Assembly (NCBI RefSeq): GCF_949820605.1
Contig: NZ_CATKVU010000001.1
Coordinates: forward strand, 62,001-126,000
From: Segatella copri
GTDB lineage: Bacteria > Bacteroidota > Bacteroidia > Bacteroidales > Bacteroidaceae
Reading direction: 5' to 3'
DNA length: 64,000 bases
This document shows positions 1 to 64,000 of the stretch, piece by piece. The notes beneath the pieces are model-generated. The model was not told the origin of the DNA, did no database searches, and saw only the letters and a list, made by a program, of their open reading frames with translations. Both the position numbers and the translations under genes were made by a program. The first letter of the stretch is position 1; every line of letters starts with the position of its first letter.

Positions 1-426
1 TTAGTGAAGTGGCACACGGATCTCACAAATCTCACGAATTCTAATAAAAGTCTCCCACAGATGACAGAGATTAACACAGATTTGGATGCCTTACGGCATA
101 AATTGAAATATCTTGGATTATGGAAGTTTGCTCAGGCTGTGATGTTCGTGATGAAGGAGGTGTTCGGGCTATCAGAAGATAGGATGATTGCACCGATGGA
201 TGAAAGGGAAGGTAGGTTCCTGCTTGATGAAATCATGCGAGGAGGAAACTTCGGACAGTATGATGACAGGATGGGTAGTAAGATCGGTGAAAGTAAGATG
301 CATCGTTACTTCAGAATGAATCTCAGGAATCTCAGATTCGTGAAGCATTATCCTACTGAGGCATTGAGTGAACCTTTGTTTAGAACGTGGTTTGCAGTAT
401 GGAAGAAGATTCATGGAATAAAATAA
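1..426 (+). pseudogene. C-terminal fragment of an uncharacterised nucleotidyltransferase (NTP_transf_5-like)
   Basis: The reading frame runs open from the window edge to the TAA at 424. Its second half, from the segment with VFGLSEDRM through GRFLLDEIMRGGNFGQYDD to LRFVKHYPTEALSEPLFRTW, matches my memory of the C-terminal end of the Bacteroidales nucleotidyltransferase family PF14907. The catalytic GDID segment is absent, and the first 30 codons read low-complexity DNA (repeats of cacagat/ctcac type) that is unlikely to be native coding. I therefore read it as a decayed gene end rather than a 140-residue protein. A second, shorter copy of the same C-terminus follows at 455. It cannot be excluded that the gene starts outside the window on an earlier exon-like fragment. 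Confidence 0.6.
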
Positions 427-454
427 TCAATGAGCATCGCCCGTTTAGAGATGC

Positions 455-640
455 TTGCAGCTTTCCTTTGAGAACTTTAGCGAGCTTGAGTTAAAAAAGA
501 AGGTTGATTCATTAGTTGGACATAATCTCCAAAGGGTATATCGGGATATAAGACTCGTGAGATATTTTCCTGCTGAGGCTCTATGCGAGCCTTTGTTTAG
601 AACTTGGCACTTCTTCTGGAGGCTAAAATATAAAAAATAA
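455..640 (+). pseudogene. Second C-terminal remnant of the same nucleotidyltransferase family
   Basis: The last 30 residues (RLVRYFPAEALCEPLFRTW then HFFWRLKYKK) align with the end of the preceding fragment, RFVKHYPTEALSEPLFRTW. No catalytic domain and no ATG at the start of the frame are visible. The two tails lie 29 bp apart, so they are either a partial tandem duplication or ends of two successive family members that lost their bodies. Confidence 0.5.
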
Positions 641-751
641 AATAATCAAATAATTAATTGAAATAACTCTGTTTATTTTTGTCGAGATGCAGATAGGTAA
701 TCTGCTAGATGAGGATGACTATCTGTACTTCGATTATCAATGATAATCATA

Positions 752-1981
752 ATGAAGAAAAAAGTTTTTGTGAGCGGTTGCTATGACCTGCTACATTCCG
801 GTCATGTTGAGTTTTTCCAGCAGGCATCACGGTATGGTGACCTGTATGTGGGTATCGGATCGGATGCTACTTATCTGGAGTATAAGCATCGCAAGCCTAT
901 GTTTCCGCAGGAGGAAAGGCTATTCATGGTCAAGAATATCAAGGCGGTGAAGGAGGCATATATCAATGAGGGAAGAGGAGTCATCGACTTTCTGCCAACT
1001 CTTGATAAGGTGAAACCGGACGTGTTTGTGGTGAACGCTGAAGGTGGGTCTGATGAGAAACGTAGAATTTGTAAGGAAAGGGGCATCGAATATGTCGAAC
1101 TCCAGCGCACTCCTCATGCTGGTTTGAAGGCGCGGTCTTCTTCTGACTTGAAGAAGGCGTTATCGAACGTATCTGATAATTCGGCACAGGAAGTGGGGAT
1201 TCCTACCCGTCTGGATCTGGCTGGTACTTGGATTGACCAGCCTTATGTAAGTATGTATCATCCGGGATGGGCGATTACCATCTCGCTGGAACCGACCTTT
1301 GAAGTGCGCGACCGCTGTGGTCTGTCTACCTCTACCCGTAAGATGATTCAGAAGATATGGCCGGTGAAGTTGCCGAAGATGGATCCGGAGATGCTTGCAC
1401 GACTGGTATTCTGCTTCGAGAACAATCCGGAGCGTCATGATGGTATCATCTCGGGTGCCCAGGATTCTATCGGTATCTGTGTTCCCGGTCTGGTGCGTCA
1501 TTATTATGACAACAACTTCTGGCCGGAGAAGATAGAGAGTACGCAGGATGAGATGACCCTCCGTTTCCTGGAAGACCATCTGGTGATGATTCCGATGGAA
1601 CCGAGAAGACCGGGATGCAGTGTGGTGGAAGGTAAGGATATCACGCCTGAGAAGGTGAAGGCGCTGGCTGATGCAGCTGATGCCTGCTGGAAGGCGATTC
1701 TGGCGCACGACCTCGATGCCTTTGCTGCAGCATACAGGGCATCTTTCGAGGCCCAGATTGCAATGTTCCCGGGTATGGTGAATCCGTCTATCAATGGTGT
1801 GATAGAACCGGAGGCAAGTGTACAGCCGATGATTGACCGCTACAGCCACATGGAGGAGGTTCTGGCATGGAAGATGCCGGGAGCCGGTGGCGGTGGTTAT
1901 CTGGCACTGGTAGTAAAGGACAGTCTTAAATTTGCAGAGAATCATGACGAAGCCATCCATCTTCAGATACGAAGGGCATAA
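752..1981 (+). CDS. Cytidylyltransferase-like / GHMP kinase-like fusion protein
   Basis: This 409-residue protein joins two sugar-activation domains. Residues 1-135 form a nucleotidyltransferase domain of the cytidylyltransferase type, opening FVSGCYDLLHSGHVEFF with the HxGH signature at 15-18 and a KARSSS segment near 130. The remainder resembles GHMP kinases: a substrate/nucleotide entry segment RLDLAGTWIDQP, GLSTSTR, SGAQDSIGI near 235 and the late glycine-rich PGAGGGGYLAL near 376. I chose the ATG at 752, since the in-frame ATG at 740 only adds MIII. The next gene, a FucP-like symporter, starts inside its 3' end (38-bp overlap), so the pair is probably an operon for uptake and phosphorylation/activation of a sugar. 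It is much shorter than the Bacteroides Fkp fucokinase/pyrophosphorylase and has the opposite domain order. Substrate unknown. Confidence 0.8.
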   Translation: MKKKVFVSGCYDLLHSGHVEFFQQASRYGDLYVGIGSDATYLEYKHRKPMFPQEERLFMVKNIKAVKEAYINEGRGVIDFLPTLDKVKPDVFVVNAEGGSDEKRRICKERGIEYVELQRTPHAGLKARSSSDLKKALSNVSDNSAQEVGIPTRLDLAGTWIDQPYVSMYHPGWAITISLEPTFEVRDRCGLSTSTRKMIQKIWPVKLPKMDPEMLARLVFCFENNPERHDGIISGAQDSIGICVPGLVRHYYDNNFWPEKIESTQDEMTLRFLEDHLVMIPMEPRRPGCSVVEGKDITPEKVKALADAADACWKAILAHDLDAFAAAYRASFEAQIAMFPGMVNPSINGVIEPEASVQPMIDRYSHMEEVLAWKMPGAGGGGYLALVVKDSLKFAENHDEAIHLQIRRA

Positions 1982-3140
1982 CTATCTGGTGCCCTTCCTC
2001 ATTATCAGCAGCCTTTTCTTCATGTGGGGCTTTGCCCATGGCATCCTGGAGGTGCTGAATCCGCATTTCCAGGAGTCGTTCCATATCAGCAAGGCGATGT
2101 CGGCCCTGACGCAGACTGCTGTCTATGGTGCCTACTTTCTGATGGCGCTGCCTGCCGGATGGATTATCCGGAAGTGGGGCTACAGGAGGGGAGTGATAAC
2201 AGGACTGGTTCTCTTCGGTATCGGTGCCCTGATGTTCATACCGGGAAGCAGGATCAACAGTTTCTACTTCTTCGTTCTGTCGCTGTTTGTGATAGGATGC
2301 GGACTGACCTGTCTGGAAACGAGTGCGAATCCTTATACTACGGTACTGGGACATCCTGACAAGGCAGAGAGCAGAATCAACCTGTCGCAGTCGCTCAATG
2401 GTATCGGATGGATTGTAGGACCGCTGGTTGGCGGACAGCTTCTGTTCTCGGGTGTCAACATTGCCATTCCTTATGCCCTGGTGGGTATCTTCGTGCTTTC
2501 TGTGGCACTGGTCCTGTCAAGAATCAAGTTGCCGGACCCAAGGAGAGCGCATGAGGCGGATACGAACGAGAAGGTGGAGGAGAAGCCGATGCGAGTGATG
2601 GCATTCGGTTTCGGTATGCTGACCTTGTTTCTTTATGTGGCTGCCCAGACGGGTGTAAACAGTTTCTTCATCAACTATGCAGAGGAGAGCATTCATATAG
2701 AGAAGCAGACTGCCAGTCTGTATCTCGCCTTTGGCGGAATGGGGTTGTTCTTTATCGGCCGACTGGCTGGTGGCGTCATCATGAATTATATCCAGCCAAG
2801 GCTGGTGCTGCTGGTCTGTGCCATCCTCACCTTTGTTGCCACATTGATTGTGGTGGTATGTAGCGGCACCTTATCTCTCATTGCGTTCTTCGCCCTGTAC
2901 CTAGGAGAGAGCATCATGTTTCCGACTATCTTCTCGCTGGCATTGAGGGATGCGGGTACAAAGACCAAACTTGCCTCTTCATTGCTTATCATGACGATAG
3001 TGGGTGGTGCGGTTGCTCCTGTAATCATGGGGTATATTGCGGATACTACGGGCAGTATGGCGATTGCATTTCTTATACCGCTGGTTTGTTATGGGGTGAT
3101 TGGAGGGTATGCACTTTCGAAACGCCACGTTCCTCTTTAA
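1944..3140 (+). CDS. FucP-like MFS sugar:proton symporter
   Basis: A 398-residue polytopic membrane protein of about 12 hydrophobic segments. The start FRYEGHNYLVPFLIISSLFF with the following MWGFAHGILEVLNPHFQ is characteristic of the L-fucose/glucose-galactose (FucP) branch of the major facilitator superfamily, as are QTAVYGAYFLMALPAG and the ETSANPY segment in the fourth helix. A TTG at 1932 extends the frame, but ATG 1944 is the better start. It overlaps the preceding kinase fusion by 38 bp, which suggests translational coupling and a shared substrate. It could carry fucose or another 6-deoxy or hexose sugar; specificity cannot be read from sequence. Confidence 0.85.
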   Translation: MTKPSIFRYEGHNYLVPFLIISSLFFMWGFAHGILEVLNPHFQESFHISKAMSALTQTAVYGAYFLMALPAGWIIRKWGYRRGVITGLVLFGIGALMFIPGSRINSFYFFVLSLFVIGCGLTCLETSANPYTTVLGHPDKAESRINLSQSLNGIGWIVGPLVGGQLLFSGVNIAIPYALVGIFVLSVALVLSRIKLPDPRRAHEADTNEKVEEKPMRVMAFGFGMLTLFLYVAAQTGVNSFFINYAEESIHIEKQTASLYLAFGGMGLFFIGRLAGGVIMNYIQPRLVLLVCAILTFVATLIVVVCSGTLSLIAFFALYLGESIMFPTIFSLALRDAGTKTKLASSLLIMTIVGGAVAPVIMGYIADTTGSMAIAFLIPLVCYGVIGGYALSKRHVPL

Positions 3141-3162
3141 ATAAAAGGAGGATTTTTCGAAA

Positions 3163-3327
3163 ATCACCCCGTCCCTCTTTACCCTTAAAGAGGGCTCCAC
3201 CTCTCATCTCGGTCTTCTCCCCTCAGGGAAGAAGAGGGAAACCGCCCTACTCGGTGCTCGGAACCGCTACGCTCTAAGGTTGGCGGGGCATCAAAGCCCT
3301 CGCCATATTGTGCGGGATGGGACCGCC
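3163..3327. repeat. Structured intergenic repeat, copy 1
   Basis: First of three related elements (others at 5278 and 6886). Order of parts: hairpin 1 with arms CCCTCTTTA/TAAAGAGGG (3173-3194), hairpin 2 with a TCA loop (near 3213-3235), and a highly conserved 3' block with GTGCTCGGAACCGCTACGCT, followed by hairpin 3, GGCGGGGC/GCCCTCGCC with loop ATCAAA (3282-3304), and a GTGCGGG tail. It lies after the symporter gene. Stem bases change in compensating fashion between copies. Confidence 0.75.
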
Positions 3328-3437
3328 TTACTATAGCTTGCAGAGGTAGGGAACAGCTGTTTTATAGTTTACAGTTAATAGTTTACGATTGATTTCGTGG
3401 TTATTTGCTGATAACTTGCAGATTTCTTGTGATTCTC

Positions 3438-3468
3438 TTGGTGGTTTCGAGGAAAAAGCGTAACTTTG
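3438..3468 (+). promoter_or_regulatory. Bacteroidetes-type promoter of the TacAT-like pair
   Basis: A -33-like TTG at 3438-3440 and a -7 box TAACTTTG at 3461-3468 are separated by 20 nt, the spacing seen at several other promoters in this window. It reads towards the small antitoxin-like gene at 3508. Confidence 0.55.
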
Positions 3469-3507
3469 GCGGCAAGTTATATAAACTAAATAATAGGAGA
3501 TAAGATT

Positions 3508-3684
3508 ATGGCAATAGCTATTAAAACAATTCCTGTATTGACAGGTGATGTTGCAGAGCGCTTTATAGAGATTGTAGAGAGTAGTAGAAATACTGCCACA
3601 ACTGTGATTCCTGAAGGAGCACAAGATGCAATCCGTCGTATGATGGAACGCTCAAAAAATGTTAAGATTAAACTTCCTCTTTAA
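3508..3684 (+). CDS. Small antitoxin-like protein upstream of a GNAT toxin-like gene
   Basis: A 58-residue ORF starting ATG GCA ATA with RBS-like AGGAGATAAG just upstream. The protein, MAIAIKTIPVLTGDVAERFI and onward to MMERSKNVKIKLPL, has the size and layout of a short DNA-binding/neutralising antitoxin, although no ribbon-helix-helix signature is certain. It is separated by 12-36 bp from an acetyltransferase of the toxin-like type, which is the standard antitoxin-first arrangement of TacA-TacT modules. Its own promoter lies at 3438-3468. Function is inferred mainly from context. Confidence 0.6.
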   Translation: MAIAIKTIPVLTGDVAERFIEIVESSRNTATTVIPEGAQDAIRRMMERSKNVKIKLPL

Positions 3685-3720
3685 TTAAATTGGCTGGTGA
3701 ATAATTATCAATTTGATATT

Positions 3721-4341
3721 ATGGAAAGATGCGACTTTATGCCTTTGACTGCAGAACTTGCATCTTTGCCTTTTTGTTGTGGTGAAACAGAAGGAGATAA
3801 AGACTTGGAAGACTTCTTTCATCACAATGCCTTGCTGTATGCTCAAGAGCGACTTGGTAAGACTTATTGCTTTGTCAACAATGAAGGTGAGTTCTCTGAA
3901 ATCGTTGCATTCTTTACTGTATCAAATGATAGTGTAAAGACAACTTTTATTCCGAAACCTTCTGCTAACAAGGTTCAACGAACTATACCAGGCCAAAAAC
4001 ATCTTCGTACTTATCCTGCCGTATTATTGGGAAGACTAGGGGTTAATAAGAAATATCAAGGACGAAATTTCTTAGTTGGTCAACAAGTGATGAACTTTAT
4101 CAAGACGTGGTTTGTACAGGAGGATAACAAAACAGGATGTAGATTCTTGGTTGTTGATGCGTATAATCAGCCAAAAGTTCTTAGCTTTTATGAGCGCAAC
4201 AAGTTTAAGTATCTATATGCCACAGAAGAATTAGAAAGAGCAGAACAGCATTTCCCGGAAACTTCTCCGGTTTATACCAGGCTCATGTTCTTGGATTTGT
4301 TGCATACTCAGATATTGGAATATCCTAATGTAATTAAGTAA
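3721..4341 (+). CDS. GNAT-family N-acetyltransferase, probable TacT-like toxin
   Basis: About 206 residues. The N-terminal CGETEGDKDLEDFFHHNAL segment matches the entry of TacT-like toxins, in which a small folded start leads to the GNAT core, and the acetyl-CoA loop is visible as GVNKKYQGRNFLVGQQ near residue 105, followed by a late strand with DAYNQPKVLSFYERNKF typical of GNAT motif B. TacT-type enzymes acetylate aminoacyl-tRNA and stop translation; this is family knowledge, not shown here. A GTG at 3697 would add eight residues, but ATG 3721 better matches family starts. The preceding 58-residue gene would be the antitoxin. It could instead be an ordinary GNAT enzyme. Confidence 0.75.
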   Translation: MERCDFMPLTAELASLPFCCGETEGDKDLEDFFHHNALLYAQERLGKTYCFVNNEGEFSEIVAFFTVSNDSVKTTFIPKPSANKVQRTIPGQKHLRTYPAVLLGRLGVNKKYQGRNFLVGQQVMNFIKTWFVQEDNKTGCRFLVVDAYNQPKVLSFYERNKFKYLYATEELERAEQHFPETSPVYTRLMFLDLLHTQILEYPNVIK

Positions 4342-4397
4342 AATTGTTTGGTTAATATATTCTGATGAACTTCTTCTTGCTTTTAATATGGTTGTTC

Positions 4398-4533
4398 TCT
4401 GCACTATCCTAAACCGAATCACCGGCCTTGTGGGGATATTGATATCTTCCTGATGGATAAGGAGGGAAGGCATGACGAGGAGATGGTGAAGGCTATCGAT
4501 GACGTGGTTGCGTTCTTAATGTATCGCCAGTGA
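4398..4533 (+). pseudogene. N-terminal fragment of NTP_transf_5-like nucleotidyltransferase
   Basis: The frame LHYPKPNHRPCGDIDIFLMD carries the GDID metal-binding motif of the nucleotidyltransferase fold, continues to AFLMYRQ and stops at TGA 4531-4533. No start codon or downstream body is present. The DNA passes directly into the glmS-like fragment below, so this is a broken-gene junction rather than a functional peptide. Confidence 0.5.
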
Positions 4534-5239
4534 TGCGACTCCTATCGTGGAGCATACGGCATGTCATTACGATATCAAGGCCGTGGATCTGGACATCAGC
4601 AAACTGAGCAAGGGTGGTTTTGATCACTTTATGCTGAAGGAGATTTATGACCAGCCTAACTGTCTGAAGGATTGTATGAGTGGTCGCCTCTTTGCTGACT
4701 ATTATCAGATGATAGAGGAACTTTCTGAGATTCCGCAGAAAATGGAGAAGGTATTGGAGCAGGCTCCGATAATCAAGGATATCTCCCGAATGTTTACTTA
4801 TGCGCACAACTTCCTGTATCTGGGGCGTGGTGTGAACTATCCTGGGGCGATGGAGGGTGCCTTGAAGCTGAAGGAAATCAGTTATATCCATGCCGAGGGC
4901 TATCCTGCTGCCGAAATGAAGCATGGCCCTATCGCTCTGGTAGACCAGGACATGCCAATCGTTTTCCTTGCTACGCATCAGCAGTTGTATGAAAAGATTA
5001 TCTCGAACATGCAGGAGGTGAAGTCGAGAAACGGCCGCATCCTTGCCGTGGTGACCGAGGGTGACCAGCAGGTGAAGGAAATAGCGGATAATGTATTGGA
5101 GGTTCCAAGAACCCTGAACGCGCTAGTTCCGCTGCTGAGCGTAGTTCCGCTGCAGCTGCTTGCTTACTATGTGGCTGTGGATAAGGGACTGGATGTGGAT
5201 ATGCCGAGAAATCTGGCGAAGAGTGTGACAGTGGAATAA
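4527..5239 (+). pseudogene. Truncated glmS-like gene (glucosamine-fructose-6-phosphate aminotransferase)
   Basis: Beginning at ASDATPIVEHT, the frame follows the GlmS sequence but with large pieces missing. It reads GGFDHFMLKEIYDQPNCLKD, then jumps from SGRL to FADYYQMIEELSEIPQKMEK, then covers the second sugar-isomerase domain: YLGRGVNYPGAMEGALKLKE, HAEGYPAAEMKHGP and the C-terminal DMPRNLAKSVTVE. The N-terminal glutaminase domain with its catalytic Cys1 and most of the first SIS domain are absent. An ATG at 4547 permits a 230-residue product, but it could not make a working enzyme. The 5' end abuts a nucleotidyltransferase fragment. Probably a decayed paralogue; the housekeeping glmS should lie elsewhere. 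Confidence 0.8.
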
Positions 5240-5277
5240 TATGATTTTGATTTCTAAAATCATCTAATTTTTTTCTA

Positions 5278-5450
5278 AAATCATCCCGTCCTTCTTTACC
5301 ATTAAAGAAGGCTCCACCTTTCTCACCAAGCCTCTCTTTCCTCAGGAACGAGAGGATGTAACCGCCCTCCGGTGCTCGGAACCGCTACGCTCTAAGGTTG
5401 GCGGGGCATCAAAGCCCTCGCCATGGTTGTGCGGGATGGGACCGCCTGGG
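5278..5450. repeat. Structured intergenic repeat, copy 2
   Basis: Same order of parts as the copy at 3163. Hairpin 1 is CCTTCTTTA/TAAAGAAGG, where one C-G pair of copy 1 is replaced by T-A. Hairpin 2 is CCTCTC...TCC-TCA-GGA...GAGAGG. The conserved 3' block with GGCGGGGC/GCCCTCGCC follows nearly unchanged. It lies directly after the glmS remnant. Confidence 0.75.
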
Positions 5451-5542
5451 AAAAGGTGGGGGATAGTCTTGTAAGCCCAGTGAATGGGCGCAAAGGTAAT
5501 GAGAATTTTTCAAAGTGCTAAAGAATATAATAAGGGAATTGT

Positions 5543-6154
5543 ATGGAAAAGAATAGTCAAACAAAATCAGTCTTCACGATTAGCGGTAGGCATAGATTTG
5601 TAGCTTGTGTCATTGTTGTAATACTTGTATCCTGTGCAGCATTTGCTTATCTTGCTTCTTGCTATAAGCAAGCACAAGATGATATTGTAGCTCTGCAAAA
5701 GAAGGATGCTTTGATGTTTGAGCAGGTCTTAAACAGCAGTAAGAATGTGAAGAGTAAGAGTTCTGAGAATATCGACCAGCTTCAAGCTTTGCTTGATAAG
5801 CATCAAGAGCGTCAAGAGGCTCTTTTGCATTTGGAATACAATAAGCTACAGGCGGATTTTAATGTACTTATGTTTGCTGCGAGCTGCCTAATGATCATTT
5901 TCTTGGTGTTCTCGTTATATTCTATTTTCAAGACCGATGAAATGCTCAATAAGGCTGAAACTGAGGCAAAAGGCATTCATAAGTTATTGGATGAGGCAAA
6001 ACAGACTACTGAGACTATAACCACTCAGTGTCAAATTATGATGGCGCAACAAAAGGGGCATGGGGTGAGACCACCATCACCAGTTCCTCCTCTTGCGCCT
6101 CAAACGGATGACGTACATTCTAATGATATGGGAGGAGAAAGAGATGATAGCTGA
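5543..6154 (+). CDS. Membrane protein with two hydrophobic segments and a coiled coil
   Basis: A 203-residue protein of unknown family. Residues about 18-41 (FVACVIVVILVSCAAFAYLA) and about 110-132 (LMFAASCLMIIFLVFSLYSI) are membrane segments. The stretch between them is rich in K, E, Q and heptad-like leucines (QLQALLDKHQERQEALLHLE), consistent with a coiled coil in the periplasm. The C-terminal part is another helical region ending in a proline-rich tail (PPSPVPPLAPQTDD). It overlaps the next small gene by 10 bp, so the two are probably made together. The layout resembles anchoring or sensor subunits, but no function can be assigned. Confidence 0.7.
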   Translation: MEKNSQTKSVFTISGRHRFVACVIVVILVSCAAFAYLASCYKQAQDDIVALQKKDALMFEQVLNSSKNVKSKSSENIDQLQALLDKHQERQEALLHLEYNKLQADFNVLMFAASCLMIIFLVFSLYSIFKTDEMLNKAETEAKGIHKLLDEAKQTTETITTQCQIMMAQQKGHGVRPPSPVPPLAPQTDDVHSNDMGGERDDS

Positions 6155-6497
6155 TGTTAGAAGAGCTGTTGCCGTAGCTTCTTATGTAATGGTGACAAAC
6201 AGAGTGGCTTCAAGTGTGTTTGATTTTGCCAATGGTGGTTATCATCCGATGAGTGTTTCGCATACTGGCAATTTTTTGTCAGTATATGATTATCAGAGGA
6301 GTAATTATCTTTCTGGTTATCTCCCTAACCTCTTTGATTACTCTACTGCCTCTTATGTAAACATGATGATGTCTGGCAATACCATCAATGGCTTTGACTA
6401 TCATACCGCCACCTATTTCTCTGTTACGGTAAATGCCGGTAATGTAACCATCTTCGATTACCAGATGGCGCAATATTATATGTATTCGGTGAATTAA
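6145..6497 (+). CDS. Small repeat protein with [FY]D[FY]xxxxY units
   Basis: A 117-residue protein. I chose ATG 6145, which follows an RBS-like GGAGGAGAAAGAG, over the ATG at 6093 that lies deep in the upstream gene. After a short N-terminus come five units opening F/Y-D-F/Y at residues 26, 48, 64, 84 and 104, each followed by a tyrosine about five residues later and by N/G-rich turns (FDYSTASY, FDYHTATY, FDYQMAQY). Spacing is 16-22 residues. The pattern suggests short beta-strands stacked as a small solenoid or sheet, a feature of the sequence rather than of a family I recognise. No signal peptide. Coupled to the preceding membrane protein by a 10-bp overlap. Confidence 0.6.
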
Positions 6498-6526
6498 CTA
6501 ACCTGCATATTTCATACTCACCTGTT

Positions 6527-6853
6527 ATGCGCATGAGCCAAAGGCGATTTTGCAGGAAGTACATTGAAAGTTATGAATATTTACATTTCGAGAACCAAAG
6601 TCACTATGTAAATTATTGGACTCCTGAGCAAATGCATGTGCTGGATGTAAGGCCGGGAATCACTGCCCCTGCCAGCATCAAGTTCAGAAATGAGAATGAG
6701 TTAATGGAGAAGGCAGCTGATTCTGAGGATTATTACATCCATGTAATCATGCAGGAGAAGATTAAACTCTATCTGGAGTATGTAAAGAATGCCAGCTTCT
6801 GGTATGACTTCAAGCTTATCTTCAAGACATTTGAAGTGATTGTAAAAGAATAG
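6527..6853 (+). pseudogene. C-terminal fragment of a bacterial sugar transferase
   Basis: The segment YWTPEQMHVLDVRPGITAPA followed by IKFRNENEL and the end LYLEYVKNASFWYDFKLIFK reproduces the C-terminal third of undecaprenyl-phosphate sugar transferases (PF02397; WcaJ/PglC type), where VRPGIT and the terminal FxxDxxLIFKT are conserved. The N-terminal membrane helix and catalytic core are missing, so the 108-residue frame is a remnant of an exopolysaccharide gene. It sits just upstream of the third structured repeat. Confidence 0.75.
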
Positions 6854-6885
6854 TCCCACCTGTCTTCAATAGTCTTTACGACCCT

Positions 6886-7061
6886 TTCAGTTCCCCTTGT
6901 AGGGGACAGTACCCCCTGCGGGAGGGCCCTTAACCTACTCCCAAGCCCTCACTCTTTCCAAAAGGGCAAGGGATGTAACCGCACCTTCTCGGTGCTCGGA
7001 ACCGCTACGCTATAAGGTTGGCGGGGCATCAAAGGTCTTCGCCATGTTGTGCGGGTTCCCG
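6886..7061. repeat. Structured intergenic repeat, copy 3
   Basis: The 3' block from about 6988 is nearly identical to the copies at 3163 and 5278 (one change, CTATAAGG for CTCTAAGG, and AGGTCTTCGCC for AGCCCTCGCC, which weakens hairpin 3). Hairpin 1 has a different sequence, with TCCCC/GGGGA arms, but is in the same place. The copy ends exactly where another GDID-containing nucleotidyltransferase scrap begins (7061-7107). Confidence 0.65.
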
Positions 7062-7107
7062 GAGATATTGATATTTGGGTGAATAAATGTTATATATATG
7101 GCATTTG
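7061..7107 (+). pseudogene. Short GDIDIW scrap of a nucleotidyltransferase
   Basis: The frame RVPGDIDIWVNKCYIYGI followed by TGA contains the GDIDxW motif of the NTP_transf_5 family. Nothing else of the gene remains. From 7108 to 7289 no gene is visible; the DNA is AT-rich and precedes the primase-like gene. Confidence 0.35.
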
Positions 7108-7289
7108 ACATGATTGTAACTGAAAGGAGGGATTATGTCTTGTTGACGGAGTCTCTTCTGGTTAGATTTGTTTAAAAATCGAAAAAGTCCATTTTTTAAT
7201 ACTCTTTATCCACAGTAAACATTGGGGAGAAAGTTGTATTGCTATAGGGGATGGATGCTTATACAAACTTTATTATCTTTTTTTGAATT

Positions 7290-8333
7290 ATGGTTTATAT
7301 TCCTAAAAGTGTAATTGAAAAGCTAAATGAACTTTCCTGTGAAGAGGTTGCTGAAAAATTAGGTATTGTAGTGAAGTATCATAGAGCATTGTGTATTGCA
7401 CATGATGATCATCATCCTAGTATGGGGTTCTTTGGGGAGAACCGTAATCGTTGGTATTGCTTTGCTTGCCACAATAGTGGCAATGCTATCAAATTTGTTG
7501 AGACCGAATTAAATTTGAGTTTTGTCAAAGCATGCGAATGGTTATGCAGTCAGTTTGGGATTTATCTGGAAAATGTGCCTAGAAGATCAAAAACTCTGGT
7601 TATACCAAAACGAATAATAAAGAAACCTGTAGAGAAAGAAAAAATATTTGTTACCGAGGTTGCACAGTATATTCTTAATCATTGTAATCTGACTGCTACA
7701 GGAAAGAAATTCTTGTTTGATGAAAGAAAATTAAATCCTACAGTCATTAAGTCTTTAAACATCGTGTCTCTAGATGAGCCTTGGGAACTTCTAAAGAAAT
7801 TGAAAGATTCGTTTCCGCAAGAAACGTTAATAAAAAGTGGATTTATATCCCAAACACTATATCTTAGTATATTTACTCCGTGTTTGATAATTCCATATTA
7901 TGACGTGGATTGTAATTTAGTGGGACTGCAAACACGATATTTAGGGGCTGCAGACAAGAAAGTGCCTCGTTTCCAGTTTATTTCGTCTCAGAAAACTAGA
8001 CTTTATAATTTACCGGTTCTAAATACGCTGGAAAGAGGGGATGATTTGTATATCAGCGAAGGTATTACAGATTGCCTGGCATTGTTGTCTGCGGGTAAAA
8101 AGGCTTTGGCGATTCCGAGTTCTACTATTTTACCAAAACTGGATTTGATGATGTTGGACAAGTTCCGCCTGCACATGTATCCAGACAATGATGATGCCGG
8201 GCGAAAGGCTTATGAACAGCTTCAGCGTTTCTTTATTAATCTCTGTGTTTTTTTGAGATGTGAAAAACTGCCGCTAGAGGTAAGTGACTATAGTGAATAT
8301 TATAAGAATAATTATGCCACAGGAAAAGAATAA
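7290..8333 (+). CDS. CHC2 zinc-finger / Toprim primase-like protein
   Basis: A 347-residue DnaG-type protein, first gene of the reverse-transcriptase operon. The zinc finger is visible as C35-x2-H38 with C57-x2-C60 (WYCFACHNSGNAIKFVE). A central region follows, then a Toprim domain with the catalytic glutamate in YISEGITDCLAL (E257) and the acidic motif MYPDNDDAG (near 299-302). Family role: RNA-primer synthesis by Mg-dependent nucleotidyl transfer. It is short compared with housekeeping DnaG (about 600 residues) and lacks a helicase-binding C-terminus, as in mobile-element primases. The next gene starts inside its 3' end (20-bp overlap). Coupling with an RT suggests that it provides primers or templates for the RT, which is inference. 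Confidence 0.85.
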   Translation: MVYIPKSVIEKLNELSCEEVAEKLGIVVKYHRALCIAHDDHHPSMGFFGENRNRWYCFACHNSGNAIKFVETELNLSFVKACEWLCSQFGIYLENVPRRSKTLVIPKRIIKKPVEKEKIFVTEVAQYILNHCNLTATGKKFLFDERKLNPTVIKSLNIVSLDEPWELLKKLKDSFPQETLIKSGFISQTLYLSIFTPCLIIPYYDVDCNLVGLQTRYLGAADKKVPRFQFISSQKTRLYNLPVLNTLERGDDLYISEGITDCLALLSAGKKALAIPSSTILPKLDLMMLDKFRLHMYPDNDDAGRKAYEQLQRFFINLCVFLRCEKLPLEVSDYSEYYKNNYATGKE

Positions 8334-9030
8334 TAAAAACAAGATTCCAGCTTATTCTGCTTTTTTGTTTAAGCTTGATATTCAAAAACAGCTTGAAGAA
8401 GAGGAAGATGGAATAGACGAGGAGACAACGAAAGAAAATGCGCATAGTGATTCTTTTGGAAAGGATATTTCTATTCGTAATAAAAAGCATCAATTAAAGG
8501 TTCTGAACTTTTTTTTGAATCTTCTTGTAGATAATGTTGACAAAAAACGGGATGTGAAACAAATCGTAAAATTGATAGTAACTCAAGATGAGCCGCTTTT
8601 TGGATTTGCATACTTTGTATCATGCAATTCTCAATTTGGTAATACTTGGAGCTATTTAAGAAAACAAACTATTGGCTATCAGGAGAAGCTGGTTGATTTG
8701 TTTTTCTTTTTTACTAACATTGTAAAAGCTGTCAACCAATTACAAGAGCTAGACGCTGAGTATAAAAAGGCAGAATTTATATTTAATGATCTGTTCGTCT
8801 TATCTTTTAATGAATATGCTCGCCCCAAAATGACTTTGGAATGGAGTAAGTTTGATCATCTTCTTCATGTAAAGGATGGTTTTACGATTGCGGTGAGAAA
8901 AGACAAACTGATGTTGTTTTCTATGTATTGTAAGTTTGTGGATGAAGAACAGGATGATGTTCAACAACGGCCTATACTTGTCTTTATAGACAAACTAAAA
9001 AAAATATGGAAGGGGTATTTTCATGAATAG
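8314..9030 (+). CDS. Unknown protein between primase and reverse transcriptase
   Basis: A 238-residue protein starting at ATG 8314, overlapping the primase gene by 20 bp and the RT gene by 8 bp. The N-terminal third is charged (KNNKNK, QLEEEEDGIDEETTKEN); the rest has alternating hydrophobic helices (FFLNLLVDNVDKKRDVKQIV, LVDLFFFFTNIVKAVNQLQE) and a strand-rich end. I recognise no domain. Its position, locked by overlaps into the primase-RT operon, implies it is a required subunit or accessory factor. No signal peptide or obvious membrane segment. Confidence 0.75.
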   Translation: MPQEKNNKNKIPAYSAFLFKLDIQKQLEEEEDGIDEETTKENAHSDSFGKDISIRNKKHQLKVLNFFLNLLVDNVDKKRDVKQIVKLIVTQDEPLFGFAYFVSCNSQFGNTWSYLRKQTIGYQEKLVDLFFFFTNIVKAVNQLQELDAEYKKAEFIFNDLFVLSFNEYARPKMTLEWSKFDHLLHVKDGFTIAVRKDKLMLFSMYCKFVDEEQDDVQQRPILVFIDKLKKIWKGYFHE

Positions 9031-10100
9031 TGTTGTTTCAAAAATCGATAACCGTAAGAAGAATAGCTTGAAAGACAGTATTGTAAGTTATGAAAATATT
9101 TATAATGCTATTTACTGTTTGGAATCTTATGTCTTTGAGAAAGGTCTTCTAGATTGTGTGAATCCTGTAATAGGAACAAGTGATAATATCATAGCAAAAA
9201 ATGACCTTGAACTATTCTATGCTTTGGGTGACAAATATAATTCAAAGCTAATTCTGGAAGTGATACAGGCTTGCGAGAAGCGACTTAATGAAATTTTGGA
9301 TACTGAGAAGAAAGTTCTTTTCGACATTTCTGTATATTTCAAGATGAAGAAGGTTGAAGGGAATAAATTGGTTTATCGACCGATGCACTCTGCCCGTTTG
9401 ATAGATATGATCTGCATGGTTTGCATTTTGGCAAAATTGATGTATGATGATTCAAATGGGATACGTAACCTTTCTGAACTGTCTAAGCTGATTCCACATA
9501 ATTTCTATGGCAATCTGCCTAGCACTGATGTAAAATACTTGTTTAAAAACTGGAAGAATCAATATAAGTCTTTTTCTGATGATGTTGTGCAGCATTGTCG
9601 TACCTATCAGAATAGCCATCGCTATTTGACAGAGGTATGTCTTGACATACAAAACTTCTTTCCAACGGTTTCCCCTAAGTATCTATATAATCTGATTGTA
9701 AATAAGCTTTCCGCTACTTTTGGTAGTGAAAATAATTGTAAGGGTGATATTGAAACTTTAAAAGTAGCGATTGCGAAGTTACTTTATTTTGATATTGATA
9801 AGACTTACCTCGAATCATGGGCAGATGAATATTATATGAATAAGACAGAGAATATAAGTGACTTCTATATGAATTGTGGCATTCCACAAGGTTTGCCTCA
9901 GTCATATTTCTTTGGTAATCTCTGCATGCTGGCTGTTAGAAAGGAAATGATGAGGAAAGAAATATTCGAAGGAGATGCTTATTTTTATGTGGATGACTCT
10001 GTAATTTATATAAAGTCAGAACTGGACAAGAGTGAATTTAATGAAAGGATAAAACGGCTCAATGGCTCATTAGATAAATTTTTTAATGATAAGGATAGTG
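9023..10100 (+). pseudogene. Reverse transcriptase-HD gene, 5' part (interrupted by IS4-family element)
   Basis: Encodes the RT domain. Visible RT motifs are LDIQNFFPTVSP (motif A, D near 208), CGIPQGLPQSYFFGNL (motif B, near 285) and YFYVDDSVIY (motif C, catalytic YVDD near 322). In the present state the frame reads four residues into the insertion and stops at 10114. Native codons end at ...NDKDS (residue 359), where the IS left end begins at 10101. The N-terminal 100-residue helical region is unlike group II intron or retron RTs and suggests one of the unknown-group/abortive-infection RTs. Start ATG 9023 overlaps the upstream gene by 8 bp. Rejoined with the part at 11500, it gives a 1166-residue RT-HD protein. 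Confidence 0.85.
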
Positions 10101-11494
10101 CAATAGTTCGTTAATAATTCAATAATGTGCTAAGCAGCTATACGCTGTAAGCACGAGAGATCTTTGAAAATCTTGCTAATTAAAGTTCGGTTCGGGGTGT
10201 ACCCACTTGCTTTAAAAATTCGTTTCACCAGATAAATGTTGGTCATCAGTGACTTGAATGAAGACATAGAATATTCCATTCCCATCTCCTTCATAGTTAC
10301 CTTGGCAACATTTAGTGATGTGAACGAAGCATTGAAAGCAAAATCGAGTTTCCATTTATCGCGAGCCTGGCAGTCCATAAGACCAGTATAGCCTTTGGCG
10401 TCACGAAAGCAAAATTCGATCTGGAACCTGGTTCTATAATAAAGAAGTACCTCTTCACCCGAAAGTGAGGTGTCTGTAGAGAAGAATAGTTTCTTCTTGC
10501 CATTCGGCATCTGCCAGATGACAAGTCTAACTTTACACTTGAGTGCCTTGGAATAGGCAATCAAAGTATAAGCTGTTCCTTCTATATCTTTCATTTCCAT
10601 CTTCTCCATTCGAGTGAGGTCAAGATTCTTCATATCAATCTTGCCATCCTTGGTCTTTGGGCGACCACGTTTTCCAGTACGTGGACCAGCATAGACATAA
10701 AAGAGACAAGCATTGTCACGAAAGCGGCTTATCAAAGAGAACCCTTCTTTCTTTATCCCATTAACAAATGTACTTGTAGAGAAGTAAGCATCTGCAACTA
10801 TGAGGGTTGAGAGTTTGAGAAGTTCATTGCGGTAACGCTTAATGACGCCGATATAGAAATCTACCATAGTCTTGTTTCTAAGACTCAGTTCTTTATTACT
10901 TAGCGACTGGTGGGCTCTTAACATCATGCAGTCTTTGGCAACAATATCAATGAGTCCAATACCCATGATTTCGAGACCATGTTTAACAGACTGTGCACAT
11001 CCCGACCAAAAACGACCGATATGTGGAGTCTTCTTGCCAGCTTTGCTGATGTAGCTGGGATCAATGGCAATAGCCCATCTTCCCTGTTTACCAAAGAAGC
11101 GCTTGGCAAGTGAGACATTAAGTTTGAGCCAGTCAATGCTTTTCGACTTTTTTAAGCCGAATGCGTTGCGATAGGTTTGCTCAACATGCGAGCCATACCT
11201 CCCCATTTGGGTGAAATTTATCTTTCTTGGTATTACCATGAACAAAATTATCACCTCGATGAGTATTTTCTCGAAACTTTTTGTTAACTTTGCAGCCGAA
11301 TCTTCAACTGCATCTTTAAAGATATCCATATATTGGTCAAGTCCTGTATTCATATAATTTTGCGTTTGTCGTGATTTGCAAAGTTACTGAAAATCAGCGA
11401 CTTGACCAACTTTTTATAGTTAAGTTTTCATAAATATTTCTTAATATAAGTTGTTGATTTACAGACGATTAAATATTAATTTAACGCAGTATTG
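10101..11494 (-). mobile_element. IS4-family insertion sequence, copy A (inside the RT gene)
   Basis: 1394 bp with imperfect terminal inverted repeats starting CAATAGTTCGTTAA on the left and CAATACTGCGTTAA read inward from the right. It is flanked by a 6-bp target duplication ATAGTG (10095-10100 and 11495-11500). A second 1394-bp copy at 42834 shares the ends and has its own 6-bp duplication ATTAAC, which fixes the boundaries. Confidence 0.92.
10130..11353 (-). CDS. IS4-family DDE transposase, intact copy
   Basis: A 407-residue transposase. The DDE core is visible: WAIAIDPSYISKAG (first D), LIVADAYFST (second D) and the IS4 signature YRTRFQIEFCFRDAK, which fits Y-x2-R-x3-E-x6-K exactly and supplies the catalytic Glu. 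Reading opposite to the host operon, it fills nearly the whole element. Only a few residues differ from the copy at 42863, which has a premature stop; this copy appears intact and so could be the active source. Confidence 0.92.
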   Translation of the reverse strand: MNTGLDQYMDIFKDAVEDSAAKLTKSFEKILIEVIILFMVIPRKINFTQMGRYGSHVEQTYRNAFGLKKSKSIDWLKLNVSLAKRFFGKQGRWAIAIDPSYISKAGKKTPHIGRFWSGCAQSVKHGLEIMGIGLIDIVAKDCMMLRAHQSLSNKELSLRNKTMVDFYIGVIKRYRNELLKLSTLIVADAYFSTSTFVNGIKKEGFSLISRFRDNACLFYVYAGPRTGKRGRPKTKDGKIDMKNLDLTRMEKMEMKDIEGTAYTLIAYSKALKCKVRLVIWQMPNGKKKLFFSTDTSLSGEEVLLYYRTRFQIEFCFRDAKGYTGLMDCQARDKWKLDFAFNASFTSLNVAKVTMKEMGMEYSMSSFKSLMTNIYLVKRIFKASGYTPNRTLISKIFKDLSCLQRIAA

Positions 11495-11499
11495 ATAGT

Positions 11500-13923
11500 G
11501 AAGACTGTGATGTTTATAATTTCCTGCCAGCAAACTGTAAGAAATTCCAGGAAAACTTAATATATAAGGTGCATTTTCATGAGGATGGAAAAAGCTCATG
11601 TAGTTATATAGATGATGCTGATAATCATCTAGAAGGTATTGAGAATATACCTAGGGAAATATCTAAAACCGGCGGCATGTTTTGGAGTTTAGATGATATA
11701 GATGATTCTATTTCATTCAAAAAACTTTGTGCAATCCAAATGGTGGTTGATGCAGAAATTCAAAGACTTAAAAAGAAAGAGGATGATTCGAATGCTGGTA
11801 AGGGTCAGATGAAAGAGAAGGATATTTCAAGACTCAAATGGTTGAAACGATACAAAAAATACTTCCTTTATCGTGTAAATCTCTTCAGATTGAAAACAGA
11901 ATCAAATTCTGGAGAAAAAATGATGGAGGATTTTGTTCAAAAGATACTAGATGAAGAAAATAAATATAAAAAAGAAAATGATAGAGAAAGTCTAAATGCG
12001 TTAAAGGATTTTCTTGAAGCAACCGAAGAGGAAATCTTTCAGTCGAAATATCGGTTGCTTATAGAAAAACTTTCTTCATCAAATGCGGATAAAATAGGAG
12101 AAGTAGTTAGAAATTTTGAATCTTTATTTACTCAAAAAGGCGAAACAAAGAATCTATATTATCGTAAGGATGTAGAGAATTCTCTTGCGATGAAGGAACT
12201 TTATTTAGATAAATATGCTTCGCTGAAACGGGGGATGAATGGAAACTATAGAGGAAATAGGGATTTGAAGCAGGCTACTCAATTTGAGAAATTTAAAGAG
12301 TTCCTGGATAATATAAGTAACTTGGAGAATCTGCATAATCAGGAGGATTTAAAAGATTATTCTGTTTTGGGAATAGAGAAATATACAATATTCGTAGATA
12401 AGAACTCTCCTGATTTCCGACGTAAAATATTGAATGCTTATTATTCCGAATCGATAGGTGTCAGATGTTCTGACGATTATTCGTTTGTAAAATCCAACTC
12501 AAAGAAATTATGTTATACAGAGTTGCGCATCTTGTTGAGGTTGAGAAACCCACATTTTGATTTCGACGATTTCGTTGCATTCGTGAAAAATATCAACAAT
12601 GAAGATATTTCTAATCAGATGAATGTTGATATGTCGCTTTTAGGGGTGTTGGGTACATTCATCTCCTTCGTTAAGAATCCTGATTGGATAGATAGCTTGA
12701 TTCAGACTCATCGAATCACCAAGGGCTTGTGGTATAATGGTTCAAAATTCTTGAACTCTTATACCTTGCACAATGAAGAGCATGCTGTGACGTTAGTCAA
12801 TAATGCGGTACACATTGTAAGAACCATAGATTATTTCGTGTTAAAGCCAATTGATTACTATATCTTGTTTTTATCATGTTACTTGCATGATATTAGTATG
12901 GTTATTCATCCTGACTTATATATTTTAGGTTCTGCCAATAGCAATACATTTGACTTTGTATCAGAGCAAATCCTAAAAATGCAAAATGCTGTTGACGAGT
13001 TCTTCAAGTTGGGCGAGGATAATCCTGTGCATAATGATGAGATAGAGAAAAAGAGAAAAAGAAATGTTCATTTTAAGGAAGCAGGCAATCATCTGGTAGA
13101 GGTATTTGAAGCTGTATATGATTTTTTTAGTGATAGAACCAGAGTAAGGCATCACACGGAAAGTGCTGACTTTATCCTATCTAAGGCCCATTCTTTGTTG
13201 AGTTATTTGGAACCTACACTTGTTTCTTTTGTTGCTAAGGTTTCTGAGAGTCATTGTTGGGATTATAAGGATGTGTATGGATTGAAGTCTAGGGCCCAAA
13301 GAGATACGGTAAGTCTGAAATATTTAATGATACTGATTCGTTTGGCTGATCTTTTTGATGTTGCCAACGATCGAGTCAATTATCATTTGTTGCGCCAGAA
13401 CATAAGTTTCATGGCTGGTATTTCAAGATTCCATTGGATTTCACATCTAATTACCGATAAGCTCGAGTTTGATGCAGATTATGAAACTCCTTGTTTGGAT
13501 GAAAAAGGTAATTTTATAGAGCAGAATATCTACATGCCTTTATATGATAAACCCATAACGGAGATTCTCATTGTCAGGTTGTATTTAAATGTAAAGTATT
13601 TAACAACCATCAATAATACAGAAAAATGCGAAGGATGTAACTGTTGTTTGAATGATGGAAGGATAGAGATAAATATAATGGATGGGCCTGAAAATGTTAA
13701 TGACATTCAGTGTGAGAATGACAAATGTACCCTGATATGTCGTTGGATGATGAAAAAGCATGAATGGTTAGTTCAGGAGTTGAGGGCTTTGAATGAATAT
13801 CTTTATTCCGTCAATAATCCTTTAATACAGACAAAAATCAAGCTTGAGATTATATGTAAGAATGACATGAAGCTAGATGCAGACTTGTTTGATGATGTAT
13901 CTGCTTTTCTTAAAGTAGAATAG
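11500..13923 (+). pseudogene. Reverse transcriptase-HD gene, 3' part (HD domain)
   Basis: Dropping the IS and one 6-bp duplication joins KDS to EDCDVYNFLPANCKKFQENL in frame, extending the RT protein by 807 residues to 1166. Detached, a product could start at the ATG 11569. The middle is helical and charged. The distal part is an HD-type phosphohydrolase domain: LHNEEHAV (near 783), YLHDISMV (HD near 822), and the late pattern ADLFDVANDRVNYHLLRQN with ISRFHWISHL, which recalls the HD-CE domains of conflict-system effectors. A C-terminal CxxC...C cluster (CEGCNCC, CENDKC) could bind metal. An RT with a fused HD effector-like domain is uncommon; the fusion partner may degrade nucleotides or DNA, by inference. 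Confidence 0.85.
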
Positions 13924-13955
13924 AAATTGATAAACTATCTATAACAAAGAAGCTT

Positions 13956-14021
13956 ATGAGCGACGGGAGAAACTTTACTTTCATCGGCATGGCAAAGATA
14001 ATGAAAAACGAATTGATATGA
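13956..14021 (+). CDS. Possible 21-residue coupled leader peptide
   Basis: MSDGRNFTFIGMAKIMKNEL followed by I and a TGA that overlaps the ATG of the next gene (ATGA). It occupies most of the 94-bp gap after the RT gene. It may be a leader that couples translation of the membrane-protein gene or a chance ORF; there is no homology evidence. Confidence 0.25.
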   Translation: MSDGRNFTFIGMAKIMKNELI

Positions 14022-14788
14022 ATGTTCAAAAGCAATTTGACACAGTTACAGGTGCGTTAAACATCTTTGATATGTCGTACTTGATTTCTGGTACGACTAT
14101 GTTGGGTGTTTTGATATATACTTTTTCTAGCTTTAAAGATTTTGTGTTTCATAAGGAGCAAGTAACATTATCTGTGATAGTATGTATTGTTATCGCATAT
14201 GTGTTGGGGATGATAAGTTGGATAGCGGGTAAGCAAATTCGCTATTGGCTGATGAAGCATTTTTGGGAAAGGGATAAAGATGCCGATTTTGAATTTATGT
14301 TTTCTGAGGCTGCGACACATTTTACATTCAAAGATGAGTTGATTACAAAACTGATAGAGGAAAATAAGAAAGTTGCTTTTTCGTATATGTGGATGAGATT
14401 GGACAACTATCAAGATGAGGATTGTCGAAATCGGTTTGTGTATATTTCTCGTTTTTGGGTGTTGAGAGCGATATATGAGGGATTGATGCTGCCCGTCTTG
14501 TTGTTGTTTGTGAGTTTACTAATCAAGCATTTTACCATGTGGAGAAGTTGGTTTGAGGTTTTCAATCAGTGGCAAAGCAACTGGAGTGATAAAGTGATAT
14601 ACAGCTGGGCAGAGAATATTATAGTATTTATTCTCGGTGTTTGTATCATGGCTACTTTCACATATTGCATCATGAATTTACTTGCTAAAGAGGCAAGAAG
14701 GTGTGCTAATACGCAGATAAGGGAAGTAATTGTGGCGTATTATCATCTAGTGGAGGAAAGAAGCCCTGGAACAGAAGAACAAGGGTAA
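14018..14788 (+). CDS. Four-helix membrane protein, last gene of the RT operon
   Basis: A 256-residue protein with hydrophobic segments near residues 18-34, 47-68, 150-168 and 198-221, leaving a cytosolic helical region between the second and third (FWERDKDADFEFMFSEAATH and onward). No catalytic motif is seen. It starts 94 bp after the RT-HD gene on the same strand. Membrane proteins beside nucleic-acid sensors often act as the killing effector, and this is the simplest guess for its role. The last residues (ERSPGTEEQG) lead into decayed sequence and may not be the native C-terminus. Confidence 0.7.
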   Translation: MNVQKQFDTVTGALNIFDMSYLISGTTMLGVLIYTFSSFKDFVFHKEQVTLSVIVCIVIAYVLGMISWIAGKQIRYWLMKHFWERDKDADFEFMFSEAATHFTFKDELITKLIEENKKVAFSYMWMRLDNYQDEDCRNRFVYISRFWVLRAIYEGLMLPVLLLFVSLLIKHFTMWRSWFEVFNQWQSNWSDKVIYSWAENIIVFILGVCIMATFTYCIMNLLAKEARRCANTQIREVIVAYYHLVEERSPGTEEQG

Positions 14789-15323
14789 CTGGGTGATTGG
14801 AGGATATGCGGCAATGCCAAGATACTCTTCGACTGGTATCGAGAGGGACTGAAATAGTGATGATTTTGGGAAAAGCTCCTCTCCCCAATGATGAGTTTGT
14901 TTTTGGGGGATGGGGATTTGTACAAATATTACCTTACGAGAATGCAAGAGCTGGGTGGATGGGAGGATAGTCGTAAGGAATCCACAAATCGGGTGGACTA
15001 ATTATATTGTTAAATTTTAATTTCTTTAAAAAATGAAAAAATTAAAATTAAATTAGGTCGGGCATAAGATTGCCCGACTCATCGACAAAGTGAAAGGGCA
15101 GAGTTTTGAGGAGTCTGCCAAGTGTATAATCGCAATTTTGAATTTGTCAAGAATTGCAATCAAGTTGTACTTTGGTATTCCAATTGACCTTGTTGACGTG
15201 TTCAACGCTGGTCAAGATGTCATGTCGATTGTGTAGTACATCAAACAGGTGATTCAAACTCATGTTTGACACCGGGGAGGCGGTTCGCCGTCTCCTTTAT
15301 TATGTTTTTTACAAGAGTTCATT
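14789..15323. other. Structured intergenic region with three hairpins and a gene-like open frame
   Basis: No complete gene. From 14789 to 15000 coding-like scraps remain (CGNAKILFDWYREGLK, then YYLTRMQELGGWEDSRKE). Then follow an AT-rich hairpin AATTTTAATTT/AAATTAAAATT (about 15013-15050) and an 8-bp perfect stem GTCGGGCA/TGCCCGAC (15057-15078). An open frame without ATG runs 15057-15236 (KIARLIDKVKGQSFEESAKC then IIAILNLSRIAIKLYFGIPI). Last is a terminator-like stem GGAGGCGG/CCGTCTCC followed by TTTATT (about 15276-15300), 30 bp before the HEPN gene. It may hold a terminator or attenuator or an RNA partner of a neighbouring operon. Confidence 0.45.
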
Positions 15324-16691
15324 ATGAAATATTCTATTGAACAATCAGAAATAACAGAAAGAACAGAACAGATAAATAAGTTTGCTCTATTGGTTGATTT
15401 GTTTAATAATAAAGCCGTTGACAGAGAAACATTCATGGCTGAATTATCGAAGATTGAACAAACAGACTGGGCAAAAGAAAGTCTGTTTAATCAGTTGATA
15501 GGGTATTGTGTTCTTGGAGATGCTTATGGAATTCTGAAAAGCCGGGAATTGGATTTCAGAAAGGCATACTATAATAACGAATATGTCTATAAGGAAGTAA
15601 GCTACTACCATAATGTACAATATTTGATTACTCGTGTGAAAAAAGAAAAATGGGCAGCATTGTATCCTAATGCTTTCAGAACATCATGCCGTGCTTATTT
15701 GTGTTTAGCTAATGCATATGATCATCTTGGAAGATTCTGCGAAGCTCAACAATACTACAGAATGGCTTTGTTGGATACTTGCAATACGCAGGAAGTAGAG
15801 AGAAATCAAGGTTTTGCCTATGCTAACATGCATAGCTTTTGGACTGACGAAGAACCATTTATTGTAAGAAAAGCTCAGCAGATAATAAGAAAGTACCAAC
15901 AGTTTTATGATAGTCTTTCACCTTATTTCAGACAGATTTGTTCATGGCCCTCTCCTTCATTGGATGCACCTTTAGTTGATTATAACAATATCCAAGATGG
16001 TGAATACGAGAAATGGATATGTCATCATTATTTAAGAATCAATCGTTTTAATGATGTTGAACCTGATTCTATGCTGTCACTATGTGATAATGTGAAACTT
16101 CCTGTCATAGTTGACACCCCAGAGAAAAAAGCTCTTTATGAAAGCACCTTTGAAGAAATCAAAGGTAGTTTCATCAGCACCAGGAAGATTCTATATTCTA
16201 TCATAAATGAGGATAAGAACAGTGTGAATATGGAGATGCTGAAAATGGCATATAAGAACTTTTATTTCATATTCGACAAGATAGCCATGTTCTTATCCAA
16301 TTATCTTGATATTAAATTAAAATCCTATGAGGTAGATTTTGCCAAAATATGGAATTGTAAGAATGGAGATATTCGACAAGAAATCTTGGCACATTCACAG
16401 AATATGCCTTTATTAGGCTTGTATAACATCAAGTTGGATGTTTATGGAATGAAAACGGATTGGTATGTTGTTGATGAACAAACAAAGGACTTGAAAATGC
16501 TACGCAATTATATGGAGCATAAGTCGATAATTATTAAGGACGAGCCAATGTCCCATACTGAATACCAATTAACCATTTCGAAACAAGAATTGGAACTCAA
16601 TACTATTAGGTTGGCGCAACTTGTTAGATGCGCCATCATATATTTGTGCAATTTTGTTATGCACGCTGAATATGACAAACATGGCTCATGA
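15324..16691 (+). CDS. TPR-HEPN protein (LA2681-like), first gene of a Septu-like operon
   Basis: A 455-residue protein. The N-terminal half is helical with a tetratricopeptide-like unit (YLCLANAYDHLGRFCEAQQY near 135). The C-terminal half ends in a HEPN domain whose RNase motif RNxxxH is visible as LRNYMEHKSII near residue 395. The architecture fits the LA2681 branch of HEPN proteins, described as conflict-system RNases. Its stop overlaps the ATPase start (ATGA at 16688), and the ATPase stop overlaps the HNH start, so the three are made as a unit. The HEPN protein would be an RNase effector or the sensor partner of the ATPase-nuclease pair; which one is not visible. Confidence 0.8.
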   Translation: MKYSIEQSEITERTEQINKFALLVDLFNNKAVDRETFMAELSKIEQTDWAKESLFNQLIGYCVLGDAYGILKSRELDFRKAYYNNEYVYKEVSYYHNVQYLITRVKKEKWAALYPNAFRTSCRAYLCLANAYDHLGRFCEAQQYYRMALLDTCNTQEVERNQGFAYANMHSFWTDEEPFIVRKAQQIIRKYQQFYDSLSPYFRQICSWPSPSLDAPLVDYNNIQDGEYEKWICHHYLRINRFNDVEPDSMLSLCDNVKLPVIVDTPEKKALYESTFEEIKGSFISTRKILYSIINEDKNSVNMEMLKMAYKNFYFIFDKIAMFLSNYLDIKLKSYEVDFAKIWNCKNGDIRQEILAHSQNMPLLGLYNIKLDVYGMKTDWYVVDEQTKDLKMLRNYMEHKSIIIKDEPMSHTEYQLTISKQELELNTIRLAQLVRCAIIYLCNFVMHAEYDKHGS

Positions 16692-19018
16692 AAGATATTG
16701 ACATGATAAATATAGAACGCCCTTGGATGAAACCAAATTCTAAGGAGGATTGTAATGAAGGAATGGCTTCTCGTGGATTAAAATTGGTTGGGCTGAAATT
16801 GTATTCTCCCAATGAAGAGAATGCTATTTACCATGCAAAAATGATGCAAAAGTCCCTGTATGGTCGTGAAGATTGGCTGTATATCAATGAAGGCTTTTCT
16901 ATATCAGGCGATGTTGAGAATGGTTTTAATGTAGCAATTCGAGAGGATGCTTTTGATTCCGAATTTCTGCTATACTCACCAGACCATGGAGTGAAAGTGA
17001 GTATAAGTGCCATTGTAGGTCAAAATGGTACTGGCAAAAGTACCATTATAGACATGATATTGAGGACTCTCAACAATCTTTCGGCTGCTATTTTGGGTGA
17101 AACATTCAATTATTCGAGCGCCCAGCATCTTCATTACATTGACCATGTGTATGCTTCGGTTGCCGTCTATTTGGACCATGAGGTAAAAGTTCTTACCGTA
17201 AAAGGTAGAAATGTCTGTATATCAACTGTTGACGAGAATAACCATTGTGACACTATCAAAATACTTGAAGAACAATCAGAGGGAGATGTTGATGAACCAT
17301 TGAAATACCAAAATGGCAAACATGCTTATCTAAGTGGATGGTTTTACACCATTGTAAGCAATTATTCTCTCTATGCTTTTAATTATAGAGATTATGAAAG
17401 TGAGAGAACGTCTGTTGCAAAACTAGAAAGGTTATATGGCGATATCGAACATTTGAAGAACGAGGATTATTTTTGGCTCAAAGGGGTGTTTCACAAGAAT
17501 GATGGCTATCAAACTCCTGTTGTAGTTCATCCCATGCGTGAAGAGGGCTATATCAATGCAAGCAAGGAAAACATGCTTGGGAAGAATAATCTTGTAAATC
17601 TTGCGTTTTACGAAGTCCCAAAAACGGATGAAGAAGGAAAGAGTATTCGCGAATTCCCTTTGCGAATCATCAATAATACATATGAGGTTGTAGGTTTCAC
17701 GTTTAAATATAAGGAAGAAAATGAATATGAGGGATTCGAAGAACTTTATTTAGGCAAACTTCTCTCTGCAAATAAGAATAAAGACGAGAAAGAATACCTG
17801 AAACAAAGATTTGTTTCTATGGTAAATCCGATTTGTAAGTTTTGGGCAAAACAGATGCGCCTCATTCTTAAAGAAGATATTGAGACCTTGCCTAATTTAA
17901 AACGACAGGCATGGGAATATGTGGCATACAAGACATTGAAGATTATTCAAACATATAAACCATACGAAAGAGATTGGGAGTGGTTAATTGGTGACAGATA
18001 TGATGAAAAGAAGATAAAACGTTATATACACGATTTACTCCATGACCAGACTCATAGGACGAAGAAACTTCGTCAACAATTAGCTTTCTTGGTATTTCTA
18101 GATACAGAAGAGTATTATGCTATTCGTACGGGAGTCGTTCTTGCCAATGACGTAGATGGATTCATAAAAACAAATGAAGGTAGGTTCTTTTACGAAAGTG
18201 AAAAGAAATGTGATAAACCAACTACTGATTTCAAATTTCAAAAGGAAGACCTATTACCTCCACCTATTGCAGAAGTTACATTGATGATTGTAAAACGTGA
18301 TGACAAGAAGGCGTTTGAGAGTAAATCCAAGTCTGTTGGGCTGATACCATTTACCGGATTAAGTTCTGGAGAAAGGCAAATTGCCTATACGTTAGGGAAT
18401 GTGTTGTATCATCTGGTCAACATAGACTCAACAGTACAAGATGATTCCATAGAAAAAGAACATTTGTCATTTCTTAAGTATCATCACGTATGTATGCTTA
18501 TGGATGAAGTTGAACTGTATTATCATCCGGATTTACAACGTAAATTTGTGGAACTTCTGCTGAGTTCAATCAACTCAGTACATCTTAAAAATATTTATGA
18601 CATCAATATAACTTTAGTTACTCATTCACCATTTGTGCTGAGTGATATACCGCGAAGCAACATCCTATGTCTGCAAAAAGGAGAATGTGAAAAACAACGT
18701 GGGCAAACATTTGGAGCTAATATTGTTGACATGCTAAGTGAATCTTTCTTTTTGCAAGGGACAATGGGTGAAATAGCTCAATCATGTATCAATGAAGTTG
18801 TTGAGTTTTATTTCAAGCACAGAAGGTATCAAGAATCGCTAAGAGATAACGAAAACAAGCAAGAATTGCATATTGATGATATGGAACTGAATAAAGCTTT
18901 CGAGAAGCAGAAATCCAAATTTAATTATGTTACCAGTATCATTGGTGAAGAGTATCTTCAGAGGGAACTTAGGGAAATGTATGATGAGTTAGTGGATTTT
19001 TATGACAACGAAGAATGA
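16688..19018 (+). CDS. ABC/SMC-like ATPase, PtuA-like
   Basis: A 776-residue ATPase. Walker A is IVGQNGTGKST (near 109), the ABC signature LSSGERQIAYTLG (near 558), Walker B with catalytic Glu CMLMDEVELYYHP (near 601) and the switch histidine LVTHSPFVLSD (near 644). The wide spacing between Walker A and the signature holds a long insert with helices, as in overcoming-lysogenisation/RecF-like ATPases of defence systems. Placed between a HEPN protein and an HNH nuclease with 4-bp overlaps on both sides. It is larger than the compact PtuA encoded at 48341. Inferred job: nucleotide-dependent sensing that licenses the nuclease. Confidence 0.85.
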   Translation: MKDIDMINIERPWMKPNSKEDCNEGMASRGLKLVGLKLYSPNEENAIYHAKMMQKSLYGREDWLYINEGFSISGDVENGFNVAIREDAFDSEFLLYSPDHGVKVSISAIVGQNGTGKSTIIDMILRTLNNLSAAILGETFNYSSAQHLHYIDHVYASVAVYLDHEVKVLTVKGRNVCISTVDENNHCDTIKILEEQSEGDVDEPLKYQNGKHAYLSGWFYTIVSNYSLYAFNYRDYESERTSVAKLERLYGDIEHLKNEDYFWLKGVFHKNDGYQTPVVVHPMREEGYINASKENMLGKNNLVNLAFYEVPKTDEEGKSIREFPLRIINNTYEVVGFTFKYKEENEYEGFEELYLGKLLSANKNKDEKEYLKQRFVSMVNPICKFWAKQMRLILKEDIETLPNLKRQAWEYVAYKTLKIIQTYKPYERDWEWLIGDRYDEKKIKRYIHDLLHDQTHRTKKLRQQLAFLVFLDTEEYYAIRTGVVLANDVDGFIKTNEGRFFYESEKKCDKPTTDFKFQKEDLLPPPIAEVTLMIVKRDDKKAFESKSKSVGLIPFTGLSSGERQIAYTLGNVLYHLVNIDSTVQDDSIEKEHLSFLKYHHVCMLMDEVELYYHPDLQRKFVELLLSSINSVHLKNIYDINITLVTHSPFVLSDIPRSNILCLQKGECEKQRGQTFGANIVDMLSESFFLQGTMGEIAQSCINEVVEFYFKHRRYQESLRDNENKQELHIDDMELNKAFEKQKSKFNYVTSIIGEEYLQRELREMYDELVDFYDNEE

Positions 19019-19953
19019 AACCAATTGAATATCCATCCAAAGGGAGTAAAGAATTTGCAGATTTAGTCAATGACTATATAGGCCTTTTCGCTACTGATTT
19101 AGCAGATAAAGTTACGAAACGAGGAAGAAAAAGACTTGGACTCGAATCAAAATGGGAGAATTGGAAACGCAAATACAGATGTGTCAGAGCATTGAATAAT
19201 TCTGTTGCTGACTTATTGACTATGGATTTCGAAGACTTGGCATTATTCTATGAGGCATTTCTTCGAGTTTGTTCCAAAAAGAGAATTACATCTAAAAGTT
19301 TACATGACTTACATGAGATTTTCAAGTATACGAATAAATACGATTCCAAAATTTCCGCATTTTTTAAGAAGCATGCTGATGGACTAAAGATTTATACATG
19401 CCATTATTGTGATATGGCTTATATCAATGTATATACAGAAACTGGTAAAGGTGTAGCCAAAAGACAATTTGATATAGACCACTTTTTGCCAAAAGGAAAA
19501 TGTCCTCCTGTAGCGTTGTCATTATTCAATTTCGTTCCTTCATGTCCTGTTTGCAACGAGCGAATAAAACGTGAAGACTTACCATATGTGAATCTTAATG
19601 AACTGAAATTTCTTAGTCCTTCGTCCTTTGCTTTTGATTTACACAAAAGGATTAAAGTTAAGTTAGGTCACTTAATAAGTCCGCGCAAGGATTTCATTTA
19701 TTTTGTTGCAAAATACCCTTATGACAGATATGTTGATTTTTTTCACTTGCAAGAGCGATATGATTATCACAAAATTGAAGCGTTGCGATTGGAGAAACTT
19801 AAAAAGAACTATTCAAGGAGTCAGATTGCACAGATTGCTAAATGCCTACACCGGGCAGAAAAGGAAGTGAAAGAGGATATTTTCAATCAAAGATATATGC
19901 AGAATAGCCATCGTTGTTTTGCTAAATTTACCATTGATATTTTGAACAGATAA
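19015..19953 (+). CDS. HNH endonuclease, PtuB-like
   Basis: A 312-residue nuclease. The zinc-supported HNH core is visible as CHYCDMAYINVY (near 128), the catalytic DIDHFLPKGKCP (His near 155) and the second zinc pair SCPVCNERIK (near 176). The 120 residues before the core are basic and helical and may bind DNA or the ATPase. Cysteine spacing and the xxDHFLPK signature match PtuB of Septu. ATGA overlap with the ATPase gene shows obligate coexpression. Confidence 0.85.
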   Translation: MKPIEYPSKGSKEFADLVNDYIGLFATDLADKVTKRGRKRLGLESKWENWKRKYRCVRALNNSVADLLTMDFEDLALFYEAFLRVCSKKRITSKSLHDLHEIFKYTNKYDSKISAFFKKHADGLKIYTCHYCDMAYINVYTETGKGVAKRQFDIDHFLPKGKCPPVALSLFNFVPSCPVCNERIKREDLPYVNLNELKFLSPSSFAFDLHKRIKVKLGHLISPRKDFIYFVAKYPYDRYVDFFHLQERYDYHKIEALRLEKLKKNYSRSQIAQIAKCLHRAEKEVKEDIFNQRYMQNSHRCFAKFTIDILNR

Positions 19954-19959
19954 AAATTA

Positions 19960-20770
19960 TGGAGCCAAACAACACCCAACACAAATCATTCCTCTGGCAC
20001 CTCGACTTTGAGCCATTCACATGGCATACCTTCTACGGAGAGCAATGACCGCCATTTGTTACCGAAGAGAACAAGGAGGCATGGCGACGGTATCTGACAA
20101 AAGTCATCAAGATGCATCTGAAGGCAGAGGTGATGAATACACCTGAATTCAGAGATATTGAACTCAGATAAGGGAAGAGAAGCTGTTGCGCATTAAATGG
20201 GACGAGAAGAGAAAACGGTCTATGGAGAAGCAACGTTATCGCGCCAAGATGGAGTGACCGAGAATCAACTATATTCCCAAAGGGCTGAGCGTAGACAATG
20301 ACGAGGAATACTCCAAATATCTGATGCAGGAAGTAAGCTTTGAGCCAAGAGACAATGATGACTTTATGGCTCAGCTGCGACTGTTGGAACGATGGCACAA
20401 GAAATCCATCCCACAGATTTTGGCCAAGAACAGGCCTGATGCTGCCTATGGCATCGCCATGGCGCTGTGCAAGCATATACCACTGCTCATCAACCGAGAT
20501 GACATACAAGAACTGGTAGGCGAAAACAAAAGACGTATCGGTAAACTGATATTCGACAGCTATCAAGCCCTGGTGGAAGCTGTCAAGATATGGAACAACG
20601 AGGAGAAACGACAGGAGGTATGCCGCTATATCAAAGAGACGGCAGGACAATACCCCAATCATCGAGGCATGAAGAAGAAGTTGATGGACTTGATGCCTGA
20701 GATACCATTTGAAGGAGAGCCGATGGCTGTGACTCGTGAGCCAAACGACATGGAGAAATCACTCCTGTAA
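19960..20770 (+). pseudogene. Unknown gene with two stops and a frameshift
   Basis: Starting MEPNNTQHKSFLWHLDFEPF, the frame meets TGA at 20047, continues open in the same frame (PPFVTEENKEAWRRYLTKVI) to a TAA near 20170, then the coding pattern shifts frame (EEKLLRIKWDEKRKRSMEKQ), meets another TGA near 20255 and runs open to 20770. The last part, from ATG 20324, could still yield 148 residues. Both TGAs could come from TGG. I do not recognise the family. It heads an apparent operon with the genes at 20804 and 22337. Confidence 0.6.
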
Positions 20771-20803
20771 ATCATCAACTACGCCAATAATGAAACAGAA
20801 ACA

Positions 20804-22324
20804 ATGAGAGAAGCACCTATAATTTTACCAGTGTTCACAACCAGCGTGCCTTTGGATTTTCCGTCTGAAGGCACGTTTGCGTTCAACAAAAAGACCAACA
20901 AGCAGTTGGAAGTGACGGTGAGAATCAACGAACACCAGTACTTCAACATGAACTTCCTGAACCATGACGGATATATCATGGCATGTTGCCGATGGGCGCA
21001 TGTACTTGATTTTGCTGAGAATGGTTATGACCGTTTTGAGCGCATCATCAAGAAACATTTTCGGAAGAAATATCCTGTCATCAGCAGTCTGTATGGACAG
21101 CATACCGATACGGCTGAGGACATTCATATCTCCTCCATCGGCTTTGAGGGTAATCCCAAGGAATGGTATATCTCCATGCGCATCTATGGAGAAAAGTTCG
21201 ATGACCTGTTGCATGGCAATCTGCTGATGAACGTGCCCTTTGCCTCTGCCGTGGGTAATCTGTGCATGGCAAGCGTGGACGTGTTCAAGGAAATCATGAA
21301 GAGCGATGCCAAGCAGCCGAAGATATTGCTGAAGGAGTTGACTGGTATTGACGAGATAGACAAGAACTTTGACTTCGGCAATTATCTGGATGCCCGAAAT
21401 CCTGAGACGGGCGAGATCATATCGACAGCAAGAGAGGATGGCAAGGCTTCGGGGGTGGACTTGCCGAAGGAAATGGAGATGCCTCAGAGTATGGAGGTTT
21501 ATCCTGTCATCTGCTATCTTCCTATCTTCATGAAGTCGCTGAAAGACATGGATTTTGTCACATTTTGCAATGCCTTGTATTTTGAAATTCATGGCATGAT
21601 GAGCAAGTTGGAGCAATTTGGGTTCTTTTCTTCCGATGAGTTGGGGGAATTGGAGAAGAATATTGCTTGCTTGGGTGAGAAGGTAATTGCTGGAGAAGAT
21701 GCTGCTGCTGAGCGGGAGTTGATTTCTTCAACAGTTTATCAGTTGTTATCGAAGATGCGCGACTTATTATTGGATGAGAAATTTCAGGTGAAGGAGACTC
21801 TGGAAGGTAAGTTGGCCTTGGAACTGGACGTCTATATCAGGAAGCTCATCTGGAGGAAATGGGACACTACCTATCTGGAAGAACAGATCAAGCAGGAGAA
21901 TGAGATTGCTGCGAAGGTGGAGGCAGATCAGGTTCTTGTCAAGAAAAAGAGTGCTGAATTGAAAACCGTCATGGAGGGCATGTCATTCAATGCCTTTTTG
22001 GTGTTCCACAGCAAGATAAACGAATTGATGAAGGTTAGGAAGGCTACTTTGATTAAGTATGTTTTCCTTTCCTCAGAGATTTTGAATGATCATCAGCGTA
22101 ATTGGGCGGGTGCCTACTACTGGCACAACAAGGAGTATGATGAAAGGCAATATAGGAGGTTCAGGTGTCAGGCTGAAAGCCTTGTCATCCTATTTTATGA
22201 AAGTATCCTGAGTGGAACGCTCTATGACAATCATGCCAGAACGAGATATGCTAAAAAGATTTATGGCATGATAGAGGAACTGATGAACAGAGACTGGAGC
22301 AAAATGAATGAAACGCTTAAATAA
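20804..22324 (+). CDS. Unknown 506-residue protein of a decaying helicase operon
   Basis: An intact, acidic and largely helical protein. The N-terminal 180 residues are strand-rich (IILPVFTTSVPLDFPSEGTF; EDIHISSIGFEGNPKEWYIS); the C-terminal half contains probable coiled coil (EQIKQENEIAAKVEADQVLV). No catalytic motif or membrane segment is seen. It lies 33 bp after a broken gene and 12 bp before a frameshifted helicase, so the whole module is probably no longer functional even though this gene is open. Family unknown. Confidence 0.65.
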   Translation: MREAPIILPVFTTSVPLDFPSEGTFAFNKKTNKQLEVTVRINEHQYFNMNFLNHDGYIMACCRWAHVLDFAENGYDRFERIIKKHFRKKYPVISSLYGQHTDTAEDIHISSIGFEGNPKEWYISMRIYGEKFDDLLHGNLLMNVPFASAVGNLCMASVDVFKEIMKSDAKQPKILLKELTGIDEIDKNFDFGNYLDARNPETGEIISTAREDGKASGVDLPKEMEMPQSMEVYPVICYLPIFMKSLKDMDFVTFCNALYFEIHGMMSKLEQFGFFSSDELGELEKNIACLGEKVIAGEDAAAERELISSTVYQLLSKMRDLLLDEKFQVKETLEGKLALELDVYIRKLIWRKWDTTYLEEQIKQENEIAAKVEADQVLVKKKSAELKTVMEGMSFNAFLVFHSKINELMKVRKATLIKYVFLSSEILNDHQRNWAGAYYWHNKEYDERQYRRFRCQAESLVILFYESILSGTLYDNHARTRYAKKIYGMIEELMNRDWSKMNETLK

Positions 22325-22336
22325 TTCTATTGGGTG

Positions 22337-24567
22337 ATGAAAATCAAACTTTATGATTATCAGGAGGATATGAAGGGGCGCATTGAAGGTGAGTTGCGCC
22401 TTCACCGGTCCGTGATGGCACAAATGCCAACGGGACAGGTAAGACATACCTGTTAACAGCAGTCATAGACTCTTTTGTGAGCAACAATCCAATGGAGAAA
22501 GTATGGATTGTAGCCCATAGAAGAGAGCTGGTGTCGCAGATAGACGAAACCGTAAGAAAGTTCCATTCTTATTACGCATCAAACACCTCTTCCCTATTGT
22601 CATCCGTCAAGGCGATGTCCATTCAGTGGCTGATGAGACACTATGACGAGATAGAGGAAGAACCGGGAATGATAGTGATTGACGAGGCGCACCATGCCCT
22701 TGCCAAGACCTATAAGGAGATGTGGGAGAGATTCCCGAATGCTAAGTTCCTGGGACTGACGGCTACACCTTGCCGATTAAATGGTAAGGGATTTACTGAT
22801 TTGTTTGATATCTTGGTGCAGTCGTGGAGTGTTCCTGAGTTTATCAGCAAGGGAAGATTGGCGACATACGATTTCGTGAGCATCAAATCGGATGGTGTGA
22901 CGCAACGGCTCATCGATTCCTTGCAGAAGCGAGGGGCTGATGGTGACTACCAGAACAAGGAAATGGATATGTTGCTGAATAAGAAACCGAGTATCGAAAG
23001 GCTCTATCAGAGTTTGGAAGAATTTGGCAGAGACAGAAAGGGCATCGTGTATGCTATCAATATCAGTCATGCCCAGAAAATCACAAAGCTGTATCAGGAA
23101 AATGGCGTGAAATCCATAGCCATAGACTCGAAGACACCTGCAGTAGAAAGACAGCAAGACATTGAAGCCTTCAAGAAAGGTGACATCCAAGTGCTGGTGA
23201 ATGTGGACATCTTCTCGGAGGGATTTGACTGCCCGGATGTGGAGTTTGTACAGTTGGCTCGACCAACGCTGTCACTTGCCAAGTATCTGCAGATGGTGGG
23301 ACGAGGATTGCGAGTGGCTAAGGGAAAGAAGAACTGCGTAATTATAGATAATGTAGGACTATATCGGGTGTTCGGGTTACCTTCGCAAGTATGGAACTGG
23401 AATGCTATGTTCGAGGGAAAGCTGAAAGTTGGCAAGAGAAAGGAGACTCCAAAGGATAGAGAGTTTTTCCTGGTGAACGAAAAGCAAGACGATATTCAGA
23501 TTCATCCAGACTCGGAAATGATGATGGTGATGAGCCATGAAGAATTGCTCCAAAGGATACAGTATCGTGAGTTTGTAGATAGCAAAGGGGAGTTTGCCAT
23601 CATCAAGCTGCCTGATGGAAAGATGACGGTAGTGAACCGACAAGGCGAACAGGTGATAGAACCAGGCAACTATTATGACATGAAGTTCTTGCAAGGTAAT
23701 ATCTTATCCTACCGACCTCGCAGAAAGACTGTATGTTACTACGACCTCTTGGCAAGAGCTGTCATAGACGAGGACATTCATGCGAAAGATGCTCCCGAGG
23801 TAATCACCATCAATAAATGGGAGTTCGTCGAATATAATGGTCTCTTCAGATCTCGTACCTACGAGTACTTTGCTTTACCTTTTCGCCCTCCCCAATATGA
23901 CCTATGGAATTATGGATATTATTTAATCTACAACTTTCAACGCTCTACAGCCAGTGGTTGTCAGGAATGGATATATAAAGAGGAGGATGGCGGCTCTATG
24001 CGAATGCATAAAGAAAACAGTGAAAAGGTTTGTTTTTTACGTGGCGACCATACTCATGTATATTGGCTGTGCGCCGACCTATACGACAGTGGCATAGTGG
24101 TCATGGACAGCCATGAGGATTATTACTTCGTTGACTCCAGCTTGAAAAAGACCTATATAGGTTGCAATCAACCCAAAACAGAAAGCGAGAATTTGATGGT
24201 TGCGATGCCTCGGCTTGGTAAGCAAGTTTATGACATGGAAATGCAGCGCAGGAAAAAGTAAGAGGAACAGGAGTTATTGCTGATGCAAGAGAAGTCGGAG
24301 GCAGGGCATGTAGAATTATATCAAGCAGGAAAGAAATGGGGTGTGAAGGTAGATGGTAAAGTTATCGTGCCACCTCTCTACCATAGTATAGCGCAACCAG
24401 TCGGTGCCTATTGCGCCTTTGAACAGATTCCCAGGCATTGGGGTGTTATGACAGTAAAAGGCAAGGTGATAGTTGATGCCAAATATGAGAAGGTGGAGAT
24501 TCGTGATGGGGGGATCGCTGTGGTAACTGATATTACGGGGAAAATACAGACCATCCATCTGAAATGA
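22337..24567 (+). pseudogene. DEAD/DEAH helicase with WG-repeat tail, frameshifted in Walker A
   Basis: The gene starts MKIKLYDYQEDMKGRIEGEL, a typical SF2 helicase start. At 22430-22437 one base seems lost so that PTGTGKT becomes PTGQVRHTC and stops. The other frame resumes exactly with TYLLTAVIDSF and continues through HRREL (Ia), DEAHHAL (motif II), GLTATPCRL (III), FSEGFDCPDV (V) and QMVGRGLRVAKG (VI). A TAA at 24259-24261 (MEMQRRKK then stop) interrupts the same frame, which reopens as EEQELLLMQEKSEAGHVELY and covers WG repeats (KKWGVKVDGKVIVPPLYHSI) to 24567. Two lesions make it inactive unless the sequence is in error. Third gene of the 19960-24567 operon. Confidence 0.85.
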
Positions 24568-24742
24568 TCTACTGTATGAGAATGGAATGCTATTAAGGAG
24601 GAAATCAAGTTCATTGCCTTCCTGGTCTTCTAGGATAAAATTGTCCTCTGCATAACAATCAAGCAAGCTTGTTGTTCTAAGTGTTTACGTATCGTTTGCG
24701 TTAAAATAATGCAAGAAGTTTGGCGATGTGAGGGGGATCATG

Positions 24743-24779
24743 TATCTTTGTATATTCAAAAAGACTTTAAACGTTTAAA
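24743..24779 (+). promoter_or_regulatory. Promoter with 14-bp palindromic operator
   Basis: A -7 box TATCTTTG at 24743-24750 is followed by the perfect palindrome TTTAAACGTTTAAA at 24766-24779, well placed for a repressor just downstream of the start site. It precedes a 13-codon ORF (MEQILVTNKLEGS, 24791-24832) and then the HTH fragment at 24879, whose intact form may have bound here. The rest of 24568-24878 holds nothing recognisable. Confidence 0.45.
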
Positions 24780-24878
24780 AGGAGAAGATTATGGAACAAA
24801 TATTAGTAACTAATAAGTTAGAAGGCTCTTAGTAAGAATCTTCTTGCCAAAAGGTAACTATTCCAAAATAATAATATA

Positions 24879-25082
24879 ATGGACTTAAAGAAAAGCTTTG
24901 CAGAAAGATTGCATAACGCTCGATTAATGCGAGGATTGTCTATGCAGCAGCTATGTGATATGATGGGCAACATTATCACCAGGCAAACTCTATTCAAGTA
25001 TGAAAAAGGAGTGATGCTGCCTAAAAGTGGCATAGTGATAGCCCTGTGCGATGCCCTGGAGATAAACCCGGATTACTTAAAT
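24879..25082 (+). pseudogene. XRE-family HTH N-terminal fragment
   Basis: MDLKKSFAERLHNARLMRGL followed by SMQQLCDMMGNIITRQTLFK and YEKGVMLPKSG is a helix-turn-helix of the Cro/C1 type, as found at the N-terminus of ImmA/IrrE-type antitoxins and regulators. After residue 68 (PDYLN) the frame runs without a stop into the signal peptide of an unrelated gene at 25083. The regulator has lost its C-terminal part through a deletion, giving a 200-residue chimeric frame that is unlikely to be the product used. Confidence 0.65.
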
Positions 25083-25481
25083 ATGAAGAAGATAATTTTG
25101 TTTCTTCTTGCTATCCTGTATGTGGGGATATGCAAGGCGCAGCTCTCGGCAGCAGACTGCAAGTATGTATTGGAAATATTCTGCAGGAACTACTATGGTT
25201 CCTGCTTCGATGGTAAGACGTATGTGCACAACACCATCATCATTACAAGTGTGGGCATTGACCAGAATAGCGGTGGAACCTTTGTGTCCGGGCTTCATTC
25301 CTATCAGGGACAGTATATTCCGTTCCGGGGGAGAAAGACCCATACCAATGTACAGTTCAACGCTGTGATCGTCCGTCAGCCAAAGCGTGACTATGTGGTT
25401 TTCAACAAATGGTATGAACCGGACATGCTCAACCGTAAAGGTGGATGGGAGACCGGGCAGAGACTCATTACCTACAAATAG
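25083..25481 (+). CDS. Small secreted protein
   Basis: A 132-residue protein beginning MKKIILFLLAILYVGICKAQ, a clear signal peptide with cleavage probably after KAQ or CKA. The mature part has several cysteines and a strand-rich pattern (NTIIITSVGIDQNSGGTFVS, NAVIVRQPKRDYVVF). I take ATG 25083 as the start because everything upstream in frame belongs to the truncated XRE gene. Family not recognised. Confidence 0.6.
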   Translation: MKKIILFLLAILYVGICKAQLSAADCKYVLEIFCRNYYGSCFDGKTYVHNTIIITSVGIDQNSGGTFVSGLHSYQGQYIPFRGRKTHTNVQFNAVIVRQPKRDYVVFNKWYEPDMLNRKGGWETGQRLITYK

Positions 25482-25697
25482 AATTATTATAAAAGATTAT
25501 GAAAATTGGTGTTTTTTAGCGTCAATAGTAGCTGTATTTCTGTTCTTTGCATTATCCATCAAGGAATTTGGTAATGCAATGCAACGCTTTAACGGCAACA
25601 GACATCTGTCTTAGCAGCCTTTCATTGCTCAATAATTCAGGTATTCCAATTTACCTGTTGTTCAGATCTGGTTGCTTTTAGGTTTCAGGTTAACAAG

Positions 25698-25749
25698 AAG
25701 GCTCAAAACCACATTTCTGTTTACCTTCAGGAATGTGGCTTTGAGCCTT
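25698..25749. terminator. Strong bidirectional hairpin terminator
   Basis: Arms AAGGCTCAAA-CCACATT and AATGTGG-TTTGAGCCTT pair over about 17 bp with two mismatches and are followed by a T run on the plus strand and an A/T-rich run on the other. It separates the plus-strand remnants from the minus-strand RlaP gene, whose original stop lies at 25759. Confidence 0.65.
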
Positions 25750-25758
25750 TTTGCATTT

Positions 25759-26639
25759 TACAATTTGAGCAGCAGTACAGATGTGGCGTTGGATATCGCC
25801 GTTGCCATTCTGTTTACTGTATCGTACATCAGCATGTTGAGCTTGTCATCATGACTGGTCTTTTTCTCAGGGTGAAGTTGCTCAACCTTTTGGTTGTAGA
25901 ACTCTGCCCATTCCTATGCCCAAGCGAAGAGCTGCTCATCTACTGGTTCCAGGTTATGTTCGTTGCTTCTCTTTTTGAGTTCCAGCAGGTGAGCGATCTT
26001 TGCTTTCATGTCAGTATCCTCTACAGTGGCATTCACCAGTTCTGTGAATCTTACAGGAGGGATGGTGCCTTTGTCAGATAACCATTTACAAACAAGGATA
26101 CCTCTGAGGTAGTAGAGGAATCTCTTCAATGGCAGTCCATAGTCCTTGATGTATCTGTCATTATGCTTCTTGTAGATATGGTTGTAGTGGAACATGGCTT
26201 TCTCCTTAAGGAAATATTGGGTTTCCATTTGGCGGATCTCGTTGATGAACGTTTCGTCCATTTGGTAGATGATAGGAGAGTGGAGCCATTCAAAGAGTGA
26301 AGGGTTGGAACTTTTGAAGAGGCGCAGGGCTTTCTTCAGATCCCAGCCGGACATGTCTGTTTCATCAGGGAACATCTGCTCGATGGTATCCTTTTGCTCT
26401 TCGATATGGAAGTACCACTCTGGTTCATGGACATAGATGAAGCGTACATCCCAATCGCTGTCAGGAGATGAGAAGCCCCATGCCCTACTGCCGGATTCTA
26501 CGGCATACAGTATCTTGATGTGGTGTTGCTCCTCGATTTCCCGAAGGTGTTTGCTAATTCTTTCCCGGATGGCGTTCTGCTCTGGTTGATTATTATTCTG
26601 TTCTTTCATTTCTTTCTTCTTTTTAATTGTTGTCTTCAA
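25759..26639 (-). pseudogene. RlaP-like nucleotidyltransferase with a late nonsense mutation
   Basis: The protein starts near MKTTIKKKKEMKEQNNNQPE and has the RlaP (RNA ligase-associated, DNA polymerase beta-like) nucleotidyltransferase signature: AVESGSRAWGFSSPDSDWDV followed by RFIYV, with the two metal-binding Asp. It ends at a TAG (25914-25916) after LFAWA, but the frame reopens at once as EWAEFYNQKVEQLHPEKKTS and closes naturally at 25759, so about 50 residues were lost to one stop codon. The core is intact and a truncated product of 241 residues could be active. The upstream regulator gene overlaps it by 4 bp. RlaP genes commonly sit with RNA-repair or WYL-regulator genes. Confidence 0.75.
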
Positions 26640-27046
26640 TTGTCGCCTTCTCCGAAATGGAAAGGCTCTTCATAATAGATGTCTGCCATTTCCGAGAAGT
26701 GGTCAAAGTCCTCCAGCTGCTTGAGCATTTCTACGGCTTCTTTCATGATCTCATAGTCGTTTTCAGACAGAGGCATGTCGAAGATGGAATAGTTGGGGTC
26801 TGCATAGCGGTAGTATTTGCCATCATACACCTCTATAGGGGCATTGTAGCCCAGCTTGTCACTACGCATGATCTGCAGGTCTGCCTGTACGGTTCTCAAA
26901 GACACACCTTTTGAGATGCCTTCCATGTCATAGAGGGCATCGCTGCAAGCATCCACCAGGTTGTCGATGGTCCATCGGCGATACTTGTTTCTCAGGCAAT
27001 TATCTATTGTCTTGTACCTTATCAGGGCATTCTTGTTTGCTGGCAT
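26636..27046 (-). pseudogene. WYL-type transcriptional regulator lacking its WYL domain
   Basis: 136 residues beginning MPANKNALIRYKTIDNCLRN. The first 60 form the winged HTH of WYL regulators (RRWTIDNLVDACSDALYD, SLRTVQADLQIMR), followed by the linker FDMPLSENDYEIMKEAVEML and QLEDFDHFSEMADI, where full proteins of about 330 residues enter the WYL domain. Here the sequence ends after 12 unrelated residues. It therefore seems to be a deletion product. The remaining HTH might still bind DNA. It overlaps the RlaP gene by 4 bp, which may have been brought closer by the deletion. Confidence 0.65.
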
Positions 27047-27364
27047 AAGCTATTCTTTTTAAATTCTGTTGCAAAGATAGCAAATAACTCCGCAATCTAT
27101 TTGCGTAGCAACGATCATTTAACTTTTTCCTGCATTTTAAGGTAGTTTAGGAGGTTTTGGGGAGCCTAGAATCATCTTATTTTAAATTCATTGCTTGCAC
27201 AATGTGGCTTTTAGCATAGTACCCGTTGTTTAGCAAAAGAGTTATGGAAATCAGCAAAAAAATGTATAAAGTGTTCAAAAATAAGGAATAATAAGTATTT
27301 TTATCCCTAAAAATTATCATATTTGATATTTTTTACTTATCTTTGTACCCAAAATGAGCATTTT

Positions 27365-27694
27365 ATGTTGAAAATAGAGTGTGAAGATATTGAATTGTCA
27401 GACTTAATCTTAAGAGGTCACTGCACAACTAATCGTCTTTACAAGAAATTGAGTAGTAATGCATCTTTTAAAACCGACTTAGCTAAGGTTTTAAAGAAAA
27501 TGAAAATGGTGGACAATGTTTCCGAATTGAAAGACATTGGTTCTTTGCATTACGAACCTCTTGTTGGAGATTTGCTTGGTTACAGTAGTGTCAGAATAGG
27601 ATACAAGTCTAAATATCGCCTTTTGTTCACAGAACATGAGGAAGGTATAGTCATTAAATTAATTACAATAAGCGAACATTATGGAGACAAGTAG
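27365..27694 (+). CDS. RelE/HigB-type toxin
   Basis: About 109 residues starting MLKIECEDIELSDLILRGHC. The C-terminal strands LHYEPLVGDLLGYSSVRIGY and YRLLFTEHEEGIVIKLITIS carry the basic and tyrosine residues usual for RelE-fold mRNA interferases. The frame is open from 27323 without a better start. It overlaps the antitoxin gene by 14 bp; toxin-first order is typical of HigBA. A TATCTTTG box at 27338-27345 lies upstream. Family knowledge: ribosome-dependent mRNA cleavage. Confidence 0.75.
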   Translation: MLKIECEDIELSDLILRGHCTTNRLYKKLSSNASFKTDLAKVLKKMKMVDNVSELKDIGSLHYEPLVGDLLGYSSVRIGYKSKYRLLFTEHEEGIVIKLITISEHYGDK

Positions 27695-28817
27695 AATTGA
27701 CAACCAAGTTCCTTTCATGGCTACTCATCCTACAGAAATCATTAAGGATGAAATCAAGGAAAGAGGAATGTCACAAAAAGAATTGGCAGAACGCTTGGGA
27801 ATGCAAGCCTCCAACGTTAGCAGAATGTTAAGGGAAAAAGAAACTATCACTTCTGCTCTAGCTGTCAAGTTAGAAAAGGCTTTAGGTATAAAATCATCTT
27901 TTTGGCTTAATCTGCAAGCTGAATACGATAAGGATGTAGTTGCTATAGAACTTCGTAATGAAAAAGAGCTGGCTTCTATTGATCAAGAATACATGTTGTC
28001 CAGTCTTTTGAACATGAAAGAACTGTATGCTAAACTGAAGATTAGATCTTCTTTGTTTGTTCAAGAGAAATTGGATGCATTGAGACAAATATTTGGAATG
28101 GAGCCATCTCAGATTCCAACTTTCCAGTCTGCTTACAATGGTAATTTCAAAAAGAGTACAAAGGTAGAGACTGACGAGAAAAATCTTAGGACATGGCAAG
28201 TTCTGGCTTACGTGTCAGCTAAGCATAACAGACCTACTCATGGGTATGAGATGGGTAATGCCCGTAAGGCTGCTATGGAAATAGCTTCTGCTGCACATAA
28301 CAATAGGATTACAGAAGAACAAACAAAAGAGATATTATTTAAATATGGTATCTCTTACTCTTTTGTGTCTAAACTCGAAAAAGCTCCAATAGATGCCTAT
28401 TCTTCTTGGGTAGATGGTTATCCGGCTATCGTTACAACTCATCGTTACAATGATATTTGCAAGTTGATATTCAATATCATTCATGAGTTAGGACATATAG
28501 AGTTACATCTTAAGCCCAATACAAATGTTGCTTATATTTCAGATGGAGCATATTCTACAGACCAAAAGGAAGAAGAAGCTAACAAGTTTGCTGAAGATAT
28601 TCTAATTGCTCCTAATGTCTGGAAAGACATTATGAATACAAGTTCTAAGGGAATAGGAGTAAATGATATAGTTCATCATCTTAAATTACAAGCTAAGAAA
28701 AAAGGTTTGGATTTTGGACTTGTCATGTGGAGATATAAATTTGAAACTCACAAGTATGCTTTACGAGGGTCTAGCACAGAAAAAATATCTCATCCAATAC
28801 AAGAAAACTTCATTTAG
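27681..28817 (+). CDS. HigA-type antitoxin fused to ImmA/IrrE-like metallopeptidase
   Basis: A 378-residue protein. Residues 15-80 are a HigA-like XRE domain with the hallmark HPTEIIKDEIKERGMSQKEL and ASNVSRMLREK recognition helix. The C-terminal half has a zinc peptidase motif in IIHELGHIELH (HExxH near 267-271) followed by EEEANKFAEDILI, the third-ligand helix of IrrE/ImmA. The usual HigA is about 100 residues, so this is the long, Bacteroidetes-type form in which the peptidase domain may regulate repressor stability. Downstream partner of the toxin gene, with a 14-bp overlap. Confidence 0.85.
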   Translation: METSRIDNQVPFMATHPTEIIKDEIKERGMSQKELAERLGMQASNVSRMLREKETITSALAVKLEKALGIKSSFWLNLQAEYDKDVVAIELRNEKELASIDQEYMLSSLLNMKELYAKLKIRSSLFVQEKLDALRQIFGMEPSQIPTFQSAYNGNFKKSTKVETDEKNLRTWQVLAYVSAKHNRPTHGYEMGNARKAAMEIASAAHNNRITEEQTKEILFKYGISYSFVSKLEKAPIDAYSSWVDGYPAIVTTHRYNDICKLIFNIIHELGHIELHLKPNTNVAYISDGAYSTDQKEEEANKFAEDILIAPNVWKDIMNTSSKGIGVNDIVHHLKLQAKKKGLDFGLVMWRYKFETHKYALRGSSTEKISHPIQENFI

Positions 28818-28860
28818 GAAAGACTGTTAACAATAGTTCGGAAATATACTTTCTTTATGA

Positions 28861-30785
28861 GAGGGTGTGTCATAAGTCTGTGGCGCACCCCTTTTTATTT
28901 TTTGCCTTTTCACAGATACGAAATCTTTAAAAAACATTTTTATTTACAACAAAGCCCAAACTTTCACAAGCTCGGGCTTTGCCTTTCCGCAAAAGATTTG
29001 TATCTTTGCAGAAAACTTCTTTAAGTATGGCAAAGATACAAATAAAATCTGAAACTCGGCACGAATTGAGCTTTTTTCCTAACTCTTTCGATGATTATGT
29101 GCCAAAAGACAGCAAAGTTCGTATGGTGGATCGTATTGTTCGCAGTATGGACATCAACCCTCTCATGGATACCTATGATGGGATTGGTGCTCCTCCTTAT
29201 AGTCCGAAGATGCTTCTAAGTTTAGTTGTTTTTGCCTATATCAATGGCGTTTATTCCTGTCGTGGCATAGCGGACGCACTTAAATACGATGTTCGCTATA
29301 TGTGGATTTGTGGAGGCAAGCGACTGTCTTTCGCGACCATCAACCGCTTTAGAACCAATCATATGATAAAATGCATCGACTTCTATTTTGATGCGGTCGT
29401 CTCCATATTGGCTGAAAAGGGCGTGATTAGTCTGGAGGAACAATATGTTGATGGCACTAAGATAGAGTCGAAAGCAAACAAGTACACGTTTGTATGGAAG
29501 AAGACCGTGGAAAAGAACAGGGCTAAGCTCTTGGAAAAGACATCTGCTGCATTGGCTCAGATAAAAGAACAAATTCGCCTGAATGGCGGGAGTGACATTA
29601 GGGAAGAAGACAGCGAGCCAGCCACTTCCGCCAAGGATGTAGAGAGAAGTGCACGTTTGTGTGAGAGGCAAGTGAAGAACCTTCCTAAGGCAAAGCTTAC
29701 AGGAAGAGAGAAGCAAAAGCTAAATACTCAGATAGATCACTTGTTCAAAGCCTCGGACAAACTGCGCGAGTATGAAAAATCACTGGATATACTGGGCGAG
29801 AGAAACAGTTACTCCAAGACTGATCCCGATGCGACCTTCATGCGCCTCAAGGAAGATGCCATGAACAATGGGCAGACAAAGCCTGCCTATAACCTTCAAA
29901 TTGCGACAGAGAATCAATATTGGACGAATTTCGCCCTTTATCCCAATCCAACAGACACCCTGACCTTCAAGCCTTTTTTGGATAAGTACAAGAAAAGATA
30001 TGGAAAGCAATCCAAGAGCGTCACCGCAGACTCAGGGTATGGTTCGGAGGAGAACTACGAGTACCTAGAGATGGAAGAGATGATGGGTTATGTAAAGTAC
30101 AACTGGTTTCACAAGGAACAGCATAAGCCTTTCAAGGAGGATGCCTTCAACCAAGCGAACTTCTACTACAACAGGGATGATGACTATTATGTCTGCCCCA
30201 TGGGACAACACATGGAACCTTGTGGACAACGGCAAACGAAAAGTGACTCCGGCTATGTGTCTGTCATTACATTATATAGAGCACAACGATGTGATGGATG
30301 TCCGCTTGGAAGTCTCTGCAAGAAATCCAAAGGCAACAGAACCATATATGTCAACCATAAACTGAATGCATATAAAAAGGAAGCCTTCCTGCTACTAACG
30401 TCTGAAGAGGGCTTGAAACACAGAAGCCAGCGACCGATAGAGCCGGAAGCTGTATTTGGGCAGATGAAGGCAGATATGCATTATAAGCGATTCAGGCATT
30501 TCGGAAAGGACAAAGTTTACATGGACATAGGGTTGTTCGGTATAGGATTCAATTTGAAGAAATATTTGGGGATAAAACGATAAAACTCAATTTGGACAGT
30601 TTTACCGTCTGGGACAATTATGCCCTTTTGTGAGCTTTGGGGCTGTTTTGTTATCGATAAAACAAGAAAAGTAAAGTTTCTATACAATATAATAAGATTC
30701 CCTTTGTGAAGAAAGACTACGATTCAACTAGAATATACAGAAACACACAAAAAAAAGGGTGCGTCACAGACTTATGACACACCCT
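28861..30785 (+). mobile_element. IS1182-family insertion sequence, copy 1
   Basis: 1925 bp bounded by inverted repeats that open GAGGGTGTGTCATAAGTCTG at both ends, each itself able to fold as a hairpin. A second copy (56828-58753) lies in the opposite orientation. The element was inserted right after the HigA gene. No clear target duplication is visible. Confidence 0.88.
29027..30583 (+). CDS. IS1182-family transposase, copy 1
   Basis: 518 residues from ATG 29027, which follows the -7-like TATCTTTG; the longer frame from 28979 reads through this promoter. The N-terminal ELSFFPNSFDDYVPKDSKVR, YSPKMLLSLVVFAYINGVYS and the DDE residues in EEQYVDGTKIESKANKYTF and VTADSGYGSEENYEY place it in IS1182. 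The C-terminal third includes a cysteine cluster (CDGCPLGSLCKKSKGNR) and ends with the conserved glutamate context PEAVFGQMK. It differs from the copy at 57031 by only about ten residues. Confidence 0.92.
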   Translation: MAKIQIKSETRHELSFFPNSFDDYVPKDSKVRMVDRIVRSMDINPLMDTYDGIGAPPYSPKMLLSLVVFAYINGVYSCRGIADALKYDVRYMWICGGKRLSFATINRFRTNHMIKCIDFYFDAVVSILAEKGVISLEEQYVDGTKIESKANKYTFVWKKTVEKNRAKLLEKTSAALAQIKEQIRLNGGSDIREEDSEPATSAKDVERSARLCERQVKNLPKAKLTGREKQKLNTQIDHLFKASDKLREYEKSLDILGERNSYSKTDPDATFMRLKEDAMNNGQTKPAYNLQIATENQYWTNFALYPNPTDTLTFKPFLDKYKKRYGKQSKSVTADSGYGSEENYEYLEMEEMMGYVKYNWFHKEQHKPFKEDAFNQANFYYNRDDDYYVCPMGQHMEPCGQRQTKSDSGYVSVITLYRAQRCDGCPLGSLCKKSKGNRTIYVNHKLNAYKKEAFLLLTSEEGLKHRSQRPIEPEAVFGQMKADMHYKRFRHFGKDKVYMDIGLFGIGFNLKKYLGIKR

Positions 30786-30949
30786 CTTATTATTTATGAT
30801 AGTGCCAATTTAGGAAAGAGGCAAAAAACTTGTTTTTGGGCACTATTCTATAAGTTTTCTGCTGTTTCTTTTGTTGGTTTGAAATTTAATGTGTACTTTT
30901 GCCATGTCGTATATTCATACGGCTATATGAATCATTAATTGTAAAAGCT

Positions 30950-32809
30950 ATGCAGTATCCAACCCTATTAGAATATATGAAGGCTATTCAAGATGCCGGT
31001 AATAATCTTGACAAGTTGTCTCACCTTTCTGTCGTATTAGATGGTCATGGAGAACCCTATCATATCAGTGGTGATTCTTCCGTGGTATTCAAGATGCAGG
31101 ACAAGACTACCGGGAAATGTTATGCTCTCAAGTGTTTTACGAAAGCTCAGAAAGGATGTGCTGATACGTCTTCCAACAGTAGTTCTATGAAGTATCTGGA
31201 GAAGGAACTCCTGGTTCTGAGTCAAGGTAAAGAGGAGAAATATCCGGTACTGTTGATGGATTGGGTGAATGGTGATTCTCTGGGTGCTTCTCAGTTGAAA
31301 GTAGAGGATATGTCAACAGAAGCAACGAAAGCAGAGTTAAATGAGGCCATTACAGATGAATTTGGCGTGAAATACAGCAAAGATGGAAGAAAACTATTGA
31401 AAGTTCCACAAAAGCTTAAGGGTACTTATGCCATAAAAGAGGGGACAAAGATTATTTGTGACAGGGCATTTGAAGACTGTAAATCTTTGCGTAGCCTTGT
31501 TATTCCTAATAGTGTTACTAGCATTGGGGAAAGTGCATTTGAGGGTTGTTCTTCTTTGAAGAGTATTGTTCTTCCAGATGGTATTACAAGCATTGGGGAT
31601 GAAACATTTTTTGGTTGTTCTTCTCTGGCTAGTCTTGTTATTCCAGACGGTGTTACCAGCATTGGAAATGGTGCATTTGCCTATTGTGGTTCGTTGAAGA
31701 ATCTCGTTCTTCCGGAAAGTGTTGTCAGCATTAATGGTAATCTCTTTTGCAAGTGGAATGGAGAAGCGAAATGTTTGTCTCCGAATTTTATCTTTGAAGA
31801 TGGTGTGTTGTTTAACAAAGACAAAAGTACAATTATCTCGTTTAGAGACAAAGACATTACATCATATGTCATTCCGGACTATGTTACCAGCATTGGGGGA
31901 GATGCATTTTCCGGTTGCGAATCTTTGACGAGCCTCGTCATTCCAGATAGTGTTGTCAGTATAGGAGATGGTGCATTTAGTCACTGCGAATCATTGAAGA
32001 ATATTGTTCTTCCAAATAGTATTACTAGCATTGGATTTTGTGTATTCCAGCATTGCCGTTCTTTGAAGAGTCTTGTTATTCCTGACAGTGTGACAAGCAT
32101 AGATACATTGGCATTTTGTTATTGCTCATCTTTGAAGAGTCTTGTTATTCCTGATGGTGTAACCAGCATAGGGGATGGTGCTTTTTGTACTTGCGAATCT
32201 TTGGAGAACTTTGTCATTCCTGGTGGCGTCACCAGTATTGAGAAAATGGCATTTAGTGGTTGCAAATCCTTGAAGAGTATTGTAATTCCTGACGGCGTAA
32301 CTAGCATTGGGAGTGGTGCATTTAGTGGTTGCGAATCTTTGAAGAGTATTGTTATTCCGGACAGTGTGACTTGTATAGGAAATAGAGCGTTTGAATATTG
32401 CTTTTCTTTGAATAGTCTCGTTCTTTCAAAGTGTCTAATTAGCATAGGGGATTGGGCATTTAATATGGCTGAATCTTTGGAGAGTCTCGTCATTCCTGAC
32501 AGTGTTACCAGCATTGGGGATTATGCATTTAGTGGTTGTAGATCTTTGAAGAGCCTAGTTATTTCTAATAGTGTAACTCATATTGCTGTGGGTGCATTTC
32601 TGAGTTGCACTTCTTTGAGTAGCGTTGTTATTCCTGATGGTGTAACTAGTATTGGAGAAGGGGCATTCATCGGTTGTGAATCTTTAAAGAGTATTGTTAT
32701 TCCAGATGGTGTTGTCAGCATTGATAAAGATGCGTTTAGGGATTGCAATTTCCCAAACGATTTTAAACAGAAATTAATCTCCCGCTTCGGAGATAAAATA
32801 TTTGGGTAA
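30950..32809 (+). CDS. Kinase-like N-lobe fused to BspA-type leucine-rich repeats
   Basis: 619 residues from ATG 30950; a longer frame starts at the -7 box and is unlikely. The first 130 residues read as an incomplete protein-kinase N-lobe: a glycine-poor loop, VVFKMQDKTTGKCYALKCF with the ALK lysine at 61, a helix with glutamate (YLEKELLVL) and the hinge-like PVLLMDWVNGDSL. No catalytic HRD or DFG follows. Residues 175-600 are about 17 LRR_5 units of 23 residues, consensus CxSLKSLVIPDSVTSIGDGAF, with one interrupted by a 35-residue insertion. There is no signal peptide, so it is probably cytosolic, unlike surface BspA. Promoter TTTG (30870) and TACTTTTG (30894-30901), 20 nt apart. Confidence 0.85.
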   Translation: MQYPTLLEYMKAIQDAGNNLDKLSHLSVVLDGHGEPYHISGDSSVVFKMQDKTTGKCYALKCFTKAQKGCADTSSNSSSMKYLEKELLVLSQGKEEKYPVLLMDWVNGDSLGASQLKVEDMSTEATKAELNEAITDEFGVKYSKDGRKLLKVPQKLKGTYAIKEGTKIICDRAFEDCKSLRSLVIPNSVTSIGESAFEGCSSLKSIVLPDGITSIGDETFFGCSSLASLVIPDGVTSIGNGAFAYCGSLKNLVLPESVVSINGNLFCKWNGEAKCLSPNFIFEDGVLFNKDKSTIISFRDKDITSYVIPDYVTSIGGDAFSGCESLTSLVIPDSVVSIGDGAFSHCESLKNIVLPNSITSIGFCVFQHCRSLKSLVIPDSVTSIDTLAFCYCSSLKSLVIPDGVTSIGDGAFCTCESLENFVIPGGVTSIEKMAFSGCKSLKSIVIPDGVTSIGSGAFSGCESLKSIVIPDSVTCIGNRAFEYCFSLNSLVLSKCLISIGDWAFNMAESLESLVIPDSVTSIGDYAFSGCRSLKSLVISNSVTHIAVGAFLSCTSLSSVVIPDGVTSIGEGAFIGCESLKSIVIPDGVVSIDKDAFRDCNFPNDFKQKLISRFGDKIFG

Positions 32810-33095
32810 CTTTTTAGATTATTCCTTGGTTATTACGGCAAGAAAAAGATACAGGCAAAATTGATACTATTCTAATTACTTCTACTGTATCATCGAGATA
32901 TCTTCAGTCTCTTGATTACGGTTGCAAAGATGTGGCGATTTAGTGGGATGACAAAGGGAGATACTCTAAATGGAAGGTGGATTTTCCCTATTTAGTAGTA
33001 GGGATTTGTGAGTAGTGGTTATTTTTTAACCAAATTGTTTGCTCAATTCATTGGTTTTTAGTATTTTTGCACACCATTTTTTAAAAGTAAGAATA

Positions 33096-33392
33096 ATGAA
33101 TAAGACACAGATTGTAGCAGCATTTGCTGAGAAGGCTGGCATCACAAAGACTGATGCCTCCAAGTTCTTTAACGCTCTGATGGGTGTGATGGCTGATAAC
33201 ATCGTGGAGGGAGATGGAGAGATTTCCATCCCTGATTTCGGCCGTTTCTCCATCAAGCATGTAGCGGAACGCCAGGGTGTTAATCCTGCAACAGGCGAGA
33301 AGATTACCATTGCAGCTCGTGACAAGGTGGTATTCAAGGCTTCAGATAGCCTTCCATACTTCTCTCGCAAGCATAGTAATGAGCAAAGTTAG
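33096..33392 (+). CDS. HU/IHF-family DNA-binding protein
   Basis: A 98-residue protein: MNKTQIVAAFAEKAGITKTD starts the dimerisation helices and EISIPDFGRFSIKHVAERQG, then NPATGEKITIAARDKVVFKA, form the DNA-wrapping arms with the NPATGE tip. It binds and bends DNA as a dimer. The promoter is clear, TTTG at 33038 and TATTTTTG at 33062-33069 with 20-nt spacing. It stands immediately upstream of the helicase-nuclease gene and could be a nucleoid factor of the island. A short hairpin or terminator is not obvious. Confidence 0.92.
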   Translation: MNKTQIVAAFAEKAGITKTDASKFFNALMGVMADNIVEGDGEISIPDFGRFSIKHVAERQGVNPATGEKITIAARDKVVFKASDSLPYFSRKHSNEQS

Positions 33393-33513
33393 GATAGTTA
33401 GTTTATATCTCAAATCGGTAGCCATCAGAGTCATCTGGTGGCTTTTTTTGTTTCTGTGCAGATACACTGCACAGAAAGCTCGTAATTTTGTGGACGATTT
33501 AAAAATATTTTGT

Positions 33514-36500
33514 ATGAAAGATAAAAAGCAAGAACTGAGTGCCCATGTGGAGGAGATATTCAAGCATTATGTTCATCCTGGGCTTTACATCTGTGACTTG
33601 GCAACTGGTGGTGGCAAGTCATATACCATTGGTAAACTCACCTGTGAATATTATCCCAAGCATTTTGAGCGCATCATCATTCTGTGTGTTCAGAACAAGC
33701 TCATAGAGGGTATGAATCGCGAGATTGAGAAGTTTATCGATCAGCCTGGTTGTCTTAAGCTGAGTGAGAAGCTTGTAATAGAGAACAACACGGAGGTTAT
33801 CTTGAAGGCAGTAAGGTCCGGAAGTCTTCAGGAATTGCTGGACGAAATGGGATATCAGATAGAGCAGCAGCGGAAGAAGAAGGTTTCTGTGGCTGTGTTG
33901 GAAAACAGATTAGCGCAGGTTGAGAAATTGGCTAAGTGCATGAATGCTTTGGTGGCCATACTACAAGATGATTCTGAGAATGCTTCTCTGCTAGAGCAGA
34001 TACAGGCAGAAGAGAGCCGGCTGAGATATGCTGTCAGGGATTTCTTTGCCAACTACAAGAAGCATTTGCTTATTACTGGAGAAGTGAAGAAAGTGGGTGT
34101 GAAGACTATACTGAGCCGTTTTCCTTCATTGGAGAGTGTCTATCCGCAGGTTAACTACGCCAGCAGGAAGGTATTTCTGATGACCGTTCATAAGGCGATG
34201 CTTGGTATTGATCCTATTTTGTCGGAAAGTGTCTGTATCAGGGATTTCTGTGACAAGAAGACCTTAATCCTGTTTGATGAGTCTGATCAGGCAGCAGTAG
34301 CCATGCGTGATGTCATCATTGGTCAGGCTTGCAGAAAGTCTGCAGGCTTCAACAAATATGGCAAGGGATATCACGGCTATTTGCAGTATTTGGGCTTATT
34401 GTCGGCCAAGGATACCCTTACAGAGAGATATGATGGGACTCTTTTGAAGGAAAGTTTGGAGAAGGCTCAGAAAATTTGCCAGGATAATTGGAAGCGGAAG
34501 ATGGGGGATATACTGCCTTACAAGAACATCTTTCTGGCAGATACGGAGGATTAGAGCAGTTTTCGACGTGGTGTGTTCTTTGCCGGTCCCACCTTTAAGT
34601 TGGAGATTTGTGGTGGAGAGGAACAAGCTCGGTCCTTCATTTGCTATCGGGCTGGTGAGAAGAATTTCATATTGTCTCATGCTGAGAATGAGGAAGAACT
34701 GTCTGGGAAGTATGACATGGTGATTTCCTTGGATAAGTTCCTCAAGCTCTCGGAAAGCAATACTGTGGCGGTGAAGAAGTTCCTGAGTGGTTGCGTCAGA
34801 GAGGCTTTCCTGAAGAGGCAGGATGCTTTCAAAAATGAGACCGATGACAGGGAACAATACTTGGGGTGGCCTACGGTGGAAGGTGAAATCCATTCGTTCC
34901 TGGCTCGTTTTGAGGTGGTTTCAGAGAAGTTCTTTGAGCAGCAACTTCTGGATTACTACACCAACCGCAAGAATCTGACCATTAAGGTAGATGGCAAGAA
35001 ATATAAGGTTCAGGACGATTCCTTCTATATGCATGGTTGCCGGTTATATCAGGAGGAGCTTGATGAAAGAGACAGTCTTCACCGGGTAAGGCTCTCTTGC
35101 AGGGAGATTAGCTCCACGCCTGAGAAAATACTGTATGATCTGGTGGTTTCTGACAAGGTGGCTGTGGTACTCTGTTCTGCTACGGCTTCAAGTGAATCTG
35201 TGATCAGTAACTTTGATATAGAGTATCTGATGTCGGCTTTGGGCAGGAAAGTTCATCTTTTGGTCAGAGAGGATAGCAGGAAGTTTGAGGAGCTTGTTGA
35301 AGCTACGTATCCTAGCCGTCATCAGGTAGAGGTAGTGCCACTGGAGCATTATATGTTCAAGGACAGCCGCAAGGAACACATGACCCTACCTGAGAAATAT
35401 AAGCAGATGTTCTGTGAAGATGCTGTTGAGGAAGGACTGGTTGACCGATGGTTCAAGCTGACCAGAAGAGAAATCTTCCGTAAGGCTTCCAATGCTGATG
35501 AAGCAGTTTTTGAGTTCTATCGTATCTTTCAGTTCATCGAGGCTTATCACTGGTTCCACTGGCATGATGACATTCACAGTATGCTCTTTTTCCAGAATAG
35601 AGCTGCTCAAGCCTACGAGAAGCAGATGAACGTTATCGCTTGTCTGATTGACGGATCCTACAAGCAGAAGATGAAAAATGATGATCATATGGAGGATGTC
35701 TTTGAGAGTGGTTTACCTGATTGGCAGAATGAGCATCTGTTCATGTCCAACAGTTTAAAGGACGTGGAAAACAAGGTTTTGAAGAGATTGAGTGATGGCA
35801 GCATTTCCAAGGTGATGCTGGTGACGGCCTACGGTAGTTTCAAGGCGGGTGCCAATCTCCAGTATAAGATACCGGAAGGTATTGATTATGAGAGGGGTGA
35901 CAACTGGGAGGAGGATGAACATGAACTGAAGAAGGACTGGGATGCTGTATATCTCCAGAGTCCCACCTCTTATCTCTCTTTCAATGATGATAGCCAGGAG
36001 CAGGCTTTTGATGCTGGTCTCTACCGGATTATGATGTCGCTCATGATGCTCAACGAGAGAAGTTGGCTGACTCAGAATCAGGTGGGGCACTGGTTGGAAG
36101 AGGCAATTTCCAAGAAGTGTATCCGTTTCAGGGAGGATGCTGTGGCCATGGACAAGGCAGCCTGGGCTCAGACAATGGTCGAGCAGGCTGTGGGAAGAAT
36201 ATGTAGAACTAAAAACAAACCGCTGTCTACCTACGTTCTGTATGATGAGGGGATGACGGAATTCTTTATGGGTGATTTGGGTGACAAGTCACACACCAAG
36301 GAATTCAAGGCTTTGAGCAGTTATATTCAGGAGCATACTGAGATCGGCGTTGATAGTCATGCTTCTGCTGAAGAGGTCAAACTGCATAATGATTCCCAGG
36401 CTGCTCAATGCAAATTGCGTAAAATGAGGGAGAAGGCTTTACTCTTCACTCCACATCCTTATGAGGTGGAATATGAGAATTTAGAGGATGGGAGTGAAGA

Positions 36501-37209
36501 TTTGTCGATTCCTTATTACGTCAAGAGGGCTCAAATCATGAATCAGTACTACAAGCAGGCCATTATCCGTAATCCTGTGGTGGCTTCCTTGCAGGAGCTT
36601 GATGAACAGGCCATGATGGTTCCTTTCCTGAGAAAGTGTTATGGCAATTGGGAAAGAGATGAGGATGGATCTTTCTGCCAGCATCCTGTATCTCCTGCAT
36701 CTGTAAGATTGGATGTGTTGATGAAAAATAAGGTTATCCATGAGCATTTCGAAAGGAACGGATATGCTACAGGCTGGAGTTCGGATGGACTTATCCTACA
36801 CCCGGAGATTCTGATGGCGGATTATGCCGGAGAGATAGGTGAGGAAGCGTTCAAGGCGCTTGTTCTTCGTTATGTGGATTGCAGTGAAGAGCTGTTTGCA
36901 CATTTGGAGGATCGGGATTATGAGTTGGCTGATTTTGTGGTTCTCAATCCAGATGGTTCCTATAAGGTAGCATTTGATGTGAAGAATATGAATCCTTCCA
37001 TTGAGCATTTGGATAGAGAAGGGGATATGCCTACTTTAGAGAAGCGTCAGGAAAAGAAGAATCGTCTGGGGTGTCCGCTTTATACAATCAACATGCTCAA
37101 GATGCCATTTGAGTCGATGGACAGGTATGAGATTTGTGGGTTGATAGATGAAGATGGGCATGTCCAGGGAGATGCTATGTTGAAAATTAAAAGTTTAATT
37201 GAAAGTTAA
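33514..37209 (+). pseudogene. SF2 helicase fused to a PD-(D/E)xK-like nuclease, split by an in-frame TAG
   Basis: A continuous frame of 1231 codons from ATG 33514 with one internal stop, TAG at 34552-34554 (codon 347, between TED and SSFRRGVFFAG). Helicase motifs: Walker A DLATGGGKSYTIGK (K35), DEAD-box-like FDESDQ near 255, VTAYGSFKAGANLQ and motif VI EQAVGRICRTKNKPL near 890. The last 120 residues carry ELADFVVLNPDGSYKVAFDV then KNM, a D...DxK arrangement of PD-(D/E)xK nucleases. Upstream part alone is 346 residues; a restart at 34573 could give 878 residues without the Walker A. Paired with the gene at 37229. I infer a helicase-nuclease conflict system, currently interrupted. Confidence 0.8.
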
Positions 37210-37228
37210 TTATTTAATAAGATGTGAT

Positions 37229-39232
37229 ATGGCTAAAAAGATAGAGCATATTTCAAAAGAAGAGATATTGAAGTTGCCTGTGACAACCAACAGGCTTATG
37301 GTGTCATGGAACAGAGAAACATTCTTTGCCAAGTATGGCATTGTATCTTACAGGATGGAAACGAGAGATCGTGAGCGCAAGAATCTTTCTTACGAACAAC
37401 TCTCTGACACGCCATCTTTGTCGGTAGTAGGCATATATGCAAAGTATGAACCTTTTAGCAGCAGAGACGGCTATACGCGATTTTTCGTGCTGGTGGAGAA
37501 GGGCGATGAGAAGCTGGTGATGGAAAGTTTGAAAGTTCAGAAGGATGTGGCTTGCAAGTCAGATGATCTGCATGGGTATGATGAATTCCTGCAGCAGCGC
37601 ATTATCGTGTCGCTTGCAATCAATGCCCTCGGAAAGAAGGGCAAGGGTGGCATGATGTACAACAATGGCATGTTGCTGGTTTGTTATGACCAGAACTTTG
37701 GGGTATCCAAAAGGTCGAAGGAACTGGTTTGCTTGAAGTTGGAGGTGAATAAGTATATGAATCTGGCTGCCAGAACTACCTCGTTTTCACATCCTAAGGA
37801 TTTCAAGCAGTTGCAGGCGTATAGTAACTGTGTTTCCCAGGTGGGGAAGGAAATGGATGGTGAGTTATGGCTTGGAGAATATCTGAAGCCGGTTATACTC
37901 AAAAAACTGAATGAAGGTGATTATCGTTTGGACCAGGTTTACATCAAGAAGAAGCGCTTCTCTTCTTCTCACAACACTGTTCCTTATTGGCCTTGGAACA
38001 AGGATACATACAATCACAGCCGATTGTTTGTCATCTGCCAGGTAATTGAAAACGTGAATAAGCTCTTTGATGGTATGCTGACAGTTGATTTTTCCGACCA
38101 TCAGGTTTTGGATTACTTTGAGAGTCATCCGAAGGAGAATGTTGAAAAGCTGTTGAAAGAATACTTTCAGGGAAAGACCATTCTTGTGGAGGATCCTTTT
38201 GGCACGGATGATTCAAAAAAGCAGGTTGATCAATTCAAGGCGAGTGTGCTTGCCGCCATGGGGAACGTTGTGAGTGTTGTCAAGCGAGGTGGTAAGGTGG
38301 ATATGCTGTTAAAGTTATGTGAGGAGATAGGTGATGAAACTCATTATTCGCAGTCTGTGAAGCGTATGTATGAAAGTGGTATTGCCTTCCAGCACATGAT
38401 TCATCATGGTGGAGGCAAGGAGGATGATGTGCCAGAGGCTAAGGCTAAGAGGATCTTGATGGAACTACTGGTCAAGGATAGCATTGTCAAGGGCTATATG
38501 CCATCAGAAATGGCAGCCATCGCAGGGAATTGGAAATTCTGGCTTTTTAAACAAAAAAAGGAGGTTGTATATGGAGCATCCTTGAAGTTGTGTGAGGGAA
38601 AAGCTATGGCATTTGAGCCTTATGGCTTTGATGATGGATTGGGAGAGGATTATGACACCTTTGTTGCCTCTATAATGGGCTTATCTGCTCTTCTCAAAAT
38701 GAAAGGTAATCATGATTATCATGTGATGGAGAAGGAGGGAAATGCTTATCTGATCATTGATACAGAAGAGATTCCTATCTTGGATGCCAAGCAAATTGAT
38801 GATACCTATGGCAAGATTATTGAAGGGACTGATCCAGATTACAAAACAATTTGCGTGTTTAAGAGAAAGGGTGCGGGTACGAGCCATCAATTCTTGCGTG
38901 GTTTGATGGGATTTCATTTATGGAAGGAAGAAGGTCTTGATGGGGAGGGATCAGAGTCCTACTCTTACATATCTGGTTATAATTCCGATAATTTCAATAC
39001 AGGTGCTACCTTCAAGATAGGCAAGGTTCCCCATGTAAGGCGTATCTGTATTTTGAAAAAGGATCATCAAGAACGTGTATGGGAAGATATTCAGGAGTTG
39101 AAGAATATGCTGGCTGTGGGCTTTGGCCAATGGAATGAGCTGATGACTTATCCTTTCCCATTTAAGTTCTTGCAAGAGTATTTGGACAACCAGAGTGAAA
39201 CGAGGTTCTCAAAGCATTGGAGTGAAATGTAG
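37229..39232 (+). CDS. Unknown partner of the helicase-nuclease, possibly PIWI-like
   Basis: 667 residues from ATG 37229 (MAKKIEHISKEEILKLPVTT), 19 bp after the helicase stop. I recognise no motif with confidence. The protein has long alternating strands and helices: FFAKYGIVSYRMETRDRERK at the N-terminus, KELVCLKLEVNKYMNLAART in the middle and a C-terminal part with YKTICVFKRKGAGTSHQFLR, SYSYISGYNSDNFNTGATFK and MTYPFPFKFLQEYLDN. The last resembles the end of RNase H-fold PIWI domains, and a two- or three-gene partnership with a helicase and REase-like nuclease recalls the pPIWI_RE systems. That link is weak inference; structure prediction would decide it. Confidence 0.6.
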   Translation: MAKKIEHISKEEILKLPVTTNRLMVSWNRETFFAKYGIVSYRMETRDRERKNLSYEQLSDTPSLSVVGIYAKYEPFSSRDGYTRFFVLVEKGDEKLVMESLKVQKDVACKSDDLHGYDEFLQQRIIVSLAINALGKKGKGGMMYNNGMLLVCYDQNFGVSKRSKELVCLKLEVNKYMNLAARTTSFSHPKDFKQLQAYSNCVSQVGKEMDGELWLGEYLKPVILKKLNEGDYRLDQVYIKKKRFSSSHNTVPYWPWNKDTYNHSRLFVICQVIENVNKLFDGMLTVDFSDHQVLDYFESHPKENVEKLLKEYFQGKTILVEDPFGTDDSKKQVDQFKASVLAAMGNVVSVVKRGGKVDMLLKLCEEIGDETHYSQSVKRMYESGIAFQHMIHHGGGKEDDVPEAKAKRILMELLVKDSIVKGYMPSEMAAIAGNWKFWLFKQKKEVVYGASLKLCEGKAMAFEPYGFDDGLGEDYDTFVASIMGLSALLKMKGNHDYHVMEKEGNAYLIIDTEEIPILDAKQIDDTYGKIIEGTDPDYKTICVFKRKGAGTSHQFLRGLMGFHLWKEEGLDGEGSESYSYISGYNSDNFNTGATFKIGKVPHVRRICILKKDHQERVWEDIQELKNMLAVGFGQWNELMTYPFPFKFLQEYLDNQSETRFSKHWSEM

Positions 39233-39264
39233 TATTTTAAGTTCTTTTGTTTCAGATATTTGGT

Positions 39265-39294
39265 ATGCTCTCGCCTCTTTTGGTGTGAGAGCAT
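39265..39294. terminator. Hairpin after the helicase-partner gene
   Basis: Arms ATGCTCTC and GAGAGCAT pair perfectly around a 14-nt loop, with an inner CC/GG pair. It lacks a strong T run, so it may act as a processing or weak termination site. It lies 33 bp after the stop at 39232. Confidence 0.45.
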
Positions 39295-39456
39295 GCCTAT
39301 ACCATGAGTCATTTTTTGTTTCTTTGAATATTTATTATGTAGGCATAAATGTTAAATCTTAGTTAATGTAACAAAAATGCTACCTATATGTTTGGTGGTT
39401 AGTTGCTTTTTTGTTACCTTTGCAGTGTCGAAATGACAAAGAGCTCTTACAAATAA

Positions 39457-39638
39457 TGAAACAATCAGAATTACTGAAGAGACTGAGAGATGCGGGATGC
39501 ATCCTGTCTCAACATGGTTCAAAGCACGACAAATGGATCAATCCCAAGACTGGCGCTTACGATTATGTGCCTAGGCACTGCAAGGAGATGGCCAAAGGGA
39601 CTGCTATAAAAGTGCTTAAAAATTTGGCAGGGGAATAG
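39457..39638 (+). CDS. hicA: HicA-type mRNA interferase toxin
   Basis: 60 residues from ATG 39457; the ORF open from 39411 overlaps the promoter (TTTG 39391, TACCTTTG 39415-39422, 20-nt spacing). MKQSELLKRLRDAGCILSQH followed by GSKHDKWINPKTGAYDYVPR and HCKEMAKGTAIKVLKNL has all HicA landmarks: N-terminal helix, the GSKHD catalytic histidine loop, VPRH, and the C-terminal helix G-T-x-x-K-x-LK. It is followed 66 bp later by HicB. HicA cleaves mRNA independent of ribosomes. Confidence 0.88.
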
Positions 39639-39704
39639 CCCCTGCCAATCTATGAGCCATGTGTGGATTTATTTGTGGAGCTCTTTTACTAAAAATATAA
39701 ATGT

Positions 39705-40097
39705 ATGGAGAAAAGAAAGGTTTTAGTTACAGTAGAACAAGCATCTGATGGTTCGTATTGGTGTCATACAGAAGATGCGATAAACAAGGGGCATTTCAAC
39801 TCTGTGGGACGTACCGTAGAGGAGGCAAAGCAGGATTTGCTTGATTGCTACGAGGAGGCTAGGGAGTTTGAAGATGATTTGCCGGAAGTAGATTTTATCT
39901 ACAAGTACGATATTCAATCATTCTTCAATTACTTTTCATATCTCAATGCGTCTGATATTGCCCGCCGTGCTGGCATCAACCCATCGCTCATGCGACAATA
40001 TATCAGCGGTGTGAAGAAAGCCGGAGAGAAAAACTATCAACGCCTGTCAGCTTGTGTCGGCAAGATTAAAGAGGATTTTAGAGCAATCTCTTTCTAG
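39705..40097 (+). CDS. hicB: HicB-type antitoxin
   Basis: 130 residues. The N-terminal half is a degraded-RNase-H HicB fold (VLVTVEQASDGSYWCHTEDA, VGRTVEEAKQDLLDCYEEA) and the C-terminal half is an XRE-like HTH (NASDIARRAGINPSLMRQYI), which would bind the hicAB promoter. Gene order toxin-antitoxin and sizes are standard. Confidence 0.85.
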   Translation: MEKRKVLVTVEQASDGSYWCHTEDAINKGHFNSVGRTVEEAKQDLLDCYEEAREFEDDLPEVDFIYKYDIQSFFNYFSYLNASDIARRAGINPSLMRQYISGVKKAGEKNYQRLSACVGKIKEDFRAISF

Positions 40098-40135
40098 TAA
40101 AGATGATTGTTTCATATACATTGTTAAAGAGCTCG

Positions 40136-40168
40136 AAGCCCTGGTACGAGACGTATCGGGGCTTTTTT
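40136..40168 (+). terminator. Rho-independent terminator of hicAB
   Basis: AAGCCC and GGGCTT arms enclose a loop containing a further GTACGAGACGTATC pairing, and TTTTTTC follows. It lies 39 bp after the hicB stop. Confidence 0.7.
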
Positions 40169-40227
40169 CTTGCTGTTTTCTGGAAATGTTCAGCAAAATG
40201 TTAATATAATATTGACAGGTAAGCGCT

Positions 40228-40749
40228 ATGTTCTTTAGCTTGTGGGTAGTTCAATGCATTGGTGCAGGTTACAAGAGCAACATCTATGTGGAGAATAGTG
40301 TTTATGCTACTGCTGCTACCCAAAAGAAGCCTTGGGATTGCAAGACTAGTGGAAGTTATAAAGACTACAATATCACATTGAAAGGTTGTGAAGGTGCTTC
40401 GGATGCACAGAGCAAGAGTGGTAACAACGAGTATTTCGTTCCATCGAAATACTATACTTATAAGGCTAATGATGCTTCTGAAGTGAAGAACTATGTAACA
40501 GCAGCTGCCGGTGCAACACTCAAGGTGTCTTATGGCTCAGGTGTAAGCAAGTCAAGATCTGTTTCCTTCGGCGATACAGATGGGCAGACTACAGGCGTCT
40601 GTGACTTTACAGAAGCTGCATCTGTACTCTCTACTCGTATTTTTACCTTGAAAGGTAATGAGGTACAGACTCTTCAGCCAGGTTTGAACATCGGGAAGAC
40701 CACCTACTCAGATGGTCATACAGATGTGAAAAAAGTATTGAAGAAATAG
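40228..40749 (+). pseudogene. C-terminal remnant of a pectate lyase (PL1-like)
   Basis: The frame YKSNIYVENSVYATAATQKK then PWDCKTSGSYKDYNITLKGC and FVPSKYYTYKANDASEVKNY VTAAAGATL is how PL1 pectate lyases of Prevotella end, with a final segment (IFTLKGNEVQTLQPGLNIGK) like the C-terminal sorting or adhesion tails of secreted proteins of this group. There is no signal peptide and no catalytic beta-helix core; the first ten residues are unrelated. A strong terminator follows. It stands next to the GH43 gene, suggesting a former pectin-degradation locus. Confidence 0.7.
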
Positions 40750-40756
40750 AATAATG

Positions 40757-40790
40757 GCCTTCGGGATATGATTGTCCCGGAGGCTTTTTT
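40757..40790 (+). terminator. Rho-independent terminator
   Basis: GGCCTTCGGGA and TCCCGGAGGC arms with a short loop followed by TTTTTT, 8 bp after the pectate lyase remnant stop. Confidence 0.75.
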
Positions 40791-41070
40791 GGTTATCGTT
40801 ACTTCCATGACATCTATCTATTAATCAAAACAAAAACTCCCTGATAATATGAACTGTAATTTTTAGTTGCACAAAACAGCCTTTTTCCGAAAAGAATCAG
40901 ATAATCCACTAAAATTCTACATATAATCCACCATACTTAGCCTCTTTTGGCGTAATTTTGCCGTCACCAAACGTATTTTCTGAAAAAGGAAAGCATTGAA
41001 AAGTCGATGCTTGATTACGGATTAGCAAGAGAATAAACAATTACAATTTCATATAAACCGAAAGTAACCA

Positions 41071-42726
41071 ATGAAAAAGAATGTTTTAATGACAGCGGTT
41101 ATACTGCTTGGCATCATGTCAGGTTGTACCGACAGTTTGGAGCAGCAACTAGCTCCTGCAGCAGAGGTTGAAACTGAGTTGACAACAAGAGCTTCTTCAG
41201 GTCGCCTTAGTACTTACACACCTCCTTCGTATATTGATGATTATGCATCAATGGCAGGTTGGGACCAGCGTGGCAGTTGGAATTTAGCCAACGTGCATGA
41301 CCCTACAGTCATGAAGGCTGATGACGGCTACTATTACATGTATCAGACTGATGCCTCTTATGGTAACAGTTTGGAAGGACATGGCCATTTCTTCTGCCGT
41401 AAGAGCAAGGACTTGATCAACTGGACTTGGGTAGGCTCCACCATGAGAAGACAGCCTTCTTGGGTGGCAACCAAGGTGAATGAATATAGAGCAAAGGAGG
41501 GCCTTCCTGCTATCAAGCATTTTCGTTATGGATTTTGGGCGCCATGTGCTCGCAAGGTGAGAAATGGCTTGTACCGAATGTACTATTGCATCGTGGTTGA
41601 TAATTACATCGGCAATGGCTTATATGCCGATGCAGCCAATTTTGACAACACCTGGACAGAAAGAGCTTTCATTGGCATGATGGAAACATCCGATCCGGCA
41701 AGCAACCATTGGACAGACAAGGGCATGGTGGCTTGCTCTTCCACTGACCGTGGCTTCAACTGGGGAAGAAACGGCCAAGGTGACTGGAATGCATATTTCA
41801 AGTATAATGCCATCGATCCGTCATATATCATCTGCCCTGATGGCAAGCATTACCTCATCTACGGTTCATGGCATTCTGGTATTGTTGCCATGCGCCTGAA
41901 CCCGAATACAGGTATGCCTTATGAGAATATCGGTGACCCATGGGGAGACATCAGCAAATATGGCAAACGTATCTATACTCGCAATATCAATAGTCGCTGG
42001 CAGGCATCTGAAGCTCCGGAGATCATATATCACAATGGCTACTATTATCTTTTTCTGGCCTACGATGAACTTTCTGTGGCTTACAACACTCGTGTGTTGA
42101 GAGCCAAGAATATAGAAGGTCCCTACTATGGCAAGGATGGCAGAGACTGTACCAACAAGGGTGGGGAGGCATATCCAATTCTGACACATCCGTACAAGTT
42201 CAACAATAGTCCAGGTTGGGTAGGAATCTCTCATTGTGCTGTCTTTGATGATGGAGGAGGTAACTGGTATTTTTCATCACAAGGTCGTTTGCCGGCAGGA
42301 GTAAATGGCAATCCATATTCAAACGCCCTTATGATGGGACAAGTACGTTCCATTCGATGGACACAGGATGGCTGGCCAGTCATTATGCCTGAGAGATATG
42401 GTGATGTGCCACAGCTTACCATTCTCGAAAGTGAATTGAAGGGAACCTGGGAGAATATCACCCTGGAGTATAATTTTGGTCAGCAGTGCAGTTCTGAAAG
42501 CATGACATTGGGTAGTGGTCATAAGATTACTGCAGGTTTCCATGCTGGTGGCAAATGGTCCTACGACAAGGCAAATGCCATTCTCTACATAGATGGCATA
42601 CCTATGTATTTGCAGAGAGAATGTGATTGGGAATCCAATCCTAGAAAATATACTATTGTATATTCCGGACTCAGCAACTACAACAGCACAAGGAACCGCA
42701 AGTCATATTGGGGCAAGAAGAATTAA
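41071..42726 (+). CDS. GH43-family arabinanase-like lipoprotein
   Basis: 551 residues. The N-terminus MKKNVLMTAVILLGIMSGCT has a lipobox (IMSGC), so the enzyme is anchored to a membrane, probably at the cell surface. The GH43 five-bladed propeller shows the catalytic triad candidates: general base D77 in NVHDPTVMKADDGYYYMY, pKa modulator D249 in NAIDPSYI and acid E314 in ASEAPEIIYHNGYYYLF. The length, with C-terminal beta domain (GTWENITLEYNFGQQ), fits endo-1,5-alpha-L-arabinanases. It would cut arabinan side chains of pectin. No SusCD pair is adjacent. A TAATTTTG promoter-like box precedes it near 40950. Confidence 0.85.
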   Translation: MKKNVLMTAVILLGIMSGCTDSLEQQLAPAAEVETELTTRASSGRLSTYTPPSYIDDYASMAGWDQRGSWNLANVHDPTVMKADDGYYYMYQTDASYGNSLEGHGHFFCRKSKDLINWTWVGSTMRRQPSWVATKVNEYRAKEGLPAIKHFRYGFWAPCARKVRNGLYRMYYCIVVDNYIGNGLYADAANFDNTWTERAFIGMMETSDPASNHWTDKGMVACSSTDRGFNWGRNGQGDWNAYFKYNAIDPSYIICPDGKHYLIYGSWHSGIVAMRLNPNTGMPYENIGDPWGDISKYGKRIYTRNINSRWQASEAPEIIYHNGYYYLFLAYDELSVAYNTRVLRAKNIEGPYYGKDGRDCTNKGGEAYPILTHPYKFNNSPGWVGISHCAVFDDGGGNWYFSSQGRLPAGVNGNPYSNALMMGQVRSIRWTQDGWPVIMPERYGDVPQLTILESELKGTWENITLEYNFGQQCSSESMTLGSGHKITAGFHAGGKWSYDKANAILYIDGIPMYLQRECDWESNPRKYTIVYSGLSNYNSTRNRKSYWGKKN

Positions 42727-42771
42727 GACATCAAAGGAATTAAGGTAAAAGGTAGATGACAAAAAGAAAGT

Positions 42772-42803
42772 GAGGGTGCGCCATAGACTTATGACACACC
42801 CTC
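42772..42803. repeat. Solo IS1182-type terminal repeat
   Basis: GAGGGTGCGCCATAGACTTA followed by TGACACACCCTC is very close to the end of the IS1182 copies, but no transposase adjoins it. It folds as a hairpin and lies 46 bp after the GH43 stop, where it could end transcription. It may be a solo end, a small non-autonomous element, or a native terminator that the IS resembles. Confidence 0.55.
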
Positions 42804-42833
42804 TAGTTCAAATATAGCTATACTACCATTAAC

Positions 42834-44227
42834 CAATAGTTCGTTAATAATTCAATAATGTGCTAAGCAGCTATACGCTGTAAGCACGAGAGATCTTTGA
42901 AAATCTTGCTAATTAAAGTTCGGTTCGGGGTGTACCCACTTGCTTTAAAAATTCGTTTCACCAGATAAATGTTGGTCATCAGGGACTTGAATGAAGACAT
43001 AGAATATTCCATTCCCATCCCCTTCATAGTTACCTTGGCAACATTTAGTGATGTGAACGAAGCATTGAAAGCAAAATCGAGTTTCCACTTATCGCGAGCC
43101 TGGCAGTCCATAAGACCAGTATAGCCTTTGGCGTCACGAAAGCAAAATTCGATCTGGAACCTGGTTCTATAATAAAGAAGTACCTCTTCACCCGAAAGTG
43201 AGGTGTCTGTAGAGAAGAATAGTTTCTTCTTGCCATTCGGCATCTGCCAGATGACAAGTCTAACTTTACACTTGAGTGTCTTGGAATAGGCAATCAAAGT
43301 ATAAGCTGTTCCTTCTATATCTTTCATCTCCATCTTCTCCATTCGAGTGAGGTCAAGATTCTTCATATCAATCTTGCCATCCTTGGTCTTTGGGCGACCA
43401 CGTTTTCCAGTACGTGGACCAGCATAGACATAAAAGAGACAAGCATTGTCACGAAAGCGGCTTACCAAAGAGAACCCTTCTTTCTTTATCCCATTAACAA
43501 ATGTACTTGTAGAGAAGTAAGCATCTGCAACTATGAGGGTTGAGAGTTTAAGAAGTTCCTTGCGGTAACGCTTAATGACGCTGATATAGAAATCTACCAT
43601 AGTCTTGTTTCTAAGACTCAGTTCTTTATTACTTAGCGACTGGTGTGCTCTTAACATCATGCAGTCTTTGGCAACAATATCAATGAGTCCAATACCCATG
43701 ATTTCGAGACCATGTTTAACAGACTGTGCACATCCCGACCAAAAACGACCGATATGTGGAGTCTTCTTGCCAGCTTTGCTGATGTAGCTGGGATCAATGG
43801 CAATAGCCCATCTTCCCTGTTTACCAAAGAAGCGCTTGGCAAGTGAGACATTAAGTTTGAGTCAGTCAATGCTTTTCGACTTTTTTAAGCCGAATGCGTT
43901 GCGATAGGTTTGCTCAACATGCGAGCCATACCTCCCCATTTGGGTGAAATTTATCTTTCTTGGTATTACCATGAATAAAATTATCACCTCGATGAGTATT
44001 TTCTCGAAACTTTTTGTTAACTTTGCAGCCGAATCTTCAACTGCATCTTTAAAGATATCCATATATTGGTCAAGTCCTGTATTCATATAATTTTGCGTTT
44101 GTCGTGATTTGCAAAGTTACTGAAAATCAGCGACTTGACCAACTTTTTATAGTTAAGTTTTCATAAGCATTTCTTAATATAAGTTATTGATTTACAGACG
44201 ATTAAATATTAATTTAACGCAGTATTG
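42834..44227 (-). mobile_element. IS4-family insertion sequence, copy B
   Basis: 1394 bp, nearly identical to the element at 10101 and in the same orientation. Ends CAATAGTTCG and TATTG; 6-bp target duplication ATTAAC (42828-42833 and 44228-44233). Confidence 0.92.
42863..44086 (-). pseudogene. IS4-family transposase with a nonsense mutation
   Basis: Same 407-codon gene as the copy at 10130, but codon 75 (TGG, Trp in SKSIDWLKL) is TGA, so translation stops after 74 residues. A restart at the ATG 43699 would lack the first catalytic Asp and be inactive. Apart from a few substitutions the rest is intact, so decay is recent; it could still be moved by the other copy's transposase. Confidence 0.9.
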
Positions 44228-44272
44228 ATTAACTATTACCTAAAAATATAGACTCTTTTGGGTGTTAAGAGT

Positions 44273-44572
44273 ATGAGCGGAAAAGAATTAAGAGAATTAT
44301 TATCATCAAAGGGTATCCTGCAAAAAGACATTGCAAGACAACTCAACATGACTCCTGGTGGCTTTAGTCAACAGTTAAGGGCTAAAGACATCAAGACAGG
44401 ATTACTGGAATCCATATGTAAAGTACTCAATGTCAAAATGGATTTCTTCTATGGAGGCACCGAATATCTTGAAGGATATGAGCTCATCAAGCAATCTGAT
44501 TTAAAAGAATTCCGATTCACGCTTGGCAAAATACATACGTGCTGTAATGAGATTTCAGAAAAGTTGTCCTAG
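44273..44572 (+). CDS. XRE-family transcriptional regulator
   Basis: A 99-residue protein from ATG 44273 (MSGKELRELLSSKGILQKDI). Residues 5-60 are a Cro/C1-type HTH: QKDIARQLNMTPGGFSQQLR is the helix-turn-helix with FSQQLR as recognition helix. The C-terminal 40 residues are helical. It starts 46 bp after the right end of IS copy B, so its natural promoter may have been changed by the insertion. Target unknown. Confidence 0.75.
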   Translation: MSGKELRELLSSKGILQKDIARQLNMTPGGFSQQLRAKDIKTGLLESICKVLNVKMDFFYGGTEYLEGYELIKQSDLKEFRFTLGKIHTCCNEISEKLS

Positions 44573-44628
44573 TTCTCTAACATTACGCAATCAGTAATAC
44601 TAGAGAATCAGGATTTTGAATTCATACA

Positions 44629-45801
44629 CTATCCTTTGATGACGGCAATGGGTGACAAATGGGTTTTGATTTTGACTAAGTCTGATTCTTGTGCCATGAC
44701 GGATTCTATATCTTTGTAGGCAGCAGAGGCCTCTTCCAAATCTTCCTGACTACGAATGGCATGAACGATGTCTTTCTCATCCAGCTTATGGATTTCCTCC
44801 GCTAAATTGAGTGTCTTTACAGTTTCAGTTCGGCTCATGATACGGCCAGCTCCATGGGAGCAACTCATGAAACTGAGAGGATTGCCAAGGCCTTTCACGA
44901 TATATGAACTCGTTCCTTGTGAACCAGGTATGATACCAACTTCACCTTCTCGGGCACTTGTTGCTCCCTTTCGGTGTATGATACAATTCTCACCAAAATG
45001 GGATTCCCAGGATGCATAGTTATGAGCGATGTTGATCATCGGCTCAAACTCAACGTGTGGTATCGCTTCAGATATGACCTCCTGAATTCGATGCATCATC
45101 AACCTTCTATTGCACAGACCAAAATCGATACAATACTGCATTTCATTCCAATAATCATTAAACTCCTTGGTTCTCAGTGGCAAGAATGACATATTAAGGT
45201 CTGACTTAACCGAAGAAAAGTAACGCTCATTGAGAATGGTTGCCACTCTGTTATAATAATCACAAACCTGTTTGCCTAAGTTTCTTGACCCAGAGTGAAT
45301 CATGATCCAAAGCCATCCTTCATCGTCCTTTTGAAGTTCTATGAAGTGATTTCCTCCACCAAGTGTTCCCACTTGCTTGATAGCTGATATATATTGACGC
45401 TTAACGACAGTCATGCCATCAATATCATGATTTTCAGGCATATACTTCTCATCCTGGGCAACCTTGTGGTGTTCCATTCCTAAAGGAATCTGGTGCCGTA
45501 TGCCTCGCATGATTTTCTTTCTCAGAACATCCTTTTCAATGGTCTCCACCTGGATATTGGTTTTAACTGCACACATACCACAACCTATATCCACGCCCAC
45601 GGCATTCGGAATCACGACATTCCTAGTAGCAAGGACAGTTCCTATAGGCATACCCTTTCCGCCATGTAAGTCAGGCATCAATGCCAAATGATGAAAAACA
45701 AAAGGCAGGCTACAAAGGTTCGATATTTGTTGCCAAGCCGTTGCGTCACACATATGTGCCCACATCTTAACAGGGGTTCCATTCATTGCAAATTCTTTCA
45801 T
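44629..45801 (-). CDS. rtcB: RtcB-family RNA ligase
   Basis: A 390-residue enzyme. Motifs of the RtcB family: VGVDIGCGM (metal-binding Cys), GTLGGGNHFIE, HSGSRNLG, the HRKGATSAREGE segment and GSQGTSSYIV, and near the C-terminus SHGAGRIMSR, where the His is guanylylated. RtcB joins 2',3'-cyclic phosphate and 5'-OH RNA ends using GTP and Mn2+, repairing tRNA cut by anticodon nucleases or HEPN RNases, so its presence near HEPN and toxin genes makes biological sense. It is somewhat shorter than E. coli RtcB (408), like the RtcB2 group. Promoter box TAATTTTG on the minus strand near 45830. Confidence 0.92.
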   Translation of the reverse strand: MKEFAMNGTPVKMWAHMCDATAWQQISNLCSLPFVFHHLALMPDLHGGKGMPIGTVLATRNVVIPNAVGVDIGCGMCAVKTNIQVETIEKDVLRKKIMRGIRHQIPLGMEHHKVAQDEKYMPENHDIDGMTVVKRQYISAIKQVGTLGGGNHFIELQKDDEGWLWIMIHSGSRNLGKQVCDYYNRVATILNERYFSSVKSDLNMSFLPLRTKEFNDYWNEMQYCIDFGLCNRRLMMHRIQEVISEAIPHVEFEPMINIAHNYASWESHFGENCIIHRKGATSAREGEVGIIPGSQGTSSYIVKGLGNPLSFMSCSHGAGRIMSRTETVKTLNLAEEIHKLDEKDIVHAIRSQEDLEEASAAYKDIESVMAQESDLVKIKTHLSPIAVIKG

Positions 45802-46043
45802 TTTCTTAATCTCCTATCTTTTTTAGTGCAAAATTACAATACTGGTATGCAGTATTTTTGCGTAGGAGTACAAAATCTTCAAATTTTAGCAAAAATCGGC
45901 TGTTCAACGGGTATTATCAACTAATCCAACACTATAATCATGAGGAATCCTCTTACTATTGTACTACCGCAAGAATGGTATAGGATGTTGAAATTACATT
46001 CATCATAGGAGTGTCTCAATGATATAGAACTGCCAATAGAAAC

Positions 46044-46097
46044 GAGGGCAATACCCTTCAAACCGCAGCGTCACAGCCTCACGGAGGTATTGCCCTC
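46044..46097. repeat. Perfect 12-bp inverted repeat with 30-nt loop
   Basis: GAGGGCAATACC at 46044-46055 and GGTATTGCCCTC at 46086-46097 are exact reverse complements. No gene covers them. A 22-codon ORF (45940-46008, MRNPLTIVLPQEWYRMLKLH and SS) precedes. The rest of 45802-46320 holds nothing recognisable. A structured RNA, bidirectional terminator or remnant of a small mobile element are possible. Confidence 0.5.
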
Positions 46098-46323
46098 TAT
46101 AAAGATACTGTTTTGAATACCTTATCAAGTACAAAGAAAATCAATTCATCTGAAATCAGCAAGAGAAATGGGAAAAGTTTTAATGTTGATGCATCATTTT
46201 GTTGAAACAGCAGTTGAAAGTCGGACTTCTGAAAGGGAGACCTGGCATTTTGTCCAATTGTCATGACAGTTTTTGACGGAAATCAAGAAATCATACCCTT
46301 GACAGCATTTTCTTCCCGAAAAA

Positions 46324-46355
46324 TTGTGTGCGCACACAAAAAGGCATTATCTTTG
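46324..46355 (+). promoter_or_regulatory. Promoter with 16-bp palindromic operator for the micropeptides
   Basis: -33 TTG at 46324 and -7 TATCTTTG at 46348-46355, 21 nt apart. The perfect palindrome TTGTGTGCGCACACAA (46324-46339) covers the -33 region, which would allow a dimeric repressor to block it. Confidence 0.6.
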
Positions 46356-46406
46356 CACTCGAAAAGATTGAATAACGAATAATTAAAGTAAAGAAAGGGT
46401 AACATT

Positions 46407-46496
46407 ATGATGGTATTAGGAATGACATTGGCAGTTGCAGCTGCTCTTTTTGCAGAGGTTGTAAATGTAAACTATAAGATTAGCCTCGGCAAGTAA
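46407..46496 (+). CDS. Small membrane peptide, 29 residues
   Basis: MMVLGMTLAVAAALFAEVVN with the tail VNYKISLGK: a single hydrophobic helix with a short basic end. RBS-like GAAAGGGTAACATT precedes the double ATG. Start MM(V/I)LGM and the helix with -AE- are shared with the second peptide at 46614, in the same spacing relative to GAAAGG(G/A)TAA. The shared features argue for a real paired gene. It could be a small toxin, a stress-related membrane peptide or a regulator of a membrane complex; the promoter has a palindromic operator. Confidence 0.55.
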   Translation: MMVLGMTLAVAAALFAEVVNVNYKISLGK

Positions 46497-46613
46497 GCAA
46501 GCTTTGAGAGGCATCCATAGGATGCTTCCAATGAAGCTTCTCTAATGGATATTAGATGAGGTAAAGAAGATGTAGATTAGGATAACAGATTGATATAGAG
46601 AAAGGATAAGATT

Positions 46614-46700
46614 ATGATGATTTTAGGAATGATTTTAGCTTTGATTGTTGCAGCATGCGCTGAGTATGGTGCAAGATCCAACATGAAGAACTTCGCTTAA
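46614..46700 (+). CDS. Small membrane peptide, 28 residues, paralogue of the preceding
   Basis: MMILGMILALIVAACAEYGA with the tail RSNMKNFA. It shares MM-LGM-LA...A-AE with the peptide at 46407 and the upstream segment GAAAGGATAAGATT. The two are 117 bp apart on the same strand with no other promoter clearly visible between them, so one transcript could carry both. Confidence 0.55.
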   Translation: MMILGMILALIVAACAEYGARSNMKNFA

Positions 46701-46879
46701 CAGGCGATGTTTCATGAAAATTTGAGAGAATTGTAGAAAGAAGTTTCAATATATATTATGGAGATGGCAGTTGTAGGCGTTTGTGAAGATGCTTGCAGCT
46801 GCCTTTTCTTTTTGTATCTTTAGGGTGTCGAAATTCAAAATTAAAGTTGTACCTTTGCACCCAAGTTGAGATTACAGAA

Positions 46880-47053
46880 ATGAAAAAGGAACGTGAAACG
46901 GCAAACAAATATCGTCAGCAAGCTCTTGAAGGAGATTTAATGGCGATGAACAACATGGGTGTCTGCTATGCGCAAAGCATCGGTGTTGTGGAGGATCATG
47001 TAATGGCATTTCAGTGGTACATGAAGGCTGCTCTAAGTTTGTACAACTACTGA
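46880..47053 (+). pseudogene. Sel1-repeat protein fragment
   Basis: 57 residues, MKKERETANKYRQQALEGDL then MAMNNMGVCYAQSIGVVEDH and AFQWYMKAA, which cover one Sel1 unit and the beginning of the next. Sel1 proteins usually have many such units, so this is an N-terminal scrap that ends soon after. A TACCTTTG box at 46850 precedes it. It may still be transcribed together with yaaA, which starts 34 bp later. Confidence 0.6.
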
Positions 47054-47087
47054 TTATTGATGTTCAAAAAATAAAAGATAGATTATT

Positions 47088-47840
47088 ATGCAGATATTAT
47101 TGGCAAATGCAAAAATCATGTTTGATAAGACAGACAGGAAGCCTATCTCCGTGCCACTCTTCCAATCAGTTGCCAATGTCTTGGCCGAAGAAATGGCAAG
47201 GATGAATGTAGAGGAATTGGCTAGGCAACTGGATTGCAGCAGCAAGATTGCAACTGAAAATTGGAAACGCTATCATAATTTTATGGCAACTGAAAAGATG
47301 CCTGCTATCCTGGCTTACAATGGTCAGGCTTATAAACATCTGCGTGCCAGTTCTTTAAGTGAGGACTCCTTAGAGTATGCCCAGAAGCATCTCTGGATTA
47401 CCTGTTTTCTCTATGGCTTGCTTCGTCCAATGGATGGCATCGTGCCTTATCGTATGGAGCATTGCGTATCACTTGAAGCCACAAACGACAAGCCGGTCAA
47501 TCAGTTCTGGAAAGACAAACTCACGGATGTTCTCATCGATAGTGTGAAGGCTGACGATGGCATACTCATCCATCTATCAACTGAGGAATATGAACATCTG
47601 TTTGATTGGAAAAGAGTATGTAAGGAGATAAAGGTCATTCAGCCACTCTTTTATGTACGCCAGAAAGACGGCAGATTGAAGATGCAGGCTGTATGGGCTA
47701 AATCTTGCCGTGGAGCCATGGTGAGATATATCCTGAATAATCAGCTTCTTACTCCAGAGGAACTGGCAGGTTTCAGTTACGAAGGTTTTGAATATGCGGC
47801 AGAATTAGGAGAAGCTGCTTTTCCTCATTTCGTTCGTTGA
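47088..47840 (+). CDS. yaaA: YaaA-family peroxide-stress protein
   Basis: 250 residues, full family length. MQILLANAKIMFDKTDRKPI, LEYAQKHLWITCFLYGLLRP with MDGIVPYRME, and the C-terminal KMQAVWAKSCRGAMVRYILN are characteristic of the UPF0246/YaaA family. In E. coli YaaA lowers free intracellular iron and protects DNA against H2O2. Start ATG 47088 follows the short Sel1 fragment. Confidence 0.88.
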   Translation: MQILLANAKIMFDKTDRKPISVPLFQSVANVLAEEMARMNVEELARQLDCSSKIATENWKRYHNFMATEKMPAILAYNGQAYKHLRASSLSEDSLEYAQKHLWITCFLYGLLRPMDGIVPYRMEHCVSLEATNDKPVNQFWKDKLTDVLIDSVKADDGILIHLSTEEYEHLFDWKRVCKEIKVIQPLFYVRQKDGRLKMQAVWAKSCRGAMVRYILNNQLLTPEELAGFSYEGFEYAAELGEAAFPHFVR

Positions 47841-48075
47841 ATAGAACAAAATCGTACTTTTTCATTAAAAACGAATGATATATTGAATCACTAGTGTCTC
47901 TTAATATTTCATGATCAAGAGCCTTGCGCTTCTTGAAATAGTCGGCAAGCAGTTCGGCAGGAGGCAAGATTTTTTCATCCTCTTTCGGGAACTTGCTTTC
48001 ACCCCCACCTTTATTATAAGAGGTCTTATGGTAAATAGAAAGTTTGCAGTATACCCTATTGAGAGGAATCACCAT
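47773..48075 (-). CDS. Possible small protein or gene remnant opposite yaaA
   Basis: A 100-codon minus-strand frame with plausible protein composition in its first 85 residues (KILPPAELLADYFKKRKALD and HEILRDTSDSIYHSF), whose end overlaps the yaaA 3' end. I recognise no family. It may be a truncated gene whose true C-terminus was lost, or a chance frame. The remaining 48076-48283 shows nothing else. Confidence 0.3.
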   Translation of the reverse strand: MVIPLNRVYCKLSIYHKTSYNKGGGESKFPKEDEKILPPAELLADYFKKRKALDHEILRDTSDSIYHSFLMKKYDFVLFNERNEEKQLLLILPHIQNLRN

Positions 48076-48283
48076 ATAACTTTAGCAATTAGTTTTTTTA
48101 ATTATAAAGCATTTAAATTGCATTGCAAGGATTATGATAAATAGTAAATTAAATATGGTCTGTATAATGTAATATCAGCCTCTCTTTTGTGCCGTAAATA
48201 TTAATATCCTATTCTAATTTAGACATGAATGTTATTAGTAGTCTAAAAATAATCGTAAATCTTTAAAGAAATACGTTTAAAAA

Positions 48284-48315
48284 TTTGGAGGTTACATAAA
48301 ATCGTTGTAACTTTG
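48284..48315 (+). promoter_or_regulatory. Promoter of the compact Septu operon
   Basis: -33 TTTG at 48284-48287 and -7 TAACTTTG at 48308-48315, exactly 20 nt apart, 25 bp before the ptuA-like start codon. Confidence 0.65.
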
Positions 48316-48340
48316 TGCGCATAATAAAATTATAGCAATC

Positions 48341-49669
48341 ATGAGAATTAACAAGATAGATATTGTAAACTTTAAAGGATTCCAGCGTGAAATGAGGGAA
48401 TTCAAGTCGAATCTTACAGTGGTTATTGGCAACAATACCGCAGGTAAGACTACTTTGCTCAAGGCTTTACAGATAGGATTGGGTGCCTATTTGCAATGTT
48501 TGAGTAAACTGCCTAGTACAGTACAATATCGTCGCAACTTTAGTATTCATGATCGCTTTATGGCATTTGATTCAACAGAAAAAGATTATGTCCCAAACGG
48601 AGAGCGTACTCGCATCACAATAGATGCAGATTTCTACGTTACTGATTCCATAGAAAATAATGAGCCACAATTTACTCCTATTTCTATTTCATGGTCTCGC
48701 GAATTCACTGGTAGTACCACAACTCATAGCAGATCATGTGCAGGGGAACTGATGACTATGGTTTCAGACATGGAAGCCAAAAGATATGAGCATCATGATG
48801 GTGCAATATATCCATTAGTCTTATCTTTCGGAGCCAAGAGAACCAGCGATGCCCAGATGAAGATTACCCGTAAGATAAAGGAAAGAGCGTCTAGAATAGA
48901 GAAAGCCTACAAATTTGCTCTCCATGACAAGGTTGACTTTGATGGTGCTATGGAATGGTTAGCTCGTTACGATAAAAATGTCAGGGATGGAAAAGAATTT
49001 GAGGGAACTCGCGAAGCTTTCTTTGAGGCACTGCAAACAGCTATTCCTGCTTTGTCAGAAATCGATTTTGATCATGGTGAAATAGAAGCTGTGGTATCGA
49101 TAACAGGACATATTCCCTCTCGCCATCATTTCTCTTACATGAGTGATGGACTTCAGTCAATGATTAATATTGTAGCAGAGATTGCCCATCGTTGCATCGA
49201 ATTAAATGGTTGCTTGGGACGGAATGCTGTTAAAAAGACACCTGGTGTTGTGATGATAGATGAGATTGATCTCTATCTGCATCCTCATTGGCAAAAGCAT
49301 GTGCTTCAGGATTTGGCTCAGGCTTTCCCTATGATTCAGTTCATTGTATCTACCCATAGTCCATTTATCGTTCAGAGTCTTCAAAAGAATCAGCTTATCA
49401 GCTTCGATGAAAATGTAATGATAGAAGGTGAACCTTACCGAGAATCATTAGAGGATATTACTGCCGATCGAATGGGTTTGGAACAGAATATTAGAAGTAA
49501 AAGATTTCAGGAGATGCAGGAAATCGCAAAAAATTACTTCAAGTCGATACAAAACGGAGAAGAAGACAAGAAATTATTGGAGAAGCTAAGAGAGATTGAA
49601 GCTACCTTCAGCGATAATCCTGCCTATCTTGCTTTATTACAATCTGAATATAATACGAAAGGAAATTAG
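48341..49669 (+). CDS. ptuA: PtuA-like ATPase of a Septu system
   Basis: 442 residues. Walker A is VIGNNTAGKTT (30-38) right after the NFKGF start typical of RecF/OLD-like ATPases, Walker B is VVMIDEIDLYLHP near 301 and the switch STHSPF near 336. A central region with SFGAKRTSD and HHFSYMSDGLQSM holds the signature helix. Size and the immediately following HNH gene (3-bp gap) fit Septu PtuA. PtuA oligomers hold PtuB and release nuclease activity when nucleotide levels fall on infection; that mechanism is from the literature and not shown here. The module is independent of the HEPN-containing relative at 15324. Confidence 0.88.
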   Translation: MRINKIDIVNFKGFQREMREFKSNLTVVIGNNTAGKTTLLKALQIGLGAYLQCLSKLPSTVQYRRNFSIHDRFMAFDSTEKDYVPNGERTRITIDADFYVTDSIENNEPQFTPISISWSREFTGSTTTHSRSCAGELMTMVSDMEAKRYEHHDGAIYPLVLSFGAKRTSDAQMKITRKIKERASRIEKAYKFALHDKVDFDGAMEWLARYDKNVRDGKEFEGTREAFFEALQTAIPALSEIDFDHGEIEAVVSITGHIPSRHHFSYMSDGLQSMINIVAEIAHRCIELNGCLGRNAVKKTPGVVMIDEIDLYLHPHWQKHVLQDLAQAFPMIQFIVSTHSPFIVQSLQKNQLISFDENVMIEGEPYRESLEDITADRMGLEQNIRSKRFQEMQEIAKNYFKSIQNGEEDKKLLEKLREIEATFSDNPAYLALLQSEYNTKGN

Positions 49670-49672
49670 CCG

Positions 49673-50398
49673 ATGAGACCAGTAGAGAAAAAGAATGTTG
49701 GCGAAACTGTCTCTTATGTAAATTCCAAGAATCAAACAATAACAGAGACTATACAAGAATACTATTCTCCCTATAATAATGCCAAAATGCCATTATTGGG
49801 TAATCTTGGCTGGTTTTGTTCTTATTGTGAAGGAACCCATTTGCCAAATGAACTCGCAGTGGAACATATTGAACCAAAAGGAACAAATGGAGAAGAGACG
49901 GCATGGAATAACTTTTTAATATCCTGTGGTATCTGTAATTCCACAAAAGGGCACCCTGAAATTCATGAAGAGGATTATCATTGGCCACATACTGATAATA
50001 CTTTCAGAGACTTCATCTACACTGCAGGTGGAGCGGTCATGCTGAATCCTCATTTGGATGAAGATGAAAAGGGCAAAGCCAAGAAACTATTTGATTTAGT
50101 AAAACTTGGAGCATATCCTGGCAATGAATTAGAACCTACTCCAAGAGATTTCCGATGGAAGAAACGCCTGGAAACATGGGATTTAGCAGAACGATTACGC
50201 AATAAGTTCAATGCTGGCATTGCAGATGTTGAAGAAATTATCTGTTTGGCTCAGAAACTAGGCTATTGGTCTGTTTGGTTTACTGTCTTTAAAGGATACG
50301 ATGAAGTTAGAAAACGTTTAATCTCTGACTTTACCGGCACATGCACCTCCTGTTTTGATGCAAATAATCATTATGAGCCGATCAAGCGAAACAAATAG
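49673..50398 (+). CDS. ptuB: PtuB-like HNH endonuclease of a Septu system
   Basis: 241 residues starting MRPVEKKNVGETVSYVNSKN. The zinc-binding HNH core is visible: CSYCEGTHLPNELAVEHIEP (C-x2-C and catalytic His near 64), NNFLISCGICNSTKGHPE (near 87). The C-terminal half is helical and probably binds the ATPase. It begins 3 bp after the ptuA stop and ends at a hairpin terminator, so the operon has exactly two genes. Confidence 0.88.
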   Translation: MRPVEKKNVGETVSYVNSKNQTITETIQEYYSPYNNAKMPLLGNLGWFCSYCEGTHLPNELAVEHIEPKGTNGEETAWNNFLISCGICNSTKGHPEIHEEDYHWPHTDNTFRDFIYTAGGAVMLNPHLDEDEKGKAKKLFDLVKLGAYPGNELEPTPRDFRWKKRLETWDLAERLRNKFNAGIADVEEIICLAQKLGYWSVWFTVFKGYDEVRKRLISDFTGTCTSCFDANNHYEPIKRNK

Positions 50399-50410
50399 AA
50401 AGCGTAGCCT

Positions 50411-50440
50411 CTCACACCTTTGGTGTGAGAATAAGTTTTT
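50411..50440 (+). terminator. Rho-independent terminator of the Septu operon
   Basis: CTCACACC and GGTGTGAG arms with a TTT loop, followed by ATAAGTTTTTT; 12 bp after the ptuB stop. Confidence 0.75.
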
Positions 50441-50518
50441 TGGTGATTACAAATACTCCTTACATGATAAGGTTCTGGATGATTCAAGAGCCTTCATCAT
50501 GTGAGGAGTTTCATTTCC

Positions 50519-51142
50519 TTAAAAATGTCTGATTTGAAGGCAAGCACATAGCCGTTGCTTCAAGTCTTGAGCTCCTATGAATAGGATACCATGTATACCC
50601 ACATGGTTGGCGCCATCAACATTCACTTGCCTGTCATCTATGAAGATGCTTTCCGATGCCTGGAGACTATAGCGATTCAGAAGAAGCTGATAGATTTCTG
50701 GATTCGGTTTTATCAACTTCTCTTCCCCACTCACTACAATTCCTTCAAACATGCCAAAGAGACGGGCATGGACTTCCTTTACTATCGGGAATGTCTCATA
50801 AGACCAGTTGGTAAGACAGTATATACGATATCCTCTTTGCTTCAGTTCACACATGATCTCATAGATGCCAGGGATTTCACCACCATCCATATCTTTGTAA
50901 CAGTACCAGTAGGCAACAATATAAGGAGCATACTTGGGATAAGCCTGTTTTAAATCAAAGAGACATTCATCTATAGGCTTTCCCAAGTCTGTCTGATCAT
51001 TCCATTCATTCGTCACCACATGATCGATTATCCACTTAGCCTTCTCCCTGTCGCCATGGAACAGAGTAGTATAAAGGTTCATGCGCATCCAGTTCACCAA
51101 TACACTTCCTACATCGAAGACGATATTCTTGTATCTACTCAT
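50519..51142 (-). CDS. HAD-superfamily hydrolase (IA-like)
   Basis: 207 residues. HAD motif I is FDVGSVLVNW, where D is the nucleophile and the second acid is replaced as in related FDVGNVL proteins; motif II is CLTNWS (Thr), motif III the lysine in KLIKPNPEIYQL and motif IV FIDDRQVN. A helical cap domain is inserted after motif I (KAKWIIDHVVTNEWNDQTD). It probably removes phosphate from a small metabolite. Gap to the next minus-strand gene upstream is 14 bp, so the two may be cotranscribed. Confidence 0.88.
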   Translation of the reverse strand: MSRYKNIVFDVGSVLVNWMRMNLYTTLFHGDREKAKWIIDHVVTNEWNDQTDLGKPIDECLFDLKQAYPKYAPYIVAYWYCYKDMDGGEIPGIYEIMCELKQRGYRIYCLTNWSYETFPIVKEVHARLFGMFEGIVVSGEEKLIKPNPEIYQLLLNRYSLQASESIFIDDRQVNVDGANHVGIHGILFIGAQDLKQRLCACLQIRHF

Positions 51143-51156
51143 TGCTATCTGATTCT

Positions 51157-51951
51157 TTAAACATTCACATAGAAAAATTCAGGCTGCTTAGGTTCCGAAT
51201 ACGCTTTCTCGAATTTCCAGCTGACAGCCTTATACAGCAGGCCACCGAAAAGTCGGGCATGCTCAGGACAGACCACGACACAGCGTCCGCAAGAGATGCA
51301 TTTCTTTTCGTTGGTCTTGTAGGGTTCCCCCATAGTGATGGCTCCGACAGGGCACATTTTCACACAGGCATGGCAGGATGTACATTTTCCCTTACTCCCT
51401 TCTGGATGCAGAGGAATAGGCTTGGTATCACGATAAGGGCGATTCCCCTTTACCATCAGTCGGCTAACTGCGAACATCTTTGGTATCTTGAGTAGAAGTT
51501 CCCTACTCTTTGAAGCAAAATCATGGAGTTTCTCCGTATCATCCGCATTAGGTCTTCCTTCTGCTATCTTGGGAAATATGGAATGCTGGGCTATGATGGC
51601 AGCCGCAGAAAGTAACTTGAAGCCATGGGATTCCACCAGGTCCTTCAGCTCTATGAGCGTATCATCGTAGGCTCTGTTACCATAGACACATACTATGATG
51701 GCTGGGGTATTGTTTCCAAGAAAACGTCTCAATGAACGAACTGCCATTTCCGGGACTCTACCAGCATAGGAAGGTACGCCCACTATCAGCAGATTGCCAT
51801 CACTTCCCAGCGAGACATCATCCTTCAGCACGTCTGAGGTAATGTCATACTCAATGACAGGCTTCTGAAACTGGGATGCTATCTCACGAACGATACGTTT
51901 GGTGGAGAAAGTGGCACTAAAATAGGCCAAATGGATATTCTTAATGTTCAT
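51157..51951 (-). CDS. EFR1-type flavodoxin/4Fe-4S ferredoxin
   Basis: 264 residues combining a flavodoxin-like domain (HLAYFSATFSTKRIVREIAS; VGVPSYAGRVPEMAVRSLRR) and two 4Fe-4S clusters near the C-terminus, CTSCHACVKMCPVGAI and CISCGRCVVVCPEHA. Such proteins move electrons from FMN to iron-sulfur clusters in anaerobes. It reads divergently from the LysR gene, and the shared intergenic region holds the duplicated promoter. Confidence 0.88.
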   Translation of the reverse strand: MNIKNIHLAYFSATFSTKRIVREIASQFQKPVIEYDITSDVLKDDVSLGSDGNLLIVGVPSYAGRVPEMAVRSLRRFLGNNTPAIIVCVYGNRAYDDTLIELKDLVESHGFKLLSAAAIIAQHSIFPKIAEGRPNADDTEKLHDFASKSRELLLKIPKMFAVSRLMVKGNRPYRDTKPIPLHPEGSKGKCTSCHACVKMCPVGAITMGEPYKTNEKKCISCGRCVVVCPEHARLFGGLLYKAVSWKFEKAYSEPKQPEFFYVNV

Positions 51952-52028
51952 AATGTCTTTGGTTTCTTTTTGTTGGGTGCAAAGTTACTATTTTTAGGCG
52001 AAACCAGCGAGTGATTTCTAGAATTTTG

Positions 52029-52126
52029 TTATCTTTGCATAAGATTTGCTGCACTCGGCAATTTGAAAACAAATTTTCATTGCGCTCATTTGCATTATCT
52101 TTGCAGGAGATTTGCTGCACTCGGCA
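52029..52126 (+). promoter_or_regulatory. Tandemly duplicated promoter segment upstream of the lysR gene
   Basis: The 32-nt segment with TTATCTTTGCA and AGATTTGCTGCACTCGGCA occurs at 52029-52060 and 52095-52126, with two mismatches and a 66-bp period. Each holds a TATCTTTG -7 box, so there are two start sites in tandem. The half-palindrome TGC-GCACTCGGCA could be the LysR-type binding site. Confidence 0.6.
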
Positions 52127-52167
52127 TCATATTGACGAGGATTTTTGAAATAACAAAGGAACATACA

Positions 52168-53061
52168 ATGATAGATACAAGACTGAAAGTTTTCAGAAGT
52201 GTGGCTACACTCCTGAGTTTCACTAAGGCTGCCAACGAACTGTTCATCAGTCAGCCTGCCATCAGCAAGCACATACAAGAGCTTGAAAAGGAATATGGGG
52301 TGCAACTGTTCGACAGAATCGGCAATCGCATCCAGCTCACCCGTGCCGGACAACTTATGCTTGACCATGCCTGCAAGATTATCGATGCCTATCAGAATCT
52401 CGATTTCGACATGAAGAAGCTCACAGAGAAATCTGGTGGCGAACTGCGCATCGGAGCCAGTACCACCATCTCACAATATGTTCTCCCCAAACTGATTGCT
52501 GAATTCAGGAAACTATATCCCGACATTCGTCTTACCCTGCTCAGCGGAAATTCTCATGAGATAGAGGATGCGCTTGCTGCAGGAAGGATAGATCTGGGTA
52601 TGGTGGAAGGCATCAAGCGGCAGCTCACCTTTAAATACACTCCTTTCATGAAAGATGAGCTGGTGGCGTTCGTACATTGTTCCAATCCCCTAGCCCAGCA
52701 AGATGAGATTTCTCTGGACCTTCTCAGGCAGACACCGATTGTACTGCGTGAATTAGGTTCCGGAACTTTGGATGTCATCCAAAAAGCCCTGCAGGAAAAC
52801 GGCATTGCTCTTTCTGATCTGAACATTGAGATGAATCTGGGAACCACAGAGGGCATCAAGCATTTCGTGGAACATTCCTTAAGCATGGGTATCATCAGCG
52901 TAAGAGCCATCTACAGAAGTATCTATGAACAAGTATTCAAGGTTCTGGAAATTGAGAATCTGAAGATGGAACGAGAATTTCTATTTGTTGAGAAGAGAGG
53001 CGAGACCGCTAAACTCCAGCAGACATTCAAGAGATTCATAACTAAAGGTTATAACGTATAG
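52168..53061 (+). CDS. LysR-family transcriptional regulator
   Basis: 297 residues from ATG 52168; the frame extends upstream through the promoter but there is no sensible start there. The HTH is visible as FTKAANELFISQPAISKHIQ followed by ELEKEYGVQLFDR; the effector-binding domain follows (GELRIGASTTISQYVLPKLI). Family similarity is to CysL/CysB-like members. It lies next to a YeiH-type exporter gene, which such regulators often control, suggesting response to sulfur or nitrogen compounds. Confidence 0.92.
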   Translation: MIDTRLKVFRSVATLLSFTKAANELFISQPAISKHIQELEKEYGVQLFDRIGNRIQLTRAGQLMLDHACKIIDAYQNLDFDMKKLTEKSGGELRIGASTTISQYVLPKLIAEFRKLYPDIRLTLLSGNSHEIEDALAAGRIDLGMVEGIKRQLTFKYTPFMKDELVAFVHCSNPLAQQDEISLDLLRQTPIVLRELGSGTLDVIQKALQENGIALSDLNIEMNLGTTEGIKHFVEHSLSMGIISVRAIYRSIYEQVFKVLEIENLKMEREFLFVEKRGETAKLQQTFKRFITKGYNV

Positions 53062-53145
53062 TTATTATGTATATACAACATCTCATGATTTTTCGTACCT
53101 TTGCACCCGCTTTTCAAAAGCGAATAACCGACAAAAAAGAAAAAT

Positions 53146-54189
53146 ATGAGATTATCAGAACAAAGGAGCAGTATGCTGCATGGCGTATTGCTCATCGCAC
53201 TCTTCGCATGCGCTGCTTTCTACATCGGTGGCATGGACTGGATGAAAGCTCTTTCGTTTAGCCCCATGGTGGTGGGCATCATCATTGGTATGCTCTATGC
53301 CAATAGTTTACGTAACAACCTGCCCGACACCTGGGTACCGGGCATCAAGTTTTGCAGCAAGCGAATCCTCCGCACAGGCATCATCCTTTATGGTTTCAAG
53401 CTCACCTTCCAGGATGTGATGGCTGTTGGAGTCTCTGCCATCGTGATGGATGCCATCATCGTATGCGGCACCATCGGCTTGGGAATCCTGGTGGGAAGAC
53501 TCCTGAAAATTGACCGCAGCATCGCACTGCTCACCGCTTGCGGAAGTGCCATCTGTGGAGCTGCAGCAGTATTGGGTGTGGATGGGGCCATTCGTCCGAA
53601 GCCTTACAAGACGGCAGTAGCCGTAGCCACTGTAGTCATCTTTGGTACATTATCCATGTTCCTCTACCCTATTCTCTACAGGGCTGGCATCTTTGACCTA
53701 TCACCAGATATGATGGGACTCTTTACGGGTTCCACTGTTCATGAAGTAGCCCATGTGGTAGGTGCAGCCAATGCCATGGGAGCCGAGGTGAGCAACAATG
53801 CCATCATTGTGAAAATGATAAGGGTGATGATGCTGGTACCGGTATTACTGGTGATTGCATGGACCGTTGCTAGGGATGTTGCTAAAAGAGACTGTTTGGA
53901 AAATACTGATACCAACAAGCCTAAAATCAGCATTCCATGGTTTGCCATTCTCTTCCTGGTAGTTATCGGATTCAATTCTCTTGGGTTGCTTCCGGAAAGC
54001 ATAGTGGATTGGATTAACCAACTGGATACTTTCCTCCTGACCATGGCAATGGCTGCATTGGGAGCCGAAACAAGCTTTGACAAATTCAAGAAAGCTGGCA
54101 TTAAGCCTTTCCTCTTAGCTGCCATTCTTTATTGCTGGCTCATCGGAGGTGGATATTGTCTGGTGAAGTTTGCCATACCTTATTTATAA
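53146..54189 (+). CDS. YeiH-family (UPF0324) putative sulfate exporter
   Basis: 347 residues with about ten hydrophobic segments. SPMVVGIIIGMLYANSLRNN, LTACGSAICGAAAVLGVDG and GLFTGSTVHEVAHVVGAAN are UPF0324 signatures. ATG 53146 lies after a TACCTTTG box at 53096-53103. LysR-YeiH neighbours are a common pair; the exporter is thought to move sulfate or related anions. The ORF in another frame before it (53067) is a shadow. Confidence 0.88.
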   Translation: MRLSEQRSSMLHGVLLIALFACAAFYIGGMDWMKALSFSPMVVGIIIGMLYANSLRNNLPDTWVPGIKFCSKRILRTGIILYGFKLTFQDVMAVGVSAIVMDAIIVCGTIGLGILVGRLLKIDRSIALLTACGSAICGAAAVLGVDGAIRPKPYKTAVAVATVVIFGTLSMFLYPILYRAGIFDLSPDMMGLFTGSTVHEVAHVVGAANAMGAEVSNNAIIVKMIRVMMLVPVLLVIAWTVARDVAKRDCLENTDTNKPKISIPWFAILFLVVIGFNSLGLLPESIVDWINQLDTFLLTMAMAALGAETSFDKFKKAGIKPFLLAAILYCWLIGGGYCLVKFAIPYL

Positions 54190-54330
54190 GAATATCTATA
54201 TAGAAGGTATATTATAACGACAGAGGAAAACATCCATGTGAAAAGTAGAACGATTCACAAATGGGGAAAGAAAAGCCGGAGAGATATATACATGATAGTA
54301 TTTACATCGTCATAAACGGTAAGAAAAGCA

Positions 54331-54962
54331 TTATTGATAGACTACAAGTTCTCTTGGGAGATTGATTATCTTCAACCTCTCGAACCAGAGCTTCATGGAA
54401 GAGCCTTGGTGGCGCTTGACATGGCTATTGATGATATAATAGTCGGCCTGGTATCGTCCATCAGGTCAGAGAAAGCTGCCTTGATGCGCGAACACTTCTC
54501 GTTGATGGCATTATCAAGAGGGTTCGTCAGGCGATTCACTGTTTCTGTGATTTTATCGGGATCGATTCTGTTGCCGATTTTTCGGTAGAGGGCAAACAGT
54601 TCCTCACGATGATCCGCCAGGTTCTTGAACTCTATTCCTTCCGGGTGATTCAGAAAGAGCAGATAGAGGGCCTTGTGGATGGGACTGAGCTGCACTTCAC
54701 TGTTTCCATAGTTTGGGAGCAAGAAACGGTAATCTTCCGTGATGACCAGAGGACTGAGGGTTGCCCTTGCTGCCTCGATACGGAGCTGTTCCAATACGGG
54801 CACACTGATGGCTTTTAACAAAAGATCGGTTCTACCTTCTGCTAAAAGCTGGGTGGAAAGCGTCTTTACCTGAGCGGCTTTCTCCTCTGGGGTCATATTT
54901 CTTATTTCTTCTTGCATACTGGTTGCAAAAGTACAAAAAGAATGGGAAAAATCGTTTCTCAT
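54331..54962 (-). pseudogene. Unknown Bacteroidetes gene with a frameshift near its 3' end
   Basis: The first 155 residues or so (MQEEIRNMTPEEKAAQVKTL from an internal ATG, then PLVITEDYRFLLPNYGNSEV and LSPIHKALYLLFLNHPEGIE) are protein-like. The frame ends at 54393 after KALP, but shifting frame near 54470-54485 gives DGRYQADYYIINSHVKRHQG, then LWFERLKIINLPRELVVYQ and a stop at 54331, a natural-looking C-terminus. So a one-base change truncated a protein of about 205 residues. The family seems common in Bacteroidales, but its function is unknown to me. Between 54190 and 54330 nothing else is seen. Confidence 0.6.
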
Positions 54963-55057
54963 CTAGAAAAAATCTTCTTTTGCAAGGCTTGCGTTTGATT
55001 TTTCATAGGGAATCTGATTCTTTGTATGTATCTTTGCATCCAAATTGAAATATAGAA

Positions 55058-56449
55058 ATGATGAAAGAAGATTGGACTCCTATAGATTTCGGACAGACAG
55101 AAGACACTACCAAGAACATCATCAAGGTGATTGGTGTGGGTGGTGGCGGATGCAATGCCGTCAAGAATATGTATGCAGAGGGAATCGTGAACGTGAGTTT
55201 CGCCGTCTGCAATACGGATAGTCAATCACTATCCAAGTCGCCTGTGCCGGTAAAGATCATGCTCGGAAAGAGTGGTTTGGGTGCAGGGGCAAATCCCGAA
55301 GTGGGAAGAAGTGAGGCTCAGAATACCCAGGAAGACATCAAGAAACTGCTGGACGACGGAACCAAGATGTTTTTTGTTACTGCCGGAATGGGTGGTGGAA
55401 CGGGTACGGGTGCCGCACCTGTCATTGCCGGTATTGCCAAAGGGATGGGCATCCTTACCGTTGGCATCATCACCATACCTTTCTACTTCGAGAAGCGAAA
55501 GAAAATTGTCAAGGCTCTGCAGGGTGTAGAAGAAATGCGCAAGAACGTGGATGCCTTGCTTATCGTCAACAACGAGCGTCTCTGCGATGTTTATGCCGAC
55601 TCCGAGATTACCGTAAAGGATGCCTTCAAACTGGCAGACAAGGTACTGAGTGATGCCACCAAGAGTATCTCGGAACTCATCACCGTGGAGGGAACCATCA
55701 ATCTTGACTTCCGTGACATCGAGACTACCATCAAGAGCGGTGGCGGTGCTATCATGGCCATGGGTAGAGCCAGTGGTGAGGGAAGGGTTCAGAGTGCCAT
55801 CAAGAATGCGTTAGACTCTCCTCTGCTCTATGGCAGCGATATCAGTAATGCCCAGCGCATCCTTTTCAATATCTATACTTCCAGTAAGCACCCTATCTTT
55901 GTGAGGGAGATGAGAGAAATTGATGCCTTCTTTGATGAACTGAACCCTGACATCAAGGTGATTTGGGGCCTTTCTGATGATGACAGTTTGGATGAGGATG
56001 CCAAAGTCACCATTCTGGCAACTGGTCTGAACAATGAGTTGGCCGAGGATATACCTGAAAGTTCTTCTGTATCTAAGGATGAGGAAGACTATCAGAGAAT
56101 CATCGACAAGCTCTATCATCCTATCAGAGACAACTTCCAGACGCTAGCAAATAAAACTGGGCAAAAGCAAGAAGCAGAATCTATAGATAACATCAATCAT
56201 GATACTACCGAGAAGGAAGCTACTATTGCCCATCAAGAAGAAGAGTCAGAAAATGAGTCTGGAGAAGAGCCAGCTAAGGTTTGGGTGGAAGACAATCCTC
56301 CTACAGCAGAAAACTCAAGAGAAGTTCTTGCTGAACCGCCTGTCAATAAGCCGAAGTCATGGACACTGGGCGGCAGAATCAAAAATGGGCTGAAGAAAAT
56401 AGCAGAAGATCTGGACATCATCATTAACGATGATGAAAACTATAAGTAG
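55058..56449 (+). CDS. ftsZ: FtsZ-type tubulin-like GTPase
   Basis: 463 residues. [16 protein letters not shown] starts the GTP-binding fold, [15 protein letters not shown] (G-box T4 loop near 112) is the tubulin signature, and [15 protein letters not shown] is the T7 catalytic segment. FtsZ assembles into the division ring. The C-terminal 140 residues are a variable linker rich in E, then the end [20 protein letters not shown]; the canonical IPAFLR-type FtsA/ZipA-binding peptide is not evident. It is not beside ftsQ, ftsA or mur genes, so it might be a second FtsZ rather than the division-cluster copy. Promoter box TATCTTTG 55029-55036. Confidence 0.85.
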
Positions 56450-56492
56450 TTGATGATGATTAATACCAGGAAAGCGATTTTGGTTGGAAATA

Positions 56493-56524
56493 GAGGGTGA
56501 GTCATAAGACCATGACGCCCCCTC
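56493..56524 (+). terminator. IS1182-end-like hairpin after ftsZ
   Basis: GAGGGTGAGTCATAAGACCA followed by TGACGCCCCCTC and TTTTT. It is a good rho-independent terminator and resembles the ends of the IS1182 copies with several changes. See the solo end at 42772. Confidence 0.55.
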
Positions 56525-56552
56525 TTTTTCATGGCAATATTATGTAAACCAT

Positions 56553-56830
56553 TAGTTTGGAATACAATTTGGAGCGCATTATCCGTCTTTTACCTGTGAA
56601 AGATGTGGTGTGAAGGTAATGAATCCATTTGAAAGTGAGTTCATGCAAACTCATCATAAGAATGGAGACAAAACAGACAACCGGGATAGTAACTTGGAGT
56701 GCCTATGTATAAAATGTCACTCAGAAGTTGACGATACACATAGACGAAATTTCAACACCCTTGCCTATCAAGGGTTAATAAAGGAATTTCTTTATCAATA
56801 TGGTACAGAGCGTTTTAATGGAAAGAGGAG
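56553..56830 (+). pseudogene. HNH nuclease fragment truncated by IS1182
   Basis: The frame FGIQFGAHYPSFTCERCGVK, then MQTHHKNGDKTDNRDSNLEC and LCIKCHSEVDDTHRRNF, is an HNH core with two CxxC pairs (CERCG, CIKC) and the HHKNGDKTDN catalytic loop. The N-terminus is missing (a stop precedes 56553) and the C-terminus reaches the IS1182 left end at 56828. Not part of an operon now. Confidence 0.65.
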
Positions 56831-58753
56831 GGTGTGTCATAAGTCTGTGACGCACCCTTTTTTGTGTGTGTTTCTATATATTCTAGTTGAATCGTAGTCT
56901 TTCTTCACAAAGGGAATCTTATTATATTGTATAGAAACTTTACTTTTCTTGTTTTATCGATAACAAAACAGCCCCAAAGCTCACAAAAGGGCATAGTTAT
57001 CCCTGACGATAAAAAAAACAAAATTGAGTTTTATCGTTTTATCCCCAAATATTTCTTCAAATTGAATCCTATACCGAACAACCCTATGTCCATGTAAACT
57101 TTGTCCTTTCCGAAATGCCTGAATCGCTTATAATACATATCTGCCTTCATCTGCCCAAATACAGCTTCCGGCTCTATCGGTCGCTGGCTTCTGTGTTTCA
57201 AGCCCTCTTCAGACGTTAGTAGCAGGAAGGCTTCCTTTTTATATGCATTCAGTTTATGGTTGACATATATGGTTCTGTTGCCTTTGGATTTCTTGCAGAG
57301 ACTTCCAAGCGGACATCCATCACATCGTTGTGCTCTATATAATGTAATGACAGACACATAGCCGGAGTCACTTTTCGTTTGCCGTTGTCCACAAGGTTCC
57401 ATGTGTTGTCCCATGGGGCAGACATAATAGTCATCATCCCTGTTGTAGTAGAAGTTCGCTTGGTTGAAGGCATCCTCCTTGAAAGGCTTATGCTGTTCCT
57501 TGTGAAACCAGTTGTACTTTACATAACCCATCATCTCTTCCATCTCTAGGTACTCGTAGTTCTCCTCCGAGCCATATCCTGAGTCTGCGGTGACGCTCTT
57601 GGATTGCTTTCCATATCTTTTCTTGTACTTATCCAAAAAAGGCTTGAAGGTCAGGGTGTCTGTTGGATTGGGATAAAGGGCGAAATTCGTCCAATATTGA
57701 TTCTCTGTCGCAATTTGAAGGTTATAGGCTGGCTTTGTCTGCCCATTGTTCATGGCATCTTCCTTGAGGCGCATGAAGGTCGCATCGGGATCAGTCTTGG
57801 AGTAACTGTTTCTCTCGCCCAGTATATCCAGTGATTTTTCATACTCGCACAGTTTGTCCGAGGCTTTGAACAAGTGATCTATCTGAGTATTTAGCTTTTG
57901 CTTCTCTCTTCCTGTAAGCTTTGCCTTAGGAAGGTTCTTCACTTGCCTCTCACACAAACGTGCACTTCTCTTTACATCCTTGGCGGAAGTGGCTGGCTCG
58001 CTGTCTTCTTCCTTAATGTCACTCCCGCCATTCAGGCGAATTTGTTCTTTTATCTGAGCCAATGCAGCAGAGGTCTTTTCCAAGAGCTTAGCCCTGTTCT
58101 TTTCCACAGTCTTCTTCCATACAAACGTGTACTTGTTTGCTTTCGACTCTATCTTAGTACCATCAACATATTGTTCCTCCAGACTAATCACGCCCTTTTC
58201 AACCAATATGGAGACGACTGCATCAAAATAAAAGTCGATGCATTTAATCATATGATTGGATCTAAAGCGGTTGATTGTTGCGAAAGATAATTGCTTACCT
58301 CCACAAATCCACATATAGCGAACATCGTATTTAAGTGCGTCCGCTATGCCACGACAGGAATAAACGCCATTGATATAGGCAAAAACAACTAAACTTAGAA
58401 GCATCTTCGGACTGTAAGGAGGAGCACCAATCCCATCATAGGTATCCATGAGAGGGTTGATGTCCATACTGCGAACAATACGATCCACCATACGAACTTT
58501 GCTGTCTTTTGGCACATAATCATCGAAAGAGTTAGGAAAAAAGCTCAATTCGTGCCGAGTTTCAGATTTTATTTGTATCTTTGCCATACTTAAAGAAGTT
58601 TTCTGCAAAGATACAAATCTTTTGCGGAAAGGCAAAGCCCGAGCTTGTGAAAGTTTGGGCTTTGTTGTAAATAAAAATGTTTTTTAAAGATTTCGTATCT
58701 GTGAAAAGGCAAAAAATAAAAAGGGGTGCGTCACAGACTTATGACACACCCTC
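56828..58753 (-). mobile_element. IS1182-family insertion sequence, copy 2
   Basis: 1926 bp, inverted relative to the copy at 28861. Beyond the ends the flanks continue the palindrome (AAAGAG...CTCTTT), so the element may have inserted in the middle of a hairpin. Confidence 0.88.
57031..58587 (-). CDS. IS1182-family transposase, copy 2
   Basis: 518 residues from the ATG at 58587; identical to the protein at 29027 except for about ten substitutions such as a Lys for Arg in SDIKEED and Cys for Arg in KLCEYEKS. The DDE residues and cysteine cluster are intact, so this copy also seems functional. Confidence 0.92.
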   Translation of the reverse strand: MAKIQIKSETRHELSFFPNSFDDYVPKDSKVRMVDRIVRSMDINPLMDTYDGIGAPPYSPKMLLSLVVFAYINGVYSCRGIADALKYDVRYMWICGGKQLSFATINRFRSNHMIKCIDFYFDAVVSILVEKGVISLEEQYVDGTKIESKANKYTFVWKKTVEKNRAKLLEKTSAALAQIKEQIRLNGGSDIKEEDSEPATSAKDVKRSARLCERQVKNLPKAKLTGREKQKLNTQIDHLFKASDKLCEYEKSLDILGERNSYSKTDPDATFMRLKEDAMNNGQTKPAYNLQIATENQYWTNFALYPNPTDTLTFKPFLDKYKKRYGKQSKSVTADSGYGSEENYEYLEMEEMMGYVKYNWFHKEQHKPFKEDAFNQANFYYNRDDDYYVCPMGQHMEPCGQRQTKSDSGYVSVITLYRAQRCDGCPLGSLCKKSKGNRTIYVNHKLNAYKKEAFLLLTSEEGLKHRSQRPIEPEAVFGQMKADMYYKRFRHFGKDKVYMDIGLFGIGFNLKKYLGIKR

Positions 58754-58908
58754 CTCTTTTATAACTTAGCCATATTATAGCAGTGGGCAAAACTTGAAGA
58801 CTAAGAGGTCGTAAGTCTTGCTCGCAAGCTTTCCATGACGAAGTGGGATACTACAAGTTTTTAGCTTATGAGTAGTTCAAATTAACCAATCTTCTCACAA
58901 TCGAAATA

Positions 58909-58970
58909 TTGACGATAGCATGGTACCGATTACACCGCTACGCATGGTACCGATACAGCGCTATCGTCAA
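58909..58970. repeat. 11-bp inverted repeat with internal direct repeats
   Basis: TTGACGATAGC (58909-58919) and GCTATCGTCAA (58960-58970) are exact reverse complements. Inside are two direct copies of CATGGTACCGAT with a palindromic GGTACC. It lies 39 bp from the 3' end of the DUF262 gene. A cruciform, recombination site or terminator relic are possible. From 58754 to 58908 nothing else is seen. Confidence 0.55.
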
Positions 58971-59008
58971 CATATAGGTCTTTAGACTGGTGTTGAATAT
59001 CTAAATCA

Positions 59009-61213
59009 TCATGAGTCCAACATTTTTTTGTCTAACTCATAGGTTATATATGAGAACTTTTCCTTTGCTTGTTTAGGAGAAGCTATTATTGGCAATGACC
59101 ATACCCCTTCAACATTATCAAACCCCAAATCTTTCAGAGCACTCGGTCTTACAGATGGCTTATTAGGAGCCCTATCCAACCATGCTATTATTCTATATCC
59201 ATCATTTTCGATATTCATATCTAGTGTTATATTGTACATTGAACTTATGGCATAAAATACAGAAATATTACCGTCTGACCAGATGCGAAATCCACCCCAA
59301 GAGTCCATTTTTACTAGAGTCTTTTCAAACACTTCACCATTATGGAATAACTTATAGTTTCCATTAGCCCTTGTCTTTTCCATAACTTCTATCACATTTT
59401 GAGCATAGACTCTAATCTTATGGTCCTGGGCAAAATCCAGATAGTCGATATTCTGGATTAAAGGATTATACAGAGAATTCCTATCAATATTATTCTTAAT
59501 GATTGAATCCAAACTTCGCTCTTCAATGAAAGTCTGTATAAAAGATAGTATACTCTCTCCATTTTGTTCGAAAAGTGTACGCCATTCTGTCTTTGAGCAC
59601 AAAGTAAGGTTTGCTGTACCTGTATCCATAGGATATCCATCTATACCATATGCAAGCAAAGCTTGTCTGAGTTTGTTTCTACTGGCTCCTATTATCCACA
59701 ACTCCTTTATAGCATTGAAGAGTTCTGATAAACGGTTATAGCAACCATTACTCCATGTTACAAGAGTCTGTATTTGACCATCATATATACTGAAGTCTTC
59801 TGCTTCAGCAAATAATACTTCTATCAGTCTTCTTTGCTCTTCATCTACAGCAGTAGTTTTGATAAAAGTTAGTTTGGATATTTCTTCTTCTACATCGAAT
59901 TTGGGGAGTTCTAATAATCCAAGAATATCTTCACCAGGAAGTGATTTAATAAGTTCACACATTCTATAGCCTGGAACATTTATTGCCTCATTTTTTGGTG
60001 ATCTATACACACTCCTATATCTTGCCATATTACAGAGAATATGATATACTCTTTGAATATTATTTACAGATGCCTCTGGGTATTTTGCACAATATACCAT
60101 TGTTGGAAGAATTGAATATAATTCTTTTTGGGTATAATGTGACTGAGTCTCTGGATAGTTTACTTTAGGAGTAAACAAACGGACATAATCAGTTTCATAC
60201 ATACGTTTGTATGCACAGAACCACTTCCAAATAGTATCCATTGATATAGACAATGGAAACTTATCATTTGATATCTCGTAATTTTTATACCATGAAGATT
60301 CATCCCCACTTTCAAGAATACGAACACAGTGAAGAAATGCAAGCATTCCTTCTGTAGATGTGTCATATTCATTTTTCTTCCGATGTTTCCAAAACCAGGT
60401 TTCCATAATTTCCCAGTCTTGTGCTGCATTAAAAACGCCATTTTGGCTGTCGTTAGTACACCTAGAATAAGATGGATTTGCCATCATTATCTGTGGCTTT
60501 AAATTTTGGTTGGCAGTCAATGGTTCTCCTGTTGTATTGATGACTACAAAAGTTTCCTCTCCATTCTGTCTATTATCCATATCATAAAAAAGGAACTTGA
60601 GCTTAAGTATAAGAAAATCGCCAAGTAATTCTAAATTCTTACAGTCTTTGAGCTTACATTCTATAGTCGTCAAGGCTCGTATGATGCTAGCTATAGTCGG
60701 ATCATGATGATAAGAATTGAGGAACCATGACTGATCTCCCAATTCGTTAACAGACAAACTATCTTTAAGAAAATAGTGCAATGTAAGATCACTTAAGAAA
60801 TACAAGGAACTTTCTCTAATTCCATAGAGAAGATGCGGTTCATTGTCATCCTCTAGTAATTCAAAATTGGAAATGAGCAAATCTCTGTATTTATTTCCAG
60901 GCAACATTCTATTGATTACTCCGATAATCAAGAACAATGTCGTGAGACGCTGTTGCCCATCACAGAGTTGTAAGTGATATGGAGTCAACACCTTATCATA
61001 ATATCCATAAATCAACCCCATAGTAATCTCCTGCGACTTTTCAAGCCTTAGGATACTATCAATAAAGGAACTTGCAAGTGAATCCTCAGCATTATCAGAA
61101 ATAGGATTCCCCCAGCAATAGTCACGCTGCAAATCTGGAATGATTACTTTATCATTCTCACCACAAAATATTTCACTAAGTGAATATGCCTTACCACTTA
61201 TTAACTGTGCCAT
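59009..61213 (-). CDS. DUF262-family protein, large (GmrS-like N-terminus)
   Basis: 734 residues. The N-terminal DUF262 (GmrSD_N) domain shows IIPDLQRDYCWGNP and LCDGQQRLTTLFLI, the ParB/Srx-like nucleotide-hydrolysis signature. No HNH of the DUF1524 type is visible in the rest, which is helical with a strand-rich C-terminal domain (GYRIIAWLDRAPNKPSVRPS). It starts 3 bp after the second DUF262 gene on the minus strand, so the two act together. GmrSD-type proteins restrict modified phage DNA; the larger partner could supply sensing. Confidence 0.8.
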   Translation of the reverse strand: MAQLISGKAYSLSEIFCGENDKVIIPDLQRDYCWGNPISDNAEDSLASSFIDSILRLEKSQEITMGLIYGYYDKVLTPYHLQLCDGQQRLTTLFLIIGVINRMLPGNKYRDLLISNFELLEDDNEPHLLYGIRESSLYFLSDLTLHYFLKDSLSVNELGDQSWFLNSYHHDPTIASIIRALTTIECKLKDCKNLELLGDFLILKLKFLFYDMDNRQNGEETFVVINTTGEPLTANQNLKPQIMMANPSYSRCTNDSQNGVFNAAQDWEIMETWFWKHRKKNEYDTSTEGMLAFLHCVRILESGDESSWYKNYEISNDKFPLSISMDTIWKWFCAYKRMYETDYVRLFTPKVNYPETQSHYTQKELYSILPTMVYCAKYPEASVNNIQRVYHILCNMARYRSVYRSPKNEAINVPGYRMCELIKSLPGEDILGLLELPKFDVEEEISKLTFIKTTAVDEEQRRLIEVLFAEAEDFSIYDGQIQTLVTWSNGCYNRLSELFNAIKELWIIGASRNKLRQALLAYGIDGYPMDTGTANLTLCSKTEWRTLFEQNGESILSFIQTFIEERSLDSIIKNNIDRNSLYNPLIQNIDYLDFAQDHKIRVYAQNVIEVMEKTRANGNYKLFHNGEVFEKTLVKMDSWGGFRIWSDGNISVFYAISSMYNITLDMNIENDGYRIIAWLDRAPNKPSVRPSALKDLGFDNVEGVWSLPIIASPKQAKEKFSYITYELDKKMLDS

Positions 61214-61216
61214 AAA

Positions 61217-62968
61217 TTAATTCGTTTTATTATAAATTTCAGGATATTCGTTCTCAAATTCCTTGATTTCTGCATATTTACGCATTGGAACTTGCTCTTT
61301 GTTCCATGGTTTATCTGAGATTTTATCTTCCCAATTTACATCAGAAAAGACCATCGTTGTATGGATCAGATGACGACTTTTGAATGATTCATCATCTTGA
61401 TCTGTGAAAAAATAATGATTCTTCTTGCGAAAATCCGCATCGTTGAACTTTGAATTATCACGCTTATAAAGAAGTACCAGATTTCCAATACAGTGTTCAG
61501 AACCATTGTATATATGGTGATCCTCTTTACACGTCCATTCCATTTCTTCACGCCAGAGGGCAATAGAGCATTCATCCTTAATAGGTTCGTCATTCCAGCC
61601 CAAAGCAATATTCTGATCATTTTTATGACCTATTTTTGATTTAGGATATACATGCTCCAAGGAACGATTGTATTCGATATTAAAATCGAACTTTCTATCG
61701 CTATAAAGATTATCCTGCTTAATGTTTTGACGTAATAGCCACCGATAGGCTGTTTCATAATGATACCTAAACAACATATTGCTTTCTAACTCACGTTGAA
61801 ATCTATTACGAGCATCGGAATATCTTTCAACATTTACTGCGACTATATCCTCATGATTGACACCAATAATTGCCCAATCATAATAGCGTTTTAACTCAGC
61901 TATAGATTTAGAATGGGAACCATCCTGATTGATACCAAAATACCATCTGAGAAAGGCAAATCGTTGTTCTGCATTATTGCGAATATAAAGGATTACTCCT
62001 AAATAATTGTACGAAATTGAATGATTATAAGCATCTTCTATCGACTTTTGAAGAAGTCTCATTTTCTTGAACACACTCTTAGACTGCTTCATCGTCTGCG
62101 ACTTAAGAAGTTTGTCCTTAAAACCATTAAAATTTACTTTACTACTCTCGCTGACTAGTGGGAGCAACCAACCCAATTGTTTGCCTCCTGTCCTAAAAAA
62201 CGATTCAACATTTTTGTCACTCCACCAATAGAGCCATGAATCCCATTCTCGTGCCAATCGTCCCCGAAGAGCGATATGTTCTGCTTCGCTAAACAAGTTA
62301 TGTTCAAGGGATGCGCATCGCAACAATTCTGCTTTAATTAGCTCCTCATCCGTCATTTTGGCTTTATTGCCATTCATCATAGTGAAAACTATCTTAGCCT
62401 GTTCTTCAGGAATGATAACGAATAAAAACTTTACATGTTCCAAAATATATTTTCTAAAATCTTCTTTATCAATATCCTTTAACTCCCTTGCGAATATACG
62501 CAGTGTTCTTTTAAAGAAAAAAATATCTTGGTATTCTTCTGTATCATTGCGGGAACAATCCTCCTTGTCTAGATTATTTAGGAAGTCGTTGGATTCCTTA
62601 CGAATATCATATTTGATACTTATATAATCTTTGTAGCCCGTATATTTCAGTAGAAGATAGAAGAAAGTTGTCCTTTGTTGACCATCTACGAGAACAATAT
62701 CAAAGGATTCTTTCTTTTCATGCACAGTTATCCCTTGAAGGAATATATCACTTTTATGTTTGTATGATTCCTTAAGTGAATTGATTAAGAAAGAGACAGA
62801 ATCAGATTGCGAATTTTTCTTTCTCTGTCCCCAAACATAACCACGCTGATAGTCAGGAATGACGAAGCTTCCAGATCCTTTCAGCAGTTGAATATAATTT
62901 GATAGGGTAATGGTTGTCTTGTAACCTATGTCCTTTAACCTATCCTTTAAATTGTTTATTGAGCTCAT
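61217..62968 (-). CDS. GmrSD-like protein (DUF262 + DUF1524 HNH)
   Basis: 583 residues. DUF262 is marked by VIPDYQRGYVWGQ and IVLVDGQQRTTFFYLL; the C-terminal DUF1524 nuclease shows YNRSLEHVYPKSKIG (His), GNLVLLYKRDNSKFN and FRKKNHYFF. So unlike its neighbour it has both NTPase-like and HNH parts, as in type IV restriction enzyme GmrSD. Spaced 3 bp from the gene on each side. Confidence 0.85.
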   Translation of the reverse strand: MSSINNLKDRLKDIGYKTTITLSNYIQLLKGSGSFVIPDYQRGYVWGQRKKNSQSDSVSFLINSLKESYKHKSDIFLQGITVHEKKESFDIVLVDGQQRTTFFYLLLKYTGYKDYISIKYDIRKESNDFLNNLDKEDCSRNDTEEYQDIFFFKRTLRIFARELKDIDKEDFRKYILEHVKFLFVIIPEEQAKIVFTMMNGNKAKMTDEELIKAELLRCASLEHNLFSEAEHIALRGRLAREWDSWLYWWSDKNVESFFRTGGKQLGWLLPLVSESSKVNFNGFKDKLLKSQTMKQSKSVFKKMRLLQKSIEDAYNHSISYNYLGVILYIRNNAEQRFAFLRWYFGINQDGSHSKSIAELKRYYDWAIIGVNHEDIVAVNVERYSDARNRFQRELESNMLFRYHYETAYRWLLRQNIKQDNLYSDRKFDFNIEYNRSLEHVYPKSKIGHKNDQNIALGWNDEPIKDECSIALWREEMEWTCKEDHHIYNGSEHCIGNLVLLYKRDNSKFNDADFRKKNHYFFTDQDDESFKSRHLIHTTMVFSDVNWEDKISDKPWNKEQVPMRKYAEIKEFENEYPEIYNKTN

Positions 62969-62971
62969 ATT

Positions 62972-63460
62972 TTATAGTATTTGTAATGCGATGGCAGCGC
63001 AGGCTTCTGCATCGGCCAAGGCATGATGATGGTTTGACAAATCATAACCGCAGCGAGCTGCAATTACATCAAGAGTATGATTACCTTGTGGCCAGACTCG
63101 GCGTGAAGCCACACAGGTACAGTAGAACGGATAACCGGGATAGTCCATCTGATAGATACGGAAGACCGCTTTCAGACAGCTCTCGTCGAACGCCTTGTTG
63201 TGGGCTACGAGAGGGAGACCGGCTATCTTTGGCTCTATCTGTTTCCACACTTCAGGGAAGATGGGCGCATCTTCTGTATCGGCAGTGCACAAGCCATGCA
63301 CCTGACTACACCAATAGTTGTAATACTCCGGTTCGGGCTTGATGAGTGAGTAGAATTTGTCCACTATCTCGCCGTCACGAACTATGACGATGCCCACGGA
63401 GCAGACTGATGAACGCTCATTATTAGCTGTTTCAAAGTCTATTGCTGCAAAATCTTTCAT
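62972..63460 (-). CDS. DnaQ-like 3'-5' exonuclease (DEDDh)
   Basis: 162 residues. Exo I is FAAIDFETANNERSSVCSVG (D-x-E), Exo II is PLVAHNKAFDESCL and Exo III is NHHHALADAEACA with the general-base His five residues before Asp. Such stand-alone exonucleases are common in Bacteroidetes. It overlaps the upstream regulator gene by 4 bp and ends 3 bp before the GmrSD-like gene, so it belongs to the operon. It could trim cut DNA or RNA. Confidence 0.88.
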   Translation of the reverse strand: MKDFAAIDFETANNERSSVCSVGIVIVRDGEIVDKFYSLIKPEPEYYNYWCSQVHGLCTADTEDAPIFPEVWKQIEPKIAGLPLVAHNKAFDESCLKAVFRIYQMDYPGYPFYCTCVASRRVWPQGNHTLDVIAARCGYDLSNHHHALADAEACAAIALQIL

Positions 63461-63711
63461 AACGTGTACTTATTTATTAGCTTTATTGAATAAGGAGCTG
63501 TCTTTTCGCATTCTATCGACAAGCCAAAGGTGTCGAAGATATTCCACTTGTGGAAGGTACGCTTCAACATCTCCTCGCCTCCGCTCAAATCCACATTGTC
63601 CATCCAGCGGCGGTTCAGTTCCTCGAAGGAAATCTCATGCACTCGATAGATGGTCTCCACAATCCACACGAGCTTGTTGGTTTGATTCAATGCCATACTT
63701 GTATATTGCAT
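63457..63711 (-). CDS. Truncated HTH regulator (WYL-family N-terminus)
   Basis: 84 residues. ALNQTNKLVWIVETIYRVHE followed by ISFEELNRRWMDNVDLSGGE and MLKRTFHKWNIFDTFGLSIE is the winged HTH start of Bacteroidetes WYL regulators (BrxR/CapW-like). Full-length members are about 300 residues; here the end, SIKLINKYTL, is unrelated and stops at the exonuclease start. Either the WYL domain was deleted or a short form persists. As first gene of the DUF262 operon it might have been its regulator. Possible starts are ATG 63711 and 63693. Confidence 0.55.
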   Translation of the reverse strand: MQYTSMALNQTNKLVWIVETIYRVHEISFEELNRRWMDNVDLSGGEEMLKRTFHKWNIFDTFGLSIECEKTAPYSIKLINKYTL

Positions 63712-63899
63712 TTAATGTTTTGATAACGTTTCGCCTGCAAAGATATTGCTATGGTGTGTATTTTTTATTCACACCGTCATCATTTTTTGCCTAAACTAGA
63801 GATTTCTGATAGAATTCAACTGAAAATAGCATTTGTTTTCATGATCATCCAGGTGAAAGCCATTGATACCACTTCCGGAGTCACAGCAACGGGTGGTCT

Positions 63900-64000
63900 T
63901 CATAGTAACTTCTTTATGGGTATCGCGAATATAGACTCCTTACCTACAGCAACGATGATTCTTTCCATCTCCTTATCGCTCCCATGTCCAATATCAAGGA
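63900..64000 (-). CDS. 3' end of an unidentified gene leaving the window
   Basis: Minus-strand frame LDIGHGSDKEMERIIVAVGK then ESIFAIPIKKLL and a TGA at 63900-63902. Too short to identify. Between 63712 and 63899 no other gene is visible. Confidence 0.35.
   Translation of the reverse strand, partial: LDIGHGSDKEMERIIVAVGKESIFAIPIKKLL

Follow-up and report, generated by a model that had tools for sequence, protein, structure and literature searches.

The reverse transcriptase (RT) locus in the Segatella copri window (the whole 64,000-nucleotide stretch that was analysed) is very probably a copy of the anti-phage candidate UG24 that has been broken by an insertion sequence (IS), and UG24 itself a three-gene module whose parts are a DnaG-type primase (A), a protein of no recognized family (B) and an RT-HD-CE protein (C). 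The features of the locus were:

7290–8333, plus strand: A, DnaG-type primase with zinc finger and RNA polymerase/Toprim domain, 347 aa (Pfam, PADLOC RTasDnaG-like and 2au3 matches).
8314–9030 (ATG start, 238 aa) or 8284–9030 (GTG start, 248 aa), plus strand: B, third module gene (from the ORF list).
9023–10114, plus strand: first piece of C, RT domain with LDIQNFFP, GIPQGLPQ and YVDD, UG24 (Pfam, PADLOC, motif alignment).
10101–11493, no strand assigned: insertion sequence bounded by two GATAGTG copies (DDE transposase ORF inside).
11569–13923, plus strand: second piece of C, helical region, HD-CE and Cys-rich C-terminal part, UG24 (Pfam, PADLOC, intact relative, model).
14018–14788, plus strand: membrane protein, judged to lie outside the module (no match in 26 relative loci).

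The layout agreed with the original prediction in that the module genes and the membrane-protein gene were all on the plus strand, with overlaps of 20 bp between A and the ATG start of B (50 bp with the GTG start) and 8 bp between B and the RT gene. The first piece of C stopped early because the IS, with its transposase ORF at 10130–11353 on the minus strand, interrupted the gene; the 7-bp GATAGTG stood on either side of it, at 10094–10100 and again at 11494–11500. A second match to the IS end was found at 42871 in the window. The predicted RT-HD protein was confirmed as to its RT and HD domains, but its single 1166-residue ORF was absent from the window and is a reconstruction across the IS. 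A relative without the IS encoded an intact C of 1169 aa (P0001), 98% identical over the HD piece. As the window holds no intact RT gene, the evidence for its assignment to UG24 is sequence similarity and not the presence of a functional copy.

Searches against PADLOC-DB 2.0.0 (models of 2023) matched the two pieces of C, searched apart, to RT_UG24 with E 1e-124 and 4e-213, covering positions 3–311 and 337–1035 of the 1036-position profile; the HD-CE domain falls within the stretch covered by this model. A matched the component ‘RTasDnaG-like’ (E 3e-101). The pairing of an RT with a primase had been put forward as new, to be checked against RT classifications; that check returned an RT type and a primase that are both already catalogued, so that the gene arrangement is real and the novelty of the pairing is not. 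Pfam matches were to the CHC2 zinc finger (PF01807, E 1.4e-11), Toprim_2 (1.3e-05), RVT_1 (2.6e-08) and HD-CE (1.4e-29). After UG24 itself, the best foreign profile for the RT piece was UG19, with UG17 (=DRT10) second. The UG groups were reportedly defined in the survey of Mestre et al. 2022, and no function of UG24 was found in the literature searched.

Comparison of 26 relatives showed that the conserved core is the three genes A-B-C. The primase adjoined the RT-HD gene in 21 of 23 evaluable loci, as expected from the predicted operon, and a gene occupied the place of B in all 23, four of them assigned as homologous by position alone; L005, L012 and L018 were excluded for too little upstream sequence, while L014 (A cut by the contig end) and L020 were counted as having A. 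L040 had a short B and a broken C, and L041 a split C. Near-copies among the relatives (L021/L038/L040/L041 and L013/L014) mean that there are fewer independent lineages. The three genes co-diverge: distance matrices for 16 loci gave r of 0.87 (A-C), 0.92 (B-C) and 0.96 (A-B), each reached by none of 2000 permutations, and nine loci, one per lineage, gave 0.80, 0.91 and 0.87 (0/2000); among the seven closest lineages, A-C fell to 0.55 (1/2000). These permutations ignore shared descent. UG24 was present in 2 of 393 genomes of the order, 8/399 and 5/297 for two families, 2/61 for the genus, 1/345 for the phylum and 1/93 for the order of the Akkermansia locus, in genome sets that overlap and include the seed genomes.

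The membrane protein had been taken as a fourth component, and a tblastn search for it at E 0.01 came up empty across the 26 loci, 22 of which had at least 900 bp after C (L004, L005 and L012 had less, and C ran off the contig in L046). It was rejected as the module's effector on this basis, and the corrected parts list has B in and the membrane protein out. A simple hydropathy scan of its 256 aa gave three hydrophobic stretches (42–71, 151–169 and 193–222), which neither bears out nor contradicts the four helices predicted earlier. The membrane protein had 316 relatives among 620 candidates; a distant one (28% identity), in L045, had glmS on one side and an AAA ATPase on the other, in a genome without a UG24 match. 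In L017, L019 and L039, C was followed by the gene of a different, soluble protein, and the L017 copy matched AbiGi.

The primase residues named in the original prediction held up in 18 aligned copies, window included: C57, C60, E257, D299 and D301 showed no variation and C35 and H38 almost none, the exceptions being copies cut short. In C, YVDD and the candidate HD ligands H786, H790, H825, D826, H913, H947 and D979 were likewise invariant, across 66 rows of relatives. A profile of the 18 copies aligned to the solved primase 2au3 over positions 21–334, and NCBIfam dnaG matched A over 31–340 with a score far below the family cut-off. The helicase-binding C-terminal domain was not present in A, which ends approximately where the polymerase-domain match ends, indicating a primase-like enzyme, not the replisomal DnaG. 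B had no family in Pfam, PADLOC or NCBIfam, with a lone PADLOC match at E 0.009 among 54 B members scanned. It was the fastest-evolving part of the module, and its predicted structure has an alpha-helical N part followed by a small alpha/beta C part.

UG24 as a whole may be best explained as a two-polymerase DNA-writing defence, to which we give an even chance, and the narrower claim that A and C act in one DNA-synthesis reaction is likewise evenly balanced. C would synthesize a first DNA strand with no need of an ncRNA encoded in cis; A, freed from the replisome by its lack of a helicase-binding domain, would lay short RNA on single-stranded DNA, either C's product or phage DNA; and C would extend this RNA, such that a duplex or RNA-primed product accumulates. 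B would hold A and C together and/or sense phage, while HD-CE, as a putative metal phosphohydrolase, might trim the product, turn over nucleotides or serve as effector. The exact order of these steps is doubtful. DnaG primases require a DNA template, so A by itself leaves the start of C unexplained. The original prediction that the primase supplies primers or template is likewise putative, and two loci lack the gene. We propose that RNA made by the primase may fill the role played in other systems by an ncRNA or a protein primer, with the RT and primase starting opposite strands of a toxic duplex as the likeliest arrangement. A fuller but rather unlikely version is a DRT without ncRNA in which RNA from a replisome-free DnaG-type primase would start or template a template-using RT, B would license the reaction on phage sensing, and an ORF-exact cassette would move between defence islands.

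Two rivals to the two-polymerase reading, each rather unlikely, concern how C obtains its template. Under the first, C would be an ordinary protein-primed, ncRNA-templated RT like DRT9 or DRT10, with the ncRNA in trans or intragenic and A merely sensing or binding phage single-stranded DNA; the proximity of the RT piece to UG19 and UG17 favors it, as does the presence of DRT9 and DRT2 among the aligned folds. The module boundaries argue against it. In five pairs with different flanks, from three lineages (L002/L016; L003/L006/L007/L009; L008/L010; two pairs at 75–78% identity), DNA similarity broke off no more than about 20 bases from where the outer ORFs end, a new observation of this analysis, and thus no conserved ncRNA or non-coding DNA was seen bordering the module in these pairs. 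Rfam gave no match in the window between 5000 and 20500. A cis ncRNA in the 436 bp upstream of A in the window was rejected, since the compared pairs had no conserved sequence there and Rfam was empty. In L002 and L003, a predicted ORF ended 14 and 13 bp before A. RNA inside the ORFs was sought with four synonymous-site scans. The lowest windows, in C, reached z -4.1 to -4.7, but these scans also had peaks of +4.9 to +5.2, which indicate overdispersion. A weak codon-identity excess in C, at columns ~1063–1094, is in the rival's favor, and codon-identity z fell from 6.35 to 4.9 (sd of z 1.3) after six-fold codon blocks were separated; against it, the codon signals shifted place between scans and were mirrored by opposite-sense excesses in two. 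RNA inside C is a weak lead suggested by these synonymous sites.

Under the second rival, C would synthesize DNA without a nucleic-acid template, like class 1 AbiK and DRT4, and A would prime the second strand or make a toxic RNA. This would suit the lack of a visible flanking ncRNA and the long helical stretch at residues ~431–740, after the RT domain, in the model of C. AbiA, AbiK, UG15, DRT4 and DRT6 were among the 50 Foldseek matches listed, in which DRT6 had the highest query-normalised TM, 0.25, but these matches do not establish equivalence of the helical region.

In a tree with 12 other DnaG-type primases from the same genome set, the 17 RT-associated primases were set apart by a branch with 100/100 support, in favor of A as a part of the UG24 module. 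It is improbable that A is a decayed primase, retained because its fold binds RNA/DNA or for Toprim nuclease activity. Consistent with decay, A sits on a long, diverged branch; L020 carried an A without a zinc finger, and L007 and L015 had B-C without A, their genomes having a sole DnaG-like match elsewhere (frames of 667 and 706 aa). These two loci imply that A is dispensable or replaceable, which counts against an essential primase. Decay is opposed by the retention of the zinc ligands and E/D/D over the 18 copies, and by polymerase-domain motifs that align to solved primases.

The module was often surrounded by defence genes, and of ten flanking proteins scanned, six hit PADLOC models of defence genes (E ≤1e-15). 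Non-defence flanks included a CBS protein (L002), a DegT aminotransferase (L016), MnmE (L010) and enolase (L038). That the module serves replication or integration of a mobile element, not immunity, is very unlikely: a primase and an RT are replication-type enzymes, phage integrases lay on both sides in L038 and two relatives sat in IMG/VR contigs, but other relatives stood beside restriction, PDC-S01, PDC-S02, AbiGi and HEPN genes, the HD piece had no match among 50,697 phage records, and unrelated flanks between close relatives show that no mobility gene travels with the module there.

Compared with known systems, the window copy differs from the catalogued UG24 in being IS-broken. A shares its zinc finger, polymerase domain and catalytic E/D/D with cellular DnaG, but is ~345 aa long versus open frames of 667–769 aa for the DnaG-type genes in most of these genomes. 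It also matched positions 10–331 of the 2280-position RT_UG29 model (PDLC03767, 6e-31), a sign that the primase-RT pairing may also exist as a fusion; a search of 227 genomes at E 1e-60 turned up no UG29 protein, and the fusion was not seen directly. HD-CE is shared with proteins that combine it with an HSP90-like ATPase (e.g., a Hymenobacter plasmid protein) and carry HATPase_c_3, whereas in C it sits with an RT. Retrons have an msr-msd ncRNA beside the RT, and DRT2, DRT3 (DRT3a), DRT9 and DRT10 encode an ncRNA beside the operon, in contrast to the UG24 module, where no flank was conserved in the pairs compared. DRT10 is described as comprising a UG17 RT, a SLATT partner and a 137-nt ncRNA next to the operon, and RNA pull-down sequencing has already been applied to it (PMC12632851); the UG24 module lacks a conserved membrane partner. 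The DRT systems studied to date are described as either copying an ncRNA into DNA or making DNA with no nucleic-acid template at all (PMC13174585). If our reading is true, UG24, with its trimmed primase, B and no conserved flanking RNA, would add a third mode of initiating DNA synthesis for defence. Precedents for two polymerase activities within one defence system are DRT3, in which two RTs make two complementary strands (PMC13174585, in part), and DRT7, in which an RT is fused to a primase-polymerase (PMC13213688, in part); the second polymerase of the UG24 module differs from both in being a separate DnaG-type (Toprim) primase.

The RT-HD locus in the window is real, belongs to the catalogued defence RT group UG24, and is broken here. 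It consists of the genes A, B and C, followed by a gene for a membrane protein:

7290-8333, same strand as B and C: A, CHC2/Toprim protein
8314-9030 from ATG, same strand as A and C: B, protein of no known family
9023-10114 and 11569-13923, same strand as A and B: C, RT-HD protein, in two pieces
14018-14788, downstream of C: membrane protein

C was split in two by an insertion sequence (IS) with a DDE transposase on the opposite strand and a 7-bp repeat on either side. A search with the second, HD-containing piece returned at least 740 proteins at E <= 0.001 among 7996 candidates scored, and the best among the listed matches was an intact 1169-aa relative with 98% identity. A 30-base stretch at position 42871 was also identical to the end of this IS; it adjoins a 278-aa minus-strand ORF (42863-43699) and is probably another, shorter IS copy.

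The RT_UG24 model of PADLOC-DB covered both C pieces almost end to end, and A matched the RTasDnaG-like model, filed under DRT, at 3e-101. Because of these two matches, the original prediction that no RT-HD protein was known with a CHC2/Toprim primase is wrong at the catalogue level, and the claim of novelty for the pairing fails. No functional study of UG24 was found in the literature searched, in which a bacterial-RT paper names UG24 once, in a table. What the analysis adds is a three-part core that includes B, the removal of the membrane protein from the module, the co-divergence of the parts and, for the lineages compared, the lack of a conserved ncRNA in the flanks.

Module composition was compared across 26 relatives, of which genome contigs supplied 19, viral contigs 2 and further genomes 5, with gene order counted in the 23 having enough upstream sequence. 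The primase was conserved beside the RT-HD protein, A adjoining in 21/23, and a gene occupied B's place in all 23. The order was A-B-C, with neighbours overlapping or at most ~70 bp apart, the sole exception being a 196-bp gap in the damaged locus L040. Homology of B was backed by sequence profiles in 19 of the 23 loci, and its assignment was by position only in L017, L019, L039 and L046. Two loci, L007 and L015, had B-C and lacked A; these modules begin at B (9334 and 9382, respectively).

The membrane protein, which had been proposed as a fourth part, had no match in any of the 26 relative loci. A distant relative of it (225 aa) was located directly after an intact glmS in L045, a genome without a UG24 match, with a 4-bp overlap with a 403-aa protein having a weak AAA_16 match (6050-7935); these two genes may be a separate two-gene system. 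The window itself has a shortened glmS-like stretch (3697-5239), in which a 230-aa ORF (4547-5239) retains one SIS domain and, compared by eye with the 614-aa glmS of L045, seems to be without the first. This stretch may have been left behind at a hot spot for insertions.

Judging from its sequence, A is a trimmed primase without the helicase-binding domain: its profile aligned with Aquifex primase 2au3 over positions 21-334, the zinc finger and polymerase domain, and ended there. The zinc ligands and catalytic acids were kept in 18 aligned copies, save where a copy was cut short. In tree analysis, a 100/100 branch separated the 17 RT-associated primases from 12 other DnaG-type primases found in the same set of genomes. 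For B, no Pfam or PADLOC family was found in 54 members beyond single weak matches (E 0.005 or worse). Its predicted structure (54 sequences; pLDDT 79.9, pTM 0.78) has a helical N side and a small alpha/beta part on the C side, and the model had no clear match among solved structures.

Distances of A, B and C agreed, with r 0.87 to 0.96 in 16 loci and r 0.80 to 0.91 in 9 loci, one per lineage and without the L017 group, each value being reached by 0/2000 permutations. The A-C agreement went down to r 0.55 in the 7 closest lineages (1/2000 permutations). B was the least conserved part, with a mean identity of 0.26 versus 0.48 and 0.52 for the other two (9 loci).

Module boundaries were examined in three lineages, using relative pairs with 75-90% nucleotide identity but different surroundings, and DNA similarity stopped at the module's outer ORF ends.

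Limits of DNA similarity between relative pairs
L002/L016: 1 bp before A; 2 bp after C
L006/L009: 9 bp before A; 2 bp after C
L006/L003: 0 bp before A; 2 bp after C
L008/L010: 5 bp before A; 6 bp short of the C end in L008
L007/L009: from the B start (17 bp inside predicted L007 B); to 4 bp after C

L001/L002 had an extra 100 bp in common upstream, and the remaining pairs, with surroundings in common or too distant, were uninformative on boundaries. DRT2, DRT3, DRT9 and DRT10 carry a conserved cis ncRNA (PMC12632851, PMC13174585), whereas UG24 was without conserved flanking sequence in the three lineages compared; similarity ending at the outer ORF ends thus speaks against an ncRNA of that kind. 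Synonymous-site scans within the module genes revealed no consistent element. Distant relatives had a mild codon-identity excess at C alignment columns ~1063-1094, close to the HD domain; either chance or an embedded element could account for it.

Defence-type neighbours of the module in relatives were a subunit of type I restriction (L008), PDC-S02 nucleases (L003 and L009), PDC-S01 (L006), an AbiGi-like protein (L017), a HEPN/RES protein (L002) and, in L013, an MkoA/MkoC-like helicase with a Schlafen/AlbA protein. Other neighbours were not defence genes: a CBS protein (L002), a DegT aminotransferase (L016), MnmE (L010) and enolase (L038). Phage integrases flanked the L038 module on both sides. 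On balance, the setting of UG24 is one of defence islands and mobile elements. In L013, a 2263-aa helicase-like protein (3-6794), whose C side matches MkoA/MkoC models, and then the Schlafen/AlbA protein lie directly upstream of the module. Downstream of the window module (15324-19953), a gene for a HEPN_LA2681 protein is followed by two overlapping genes, an AAA ATPase and its partner, that resemble candidate PDC-M62A/B (PADLOC); the HEPN gene is possibly an extra component.

Without the helicase-binding domain, A would escape the usual loading by the replicative helicase. A is also inherited together with the RT, and flanking RNA is not. Read most simply, this would make A and C partners in a single reaction of DNA synthesis: on single-stranded DNA, A would provide RNA starts for C to elongate, with B as a putative adaptor or sensor and HD-CE as a possible processing or effector enzyme. 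What speaks most strongly against A being obligatory is that two modules lack it. As precedents, DRT3 and DRT7 each combine two polymerase activities within a single defence system.
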